DNA from: a virus
Length of the DNA: 22,464 nt
IMG/VR virus record: IMGVR_UViG_3300003794_000015
Coordinates: 1-22,464 of that record
Direction: 5' to 3' (one strand)
Under the pieces are notes generated by a model, which was given only the letters and a program-made list of their open reading frames with translations, was not told the origin of the DNA and did not search any database. Numbering within the stretch: position 1 is the first letter of the stretch; each line of letters begins with the position of its first letter. Both the position numbers and the translations under genes were made by a program. Of the stretch, positions 1 to 22,464 are shown one piece after another.

Positions 1-25
1 AGGCAATGAACCAATTTGCCATCCT

Positions 26-385
26 CTACGCAGACCGATTCACCAGGACCGGCTCGTAGCCTCGTAGAAGCGCCTCAAACACAGAATTCCTGACACTCCC
101 CGCGCCGCCGGACGTGACGTCATAGATCGCCGCGCCCGAAACAGCAAACAGCCTACTTTGCGCCGTCGATCGGCCGTTGTACTGGATCAACGAAGTGACT
201 GCGGCTGGCATCCCCGTCGCCCACTGCCGAAATCCCGTTCGCTGGCTCAATCCCTGAGGGGTCGCGATGAAGTTCTGGATGCTGAGCCCGTACGCAGGGT
301 TCATATTGACCAGCGCATCGACGGTGTTCAGCCCCTTGACCGGAGCCGGAAGCGAAGTCGTCAGGTAGCGCTGACGCTGAGGCAT
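26..385 (-). CDS. Phage tail/neck structural protein, N-terminal part only (truncated)
   Basis: The 119-aa product opens with a stretch typical of podoviral tail or stabilisation proteins: a PAPVKGLNTVDA-like start, then NFIATPQGLSQRTGF and a LFAVSGAAIYDVTSGG repeat-like segment. Such proteins are usually several hundred residues long, so this is only the N-terminus. After about residue 97 the sequence stops resembling the family and ends at a TAG. I chose ATG 385 because GAGGGG lies 7 nt upstream; a GTG at 403 overlaps the stop of the preceding gene. It follows the neck adaptor in the late operon, as expected. The early stop could be a real lesion, a recombination joint or a sequence error near the window edge. 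Family call is inference from pattern; truncation is seen directly. Confidence 0.6.
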   Translation of the reverse strand: MPQRQRYLTTSLPAPVKGLNTVDALVNMNPAYGLSIQNFIATPQGLSQRTGFRQWATGMPAAVTSLIQYNGRSTAQSRLFAVSGAAIYDVTSGGAGSVRNSVFEALLRGYEPVLVNRSA

Positions 386-399
386 GCGCGCGCCCCTCA

Positions 400-1116
400 T
401 CACGTCACCCAGTTTCCGTCTGGGATGTTCGCCGTCGAGATCAGCGGGACGGCCGCCCCACCGGCAAGGGAAAGCCTCGGGGCTGGGCTGTCAGTTCCCT
501 TCACGCGTTCCAACGCTCGTTGGAAGTCCACTAGGGCGGCCGTCGTGTCGAAGCCTTCCGCGGCTAGCCACTTGACCTTGGCGCCATAGACGACGACGCG
601 ATAGTCGAACACCGGGACGTCGCTATCCTGCTGGAAGTCAGGCTTGGAGGCACCCGTCGCAGCGTCAATCACGACCGCGTTGGAGACGTATTCGTATACC
701 AGCGTCAGCGGCACTGCGCCTGGCGTTGGGTAGAACGTGATCTCGTTGTTCCAGACGCGGTAGCGCTCAAACGGAGACGTCGACAGGTTCGTCGTCAGCA
801 GCATCTCGTACTGCGTCGGCGTCAATGGCCCGCGGAGCGGCCAGCGATTCGTGGTGTCGAAGAACGTGCCGCTGAGGAAGCGCTCAATGTCTGCGGGGAA
901 CGGATAGGACGCCTGCCCGGCAACCGTCGTCAGGACATAGCGCTTCTGGAGAGCCTGCCAGTCCTTCTCCAGCAAGAGGTCTTCGCATGTCGCGCGGACC
1001 ATCGCCAGCAGCTTCAGAACATTCTGGTCTTGCGAGCTCAGCACAACCGTTGGCTGCGGCAGATTGAGTTCTCCTGCGATCGTCTGGACGATCTTGATAA
1101 GTGACTTTGTAGCCAT
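400..1116 (-). CDS. Head-tail adaptor / tail-tubular-A-like neck protein
   Basis: The 238-aa protein has the look of podoviral neck adaptors that sit between portal and tail. It has a helical N-terminus, then LLLEKDWQALQKRYVLTTVA and a SYPFPADIERFLSGTFFD segment, an RWPLRG strand and an EITFYPTPGAVPLTLVYEYVS block, which are typical of this group in head-tail modules. A helical C-terminal stretch (about 170-212) resembles the part that packs on the portal. ATG 1116 is preceded by AAGGG at a 5-nt spacing. It lies downstream of the capsid genes and directly upstream of the tail gene, the usual place. I am fairly sure it is a structural neck protein; the precise subfamily is inference. Confidence 0.65.
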   Translation of the reverse strand: MATKSLIKIVQTIAGELNLPQPTVVLSSQDQNVLKLLAMVRATCEDLLLEKDWQALQKRYVLTTVAGQASYPFPADIERFLSGTFFDTTNRWPLRGPLTPTQYEMLLTTNLSTSPFERYRVWNNEITFYPTPGAVPLTLVYEYVSNAVVIDAATGASKPDFQQDSDVPVFDYRVVVYGAKVKWLAAEGFDTTAALVDFQRALERVKGTDSPAPRLSLAGGAAVPLISTANIPDGNWVT

Positions 1117-1176
1117 TGCGACCCTTGATGAGGTTCTTGTTTGACCCAGCCCGATCGCTGCGAGGTGGGTGATCGA

Positions 1177-1890
1177 TTACTGCTTGACCGGCTTGCCGAA
1201 TCGCATCTTGACCGGCGCTTCCCCAGCGGGCTCTCTGTCGGCAGCGGCCTGGGTCGGCGAAGCCGACTGGTCACTGACCAGCTTCTGCAAAGCTTTGATC
1301 TGCTCCTTCAGCTCGTCGATCTCACGCGATCGATCGGCACCAGCACTGAGGAACGACTTCGCATCTCGCTTCAGCTTCTGGACATTCGGGATGTCGCCAA
1401 TCGAAGCGTCTGTTAGGTCGGCAACCTGCTCGACGCTGCGAATATTGTTGTACTGAAGCAGCTTGACGAGATTCGGCGGCAGGGCTGCCCACTCTGACAA
1501 CGGAGTGCCGAAGACATCCTGGGCAGCGCCGGTAGAGTACCTTTCCCACTCAAGTGGAAAGCGCCATTTGTCCATCTCGGTCACTGGACGGTGCACGCTG
1601 GTTAGCTTGTCGCCGGGCGAGAAGATCGTTACGAAGTCCTGCTCGACGTAGTGAACGTCGCCGTCGTCAGCAAGGACAGTCTGATACGGTGAGTAGACTG
1701 ACTCCTTGGTGAACTTGACGGTCAACTGATCGTCGGCGCCGTAGATTGCATGGGCGACGAATCGCCTGGTTTGCTGGTGGCGAACGCCTTCCTTCTCTAG
1801 CTCTGCAAAGTTCGTTCTGTACTGGAGGTCGTTCAGCTTCTTCTGGACGTCCTCGGGAACGCTCTGAGAGGTGGGTTTATCACTTGTCAT
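1177..1890 (-). CDS. Phage structural-module protein with HhH-like segment and C-terminal coiled coil
   Basis: Function not recognised. The 237-aa product has a beta-rich N-terminal half (about 20-110), followed by an RPVTEMDKWRFPLEWERY segment and PLSEWAALP. Next comes a helix-hairpin-helix-like block (about 140-185; LLQYNNIRSVEQVADLTDAS then IGDIPNVQKLK) and a charged coiled coil (about 190-215). I have an impression of this architecture recurring in capsid-tail operons without a known role. ATG 1890 lies 7 nt after GGAG; the adjacent ATG 1893 is 4 nt after it and is also possible. The gene is separated from the decoration-like gene by about 118 nt holding a terminator-like hairpin and a TAAATA site, so it may have its own promoter. 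Confidence 0.6.
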   Translation of the reverse strand: MTSDKPTSQSVPEDVQKKLNDLQYRTNFAELEKEGVRHQQTRRFVAHAIYGADDQLTVKFTKESVYSPYQTVLADDGDVHYVEQDFVTIFSPGDKLTSVHRPVTEMDKWRFPLEWERYSTGAAQDVFGTPLSEWAALPPNLVKLLQYNNIRSVEQVADLTDASIGDIPNVQKLKRDAKSFLSAGADRSREIDELKEQIKALQKLVSDQSASPTQAAADREPAGEAPVKMRFGKPVKQ

Positions 1891-1908
1891 CATGAGACTC
1901 CAATCAAA

Positions 1909-1929
1909 GTGGCCGCTACTTGCGGCCAC
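1909..1929 (-). other. 8-bp stem hairpin in the leader of the 1177-1890 gene
   Basis: A perfect inverted repeat, GTGGCCGC-5 nt-GCGGCCAC, lies 18 nt upstream of the start codon and just after a TAAATA site. On the minus strand it is followed by TTTGATTGG, a poor T-tract, so it is more likely an mRNA leader structure or an RNA-stabilising hairpin than a strong terminator. Confidence 0.5.
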
Positions 1930-1972
1930 ACCTATTTATTGGTTCTCTGACCTTGGGGTCTGACGAAGGGAA

Positions 1973-1989
1973 GCCCGCCAGCGGCGGGC
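1973..1989 (-). terminator. Rho-independent terminator-like hairpin after the capsid genes
   Basis: GCCCGCC-AGC-GGCGGGC forms a 7-bp all-GC stem with a 3-nt loop, 20 nt downstream of the decoration-like gene stop. On the minus strand it is followed by TTCCCTTCG, a weak T-rich tail. It probably attenuates late transcription after the highly expressed capsid genes rather than stopping it fully. Confidence 0.55.
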
Positions 1990-2008
1990 TCGGTTGGACT
2001 CGGTTTGG

Positions 2009-2491
2009 TTAGCCGTTGCCGTTCATCGCAGGTCGATCGAGCTGCATCACGGCAAAGCCCGCGGATGGTGTGCCATCCGCGGTCTTCGTAACCATGCCGT
2101 CGATCTTGTCGCCCGCCACGACAGCGTCATCGACTTGACCAGCCGTAGCCGTTGCATAGACAGGCGCATTCGCCACAACCGTTGCAGCCTTGACGACCGC
2201 GGCGCCAGCGATCTGGTACCAGCCGTATGAGTTCGCCACGTTCGCAGACATCGCTACGGCGACAGGACCGCGACCGCCAGCGGCGGTCAGGGTCGTGGAG
2301 CCAGCGAACTGGTCGAAGCGTGCGACCAGACCGACAGCCGTGCTAGCTACACCCTTGAGATAGATGAACTCGCCCTCGCCGTAGACGGGATCGAACGCCG
2401 TGACGATCTTGCCGAGCGGATGCATCGCAACCGCGCTCGTTGCTGCGATTGGCTGAGCGCCAATCAGTGTTGAAGTAATCGAGTAAGCCAT
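2009..2491 (-). CDS. Putative capsid decoration / minor head protein
   Basis: The 160-aa product is rich in Ala, Val, Gly and Thr and predicted to be almost all beta strand. Segments such as DPVYGEGEFIYLKGVAST and VGLVARFDQ, and later GPVAVAMSANVANSYGWYQI, resemble small capsid-stabilising proteins encoded next to major capsid genes. No catalytic motif or membrane segment is seen. ATG 2491 has AAGGGGG 4 nt upstream, overlapping the end of the capsid gene, so the two are probably translated from one message. Location directly after the major capsid gene supports a decoration or cement role. The exact family is not established from sequence alone. Confidence 0.6.
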   Translation of the reverse strand: MAYSITSTLIGAQPIAATSAVAMHPLGKIVTAFDPVYGEGEFIYLKGVASTAVGLVARFDQFAGSTTLTAAGGRGPVAVAMSANVANSYGWYQIAGAAVVKAATVVANAPVYATATAGQVDDAVVAGDKIDGMVTKTADGTPSAGFAVMQLDRPAMNGNG

Positions 2492-2500
2492 GTCGCCCCC

Positions 2501-3475
2501 TTATGTGTTGCTGAACACGCCCTGGAACTGAGCACCGGAGCAAGTCAGGTTTCCGGCCCAGACCAGCGTCTTGACCGTGGCGTCTTGGTTGATCGACGAC
2601 TTGTCGTCCAACGCAACGAAGTTGCGATCCTTGTGGGGACGCCATTTGAGGTACTTCGTATTCAAAAAGTACGCCGTGTTCGTACCGATGCCCGAAGCTG
2701 CGGTGTCGAGAACAACCGGAATCCCCTGGAACATCAGCGCCTGGAAGCCGCTGTTTGCGGAGTCAGCGCTTGTAAAGCGTTGCTGGACCTGCAGGCCCGT
2801 CTGGAACAGGGCATACAGTGCAGGCGACGCGACGATCATGTCTGGACGATCCGTGCCGCGTGTCAGCGACGTGATGTACAGGTTCCAGTACTTGATCAAG
2901 TCCGCACCAGTAGCCGCGACGCCGGTTCCATCAACGCTCGCCTGGAACTTCTTGTTCCTCCAGAATGCGTTGTCGGCAATGCTGCGGTCAATACCTCCGT
3001 AGACGTTCGTCGCAGACAGCGGAACCGCTGCGGCCAAGCCGGTCAGGTTCTTGCCGTTGTTGCCAGTTCCATCGAGATACAAGTGCGTGTTAAGCAAGTT
3101 CTTCATCGTGCTCTCGGCGACGTTCACACGTGCTTCGACCAAGTCGATGATCTGAGCCTTGCCAGAGTTCGTCAGTTGCTCGCGACCACTGAATGTGACC
3201 GGCACCGCATACTGCGACCAGTTGTATGTAGCAGCGGACACGTTGTCCGATGCTTGTGTCGGCAAAGTGTCGTAGCCGGAGTAGGAGCCAGCATTGGCGT
3301 TCAAGCCGTACGAGAACGCCTCTACGATCGTCGTTCCGCCGTCGAAAGTCTTGATGTTGCCTTGCTTCTCAAGAGCGGTCAGTAGGCCATTGTGCTGGGT
3401 GACGTTGTCCGCGATTGCAGACGAGCGGGCCTCAATAGTTGTGGCAACCAGGTCACTGAGATTTGGAAAACTCAT
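2501..3475 (-). CDS. Major capsid protein
   Basis: The 324-aa protein shows the pattern of tailed-phage shell proteins. It has a helical N-terminus (MSFPNLSDLVATTIEARSS), a GGTTIVEAFSYGLNANAGSY strand region, a central P-domain-like part with NLLNTHLYLDGTGNNGKNLT and LTGLAAAV, and SLTRGTDRPDMIVASPALYA followed by FQGIPVVLD near the C-terminal third. These blocks recur in major capsid proteins of podoviruses and related siphoviruses with an HK97-type fold. It lies between scaffold and decoration-like genes, as expected. ATG 3475 is preceded by AAGGA at 7 nt and by a CAACAACAAGG leader. Length is normal; no lesion is visible. Confidence 0.85.
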   Translation of the reverse strand: MSFPNLSDLVATTIEARSSAIADNVTQHNGLLTALEKQGNIKTFDGGTTIVEAFSYGLNANAGSYSGYDTLPTQASDNVSAATYNWSQYAVPVTFSGREQLTNSGKAQIIDLVEARVNVAESTMKNLLNTHLYLDGTGNNGKNLTGLAAAVPLSATNVYGGIDRSIADNAFWRNKKFQASVDGTGVAATGADLIKYWNLYITSLTRGTDRPDMIVASPALYALFQTGLQVQQRFTSADSANSGFQALMFQGIPVVLDTAASGIGTNTAYFLNTKYLKWRPHKDRNFVALDDKSSINQDATVKTLVWAGNLTCSGAQFQGVFSNT

Positions 3476-3582
3476 GTTCTTTTCCTTGTTGTTGAGTTTT
3501 GGATTGCGACGGTTCTATTTCTTGGGTAGCCCCTCTTCAGCTCCGCTGGGTGCCCTCGCTTAAGAGCGGAAGTCAAGTGGCG

Positions 3583-3714
3583 TCACTGGCCGGATTCCGG
3601 AGCCGGTGTGACGTCGATCGACATCGCTTCTTCATGCGTCGCTGGCCCGCCTTGTTGATCGGTCGGCACTACGGGGTCAAGCTGTGCTTTGAGACGTGGG
3701 TCCATAGCTGGCAT
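3583..3714 (-). CDS. Small protein between scaffold and capsid (43 aa)
   Basis: An overlooked short gene in a 340-nt gap. The chosen start, ATG 3714, has AGGGGAG at a 5-nt spacing. The product begins MPAMDPRLKAQLDPVVP and is acidic and proline-rich (VTPAPESGQ end), with no membrane segment or cysteine motif. An upstream in-frame ATG behind GGAGG would give 56 aa. Function is unknown. The place between scaffold and shell genes suggests a minor head-assembly role, which is inference only. The frame is open, has a good ribosome-binding site and lies in an otherwise empty stretch of the late operon. Confidence 0.5.
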   Translation of the reverse strand: MPAMDPRLKAQLDPVVPTDQQGGPATHEEAMSIDVTPAPESGQ

Positions 3715-3791
3715 CTCGACTCCCCTAGCCACGAACATGGTGAACAACGAAACCATCTCTAGCTGCCTCCATGTCGTGTGTGGTGTTGGTT

Positions 3792-3803
3792 CACCTTATT
3801 TAT
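3792..3803 (-). promoter_or_regulatory. TAAATA-type site upstream of the capsid genes
   Basis: GATAAATAAGGTG on the minus strand lies just after the scaffold stop and about 80 nt before the 43-aa gene. No good -35 hexamer is visible. It belongs to a recurring set of TAAATA sites in gaps of this prophage (see findings). A role as an internal late promoter is inference. Confidence 0.35.
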
Positions 3804-3816
3804 CGTTGGAAGCGAA

Positions 3817-4920
3817 TCACTCGCCCCCGAGCTGCGCCCACGCCTGTTCAGCCGCCTCTCTCACCGAGAGCTTCCTATCTGGCGCCTTGCTGCGCTGGTT
3901 CGATCCAAGCGACGGCTTGACTGATCCAACAGGCTTTGCAGCCGCAGGCTGAGCCGGTGCCTGCACGGACGGCACGGCCGCTGCGCGTGACGACAGCACG
4001 GACTTCACCTCCGGATGATGTTGAGTAGCGAACGCGTACGCGTTGGCGAGCAGTTCTGCGTTCGTCGATCCGGTGACGAATCCGCCCGTGATCGCGTTGC
4101 CCATCATTTCCCTGACGTCGTTGAAGAACTCGTTCCTGGGATCTGCGGCGAAAGCCTGGATCTCCGCATCGAGCGATGTACTGTGCGCGTTCGCCTCACG
4201 CTCGGCGATGCGACGATTGACCTCCTCGTCAATGTCGATCGGCCGATCCTGAGACGCCGCTGATGTCAATGGCGACGTCGGATGTCGAGTTCCCGAGAAC
4301 AGCTGCTGCAGCGCCGTTGAATCCGGCTGGTACTCGTTGATCAGCTGAAAGATGATCTGCGCCTTCTGCTCCCCACTGCCAAGCGCAAGCGCGTGGTTCA
4401 TTTCGAGCAGCTTCCCTACGAGCGTCGGTGCGTGGATGTTGTACTGCTGCAGGACCTTCTCGTACGGCGCAACAGTCTTTCTGAACTCCTGGGCGACCTT
4501 CCGTTCCTCGGCGGTGTCTTGAAGAACTCTGTTGATGTGCTTGTCGCGATCGACGATGTACTGTTGCAGCGATCGATCTACGGATCCCCACTTCTCGCGC
4601 AAAGTCGGTGATAGGCTCGCCGGCGCGTGAATCTGCTCCAACTTGCGGCCCGTCACGGGGTCAGTCCCTTCTTCGCTTTTCGCCGTGGCTTCCGCCTGCG
4701 TCAGGACGACAGGTGTCTTCTCCTTGGCAGGCGTATCGAGCGCAGTACTGCCCTCCTTCGCTGCCAGCTTGTCGAAAGCGTTCTCTACGACCTGACGTGT
4801 TGTCAATGATTGGTCCTCGTCGGCACTGGTCTGGACCACATCGTTGGCTTGCGTGTCAACAGTTGTGGACTCGTTGCCGGTGGCATCTACCTCAATTTCT
4901 TGGTTGGTCATGTCCGTCAT
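3817..4920 (-). CDS. Capsid scaffolding protein
   Basis: The 367-aa product is highly charged and mostly helical. Its acidic, Thr/Gln-rich N-terminus (about 1-95) is predicted disordered. The helical middle includes LREKWGSVDRSLQQYIVDRD and EERKVAQEFRKTVAPYEKVL, and the tail (about 310-367) is basic with an RKLSVREAAEQAW end that could bind coat protein. This plan, between portal and major capsid genes, is that of scaffolding proteins, which guide procapsid assembly and leave before or during packaging. The LREKWGSVD...YIVDRDKHIN block is common in podoviral scaffolds. ATG 4920 has AAGGGA at 6 nt. No protease motif is seen. Confidence 0.75.
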   Translation of the reverse strand: MTDMTNQEIEVDATGNESTTVDTQANDVVQTSADEDQSLTTRQVVENAFDKLAAKEGSTALDTPAKEKTPVVLTQAEATAKSEEGTDPVTGRKLEQIHAPASLSPTLREKWGSVDRSLQQYIVDRDKHINRVLQDTAEERKVAQEFRKTVAPYEKVLQQYNIHAPTLVGKLLEMNHALALGSGEQKAQIIFQLINEYQPDSTALQQLFSGTRHPTSPLTSAASQDRPIDIDEEVNRRIAEREANAHSTSLDAEIQAFAADPRNEFFNDVREMMGNAITGGFVTGSTNAELLANAYAFATQHHPEVKSVLSSRAAAVPSVQAPAQPAAAKPVGSVKPSLGSNQRSKAPDRKLSVREAAEQAWAQLGGE

Positions 4921-4938
4921 CGCGGTTCCCTTCTTGTT

Positions 4939-5301
4939 CTAGTTAAGTGCTGCGTTCACCACCTTGATAACGTCGTCACGACGCTTCTCGGCATGCGCCT
5001 TCTCAGCTTTGGCGCGATTGATCTCCGCCTCGCGGTTCCCCTCGGAAGCGGGCAGGTAGTTGTTCTTCTCCATCCAAGTCTTTAGCTGGCTGCCGGATTC
5101 GATGAACGATCGCTCGCCGCCGGCACCAGCGACCTCAAAGCCCTTCCATCCGGTCCAGGCCATCGCACTGACCTGCGGTGTGTCGATCACCTTCTCCGTC
5201 TTCTCCCCGCAGCAATGCGGGGTGTCCGCCCGGGACGCAATCGTTCGCGCATACGTATGGCGGGTTCCGCACTGTGTGCACACCGATGAGTACGTCGGCA
5301 T
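4939..5301 (-). CDS. FmdB-like zinc-ribbon protein of the head module
   Basis: The 120-aa product starts MPTYSSVCTQCGTRHTYAR and has a second cysteine pair in PHCCGEK, giving a Cys-x2-Cys ... Cys-Cys zinc-ribbon of the FmdB type in the first 35 residues. It is followed by a short linker (VSAMAWTGWKGFEV) and a Lys/Glu/Ala helix (about 85-120). Small zinc-ribbon proteins of this kind are often encoded after the portal gene in podoviral head modules; their role is not settled. ATG 5301 has GGGAGGT at 5 nt and shares one base with the portal stop (TGATG), so translation is probably coupled. A TTG one codon earlier is less likely. Confidence 0.65.
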   Translation of the reverse strand: MPTYSSVCTQCGTRHTYARTIASRADTPHCCGEKTEKVIDTPQVSAMAWTGWKGFEVAGAGGERSFIESGSQLKTWMEKNNYLPASEGNREAEINRAKAEKAHAEKRRDDVIKVVNAALN

Positions 5302-7379
5302 CAACGACCTCCCGATCGGTCGAGTGCCTCACGGTGCGCGTTCTGGAGCGCGACGGTGTGCTGATCGGCCAAAGCCTTGGCGGCGTCGATCGTCGTCTTC
5401 TGGCGGCGTAGCGCAAGCTCTTCAGTACGCAGCTGCGCATCCTGGAGTTGGTCCTGCGCGTCCAGCTGCGCCTGCAAGCGCTTCGTCTGCTCCTGCATCG
5501 TTGCAATCTGCAACTGCGTCTGGTTGTCCATAGCGCTCTGCTGCATCCTGAGCTGCGCTGGAGACGGTGGTTGGGGAGTTGGCTGACCTGCTGCGGCAGT
5601 CAGCTTGCTGACGGCGTCGTCAACGATCCCTTCAATCGCCTGCGCTCCCTTCAGCCCCGCAAGGCTGAACCGCATCAATTCCATGCCGAGCTGCGCGACC
5701 TCCGGCGACTGCTGCGCCACGGGGATGACTTGGGCCAACATCGATGAGACCACCTGGACGGCCTGGTTACGAGCATCGCGGTCGATGTTCCAGTTGGGGA
5801 GCTGGATCGAGTCGACGCTGACGGTCAGGCGAAAGTCGGTCAACATCCCGGACTTGAGCAACTGAATCGCGGCCGGGACCAGTTGCTGGTCCGGTAGCGA
5901 TAGCGTCCCCGCGCGACCGATGATCGTCTGTGGCGTGTAGAACTTGCAGATCAGATGCGCCTTGAGCCGGAGCAAAGCTTCAACGTACTGCGCGACGTCG
6001 AGCTGCATCGCAGACAGCCGGGAAGTACCAAACGCAACCTTGTTCTGCGTTGCGACGATCGACTCGTTCGCGGTGACAGCGCCGCGCATGATGTCGGCGA
6101 TCCCCTCAACCTCGTAGATCTGCTGCTTGACCTGGTCTCGTGCAGCGAGCAACTGCGAGTACGTCGTCGCGATGTCGGCGAGCGGGGTGAACTCGATCGT
6201 TCCAGCAAGACCACCCTTGTCCTGCTTCATCGCTGCCCAGTTTGAAACCGGAATCCCTTCCAGTTCTGACGTTGTCGTGTACAGATCTTTCAGTTCATCG
6301 AACGAGCTTTCGTATACCCACTTCAACTGGAGGGCTCGGGCAAGGTTCGTGATCCTCTTGTTGATATTGTCCAGTTCGTTGTATAGGTTAGCCGCAAGCG
6401 AGAAGTCGCTGATCGGCGTCGTGTTCGACGTTGTCGTGCGTGCAAGCGGCGGCAGCGGCGTAGGAAAGAACTGGTCAAACGCATTCGTGTCTGACTGAAC
6501 GTCGAGCGGCACAGGCGCACCTTCGGTGATCCAGAAGATGCACTGCGTCTCTTTGTCCCAGATCTCATAGACGTCAACTGTCTTCTCCTCAGATCGCTTC
6601 GGATCGAGCGCGCTCTTGGCAGCCCCGTCCTTCGCCGTGTCTGCCTTCTCGTACGTCAGCACGGCGAGCACGTCTTCGGGAGCGGTGCCACCGAATCGGT
6701 CCATTACCGATCGCCTGTCCATTGGAATACGACGTGCTACCCAGCGGCACTGCTGCCACACTTGGCACGGCGCCCATAGAAAGTCAGCCCAGTTCACGTA
6801 GTCAAGGCATGACTGCTGGTCAGCGATGTCGGAGCCGGCGATCGGAACTCCCGTCACCGGATCGGTGATCGGAGCCTTCTCCGCCTGCTCATAACGCGCC
6901 CACATCACGCCGAGGCCGGGCACCTTCCAATCGAACAGCGTCTGCTTGATTGATTGATCAAAGCCATAGATGTCGAGCTCGTAGCAAATATTCCGCTCAA
7001 GCAGCATCGAAGCGACACGGCTGACGTCATCATCGGCGTCGTTGAAGCGCCGTTTGATCTCGGGCTGCGGTGTGCGTGCGTACAACGCCGACAGCTTGAT
7101 ATCGGTGTTCGCGAAGAAGAGGTTGTAGTCGCTCTGCGTGTTGCGCCCGCTGGCATCGTTCGATGGCTGCGACGTCAGCCGCGACGCGTACCGCTCAATC
7201 ACCTTGTTGCCGTCGTTGATGAACTGCTTGCGCTCGCCCTTGCTCGCTTCAAGCTCCTTCAGCCACATCGCCTGCTTTTCCTCGGTCTGGAACTCCTGCA
7301 AGACCGGGTCGCCGCCGAAAGCGTCTTCGCTGACAGGCGGCTCGTTCGACGCGTATCCGTCGTTGTTGTTTTTATCCAT
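5301..7379 (-). CDS. Portal protein
   Basis: The 692-aa protein is in the size class of podoviral portal proteins, the dodecameric ring through which DNA enters and leaves the head. It has an acidic N-terminus, a helical region with LFFANTDIKLSALYARTPQP, and a crown/wing part (WADFLWAPCQVWQQCRWVARR). A stem region follows around SDFSLAANLYNELDNINKRI, with IYEVEGIADIMRGAVTANES typical of these portals. The C-terminal third carries a proline-rich linker (about 585-600) and a long Gln-rich coiled coil (about 600-690; MQEQTKRLQAQLDAQDQLQD), resembling the barrel of P22-like portals. ATG 7379 sits 7 nt after AGGG within a leader shared with the terminase gene. No lesion is visible. Confidence 0.85.
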   Translation of the reverse strand: MDKNNNDGYASNEPPVSEDAFGGDPVLQEFQTEEKQAMWLKELEASKGERKQFINDGNKVIERYASRLTSQPSNDASGRNTQSDYNLFFANTDIKLSALYARTPQPEIKRRFNDADDDVSRVASMLLERNICYELDIYGFDQSIKQTLFDWKVPGLGVMWARYEQAEKAPITDPVTGVPIAGSDIADQQSCLDYVNWADFLWAPCQVWQQCRWVARRIPMDRRSVMDRFGGTAPEDVLAVLTYEKADTAKDGAAKSALDPKRSEEKTVDVYEIWDKETQCIFWITEGAPVPLDVQSDTNAFDQFFPTPLPPLARTTTSNTTPISDFSLAANLYNELDNINKRITNLARALQLKWVYESSFDELKDLYTTTSELEGIPVSNWAAMKQDKGGLAGTIEFTPLADIATTYSQLLAARDQVKQQIYEVEGIADIMRGAVTANESIVATQNKVAFGTSRLSAMQLDVAQYVEALLRLKAHLICKFYTPQTIIGRAGTLSLPDQQLVPAAIQLLKSGMLTDFRLTVSVDSIQLPNWNIDRDARNQAVQVVSSMLAQVIPVAQQSPEVAQLGMELMRFSLAGLKGAQAIEGIVDDAVSKLTAAAGQPTPQPPSPAQLRMQQSAMDNQTQLQIATMQEQTKRLQAQLDAQDQLQDAQLRTEELALRRQKTTIDAAKALADQHTVALQNAHREALDRSGGR

Positions 7380-7386
7380 CGGGTTG

Positions 7387-7402
7387 CCCTGTTGTTCTTG
7401 TT
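7387..7402 (-). promoter_or_regulatory. AACAAGAACAACAGGG leader element of the portal gene
   Basis: This 16-nt sequence immediately precedes the portal start and is repeated exactly before the terminase large subunit gene (8875-8890). It ends in the Shine-Dalgarno-like AGGG. CA/AAC-rich tracts upstream of a ribosome-binding site can raise translation; that role here is inference. Looser relatives precede the scaffold and capsid starts. Confidence 0.5.
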
Positions 7403-7417
7403 GTTGGCATCACGACA

Positions 7418-8864
7418 TCAGAGGCCCATGCGGTCCGCTGATCGGCGCTGGCGAACCTTCCGGTCGTGCTCCCTCAATGCATCGTTGAGGGTCCATCCCT
7501 TATTTACTGATGATCGTGCAGCGGGGTTGCCGACGCCGGATGGCCTAACCCCTATTCCGATTGCCGGACCGCGCGTCAGGAACGATTGAGGACGCTGCTC
7601 CAGGCTGCGGCGCAAGTCCTCCGGCTTGACCGCCAGACACAGGTAGCGAAACGCATCGGCGCCGTGGCTCCACTGGTCGTGAGCTGGCGTGTCGCTGTAC
7701 TGCCTACGGTCGGAGTCCCACTTGCGGCTGTAGTTCCGCAGCGCTTCCAGGCCTCGTGAGCAGCGATCGGCGTCAATCACGATCGGATACGTCCGAAGAA
7801 CCTTTCGAGTCGCGTCGATCCCGTGATAGACGCGGTTGCCTGCGTCAGGGTTTGGCACTCTCTGCGTCGGAAGCCCGTGCTCAATCAGCGTGTCCATCGC
7901 CGACTTCCGGCTGGCGAATGTCCGGTGCAGCGCGTCGTGCGGAACCCAGCACGAGTCGTACTGGTAGGGCTTGAGTAGCAGGCGCTCCGCCAGCAGGTCG
8001 GCGTCGAGGCCGCTCTCCTCGAAGTACTCGATCACCCGGATCTCGCCACCGATCACCTGCCAGAACCACACAGCGGTCGCGTCGTTGAACCCGATGTCCA
8101 TCGCGATCGACACCGGGTACTGGGGATCGTGGGTAATCTGGGGCCGGATCTTGTTGTCCGTCTCCAGCTGTTGGATCTGCTTGCCGTAGTACGAGCCGCG
8201 CTGCGCAGCCTCGAAGCTGCATTCGTACTCCTGCTCGTACTCCGCCTCGTCCATATCGCGGCGAAGCTCTTCCAGCTCATGTCGCCCAAGGAGACCTGAC
8301 GTGCTTGCCTTGAGGTGAAGCAAGAAGAATCGCTCGGGGTCGGCCAGCGCCTTGCGGTACATGTCCCAAAGGCCATTGCCCTTTCCCTTCGGCGTACCCA
8401 GGAACACTGCCCATCCCTTGCGGTCAGACAGTGCGGGACGAACGACCTCGCCCCAAAGGCTTAGCTTGACCTGCGCAAACTCGTCGATGATTACGCCGTC
8501 GAGGTATAGGCCGCGCAGGCTGTCTGGGTTGTCGGCGCCGGTGACGTAGATCTTGGAGCCGTTCACCAACTCGACGTACAGCTCGCTCTCGTTCACCTTC
8601 CTCGCGACAGGTGCTGCGTACTGCTTGAGGTAGCTCCAGGCGATCTTCTTTGCCTGTGCTGCGGTCGGTGCGATGTATGCGTACTGAGGGTTCTGCTTCT
8701 TACTGTAGAGAGCCCGCGCGATCAGGTCGTTGACCGACATGACGGTCTTGCCGGCGCGGTCTTCGACGATGACAAATCATGACGGCCCAGCGCTGTATGC
8801 GCGAATGGAACGGCATGAACACAGCGCGTGGCTGGTACTTCAGCTGCACTGACGCTGAGGTCAT
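7418..8864 (-). pseudogene. Terminase large subunit, frameshifted at Walker A
   Basis: The enzyme is the ATP-driven packaging motor and headful or end-cutting nuclease. The C-terminal 440 residues are intact and clear: Walker B in LYLDGVIIDEFAQVK, the coupling motif LGTPKGKGNG, and RNase H-like nuclease acidic residues in SIAMDIGFNDATAVWFW and HDQWSHGADAFRYL. The N-terminus lies upstream in another frame: ATG 8864, with GGGAG at 8 nt, encodes MTSASVQLKYQPRAVF and then RWAVMICHRR. Between HRR and AGKT the frame shifts, because CGGTCTT (forward strand) occurs at both 8743-8749 and 8757-8763. Removing one 7-nt copy restores ICHRRAGKTVMS, the expected Walker A. As read, no full-length motor is made. 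An assembly error cannot be excluded. Confidence 0.85.
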
Positions 8865-8874
8865 CGTGTGGTCT

Positions 8875-8890
8875 CCCTGTTGTTCTTGTT
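8875..8890 (-). promoter_or_regulatory. AACAAGAACAACAGGG leader element of the terminase gene
   Basis: Exact 16-nt copy of the element before the portal gene. It spans the end of the small terminase gene and carries the ribosome-binding site of the large subunit gene. Conservation at the same position before two different genes points to selection rather than chance; a translational-enhancer role is inference. Confidence 0.5.
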
Positions 8891-9341
8891 ATTCATCGTC
8901 AAACGAGATCTCGTCCGCTTCGATCACGCGGCCCTGCTCGTCAAGCACCGTCGTGTCGAGCGCCGTTGATGGCAGCGAGTGCTCGATGCGGATCGTGTTG
9001 TTCTGGTTGATCTGCTGCGCCTTCGGGGCGGCGTAGTACGCGGCCGAGAACTTTGCGCAGTCGATCCGCTCTTTCAGCGTTGCCTTGCGGCGGATCGGAA
9101 CCAGTTGTCCGCCGACCACCAGCAGGTCATCGAACTCTGCGTCGGGATCGGTCGCGATCAATGCCAGCAGCTCATGCGGAAGTAGGCCTGCCTCTTGCGC
9201 TCGAAGCCGCATTTCTGAGACGAACAGCGGAGGACGATTCGGAACGTGGCTGCTAACCGGCCGGTCAACCACCTGGAAGCCACGCAGATCCTCAACGGCC
9301 GTCTGCAGATTGCTGTTCTCTTTCTTGTACTGCTTCGGCAT
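8889..9341 (-). CDS. Probable terminase small subunit
   Basis: The 150-aa product lies directly upstream of the large terminase gene. It is the likely DNA-recognition partner that brings the packaging motor to viral DNA. The middle contains EMRLRAQEAGLLPHELLALI followed by an acidic stretch and LKERIDCAKFSAAYYAAPKA, a block I associate with small terminases of this phage type. The C-terminus is acidic (EADEISFDDE), as is common for the part contacting the large subunit. ATG 9341 has GAGGG at 4 nt, and its start lies inside the preceding small gene. Assignment rests mainly on position and the RIDCAKFSAAYYAPK-like block; sequence alone does not prove it. Confidence 0.6.
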   Translation of the reverse strand: MPKQYKKENSNLQTAVEDLRGFQVVDRPVSSHVPNRPPLFVSEMRLRAQEAGLLPHELLALIATDPDAEFDDLLVVGGQLVPIRRKATLKERIDCAKFSAAYYAAPKAQQINQNNTIRIEHSLPSTALDTTVLDEQGRVIEADEISFDDE

Positions 9342-9510
9342 CGGCCCTCTTCCTGCGTTGATGGCGCTTCACCGCTTCTAGGTGAGCCGCCTTGTTGTTC
9401 TTTGTGGTCCATCGGTCCCGGTGTTGCCGCAGCAGCGGGCCGTTGCGATGCATCCTGCCGCTGCCGCTCGGATGGATGAAGCCGGGATCAAGATCGTTGT
9501 CTTTGCTCAT
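9292..9510 (-). CDS. Small basic HNH-like or DNA-associated protein, function unknown (72 aa)
   Basis: The product begins MSKDNDLDPGFIHPSGSG and is rich in His, Arg and Lys (RMHRNGPLLRQHRDRW, then VKRHQRRKRADAEAV). ATG 9510 follows GAGGA at 7 nt. It overlaps the first 50 nt of the small terminase gene in another frame, and it opens the late operon. It has too few aligned His/Asn residues to call a true HNH nuclease, although such genes often stand beside terminases. The composition suggests nucleic-acid binding. I treat it as a real hypothetical gene because of its ribosome-binding site and position. Confidence 0.5.
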   Translation of the reverse strand: MSKDNDLDPGFIHPSGSGRMHRNGPLLRQHRDRWTTKNNKAAHLEAVKRHQRRKRADAEAVQEREQQSADGR

Positions 9511-9902
9511 TGCGCGTTCCTCGATGTCGTTCGGAAAGTCAGCAAGCGGCATAGATCGCCTAGAAGCGCTTCAAATCGATTTCATCAACGTCAGTGGCGT
9601 CATCTATCGTTCGGCGACGAAATAAACGCGTATATGCCGTTTAAATCGCTCCAGCGTTCTTGACGATTAAACTGCCGCTGAGAATCTTCAATTCTTTGCC
9701 ACAGCAGAAAAACACCGCAGAAATCAACCGGTTAGCCAGACTCTAGTCAACAGTGATCGAACGTTTGATCCAATGGAGAGAAACACTCACCACGTTTCAT
9801 TGGTGAAAATCCCCATAAGAAGTCGCTGAGCATACTGTTGACGCCGACTTTCTTTTCCGCCACTATTTATGACTAGCCTTAACCCATGTTATATGATCGA
9901 TA
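9511..9902. promoter_or_regulatory. Late-operon upstream control region (no gene seen)
   Basis: About 390 nt without a convincing gene, upstream of the terminase-led operon. Dyads seen: AAACG-9 nt-CGTTT at 9624-9642, a near-palindrome GATCGAACGTTTGATC around 9755-9770, and TCACCA-8 nt-TGGTGA at 9787-9806. A minus-strand TTGAAG (9686-9691) and TAATCG (9664-9669) are 16 nt apart and could be -35/-10 boxes. A CATAAATAGTGG site lies near 9860-9871. These fit operators and a late promoter, but none is proven. Confidence 0.45.
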
Positions 9903-10172
9903 TTATTTATCGATTTCGGAGTTTTGATCAGCTTCAGTCATATAGATGTGACCTTGCACTTCCAACGTCATCGCTACCAACCACGCCCGCTCGGCCTTGT
10001 ATCGCTGGACTGCATCATTAATCAGTTGAAGCAAGGTGACTTTTAGTGTTGGCTCAATGCCAAGTCGATGCACCCGTTGGATGAGAGTCGCCGGCGTTCC
10101 GTTAGACATGAGACGGGACGGGAGACAGACGATTACCGTCTGTCTAGGGAATTTGATTGCTTGCATCTCCAT
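9903..10172 (-). CDS. Hypothetical phage protein (89 aa)
   Basis: Not recognised. The product begins MEMQAIKFPRQTVIVCLPSR and has an amphipathic helical middle (LIQRVHRLGIEPTLKVTLLQ, then LINDAVQRYKAERAW), then a polar acidic end. No cysteine motif or membrane segment is present. ATG 10172 follows AGGA at 5 nt. A TAAATA site lies about 25 nt upstream, and the stop codon overlaps the start of the late control region. The helical pattern might suggest a small DNA-binding or regulatory protein; position next to the late control region fits that, but it is a guess. Confidence 0.55.
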   Translation of the reverse strand: MEMQAIKFPRQTVIVCLPSRLMSNGTPATLIQRVHRLGIEPTLKVTLLQLINDAVQRYKAERAWLVAMTLEVQGHIYMTEADQNSEIDK

Positions 10173-10266
10173 ACCATTCCTGATCGATTCTATGAATGGT
10201 ATTTAGTGCAAGAAAAGAAGCCTGTTGGCCGTTTGGAACAACAGACTTTTAGTGGGATTGGATCGT

Positions 10267-10428
10267 TTACTTCAGTTCGATCACAGCAGTGATGCGTTTG
10301 AGCTGAAATCCAGCCTCCTTGATCTGCTGCCGCAGCTTCGCTCGCGCCCGTTCTTCGGAATCAGCCTCGATCACCTCTTTGAATACCGGCAGCTGGTTCT
10401 TCAGAGTGAAAATGAACTGGAAGCGCAT
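10267..10428 (-). CDS. Small phage protein with Arg/Lys-rich helix (53 aa)
   Basis: A short gene missed by a 60-codon cut-off. The product starts MRFQFIFTLKNQLPVFKEVI and ends in FQLKRITAVIELK, with a charged helix between (EADSEERARAKLRQQIKEAG). The beta-alpha-beta-like pattern is compatible with a compact domain. ATG 10428 follows GGAG at 6 nt. Codon positions look coding, and the opposite-strand frames here are only shadows. It lies alone between the 89-aa gene and a terminator. Function unknown. Confidence 0.65.
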   Translation of the reverse strand: MRFQFIFTLKNQLPVFKEVIEADSEERARAKLRQQIKEAGFQLKRITAVIELK

Positions 10429-10517
10429 TTGGAACTCCGTTGCTTGTTGATGAGTCCAGTTTCAGCTCAGCTCGGTCCAACGACAACGGCGACACGTGGG
10501 CAAATACACCCAAAGAA

Positions 10518-10537
10518 AAAGGGCCCGTAGGCCCTTT
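10518..10537 (-). terminator. Rho-independent terminator after the 10557-10880 gene
   Basis: AAAGGGCC-4 nt-GGCCCTTT forms an 8-bp stem followed on the minus strand by TTCTTTGGG, with the stem's own T run before it. It lies about 20 nt downstream of the basic protein gene and separates the accessory block from the small genes to its left. Confidence 0.85.
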
Positions 10538-10556
10538 GTGTCTCTCAGCACAGCGA

Positions 10557-10880
10557 TTACTTCTGTGCAGCTTGCTTCTTGATGTTTGCCAGGTACGTCG
10601 ATGCGCCGGCTTTTGACAGCCTTGCTTGCTCCATGAATGCCTTCAGGATCTCCTGACGAGAAGCTGATTTCATCTTGGAGTAGATATCCCGGGCGATATC
10701 TGCCTTCGACGCTCCCTCTTTGGTCTTAGGTGGCAGTGCCTTCTGCGAAGACGGCTTCACCATGACGCGCGCAGCTTTAGCCGAGATCACTGCCTTCGGC
10801 ACGACTTTCGAAGGAGCGCGTTTCTTCGCTACGGGAGCAGTCTTCCTAGCGACGGGCTTGGTTGCTTTGGGCGTGGCCAT
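10557..10880 (-). CDS. Histone H1-like basic protein with C-terminal helical domain
   Basis: The 107-aa product has two parts. Residues 1-55 are a Lys/Ala/Pro-rich tail (PKATKPVARKTAPVAKKRAP), like the tails of H1-like nucleoid proteins. Residues 60-105 form a compact helical domain (KADIARDIYSKMKSASRQEI, then AFMEQARLSKAGASTYLANI), a pattern I associate with small winged-helix-like proteins of phages and plasmids. ATG 10880 follows GGAGGA at 7 nt. A terminator follows. A DNA-compacting or regulatory role is inferred from composition; no enzymatic motif is present. The gene stands alone between accessory genes. Confidence 0.65.
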   Translation of the reverse strand: MATPKATKPVARKTAPVAKKRAPSKVVPKAVISAKAARVMVKPSSQKALPPKTKEGASKADIARDIYSKMKSASRQEILKAFMEQARLSKAGASTYLANIKKQAAQK

Positions 10881-10988
10881 CTATCAGTCCTCCGTTGGTT
10901 GCGGTACAGCCCAATGTCCAACGGACAGCGGGGACAGACAACCGGCGATTGATGGGTGTTTGACCGCGCTCGGCCCCACGTCGCGATC

Positions 10989-11693
10989 TTAGTTGCAGCT
11001 GTACATCTCCGCAGTGTCGCCCAGGTATACGACCTTCCGGCCATCGGCTGTGTACTCGCCTGATCCGGTCTGTCGCACTGACCCAAACTGAGCAAGGCGC
11101 TTCAGTCGCTCGGCCTTCGACAAGCCTGGCGCACAGTGATCGAGCGTCGGCTTCTCTTTGCCAAGTGCATCTTCGACTTCCGGAGGAACTACCGGCGCAG
11201 TGTCGAGATTCCATTTAACGTCGATTTTGGAATAGCGAGAGTAGTCTTCCACGCGGACGAACTGTGCAAACTCATGACGTAGGCCTCTTGCTTTCCCTTG
11301 CTGATCTACTAGACGAGTGAAATCGCGGACGGCAATCTCCTTGCTGAACAGGTTGAATCCATCTTTATCTAGAAATCCAAAGCTTAAGGTTCCTTCACGA
11401 TTCTTTGGTGCAGAAAGATAACTTGGATATTGATCAAATACCAACTCAACGAACATTTGCCCGTCAACGAGCTTACTTCGCGCATTTAACGACATGCCAA
11501 GAGCACTACGGGTGTCCAAGCTCCACGTTGTTACCTCCTCGTATGGCCTTGCGTGTAGCTTCTGCCTAGCCTCATATAACTTATATATTCCGACGGCAGC
11601 TGCCGCCACCACGGCTACAGCAATGATTATTGCGATTGCGATCTTTAGGCCGCCCTGTAGAATTGTCCTTACCAAAACCATCCCCTTAGGCAT
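10989..11693 (-). CDS. Membrane-anchored hypothetical protein
   Basis: The 234-aa product has one clear N-terminal transmembrane helix (about 14-38; LKIAIAIIIAVAVVAAAAVG), then a short linker and a soluble domain of about 190 residues rich in beta strands (SKLVDGQMFVELVFDQYPSY and similar). Two cysteines near the C-terminus (DHCAPG and the terminal SCN) could form a disulfide if the domain is periplasmic. It is not a recognised family. The gene is AT-richer than the virion genes, a sign of a recently acquired accessory gene. The first ATG has only a weak AAGGGCGA far upstream; an ATG at codon 5 abuts AAGGGG, so the start is uncertain. Confidence 0.55.
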   Translation of the reverse strand: MPKGMVLVRTILQGGLKIAIAIIIAVAVVAAAAVGIYKLYEARQKLHARPYEEVTTWSLDTRSALGMSLNARSKLVDGQMFVELVFDQYPSYLSAPKNREGTLSFGFLDKDGFNLFSKEIAVRDFTRLVDQQGKARGLRHEFAQFVRVEDYSRYSKIDVKWNLDTAPVVPPEVEDALGKEKPTLDHCAPGLSKAERLKRLAQFGSVRQTGSGEYTADGRKVVYLGDTAEMYSCN

Positions 11694-11722
11694 TCAATCT
11701 AGCTTCACAGGTCGCCCTTAAG

Positions 11723-11732
11723 GTAATATTAC
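11723..11732. promoter_or_regulatory. GTAATATTAC palindrome upstream of the membrane protein gene
   Basis: A perfect 10-nt AT-rich palindrome, flanked by partial GG/CC symmetry, lies in the short gap between the HEPN gene stop and the membrane protein gene. TAATAT could act as a -10 box on the minus strand, but no good -35 is seen. Operator or promoter role is inference. Confidence 0.3.
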
Positions 11733-11743
11733 ACCTAGTCGCC

Positions 11744-12532
11744 TCATGGACGTTTACCTGGATCGATCTTAATCTCTTGCAAATGTACCCGATACGCCTT
11801 TACAAGAGAATCAGGCATAAACACAAGCTTCTCAATGTCATCCAACATCTCAGGATATAGATAAAGCACTGGATTCTGTGCATTCAATCGCCATTGCGCT
11901 CTAATCATCTTTCTCGCACGCCCTGCATACATTGGATTTTGCCAGATAAGCGCAGGGCGGCTGGGGTGATCTTTCTTCTTCATTACCCCTTCTAACAATC
12001 CACCGTTGATCCTGAACAAATGTGGTGCGCCAACGCTACTTTCAGTCACATCCTTCCAAGCTTTGTCAGCGACCGCTTGATTGGGAGATGAGGGAGGAAG
12101 CCAGAAGACCTTAAAGATTTGGCAATATCGACGCAACTCCCACACAGTGCGGTCGAGGTCCAACAGTGGATATCCATGTATGGAATACGGAACCTCTAAG
12201 TATCTGAATTTACCCACATTGGCTAGATGGGCGATGTACCTACGCGAGCTTTCCGACAGATCAATTTTGAATGGCAGCTTCTCGCATAGCGCCAATGCCC
12301 TATCAAGCTCATGCCCGATCTTTTTTGCAGGAATCCGATTATAGAGAAGTATTGACTTGAGGTACTTTTCAATCGCCTGCTGAGCCGACCAGAGATATTG
12401 CGGATAGAGTTCCTGCTTGCAGGCTAGACGCGCCAGGATGTAATCCCTATCCGCTTGATCACGAAACGATTGCGTGGCGAACGAGTTCACGAAGCGCTCA
12501 TGTTTATCTCGAGCATTGACATATCCGACCAT
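11744..12532 (-). CDS. HEPN-domain protein, candidate RNase or toxin
   Basis: The 262-aa product carries a HEPN-like four-helix segment at about 28-110. It reads DRDYILARLACKQELYPQYL, then WSAQQAIEKYLKSILLYNRI and KKIGHELDRALAL. The QQAIEKYLK and GHEL blocks are characteristic of the superfamily. An R-x4-H arrangement is present in RRYIAH (Arg97, His102), the motif linked to metal-independent RNase activity in active HEPN proteins. The C-terminal half is not recognised. ATG 12532 follows GGGAG at 7 nt; it starts 12 nt after the zinc-ribbon gene ends, so the two are probably co-transcribed. The DNA is clearly AT-richer than the head genes. A defence or toxin role is inference; no MNT nucleotidyltransferase partner is adjacent. 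Confidence 0.6.
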   Translation of the reverse strand: MVGYVNARDKHERFVNSFATQSFRDQADRDYILARLACKQELYPQYLWSAQQAIEKYLKSILLYNRIPAKKIGHELDRALALCEKLPFKIDLSESSRRYIAHLANVGKFRYLEVPYSIHGYPLLDLDRTVWELRRYCQIFKVFWLPPSSPNQAVADKAWKDVTESSVGAPHLFRINGGLLEGVMKKKDHPSRPALIWQNPMYAGRARKMIRAQWRLNAQNPVLYLYPEMLDDIEKLVFMPDSLVKAYRVHLQEIKIDPGKRP

Positions 12533-12544
12533 CAACGATCTCCC

Positions 12545-12937
12545 TTAGTGATAAGTGGACTTGCATGAAGGGCATCGCCATCTAGCAACTTGCCGGAATG
12601 GCCCAGATAGTTCATTAACGCGAATCTTTGCTGTCCTTGCGTCAAAGCATCCTGTGCAAAAGAAGCCTTCTTCACCAGCGAATTGATAAACGCCGTTTAT
12701 CAAGGTGGGCTTAGTCGAGTCTTTCACGACAAGTCGTTCCGAAAGTTCTCTATTCTCGTCAAGGAGACGCGCAAGGCGCGTCTTCAGTTCTGCCGCTTCG
12801 ACCTTCGCGTCGGCCAAGTCAGCGGCTAGGTCGGCAAGTAGCATCTTGAAGTCAGCGTCCTCGATCTTCTTCGACAGCTCTCGAAGCTTCCCAGTGATGG
12901 TCAGTGCGCTTTGCAGTGCAGCGATGACGTCCGCCAT
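12545..12937 (-). CDS. Coiled-coil protein with C-terminal zinc ribbon
   Basis: The 130-aa product has a long helical coiled coil (about 15-70; AAELKTRLARLLDENRELSE). A zinc ribbon follows: Cys-x2-Cys in FFCTGCFDA and Cys-x2-Cys in RWRCPSCKSTYH. ATG 12937 follows GGAGG at 6 nt. It precedes the HEPN gene in the same direction with a 12-nt gap, suggesting a two-gene unit. Similar coiled-coil/zinc-ribbon proteins occur widely on prophages and plasmids without a known role. It could be a nucleic-acid sensor or a partner of the HEPN protein; this is inference. Confidence 0.65.
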   Translation of the reverse strand: MADVIAALQSALTITGKLRELSKKIEDADFKMLLADLAADLADAKVEAAELKTRLARLLDENRELSERLVVKDSTKPTLINGVYQFAGEEGFFCTGCFDARTAKIRVNELSGPFRQVARWRCPSCKSTYH

Positions 12938-12976
12938 TTCATATCCTCCCTTGCCCGCGTCACGATGGTGTACACA

Positions 12977-13012
12977 GTCACGGGGAGGGTACGTTGAGCG
13001 GCACCCCGTGAC
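12977..13012. promoter_or_regulatory. 9-bp inverted repeat between divergent genes (putative operator)
   Basis: GTCACGGGG and CCCCGTGAC are perfect inverted copies 18 nt apart, in the gap between the minus-strand zinc-ribbon gene and the plus-strand coiled-coil gene. The two half-sites are centred about 27 bp apart, roughly 2.5 helical turns. An operator controlling the divergent pair is plausible; the binding protein is unknown. Confidence 0.45.
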
Positions 13013-13084
13013 ATCCCTTGAATAGGGTGCTTCCCCGCGGACGAGCTGGTGCCGCTGTCCAACGAGGAGATCGAGGAAAATTGA

Positions 13085-13519
13085 ATGAACACACTACCTG
13101 CTGTAAATCAACAAGAGATCGCGCGGCGGATTACTATGGCGCTAGCGAAAATTGCGAACTACAAGGAGAGGATAGCGGACATTGAGCGGTTGCTGAACGA
13201 CGCAAAGAACGAGTTTGACACCGTATCAGCAATCGTCAACTATGCGGAGGCCCATGAACGTCGACGCACCTTATTAGTTGGACTGTTCGTATATCCGAAC
13301 GACTATGGTGATTTCGAACCTGAGTCCCCCGACTTGGTCGTGCAGTTTCGGGAACGACTGACCTTCCTTGAAGGCTCGATGGACTCGTATGAGCGAAAGA
13401 TTAAGCGGCGCCGCGACGGCATTAGTTTAATGGAACGCGACATTGAACTATTGAAGAAGATCCAGCTACACTATTCACGGTCGCCATTCGCCCACATGGG
13501 CATTGTGGACGGAGCGTAG
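13085..13519 (+). CDS. Coiled-coil hypothetical protein next to the origin region
   Basis: The 144-aa product begins MNTLPAVNQQEIARRITMAL and is mostly helical. It has an N-terminal coiled coil (about 10-60) and a second helical pair (about 95-130; SYERKIKRRRDGISLMERDI), separated by a loop (VYPNDYGDFEPESPDLV). No enzymatic motif is seen. ATG 13085 follows GAGG at 8 nt. It is the only plus-strand gene in the middle of the window and abuts the AATACRG repeat cluster within 3 nt of its stop. A role in replication control is suggested by position only. Confidence 0.6.
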   Translation: MNTLPAVNQQEIARRITMALAKIANYKERIADIERLLNDAKNEFDTVSAIVNYAEAHERRRTLLVGLFVYPNDYGDFEPESPDLVVQFRERLTFLEGSMDSYERKIKRRRDGISLMERDIELLKKIQLHYSRSPFAHMGIVDGA

Positions 13520-13521
13520 AA

Positions 13522-13783
13522 GGAATACGGTGAAATACAGTGGAATGCAGCACCGTATTCGTTTTATCCCGCATGAACAGTGGAGAAAATACGGCAAATA
13601 CAGTAAATACGGTACTTTTATATAAATTGGATAGACCGCCAATAGTAGAGAGATAGAGAGGCGCTTTTACTGTATTTGCTGTATTTACCCTATTCCGCCA
13701 CCTCTAACTCCGCGTCAACACAGGGCTTTTTCAAGTCCACGAGGACCGGCTCACAGTATTCCACCGTATTCCCGCTGTATTCC
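13522..13783. other. Candidate replication origin: AATACRG repeats in inverted halves
   Basis: About 13 copies or variants of an 11-nt element (GGAATACGGTG / CAAATACAGTA type) lie in four clusters. Copies at 13522, 13532 and 13542 and at 13587, 13595 and 13604 point right; there is an opposite copy at 13551-13561. Copies at 13668, 13678 and 13687 and at 13752, 13762 and 13773 point left. Spacing within clusters is 8-11 nt, about one helical turn. Between the two halves is an AT-rich stretch (13614-13660, with TTTTATATAAATT) that could melt. The region lies between genes, immediately downstream of the VapE-like ATPase and PrimPol. Iterons beside their own initiator are known from satellite phage P4 and many plasmids; origin function here is inference. 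Confidence 0.6.
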
Positions 13784-13812
13784 TATCGTCTTTCAACGCT
13801 GTCAAAAGGAAA

Positions 13813-13830
13813 GCCGCCCGGTGGGGCGGC
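13813..13830 (-). terminator. Rho-independent terminator of the replication operon
   Basis: GCCGCCC-4 nt-GGGCGGC gives a 7-bp GC stem followed on the minus strand by TTTCCTTTTG. It lies 30 nt after the ATPase stop and would keep replication transcripts out of the repeat cluster. Confidence 0.8.
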
Positions 13831-13859
13831 TTCATCACCTGGACGGGCGGGACAACGAT

Positions 13860-15236
13860 TTAGGCAGCGTCCAGCGTGCGGTCGAACGCATTCCACTGCT
13901 TCTTGACGACGACATGGAACTTCTTGTTCGTCGCCGTCTTGAACCCGTTCACGCTCAGCCACTTGCCAACCTCGCCGGCATCCTTCGCCGACGGGCTCAT
14001 CGTTCCTGTGACGCGCTGGATGATCTGAGTTGCGTTCAGCTTCTCGATCGTTGCTGCTGCCTTCTTCAGTTCATCACCGACGACGACCAGCGGCGGAGCC
14101 TTATACGGATCGACGATCGCATCGGAGATCATGTCGATCAGCGGCATCGGCCGCTCGAACCGCTTGTTGCTGTCATACAGCTCCTGGCGTTCGGACGGAT
14201 CGAACCAGAACTGCTCGCCAGCTCTGTACGCCGCGTACACCTGCGCCCACAGTTGCTGAATGTCGATCTCCTTGACCCTGCGGACCGCCTGGACCGCGAT
14301 GTTCCAGTACCGGCGGTTCTCGCCGGTCTCAGGGAGGAACTGCTCGTCGTTAACTGTCGCGCAAATGCCGGTCCGGCGTGGATAGCTGTTGATCGACTTG
14401 GCATACGGCGGCCTGAAATCGTCGTTCTTCTTCGTCAGCCAGGCGCGAAGAGCTGCGACGTCGCTCTTGCGGAAGATGCTGTCGAGCTCACCCAGCTCAA
14501 CGATCCAGTGGCTGACAACAAGTGCAACGCTGTCCTTGTTGTTCGGATCGAGGCTCAGGCCGTCCTGGAAGAACTTGCTGCGCGGCGGCACAAGACTCGC
14601 GAAGAACTGCGTCTTGCTGAGCCCCTGATTGCCTTGGAGGACGAGGACGCCTTCGGTGCCAAGGAAACCGCGTTCGCGATGCTCATCGCTTTCGAACGGA
14701 GTGCCGTGCATCAGCAACGCGACGTTTGCAATCATCCAGCGGCGTACGATCTTTTCCTTCAGAGCGGTACTGAAATCGTCGGTCTCAACAATCGCGTCGT
14801 AGACGCATTGAAGGCGATCGGTGCCGTCCCACTCGGCGCTGAGGATCCAGTCGCGCGCTGGGTGATATGCATGGTCAGCGCCAATCATCACAAGGTTGCT
14901 GACGGCGACTTCGTGCGGGTACTGCTGCTTGCGAGCGCAGTCTGCGACGTACTCGAATGACTCGTTCCGCTGCGTGTCGGCGAAGAAGTCTCGGCCGGAT
15001 GCCTTGATCTCCAGCTCCTTCGTCATCTCGTTGTACCTGCATGTGATCCCGTAATGGGCAAGAAGCGCCTCGGTGTTCTCCTTGCATCCGACTGGCCTAG
15101 GCTCACCACGCCCGTTTGCGCGAACGATCGGGAAGTCGCAGTCCGTATCGTTGATCTCGGCTTCGAGCGCAGCCCTCTCCGCTTCAAGCTCTGCCAACCG
15201 CCTTGCGCGGTCATGCTTGTTCGTTGCGCTGCTCAT
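13860..15236 (-). CDS. VapE/VirE-family P-loop ATPase, probable replicative helicase-like protein
   Basis: The 458-aa protein belongs by motif to the virulence-associated E family, P-loop ATPases found in many prophages next to primases. Walker A is VLQGNQGLSKTQFF (Gly202 to Thr209), and the Walker B-like acidic segment is HWIVELGELDSI (about 243-253). It is followed by an RAWLTKKNDDFRPPYAKSIN block and a conserved arginine pair in ETGENRRYWNI (about 304-313), likely sensor/finger residues. The N-terminus has a coiled coil (about 8-28). The family is thought to unwind DNA at initiation, by analogy to D5-like helicases. ATG 15236 overlaps the PrimPol stop (ATGA) behind AAGGAG at 5 nt, so the two are translationally coupled. 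A terminator and repeat cluster follow. Confidence 0.85.
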   Translation of the reverse strand: MSSATNKHDRARRLAELEAERAALEAEINDTDCDFPIVRANGRGEPRPVGCKENTEALLAHYGITCRYNEMTKELEIKASGRDFFADTQRNESFEYVADCARKQQYPHEVAVSNLVMIGADHAYHPARDWILSAEWDGTDRLQCVYDAIVETDDFSTALKEKIVRRWMIANVALLMHGTPFESDEHRERGFLGTEGVLVLQGNQGLSKTQFFASLVPPRSKFFQDGLSLDPNNKDSVALVVSHWIVELGELDSIFRKSDVAALRAWLTKKNDDFRPPYAKSINSYPRRTGICATVNDEQFLPETGENRRYWNIAVQAVRRVKEIDIQQLWAQVYAAYRAGEQFWFDPSERQELYDSNKRFERPMPLIDMISDAIVDPYKAPPLVVVGDELKKAAATIEKLNATQIIQRVTGTMSPSAKDAGEVGKWLSVNGFKTATNKKFHVVVKKQWNAFDRTLDAA

Positions 15237-16111
15237 GTCAGCTCCTTGATTTGTTGTTTGAGTTGTTCAAGGCGGGCGTTGATCTTGGCCGCCTTCACCC
15301 TGTCGATCACGCGCTTTTCAGTGATCCAGCTCGTGTCGCATGCCGAGCAATACAGGACGCCAAAGCCCGCATCCTTCCGCCAGAACGCGGCGCTCGCCGA
15401 CTTGTCGTCGTGGAATGGGCAGCGGCAGATGTACTTCCCGCCGACCTCAGTCTGCTCAAGCGTGATGTGAGGGCTGGAACGGAAGCCGACGACAAGCGAC
15501 CACGGCAGGCGATAGCTGCCGTCAACCTTCGACGATGGCCTAGCGATCGGCTTGTCGATCGGACCGTAGTGGGACGCCAGAGCGAAAGCCCAGTCCGCCG
15601 AGCCCACGCCTGTTGTCATCGCGGCTGGCGCCCACCGGTACGCACCGACATCCGTCCTCGACGGCGGCAGGACGACGTAACCGCCATCACCGCGGATGTC
15701 GATCCCTTCGAGCACATTTGCGCGATTCGACACCCGCCGCGAGCGGTCATACGCAACGTAGACGTGCGCACCGCCTGACGGGGTCTGAACCGTCTTCGTA
15801 TCGATCTGTGGATCGTCCGTCGTCGCTGTCAGGAACTGCTGCAGCGCCCTGCGGCCGTTCTTGTCGTTCTTCATGTCGATGTCGATCACCCAGACGGAAG
15901 ACGCTGCGCCGGTCGCGAGCCCGATGTTTGCGTCTGGATGTTCAGCCCACCATGCCTCAATCGCCGAGCAATCACTGGAGGCGTCCTTGTGGCCGCGGGA
16001 ACCGGCGAGCGGCACCTTGGTGCCGGGGGTGAGAGGGAACACGCGCCAACCGAGCGACGCGTAGTGAAGCGCCCACTGCTTGATGGGCGACTGTTCGGAT
16101 AATTCGTTCAT
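15233..16111 (-). CDS. Primase-polymerase (PrimPol) with CHC2-like zinc finger
   Basis: The 292-aa protein begins with the bifunctional primase/polymerase domain (about 10-185). Motifs are the catalytic acid pair VWVIDIDM (Asp77, Asp79), the SGGAHVY motif (Ser112 to His116) and GIDIRGDGGYVVLPPS with a third acid (Asp138). The C-terminal part holds a zinc finger like that of DnaG primases, CRCPFHDDKSAS with Cys231 and His234, then YCSACD with Cys255 and Cys258. It would prime DNA synthesis at the phage origin. I chose ATG 16111 because AGGA lies 5 nt upstream and the family N-terminus starts here; the open frame runs 25 codons further but that part is non-conserved. The CHC2-like finger after the PrimPol domain is an uncommon order. 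Confidence 0.85.
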   Translation of the reverse strand: MNELSEQSPIKQWALHYASLGWRVFPLTPGTKVPLAGSRGHKDASSDCSAIEAWWAEHPDANIGLATGAASSVWVIDIDMKNDKNGRRALQQFLTATTDDPQIDTKTVQTPSGGAHVYVAYDRSRRVSNRANVLEGIDIRGDGGYVVLPPSRTDVGAYRWAPAAMTTGVGSADWAFALASHYGPIDKPIARPSSKVDGSYRLPWSLVVGFRSSPHITLEQTEVGGKYICRCPFHDDKSASAAFWRKDAGFGVLYCSACDTSWITEKRVIDRVKAAKINARLEQLKQQIKELT

Positions 16112-16131
16112 CCTGGTCCTTTGATAGGGGC

Positions 16132-16206
16132 CGGCCCAAGCTCCAAGACCGCGGCAACGGTAGAACAGGACGGATGCATTGCGCACCCTTAACGGAGCTT
16201 GGGCCG
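16132..16206. promoter_or_regulatory. 13-bp perfect inverted repeat upstream of PrimPol
   Basis: CGGCCCAAGCTCC (16132-16144) and its exact complement GGAGCTTGGGCCG (16194-16206) flank 49 nt. The structure lies 20 nt upstream of the PrimPol start on the minus strand. In RNA it would make a long strong stem ending close to the ribosome-binding site; in DNA it could bind a dimeric regulator with spaced sites. Which one applies cannot be told from sequence. Confidence 0.6.
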
Positions 16207-16285
16207 TTTGATTGGTTAACTGTTTGCCCTAAATCTTTTGAGTTGGTTGCCGCCAACTGTGAGCCAGTACTCAACTTCCTAGTCA

Positions 16286-16300
16286 CTCACATCTGTATTT
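16286..16300 (-). promoter_or_regulatory. TAAATA-type site between the nuclease and PrimPol genes
   Basis: GATACTAAATACAGATG on the minus strand lies in the 242-nt gap that holds no gene. It includes AAATACAG, the same core as the origin repeats. It may be a promoter -10 element for the replication operon or an extra binding site of the origin-repeat protein. Confidence 0.35.
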
Positions 16301-16353
16301 AGTATCAGTCTCAAAATTTCTTCAGAAAACAGCCGACCGGCTTAGGGTCACCG

Positions 16354-16890
16354 CTACCAAAGAGCGCGCGCTTCCAACTGGTCCACGATCCTCTCGTACT
16401 CTTCTCTTGTTGGTGGTCGATCGTGTTTCCACAGCGATAGCACCAGTTTGGCTCGCCTCTCACACTGCTCCGGCGTAGAACGGTCGCGAGGTCGAGGGAC
16501 GTGCTCGCAGGTATCCCTCTTCTTCCGTCCTTTCCCTGTCTGGATAAGCGCGCGCAGTTCGCGGTCCTTCCAATCAGTATTTCGGCTGAGACCGCTGACA
16601 CTATTTGTCAGATGGAACCTGTACGACAGTTGGTCGATCCACCACGCTTCGAGGTCAGCGAGTTGATCGACGGGACACTGGTCGACGACCTTCGCGGAGA
16701 TCGTCTGCCCTTCGTTGAGCAGCGCTCGAATGTGGCCACACTTATGCGTGCTACCACCTCGGCGCGCTTCGCTGAGATGCTGTCTCAAGCGTTTTACAGG
16801 GTCGATTGAATGACCACAGTAGAACGGTCTGTTGTCGTTCCCGTGCAAAACATAGATGTACTCAAGCTCTTCTGCTCGCTGTTGTCCCAT
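16354..16890 (-). CDS. GIY-YIG nuclease (free-standing homing endonuclease-like)
   Basis: The 178-aa product has a GIY-YIG domain in the first 90 residues. The two tyrosine motifs are in EYIYVLHG and FYCGHS, then DPVKRLRQHLSEARRG with the conserved arginine and a metal-binding glutamate in ADLEAWWIDQL. The basic C-terminal region (about 100-178; KDRELRALIQTGKGRKKRD) could bind DNA. I chose ATG 16890 because GGAG lies 6 nt upstream; a TTG two codons earlier is less likely. It stands alone between the small early genes and PrimPol. No intron splice signal or split exon is evident, so it is probably free-standing, a mobile gene inserted into the replication module. Confidence 0.75.
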   Translation of the reverse strand: MGQQRAEELEYIYVLHGNDNRPFYCGHSIDPVKRLRQHLSEARRGGSTHKCGHIRALLNEGQTISAKVVDQCPVDQLADLEAWWIDQLSYRFHLTNSVSGLSRNTDWKDRELRALIQTGKGRKKRDTCEHVPRPRDRSTPEQCERRAKLVLSLWKHDRPPTREEYERIVDQLEARALW

Positions 16891-16898
16891 CTGCAACT

Positions 16899-16916
16899 CC
16901 TAAATCTATATTTAGG
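16899..16916 (-). promoter_or_regulatory. CCTAAAT-ATAG-ATTTAGG palindrome over the nuclease ribosome-binding site
   Basis: A perfect inverted repeat with 7-bp arms and a 4-nt centre overlaps the TAGGAG of the nuclease gene. It may hide the ribosome-binding site in an RNA hairpin, act as an operator, or contain a TAAATA -10 box. Self-nucleases are often tightly controlled in this manner, but the role here is inference. Confidence 0.5.
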
Positions 16917-17000
16917 GCGCAGATAGGGCAACGTTGAGCTTGATCAATCTTTAAATGCCCGTTCCGTTGGGGCGCCTCCCTTCAGATCACGTTATGCAGA

Positions 17001-17378
17001 TTACTTTTCGTCCTTCAGCTCGTACGTGAATGTGATATAGGACCGGCGGGTACGGAAGCCCGGAAGACCAGACTTGATCGGCTTACGCCCCTTGATCGAC
17101 TTCCTATTGAGCATCACATGCGTGCACCCTTCGCTGATCAGCTCGACTGCCTTCTCGACCAGCCGCCGATCAGCATTCGGATAGATGTAGACCATCCTCT
17201 TGTTGTACCGCAGCGACGTAGTACCGTATCCGGGAATCCGGCGCATGAAGCTGAGCCATTCACGGCAACCGATGACCGGACTGAGTTCCATCAGTTCGAG
17301 CAACTTGCTCCGGTCGTCACCCTCGGCGATGTAGCCCACACCGTACTTGTTCAGTTCAAACATGTTGCCGCCACTCAT
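17001..17378 (-). CDS. Hypothetical early phage protein (125 aa)
   Basis: The product begins MSGGNMFELNKYGVGYIAEG. A middle segment, CREWLSFMRRIPGYGTTSLR and YNKRMVYIYPNADRRLVEKA, is followed by a basic stretch (RKSIKGRKPIKSGLPGFRTR). No known family recognised; the basic part could contact nucleic acid. ATG 17378 overlaps the stop of the upstream 57-aa gene (ATGA) behind AGAGGT, so the two are translationally coupled. An upstream in-frame start would add 12 residues but lacks a ribosome-binding site. Confidence 0.6.
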   Translation of the reverse strand: MSGGNMFELNKYGVGYIAEGDDRSKLLELMELSPVIGCREWLSFMRRIPGYGTTSLRYNKRMVYIYPNADRRLVEKAVELISEGCTHVMLNRKSIKGRKPIKSGLPGFRTRRSYITFTYELKDEK

Positions 17379-17548
17379 TGCATTACCTCTACCGACTCCA
17401 CACCAATACCGCAAAACTCCTCCATCGTGTGAGATTCGACTTTGATCGAATCTCCGTCGCTGATCACCGCAATCAACGCGGTGTCGGGATCGGAAAATTC
17501 ACTGGCAAGGATTTCTCCAGCGAGCTTAGCTACAGCGAACAGGTTCAT
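17375..17548 (-). CDS. Small acidic hypothetical protein (57 aa)
   Basis: A gene shorter than usual cut-offs. The product starts MNLFAVAKLAGEILASEFSD and continues DTALIAVISDGDSIKVESHT, ending in ESVEVMQ. It is acidic, alpha/beta in pattern and has no cysteine motif. ATG 17548 follows GGAG at 6 nt, and its TGA overlaps the ATG of the next gene. It is the first gene of a minus-strand pair read away from the divergent operator region at 17549-17662. Function unknown; early position and acidity are compatible with a host-takeover or inhibitor peptide, which is speculation. Confidence 0.65.
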   Translation of the reverse strand: MNLFAVAKLAGEILASEFSDPDTALIAVISDGDSIKVESHTMEEFCGIGVESVEVMQ

Positions 17549-17613
17549 AAGTTACTCCACATCTGTCTATCAGCACCGTGCTGACGGAAGCCAACTGTGC
17601 TTACGAATCGGTG

Positions 17614-17650
17614 TTAACTGGTGTGCAGATCAATCACTACAATTGATCTG
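17614..17650 (+). promoter_or_regulatory. Promoter (TTAACT-18-TACAAT) overlapped by a 9-bp dyad operator
   Basis: TTAACT at 17614-17619 and TACAAT at 17638-17643 are spaced by 18 nt and make a plausible sigma-70 promoter. A perfect dyad, CAGATCAAT-7 nt-ATTGATCTG (17626-17650), is centred on the -10 box. A second TTAAC lies at 17650-17655, and CAGCAC-C-GTGCTG lies at 17570-17582. The expected start point is near 17650, only about 13 nt before the ATG of the next gene. A dimeric repressor binding here would shut the promoter off. Confidence 0.6.
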
Positions 17651-17662
17651 TTAACATTCGGC

Positions 17663-18286
17663 ATGAACATTGACCCCTACGAGCTGTGGTGGAGAGCGCT
17701 TGAACTGAGCAATCCTTCACATTGGAGCCCGCTTGTCTCACACTATTTTTTGGACGTGCGCGGAAAGAGGTTCGATGAATGGTGGAAGCATTGCGAACCG
17801 TTCTTCACCGAGCCTGCTGACGACGCGGACCTGAGGAGCGTCTACCTGATCAAGGACGCGAGTGACTACGACCATTACGCCTCAATGTTCGAGGAGGACG
17901 GTCTGACTGTTTTGCTTGATCTGACCGCGACGAAAGATCAGCTACTGCGGGAGTTTGAGACACTGCTACGGAAGAAGCACACGGGGAAAGTTGGACGGCC
18001 TCCGAAGCAAGTGCGCGGCGCTGAGTTCTCTCTCAGTAGTCACCTGTCCGATGCGCGTCTCAAGTCCATAAAGACTGCGCTTGATGTGTACGAGCGTCGC
18101 AAGATCGTCGCTCCTAAGGAAAAGAACCCGGACGTCGCTAGGGCTCTGCAGATTCCATACGACTGGGGCACCAGAAAGCTAAACAGCGGAGAGAAACGCG
18201 TTCTTTCAGCGACGATCAGTCGTTATTTAAAGCAGGCGGAGAATCTTATTGGTGGGGTTTGCCAAGGAGTATTCCCTGCAAAATAG
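17663..18286 (+). CDS. Hypothetical protein behind an operator-promoter, possible regulator
   Basis: The 207-aa product begins MNIDPYELWWRALELSNPSH. An N-terminal alpha/beta part (about 1-100, including LRSVYLIKDASDYDHYASMF) is followed by a basic helical C-terminal part (about 115-195; KKHTGKVGRPPKQVRG and RLKSIKTALDVYERRKIVAP). The GRPPK stretch resembles an AT-hook-like DNA contact. I chose ATG 17663 because the promoter just upstream would start transcription near 17650; the TTCGG before it is a weak ribosome-binding site, so a short-leader message is likely. It sits where a lysogeny regulator could lie, but no helix-turn-helix is clearly recognisable. Function uncertain. Confidence 0.5.
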   Translation: MNIDPYELWWRALELSNPSHWSPLVSHYFLDVRGKRFDEWWKHCEPFFTEPADDADLRSVYLIKDASDYDHYASMFEEDGLTVLLDLTATKDQLLREFETLLRKKHTGKVGRPPKQVRGAEFSLSSHLSDARLKSIKTALDVYERRKIVAPKEKNPDVARALQIPYDWGTRKLNSGEKRVLSATISRYLKQAENLIGGVCQGVFPAK

Positions 18287-18304
18287 CAGAATTGCAAAGA
18301 TTTC

Positions 18305-18333
18305 TTGATTCAACCAGCGACCTCCCCTAAATA
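18305..18333 (+). promoter_or_regulatory. Sigma-70-like promoter TTGATT-17-TAAATA
   Basis: TTGATT at 18305-18310 and TAAATA at 18328-18333 have the ideal 17-nt spacer. They lie 38 nt before the start of the 24-aa membrane peptide and would drive that gene and the next one. The best-formed member of the TAAATA set. Confidence 0.6.
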
Positions 18334-18370
18334 TCTGTGCGGCATTAAGCCCGCAATTCAGGAGGAGATC

Positions 18371-18445
18371 ATGCTCGAAATTATTGCAATCGTTGGAGTA
18401 GTTCTAACAGCGGCACTCGCGCTTTGGAAAGACCCGAGGGAATAA
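18371..18445 (+). CDS. 24-aa single-pass membrane peptide
   Basis: A tiny gene: ATG 18371 follows AGGAGG at 5 nt, the strongest ribosome-binding site in the window. The product begins MLEIIAIVGVVLTAALALWK and ends DPRE: one transmembrane helix (about 3-19) with a short charged tail. Size and shape resemble KdpF-type or phage membrane micropeptides, but homology cannot be judged at this length. Its promoter lies 38 nt upstream and the next gene starts 2 nt after its stop. Possible roles include a superinfection or membrane-modulating peptide; none is demonstrated. Confidence 0.65.
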   Translation: MLEIIAIVGVVLTAALALWKDPRE

Positions 18446-18446
18446 T

Positions 18447-18824
18447 ATGACGGAAGTACAGTTGCGTCTTGGGAAAGACGGCATCTACAAGTTCCCTTGG
18501 AAGTCTAGGTGGTTATCGACTGGAACCAATGATCACCAAGTTGCGCTGCAACAGGCAAGCGACTACCGAATCAAGCAGCTAGCTCGCTCAGCGGAGAACG
18601 AATCAGAATCGACCGCTGATCTAGCAACAGCGTTGATCCAGTCGGGCGACGTTGAGACGTACTGCTCACTGGCGTCAGAAATACTAAGCCGTGGGCTGCC
18701 GCTTACCGCTGCTCAGATCGCATTTCTTCATCACCCGCTATGGATTGTGTTCGTCTATAGCGGTAAAGCTGGAACTGATCTTAGAGCTAGGTTTCCCGTC
18801 CTCTTCTCTGAGCTTCGGAATTAG
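18447..18824 (+). CDS. Hypothetical protein (125 aa)
   Basis: Not recognised. The product begins MTEVQLRLGKDGIYKFPWKS and continues with a helical part (about 30-70; QQASDYRIKQLARSAENES) and ends in a hydrophobic but short segment (HHPLWIVFVYSGKAGTDLRA). No clear transmembrane helix or metal site. ATG 18447 lies 2 nt after the micropeptide stop behind GAGGG at 6 nt, so translation is probably coupled. A bidirectional terminator lies 13 nt after its stop. It forms a two-gene operon with the micropeptide, so the two may act together. Confidence 0.6.
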   Translation: MTEVQLRLGKDGIYKFPWKSRWLSTGTNDHQVALQQASDYRIKQLARSAENESESTADLATALIQSGDVETYCSLASEILSRGLPLTAAQIAFLHHPLWIVFVYSGKAGTDLRARFPVLFSELRN

Positions 18825-18836
18825 CTCTCGAAAGAA

Positions 18837-18859
18837 AAAGGTCGGCAATGCCGACCTTT
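18837..18859. terminator. Bidirectional rho-independent terminator
   Basis: AAAGGTCGGC-AAT-GCCGACCTTT is a perfect 10-bp stem with a 3-nt loop between two convergent genes. A-rich sequence before the stem serves as T-tract on the minus strand. It ends transcription from both sides, and the minus-strand gene stop lies at its edge. Confidence 0.85.
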
Positions 18860-19199
18860 AGCTAGTCCAACGATTGAAGTAGTCCGCCGGATCTTTGTTT
18901 TTCAGCGTTCCATACCCCCTCAGTGAGATATTCAAGTCGCCATTCGGTTTGGCCGCAATACGCAGGACTTCCCTTCCCTCACTAAGCGGCGCTCCATGCA
19001 TTACAACGTGGTCACCCACGACGAGTTCGCTCGCTGGCACTCGCTCTATAGAGGCCGATCTGCCGCCACTATCGGTAGCGAGAATCAGGACGTGCGCACC
19101 GCAGCTTGCGCATCTCCATCCGTTCTGCCTTTTAGGAGTTCCGATGTCGCCGTCACAACTGCGGCAGGAGTATTCCTCGTTGTCAAAGTCGCTTGCCAT
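18858..19199 (-). CDS. Zinc-ribbon protein with small beta domain
   Basis: The 113-aa product begins MASDFDNEEYSCRSCDGDIG and has Cys-x2-Cys pairs in SCRSCD and RCASCGAHV (about 12-35), a zinc ribbon. A beta-rich second domain follows (about 50-105; SELVVGDHVVMHGAPLSEGR). ATG 19199 follows GGGAG, only 3 nt away. It is divergent to the integrase and shares the 19200-19316 control region with it. Function unknown. A role as a regulator of integrase or excision is suggested only by position; excisionases are usually smaller and lack zinc ribbons. Confidence 0.6.
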   Translation of the reverse strand: MASDFDNEEYSCRSCDGDIGTPKRQNGWRCASCGAHVLILATDSGGRSASIERVPASELVVGDHVVMHGAPLSEGREVLRIAAKPNGDLNISLRGYGTLKNKDPADYFNRWTS

Positions 19200-19232
19200 A
19201 CTCTCCCTTTCATCATCTGACCGCTTAGTCTA

Positions 19233-19268
19233 GCAAACAAGTTTGCCGTTGTCTTCCTCCAATAAATA
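19233..19268 (+). promoter_or_regulatory. Integrase upstream region: GCAAAC-AA-GTTTGC palindrome and TAAATA box
   Basis: A perfect 14-nt palindrome (19233-19246) lies about 16 nt upstream of TAAATA (19263-19268). The palindrome covers the place where a -35 box would stand, and no good -35 is visible, so activation or repression by a dimeric protein is plausible. The region separates the integrase from the divergent zinc-ribbon gene. Confidence 0.45.
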
Positions 19269-19316
19269 CGAGAAGGTGGAGCTGCTTATTTCACAGGCGT
19301 CACCAAGGAGAAGATG

Positions 19317-20453
19317 ATGAACGTATGCAAACACACAATCAAAGGCAAGCAGTCTGACGCTTGGTATTACCGCTTCAACTTCAAAGGGAAGCGGTACTTC
19401 GGCTCGACGGGCCATACGAACAAGACCGAAGCGCTGAAGGTCGCGCACAAGAAGTATCAGGAAGCCGTCCAGTCCAAACAGGGAAACGAAGTGGCGGCGT
19501 CGCTGAGGATTGGGGAAGCGTTCAACACGTTTCTGCGCGCGAAGAAGGCGACCCCAATGATCACGGAGTTGACGTATCGCCTGAAGAAGATGCTCGGGTC
19601 CAAGGTGGACAACAGGACGCACAAGGTGGTCGAGGTGTTCGGATTTGATGGCGCTCGGAAGTTCGAATCGCTGACGACGAAGGACGTCCAAAAGCTGATT
19701 CTTGCGCGCCGCGAGGAAGGGAACAGCAACGGAACGATCCTGACGGAGCTGTCGGCGCTCCATCAAGCTATCAAGCTGATCCGCAAGTTGGAGCACCCTG
19801 TCCCGGACCTTGATTTCGCGGAGCTGAAGAAGGACAACGCGGTTAAGGCGAACACCGGCAGGCTGCGCTACCTCAGCCTGGAAGAGGAGCGGCAGCTCCT
19901 AAACCAACTCCACCCGGAAACGATCGTCCGCGGCGTGTCCTCGGAGGCCGACAACGTCTTCCGGATGCGTCAAGACGCGTACGACCTCACTGTCCTTCTG
20001 ATCGACACCGGCGCTCGGTACAGCGAGATCGCGCAGATCGAATGGAAGGCGATCGACCTCGCGAAAGGTGAGATCTACCTCTACCGGTCCAAGGTGAAGA
20101 ACGAATCGGTCCTGGCGCTGACGAGGCGGTCAGCAGCGATCTTGGCTCGCCGCCGAGACGATAAGCGGAAAGACCAGAGGTTCGTATTCGAGAGCGAGGG
20201 CGGCGGCGCACGCAACTACTGCCCGCGGGCGTTCAACAGTGCTTGCAAGCGTGCTGGGATCGACGGGATCACGCTGCACAGCCTGCGGCACACATGGGCC
20301 AGCCGTGCCGCGCAGAACGGTTTGTCGCTCGGTGAGATACAGCAGCAACTGGGCCACTCAACGATTCAGATGAGCATGCGGTACAGCCACCTGATGCCGA
20401 ATCAGGCGTCTCGTAAGGCGGCCGACATCATGAACTCACTCCAGAACGATTAA
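19317..20453 (+). CDS. int: Tyrosine-recombinase integrase
   Basis: The protein catalyses site-specific recombination between attP and attB. It has an AP2-like N-terminal arm-binding segment (about 15-45; WYYRFNFKGKRYFGSTGHTN), a core-binding domain (about 60-160) and the catalytic domain. Catalytic residues, counted from the first of two Mets, are Arg235 in DTGARYSEI, Lys260 in YRSKVKN, His322 and Arg325 in LHSLRHTW, His348 in QLGHSTI, and Tyr357 in MSMRYSHL. All are present. I chose the second ATG (19317), which is 6 nt after AAGGAG; the first is only 3 nt away. It points towards the tRNA-Thr junction about 1.8 kb downstream, an accessory cassette lying between. Confidence 0.95.
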   Translation: MNVCKHTIKGKQSDAWYYRFNFKGKRYFGSTGHTNKTEALKVAHKKYQEAVQSKQGNEVAASLRIGEAFNTFLRAKKATPMITELTYRLKKMLGSKVDNRTHKVVEVFGFDGARKFESLTTKDVQKLILARREEGNSNGTILTELSALHQAIKLIRKLEHPVPDLDFAELKKDNAVKANTGRLRYLSLEEERQLLNQLHPETIVRGVSSEADNVFRMRQDAYDLTVLLIDTGARYSEIAQIEWKAIDLAKGEIYLYRSKVKNESVLALTRRSAAILARRRDDKRKDQRFVFESEGGGARNYCPRAFNSACKRAGIDGITLHSLRHTWASRAAQNGLSLGEIQQQLGHSTIQMSMRYSHLMPNQASRKAADIMNSLQND

Positions 20454-20960
20454 CTACTTCATTTCCTGCTGGACGATTATGTAACACCGTTTCAGCACAA
20501 TCAGCAAGCAGAATATTACTGCAATGCCAAGATAAACGGTACAAAATCGCCCCACAAGCGCGACCGACGGAAATCTCGACAGAATGAGGAATGACGCCAC
20601 CACCAGCATCAAGCACAGCAAAATGCTAAACGCAATGGTGTCCAAAGATTCTCGGCTCACCTTCTTAAATAAGGTGATGTCGACCATTGGACTGGGATTG
20701 GACTTGGCATTGAAGACGAGGGTGTAGATCAACACCAGAAGATTGAGCATGAGTCCGGCGACAATAGACGCGGCGGAAACAATGATGCTCACCACATTCT
20801 CCGATACTTCTGGAACCAAAACAACATGGACGCCGGCCAACAGTGCCGGCAGGCCAAAATGCAGGGCTATTTCCCCGCGTGAAAGCCTTCCCGTTTCATA
20901 GTTTCTTAACGAGAGGAAATGGGATTTAATTATGTTCAATGGACTCAGCTTGGCGAACAC
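20454..20960 (-). CDS. Four-TM membrane protein, candidate moron or defence effector
   Basis: The 168-aa product has four predicted transmembrane helices at about 32-50, 56-83 (VSAASIVAGLMLNLLVLIYT), 106-127 and 138-158. A charged cytosol-like loop (about 84-105) lies between the second and third, and a basic tail follows. No enzymatic motif seen. I chose GTG 20960, 5 nt after GGAGG. It overlaps the end of the upstream gene by about 35 nt, so translation is coupled. Its stop abuts the integrase stop. A membrane protein paired with a soluble partner between integrase and att is a layout common in prophage-borne defence pairs. That role is inference; the family is not named. Confidence 0.6.
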   Translation of the reverse strand: MFAKLSPLNIIKSHFLSLRNYETGRLSRGEIALHFGLPALLAGVHVVLVPEVSENVVSIIVSAASIVAGLMLNLLVLIYTLVFNAKSNPSPMVDITLFKKVSRESLDTIAFSILLCLMLVVASFLILSRFPSVALVGRFCTVYLGIAVIFCLLIVLKRCYIIVQQEMK

Positions 20961-21929
20961 TACCACCTCCTTTTAACGGTGAAGCGTCGGACTTCCACCT
21001 CGGTGCATCCATTCCCCAAGATAGGGCCACATTCTCGGCCACTTCGTCTGCCTCTTTCAGCCAAGCGTCGATGGGCGGGTGGCCATCCGGTCCCGGGAGA
21101 ACCGATAGCTCGATATTGGACGACAGTTTGCTCAGGTTACCTAGATCAACGGTGCGCAGCTTCCCTTGCATTTCCACTTCGAGCTTCACGTTCTCATGCT
21201 TGAAGGAGTCCACCACAAAAATCTCCGAAGGCTTCACCTTTCGATCCACGATCCGCATAAGAGCATCGATATCGGAGAAGTTTGATCGCCGCTTGCTTCG
21301 AATGACTAACTCAACATGTTGAATTTTTTTCCGGTCTGGCTCCGCTAGCGCGTCGGCGACATCGGCTGGTATCGATTTCCTGATTAGACGGATATTTTTA
21401 AGGACGCCCTCCCGTAGGATTGTTTCCATCACAACCCTTGGAACAACTTTGGAGACGGACAGTTCAAAATCTTGGAATCGAAGGCTGAAGTAGTGCTGAA
21501 GGTGCGGGATGGTAAGATCTCGGACGCCCAATGTATTAAAGCGGGCCAATATTAGAAGGCCACGCTTTTGCTGAGCGGCATTTTATCTCTAGGAAGATAA
21601 AACGAGAAGTGAAACGGCCTCATGTCGGCCTCGTCGGTCCCGCGACGATAGCTGATTTGGCGTTTGTTTGTGTGATAGATTTCCGATTCAAACCCATACT
21701 CGCCGGTCTGATATGTACCCGCCACAGAAGAGCTTGTGCCCTTATACATCGACGCAATCATGAACATGCGGCGACTTTGGCCCAGCGAGGCCTGGTAATT
21801 TCTAAGGTTTGATGAGTAGTAGTCCTTCAGGACAGCTCGAAGGCTATTGCCTGCCGCGAAGTTCCACAAGTCCTGTGGCTGCTTGTATTCGTTCTTTACT
21901 TCGACGAGATAGGGCACCAATGAGAACAT
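20926..21929 (-). pseudogene. Accessory gene split by a one-nucleotide frameshift
   Basis: Two adjacent open frames read as one protein of about 334 aa. The first part (21552-21929; ATG 21929 after GGAGG) begins MFSLVPYLVEVKNEYKQPQD and runs to FHFSFYLPRDK. It then leaves frame in the run AAAA at 21581-21584 and stops after 9 more codons. In the other frame coding continues as NAAQQKRGLLILARFNTLGV and on to 20926. That second frame has no good start or ribosome-binding site, only a TTG. Adding one A to the run restores a continuous protein. It may be a real inactivation, an A-run sequencing error or, less likely, a -1 shift. Joined protein family not named. It pairs with the 4-TM gene. Confidence 0.65.
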
Positions 21930-22038
21930 CGCACCTCCCTTTTTTCCGTTATGTACGCCTTCCCCGGCTGATTAGATGCGTTAGGACATGCCGCGTCGAC
22001 CCCTCTGAAGTGGGGGAGGCGTCCATCCGGAAACGAAA

Positions 22039-22061
22039 AAGGCCACCTCAAGGGTGGCCTT
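22039..22061 (-). terminator. Rho-independent terminator after the junction gene fragment
   Basis: AAGGCCACC-5 nt-GGTGGCCTT is a 9-bp stem followed on the minus strand by TTTCGTTT. It lies 20 nt downstream of the stop of the partial gene at the att junction and insulates the moron cassette from transcription entering from the tRNA promoter. Confidence 0.85.
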
Positions 22062-22081
22062 CGATGCTACGGTGTAGCGGC

Positions 22082-22231
22082 TCATTTTTCGCTTAGACGT
22101 TGATGCAACTCTTGATGCATCACGTCGATGTGCAGGAACTGTGGGGAATCAATAGGGTCACGCAGAATCAACGAGTTAGCTTCGGATAGCGTGCGCAGAA
22201 TGCGGGGGATTTCGCGGTGCTGATTCTTACG
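22082..22231 (-). CDS. C-terminal fragment of a phage gene fused in frame to the tRNA half
   Basis: Reading leftwards from the tRNA anticodon, a frame runs KNQHREIPRILRTLSEANSL, then ILRDPIDSPQFLHIDVMHQE and stops at TGA 22082, with a good terminator after it. The composition looks coding. The frame stays open through the tRNA half (VAQLVEQRIRK) up to a TAG at 22267-22265; the only start there is TTG 22249 without a ribosome-binding site. The simplest reading is that attP lies inside or at the start of this phage gene and integration removed its 5' end. The missing part would sit at the other end of the prophage. Function unknown. Confidence 0.5.
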   Translation of the reverse strand, partial: RKNQHREIPRILRTLSEANSLILRDPIDSPQFLHIDVMHQELHQRLSEK

Positions 22232-22264
22232 AATGCGCTGCTCTACCAACTGAGCTACACCGGC
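22227..22264 (-). tRNA. tRNA-Thr (anticodon CGT), 5' half only; attachment-site junction
   Basis: From 22264 leftwards the sequence is GCCGGTG acceptor strand, a normal D arm (GCTC ... GAGC), then GCGCA and the anticodon loop TTCGTAA with CGT at 22231-22229. This matches bacterial tRNA-Thr(CGT), the thrW type, up to the loop. The 3' strand of the anticodon stem should be TGCGC but reads GAATC, and no T arm or CCA follows. Integration at an anticodon loop is a known integrase preference. Here the tRNA is not rebuilt on this side. The CGT isoacceptor can often be dispensed with, because tRNA-Thr(TGT) can read ACG. Confidence 0.8.
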
Positions 22265-22305
22265 CTACCCGCGTGATGCAATTTGCGTCTCTTGGGAAGA
22301 CCGCG

Positions 22306-22335
22306 ACTATAGCAGAGTCTTCGACTGCACTTCAA
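22306..22335 (-). promoter_or_regulatory. tRNA-Thr promoter (TTGAAG-18-TATAGT, GC-rich discriminator)
   Basis: On the minus strand TTGAAG (22335-22330) and TATAGT (22311-22306) are spaced by 18 nt. They are followed by CGCGG, a GC-rich discriminator typical of stable-RNA promoters under stringent control. Transcription would begin near 22299, pass the tRNA half and enter the prophage fragment, ending at the 22039-22061 terminator. Confidence 0.75.
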
Positions 22336-22464
22336 GAGGCGTAGCGTGGGTGCGACTGCGGCCCTTCATCCGATCGGATGGCTCGCAAGTGCAGTTGGTC
22401 ATCCTGGACCGAGTCGCCCTCTTTCCCAGAATCAGACGGACCACATGCTTGAAATCAAGAGGTG
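22336..22464. other. Host flank, no gene recognised
   Basis: About 130 nt of presumed chromosome. It holds a perfect 14-nt palindrome CATCCGATCGGATG (22366-22379) and a small CTTGA-AA-TCAAG hairpin at the edge. I see no open frame or RNA gene that I can support. Confidence 0.4.

Follow-up and report, generated by a model that had tools for sequence, protein, structure and literature searches.

The stretch of viral DNA analysed here (hereafter the window, 22,464 nt) encodes a PrimPol-VapE replication module, in which a VapE-domain (SF3/AAA+) helicase of 458 aa and putative initiator (13860–15236, − strand; Pfam PF05272, 6e-48) follows an AEP primase-polymerase (PrimPol) of 317 aa (15233–16186, − strand; Pfam PF09250, 7.2e-39), the two genes overlapping by 4 nt within one operon. 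Elsewhere the window carries genes for a terminase, a portal with relatives in Myxococcus phage Mx8 and Stenotrophomonas phage BUCT555, a major head protein, a tail/adaptor protein and a tyrosine integrase, indicating that it is a fragment of a temperate phage rather than a satellite. Directly behind the VapE gene lies a repeat array, bordered on its other side by a convergent ORF of 144 aa (13085–13519, + strand) with no match in Pfam or PHROG. Between the VapE stop codon and the array is a terminator-like hairpin of the VapE gene (13811–13832, − strand); the first iteron of the array lies 76 nt past that stop, and the centre of the array about 207 nt past it. The intergenic placement behind a coupled PrimPol/VapE operon given in a preliminary description of this DNA is thus confirmed. 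A second contig, identical across 11,431 bases, carries the same array.

The array comprises 13 AATACRG-type 7-mers (≤1 mismatch) between 13524 and 13781, ten exact and three with one mismatch, arranged as four triplet clusters plus one extra copy. The outer left cluster (13524–13550, + strand) consists of AATACGG, AATACAG and AATGCAG starting at 13524, 13534 and 13544 (step 10), and the inner left cluster (13588–13612, + strand) has units starting at 13588, 13597 and 13606 (step 9). These are mirrored by an inner right cluster (13670–13694, − strand; starts 13670, 13679 and 13688, step 9) and an outer right cluster (13754–13781, − strand; starts 13754, 13764 and 13775, steps 10 and 11). Six units on the + strand and six on the − strand therefore flank the array centre, the left two clusters pointing right and the right two pointing left. 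The inward-facing halves described previously hold for 12 of the 13 units, the exception being the extra copy beside the outer left cluster (13553–13559, − strand), which points the other way; one more match, at 13717 and with one mismatch, probably arose by chance. The reported count of at least 13 copies in four clusters with a spacing of about one helical turn is borne out, with steps of 9–11 nt and repeat numbers far above those of shuffled sequence. Exact AATACRG occurs ten times within 13522–13783 compared with three times across the remainder of the 22.5 kb, and 5000 dinucleotide shuffles of the array stretch gave a mean of 0.109 copies and a maximum of three. Consistent with this, the array scored 15 when repeated, phased 8-mers were counted by a detector, compared with at most 6 in 1000 shuffles.

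Between the two halves, a central spacer (13613–13669) holds the AT-rich run ACTTTTATATAAATT and is a candidate melting site. AT content is 61% at 13617–13665 and 74% in the best 50-nt stretch, compared with 44% for the whole window; because the figure varies with the size of stretch chosen, we term the centre only moderately AT-rich, which tempers the earlier description of an AT-rich core. No GC-skew turning point was found at the array in the skew of the window, where gene orientation masks skew, and a search of phage records for DNA similar to the array region returned no match. Scans of IMG/VR for AATACRG arrays identified a single two-strand array accompanied by VapE, on the contig identical to that of the window, so that the letters AATACRG appear private to this phage. 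The remaining dense AATACRG matches in IMG/VR are essentially one-strand, mostly in a 9-nt register, and probably coding. Among them, long one-strand repeats in a 9-nt register on three unrelated viral contigs (L222:8080–8428, L211:7328–7418 and L219:14353–14443) are probably protein repeats unrelated to the window array.

VapE relatives were gathered from phages, IMG/VR and a one-genome-per-species collection of bacteria and archaea, giving 168 loci. Stringent two-strand arrays, defined by thresholds set for this survey as at least two phased same-unit pairs per strand, were present in 40 of these, and 29 of the 40 fall 0–500 nt past the VapE stop, where the window array also sits. No other 500-nt bin holds more than three, and across the 168 loci there were none at 500–1000 nt past the stop and none in the 2.5 kb upstream. 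Capsid relatives of the window phage (portal 44–68% identical) lack VapE and PrimPol; they were dropped as close relatives for comparing arrays and used as controls, and none of the 27 portal-related control loci without VapE (5309 windows) contained a two-strand array. Dereplication at 70% identity, used for dereplicated counts only, removed near-identical loci and left 95, of which 43 beat all 40 of their shuffles on a softer score directly 3′ of VapE (about 2.3 expected), compared with 7 of 94 control stretches taken from other parts of these loci. Roughly half of the VapE loci have no detectable array directly 3′ of VapE, and some of these carry one elsewhere. The arrays are spread over the VapE tree, from Pseudomonadota to Bacillota and Synergistota, and their repeat letters vary between elements. 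A hairpin with a T-run occurs within 140 nt of the VapE stop in 11 of 32 loci; a terminator behind VapE is common but not general. Recurrence of the same architecture directly 3′ of VapE across a large family supports, by sequence comparison, the candidate origin proposed in the preliminary description.

Arrays are also present in relatives with the same replication genes, where their absence had been named as evidence against an origin. L044, which encodes the closest sister of the window VapE, has a detector score of only 9, its shuffles reaching 8, and inspection by eye revealed TCATCT/AGATGA repeats flanking a very AT-rich centre immediately past the VapE gene, with a virion gene following the array. 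With unit positions called after matrix refinement, a four-cluster layout like that of the window was found in L191, L135, L154 and L145, the unit of L135 being read from the other strand. In L191, for example, three right-pointing, one left-pointing and three right-pointing units precede the centre, and two left-pointing, one right-pointing and three left-pointing units follow it. All four loci also have a reversed copy near an outer cluster, the counterpart of that at 13553. Units per side number six and six in the window and L135, six and five in L191, and five and six in L154, other loci having fewer or mixed units; a six-plus-six rule may hold for a subset of loci and is not a law.

Some array-bearing VapE modules come from bacterial genomes. 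Those of L135 and L131 have tyrosine integrases nearby, and a scan of a few of their neighbouring genes revealed no virion genes; the neighbours scanned around the L191 module likewise included no virion gene. All three are possibly satellites or other integrative elements. In Pseudomonas mendocina FFL34, a symmetric CGTGGTGG array (L187:10387–10646) immediately precedes the gene for a Mu-like transposase and is about 2.2 kb past a PrimPol-VapE gene; an array of this sort would be unusual in a phage that transposes replicatively.

The VapE protein is a plausible binder of the repeats. A structure model (pLDDT 90, from a 60-sequence alignment) has as its best solved match PriRep1 with dsDNA (7pds), at Z 24.6 over residues 30–445, the C-terminal domain included, followed at Z 14 by the NrS-1 phage primase-helicase and at Z <12 by the SaPI5, poxvirus and asfarvirus helicases. 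We take PriRep1 to be the SaPI1 protein, the PDB title giving PriRep1 alone. Together with a profile match (E 1.4e-45), the predicted fold suggests that the window VapE is a self-loading, SaPI-like Rep helicase whose C-terminal domain would bind DNA. Among array-bearing loci, iteron similarity correlates with identity of the VapE C-terminal domain, which in the window protein spans about residues 365–458 (rho 0.34, 0/1000 permutations). After dereplication the correlation is 0.19 for the C-terminal domain (p 0.003) and 0.12 for the VapE core (p 0.06); with the C-terminal domain controlled for, nothing further is contributed by the core (partial 0.02). Iteron letters may thus tend to track the C-terminal domain, the correlation being weak and in the expected direction.

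The preliminary description regarded the arrangement as not well described, which does not stand, as SaPI/PICI origins and P4 crr already have it. In the Pri-Rep-ori arrangement of SaPIs and PICIs, established experimentally, the primase gene precedes the rep helicase gene and the origin comes directly 3′ of the latter (PMC6092414, PMC7581432). The window likewise has its array directly 3′ of the putative initiator helicase gene and a primase gene before it, the helicase having a predicted PriRep1 fold. In contrast to these elements it encodes a terminase, portal and capsid, and it is not a PICI because PICIs lack structural genes; its array also differs in consisting of four triplet clusters and in its iteron letters. 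In P4, which we read as a positive control, the crr repeats occupy the stretch 46–345 nt past the alpha stop, beyond the terminator of that gene; the softer detector scores crr at 12 (at most 10 in 200 shuffles), and the stringent two-strand test misses it. P4 crr is a proven cis-required region, and P4 shares with the window short iterons in both orientations behind a primase-helicase gene and its terminator. Unlike the window module, P4 alpha is a helicase fused to a bacterial-type (Toprim) primase (PMC4234260), P4 requires two sites (ori and crr), and its crr consists of two 120-bp direct repeats with the type I iteron GGTGAACA; the window has AATACRG in place of GGTGAACA and no 120-bp direct repeat. 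As SaPI/PICI origins and P4 crr share its layout, the window array is best viewed as a putative origin of this kind with private letters.

Further comparisons are afforded by phages with fused PrimPol-VapE proteins. Pseudomonas phage Persinger (TGACCACC), Escherichia phage vB_EcoM-ep3 (TGGTCACC), Burkholderia phage Mica (TTGTCACC) and Vibrio phage 1.009.O (TTGAGCCC) have intergenic two-strand arrays with steps of 9–12 nt, as in the window, and those of Persinger and 1.009.O also face inward. Their iterons differ from those of the window, and their arrays are placed either 2–3 kb past the primase gene or shortly before it; in the annotated stretches examined, no origin is marked at any of the four arrays. 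For plasmid pRN1 and phage BIP-1 an origin has been proposed 3′ of a gene for a PrimPol-SF3 helicase with a C-terminal DNA-binding domain, in a position like that of the window array but with a large stem-loop in place of iterons (PMC4234260).

We posit, with a probability of roughly 0.86, that 13522–13783 serves a temperate podovirus-like phage as its cis-acting origin of replication, with VapE as initiator, facing hexamers and priming by PrimPol. The array, its position and its recurrence beside VapE genes are direct observations, and the helicase fold and PriRep1 match are modelled. The C-terminal domain of VapE would bind the iterons, one set of six per side, and this binding would load two hexameric helicase rings facing each other, which may melt the AT-rich centre; PrimPol from the coupled gene would then prime both strands, giving bidirectional forks. 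Several observations count against this origin model: the AT-richness of the centre is only moderate, the exact six-plus-six count is common to few loci, roughly half of the VapE loci lack a detectable array directly 3′ of the gene, the GC skew does not turn at the array, and the correlation between iteron letters and the C-terminal domain is weak. An elaboration that we advance tentatively, and consider rather doubtful, is that each half is a loading platform of six iterons in two triplets, one iteron per hexamer subunit, that the facing halves assemble a double hexamer, and that the reversed single iteron is a conserved accessory site. Such 6+6(+1) arrays would form a distinct origin class with unrelated letters (the window and L135, with small deviations in L191, L154 and L145).

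P4 has both an ori and a crr, and it is crr that lies behind alpha, so the window array could instead be a crr-like second site, required in cis for replication, with initiation taking place at another array outside the contig. The contig is indeed a fragment, portal relatives occurring on contigs of up to about 37 kb. We consider this unlikely, as the 22.5 kb contain no second AATACRG cluster (three stray copies) and SaPIs and PICIs need no more than the one site 3′ of rep (PMC6092414). Still less probable is that a protein other than VapE, such as a regulator, a ParB-like protein, an integrase or an excision factor, uses the repeats as its operators or partition sites. Repeated sites are typical of such proteins, and phages Mica and Mano encode ParB-like proteins; however, the flanking genes converge, so that no promoter is expected there and an operator role can be set aside, VapE is the only protein family near the array common to the window and the array loci, and iteron letters appear to track its C-terminal domain and not its core. 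A chance or non-functional tandem repeat, for which AATACRG repeats in other viral contigs might speak were they not all essentially one-strand, is refuted by the two-strand symmetry, the shuffle statistics and the placement conserved across the family.

Within the open-access literature compared, the addition to the cited SaPI/PICI work is the presence of these arrays in phages that encode their own virions, among them Persinger, vB_EcoM-ep3, Mica and 1.009.O: comparable arrays, differing in letters, lie beside VapE helicases in virion-bearing phages and in other integrative elements. Looking for an array beside VapE offers a simple origin prediction in many unannotated phages and prophages, and the natural array variants a ready set for studying how helicases recognise and load on DNA.

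Three further genes of the window merit mention. A small basic Lys/Ala/Pro-rich protein of 107 aa (10557–10880) resembles a histone-like tail and has no family match. A protein of 180 aa with a GIY-YIG nuclease domain (16354–16896), possibly a homing endonuclease, is encoded directly upstream of the PrimPol gene on the same strand. Finally, a HEPN-domain protein of 263 aa (11744–12535) may have a defence or toxin-type function.

Follow-up and report, generated by a model that had tools for sequence, protein, structure and literature searches.

A probable temperate phage junction with a displaced 5' half of a host tRNA-Thr(CGU) gene

Described systems of integration into tRNA genes

The work of Zhao and Williams from 2002 is said to deal with islands and prophages that displace a 5' fragment of the tRNA gene (tDNA) and that use an anticodon-loop site. 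According to the Islander article, 5' displaced tDNA fragments were found in 159/3919 islands and form a minority class (PMC4383910). In tRNA-dependent lysogeny, as published for actinobacteriophages, the core is short, the tRNA is not rebuilt and the cognate tRNA is carried by the phage; its discussion also takes up integration-dependent immunity (Guerrero-Bustamante and Hatfull, 2024; PMC10865867). The replacement of a tRNA outside of the actinobacteriophages is not new in itself, since a replaced tRNA-Leu was reported in Sinorhizobium (PMC11476347). In some integrative and conjugative elements (ICEs) the integrase gene int is driven by the tRNA promoter once the element is integrated (PMC13023037), and for Myxococcus phage Mx8 attP has been placed inside int (PMC6070905).

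The stretch of DNA analysed here, hereafter called the window, comprises the 22,464 bases of a virus record, and its right end is probably a junction of a temperate tailed phage carrying the displaced 5' half of a host tRNA-Thr(CGU) gene, i.e., a junction of a known but uncommon kind. As in the Islander class with 5' fragments, a 5' tRNA half is present at one junction, the crossover falls into the anticodon loop and a tyrosine integrase is encoded; however, this class shows the restored tRNA at the other end, whereas the window shows one junction only. With tRNA-dependent lysogeny the window shares the split host tRNA, which is unrestored at the visible junction, and the short core and the cognate tRNA are found in L009, an element inserted at the same site. 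In contrast to that system, the window contig contains no phage tRNA, and again a single junction is visible. Mx8 is the closest named relative of the window portal protein (34% identity over 80% of the query) and also has a reading frame at the junction, but while its attP lies inside int, the integrase gene of the window is complete, is located on the other strand 1.6 kb from the junction frame, and its frame does not cross the core. The mycobacteriophage systems of integration-dependent immunity have in common with the window a possible frame across the attachment core, whereas the window fragment shows neither a repressor, nor an adjacent int-rep arrangement, nor a tag-like tail.

The right end of the window and its surroundings

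Table 1. Coordinates and support of the features at and near the right end of the window.
Feature	Position	Strand	Support
Tyrosine integrase	19314..20453	+	PF00589 2.5e-25; phrog_1 9.6e-55; 72% identical relative in L002
Intrinsic terminator, downstream of the frame	22038..22062	-	sequence and folding
Phage-side open frame, about 48 codons, TGA at 22082-22084	22082..22226	-	coding status unproven; no relatives found
Likely crossover core ATTCGTAA, 8 bp	22227..22234	-	analogy with L009; putative in the window
tRNA-Thr(CGU) 5' half, 38 nt, acceptor strand to anticodon loop	22227..22264	-	same 38 nt in L009
Host flank upstream of the tRNA-Thr gene, including promoter	22265..22464	-	sequence

A first-pass annotation of the window had placed an attachment junction inside a tRNA-Thr gene, and the sequence bears this out: a tRNA-Thr(CGU) gene is present with its first 38 nt, the break lies right past the anticodon, and after TTCGTAA the sequence switches abruptly from tRNA to non-tRNA phage DNA (Table 1). 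The half is identified through L009, which contains it and the joined flanks of which give a 76-nt tRNA-Thr(cgt) in ARAGORN. Since both ARAGORN on the window and the Rfam tRNA model on the window record returned zero tRNAs, the half is not a whole tRNA, and an Rfam search of the right end yielded sub-threshold matches only, none of them a tRNA. At the visible (right) junction the tRNA gene is not rebuilt. The rightmost 200 bases of the window look like host DNA; a plasmid search for the host gave matches to the tRNA part only. Directly past the stop codon of the phage-side fragment, at 22070-22078, lies an inverted 9-base copy of the tRNA 5' end (CGGTGTAGC), with a chance expectation of 3.4% in shuffles of the 199-bp stretch; a second ATTCGTAAG at 17600-17608 (-), upstream of the ORF at 17621, is probably due to chance.

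As had been proposed, the tRNA promoter is aimed at the phage-side fragment: a promoter-like TTGAAG-18-TATAGT at 22335-22306 (-), approximately 40 nt upstream of the tRNA half (one found versus 0.2 in shuffles), resembles a stable-RNA-type promoter directed into the phage side. The fragment also has a terminator of its own, which is located about 20 nt past the stop codon, and the folding energy of the 61-nt stretch 22030-22090 is -23.8 kcal/mol, with a z of -4.2. A transcript starting at the tRNA promoter should end at this terminator. It is unlikely that the tRNA promoter drives int in the window prophage as in the ICEs mentioned above, because int is oppositely oriented and the terminator lies in between.

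The late genes are read leftward on the minus strand (terminase 8740-7418, portal 7379-5301). At 20454-21929 (-) a three-ORF operon is found, for the ORFs of which there was no convincing Pfam or PADLOC match and no defence family; the first two, 21929-21552 and 21549-20926, overlap around AGCAAAAGC with a -1 shift of frame, so that they may be one gene split by a frameshift or a sequencing error. The sole relative of the integrase in IMG/VR is that of L002, a record that stops at the integrase stop codon, and two distant integrase matches in genome_contigs, where the stretch retrieved contains a tRNA-Leu, were left out of the analysis. Relatives of the portal protein occur in L028 and L030 (100% identical over 17,293 bp) and in the L002 record. 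L030 (IMGVR_UViG_3300025298_000011, 1-17320), whose metagenome number differs from that of the other loci, matches window 1-17293 at 100% identity; it extends the window to the left by 27 nt only and stops at window position 17293, short of the junction. In a scan with the left-edge pattern the L030 record was the sole match and attL was not reached. The attP of the window phage is not rebuildable, since the other prophage end lies outside the contig and L030 gives just these 27 nt more. G001 is syntenic with the window (integrase 72%, portal 68%); one of its ends coincides with the stop codon of the integrase, and the other falls within a late gene, short of the end of its late operon.

Elements split at the same nucleotide of tRNA-Thr(CGU)

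IMG/VR was surveyed with a pattern in which the tRNA-Thr(CGU) 5' half precedes any base except the T that opens the usual TGCG stem. The 14 matching loci comprise four with a split half (L009, L015, L018, and L020), four with complete tRNAs and six that are unrelated. L013, L014, L016, and L021 were dropped as split genes as ARAGORN calls a whole tRNA-Thr in them, and L010-L012, L017, L019, and L022 were dropped as there is no tRNA sequence upstream of the match. L015 and L020 show one identical phage sequence, which leaves three distinct other elements that are split, and all of the split halves end at TTCGTAA, the same nucleotide as in the window.

L009 (1-12288) is the informative one of these elements, because both of its ends are within the contig: the right end carries the 5' half and the left end the 3' half. 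The ARAGORN drawing of the tRNA-Thr(cgt) obtained from its joined flanks has one T-stem mismatch. The shared core is the 8-bp ATTCGTAA, which by analogy is also the likely core of the window, and the host tRNA is restored at neither end. No frame in register with the tRNA runs across the rebuilt attP or core of L009. This satellite-like element has a complete tRNA-Thr(CGU) of its own at 11998-12073 (66.6 bits) with a promoter-like site and a terminator. Its genes code for an integrase that has an arm-binding domain, a terminase, a resolvase-type recombinase, a primase-like protein, and a BsuBI/PstI-type restriction enzyme together with an Eco57I-type methylase. By its short core, the tRNA that is not rebuilt and the cognate tRNA that is carried, L009 fits the published sequence features of tRNA-dependent lysogeny, and it is a strong candidate for tRNA-dependent integration.

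The 5' half of L015/L020 and L018 (L020 about 1298-1336, L015 about 4760-4800, L018 about 7108-7147) is located within phage DNA, upstream of the integrase gene and with phage genes on either side, as would be expected if these were attP sites carrying a tRNA 5' half. The three whole records contain no tRNA above the Rfam cut-off (0/3) and no matching 3' half. Short inverted repeats are visible by eye around the halves of L015, L018, and L020. In L020 no sigma-70-like promoter was found upstream of the half, and on the strand of the half a terminator-like hairpin comes before it, which argues against a simple restoration of the tRNA there.

The open frame across the junction and its possible explanations

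Translation of 22267-22082 (-) gives a TAG followed by an unbroken frame via the tRNA half to the TGA of the fragment, so that the frame noted in the first-pass annotation, in register through the tRNA half up to the TAG, exists as sequence. This TAG sits in host DNA and is therefore uninformative on any phage gene. Only one of the three frames of the tRNA half is open and the phage frame falls into the same one, a match expected in about 1 in 3 cases by chance, and in 16% of dinucleotide shuffles this frame stays open over the 47 codons past the junction. With a model trained on 26 ORFs, hand-picked from the mechanical ORF list, the fragment scores 0.11 bits per codon, whereas true frames score 0.31 +/- 0.18 (17% of them lower) and wrong frames -0.14 +/- 0.21 (12% of them higher); the score is ambiguous and suits wrong frames about as well as real genes. 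Relatives of the fragment were found neither in Pfam, nor in INPHARED (tblastn), nor in IMG/VR (peptide scan), and the collected loci gave chance-level matches only, even at loose thresholds. All matches in PHROGs were weak and start in the tRNA part; the only one with any reach, phrog_10387 (E 0.0044, window 22264-22160 or so, minus strand), was also matched in five of 14 ordinary control genomes, archaea included. As it starts in the tRNA part and matches these controls, phrog_10387 is probably a family built on translated tRNA genes. We regard the frame through the tRNA half as largely a coincidence. Without relatives and with a codon score between those of true and wrong frames, a fragment that is the tail of a cut phage gene is possible but unproven, and nothing requires it. 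Of the earlier proposal that integration cuts a phage gene, the junction in the tRNA-Thr gene thus stands and the cut gene does not follow from the data.

Repressors of integration-dependent immunity lose a C-terminal degradation tag upon integration. The proposed resemblance to this mechanism, in which the cut gene would be a repressor with a product altered by integration as in some mycobacteriophages, is extremely unlikely for the window: a frame possibly crosses the core on the integrase side of the prophage, but this is a likeness of geometry only, and the fragment has no repressor similarity in Pfam or PHROGs, ends with HQRLSEK, a C-terminus that does not look tag-like, and is separated from the integrase by the three-ORF operon; the L009 core without an in-register frame likewise speaks against it. 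It is doubtful that attP is situated within, or at the end of, a real phage gene that integration would cut from its terminator and that may be the final one of the leftward late operon. The fragment and the late genes share the minus strand, the stop codon lies just ahead of a strong terminator, and there are parallels in Mx8, with attP inside int, and in L020, a phage unrelated to the window in which a small last late ORF and a terminator adjoin the attP-like half, although this ORF is uncut; against this stand the missing relatives and a codon score that 12% of wrong frames exceed.

In a further explanation, which is possible though we do not favour it, a short core would be shared with attB, the host tRNA-Thr(CGU) would be destroyed as in tRNA-dependent lysogeny, and a phage tRNA-Thr would be encoded in the missing part of the genome. 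L009, split at the same nucleotide, does so with its 8-bp core and its own tRNA, and the kind is published for actinobacteriophages. However, the window (22.5 kb, an incomplete genome), G001 (26.3 kb) and G007 contain zero tRNAs. Quite unlikely is the combination by which one crossover kills the host tRNA-Thr(CGU), replaced by a phage tRNA, and also cuts the last late gene from its terminator; if true, the same recombination would make the lysogen dependent on the prophage and would shift the end of the late transcript; the tRNA part of this scheme is already found in L009, with both ends in view. An assembly chimera formed at the tRNA sequence is very unlikely: the junction is seen in a single metagenomic contig and L030 falls short of it, but the break is located exactly at the anticodon-loop position of three other elements, and an integrase gene is nearby.

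We prefer the reading by which integration displaced the 5' half from a host tRNA-Thr(CGU) gene. The three other elements split at the same position, among the 14 loci, argue for it, whereas the single junction in view in one contig and the unrestored host tRNA of L009 argue against it. The tyrosine integrase probably recombined with the anticodon loop of the host tRNA-Thr(CGU) gene, and the right end retained the displaced 5' half together with the host promoter; in the orientation that we infer, the phage supplies the other tRNA half. From this promoter a short dead-end RNA of roughly 250 nt would be made, ending at the terminator. The fixed open frame of the tRNA half would mainly meet the phage frame by chance, and at most it would run into the tail of a short gene of the phage, which may be the final one in the leftward late operon. 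The most likely way in which the function of the tRNA is preserved is that a phage-borne 5' half restores the gene at the other end, a route that we put slightly short of even; a replacement or a redundant tRNA has a lower but still appreciable probability.

The case shows how easily one may take the open frame of a tRNA half for a fused phage gene. L009 is a clean two-ended candidate for tRNA-dependent integration that is not among the published actinobacteriophages. Although tRNA-Thr(CGU) is cut at an identical base, these elements handle the damage differently, two phages with a 5' half and one satellite-like element with a replacement tRNA.
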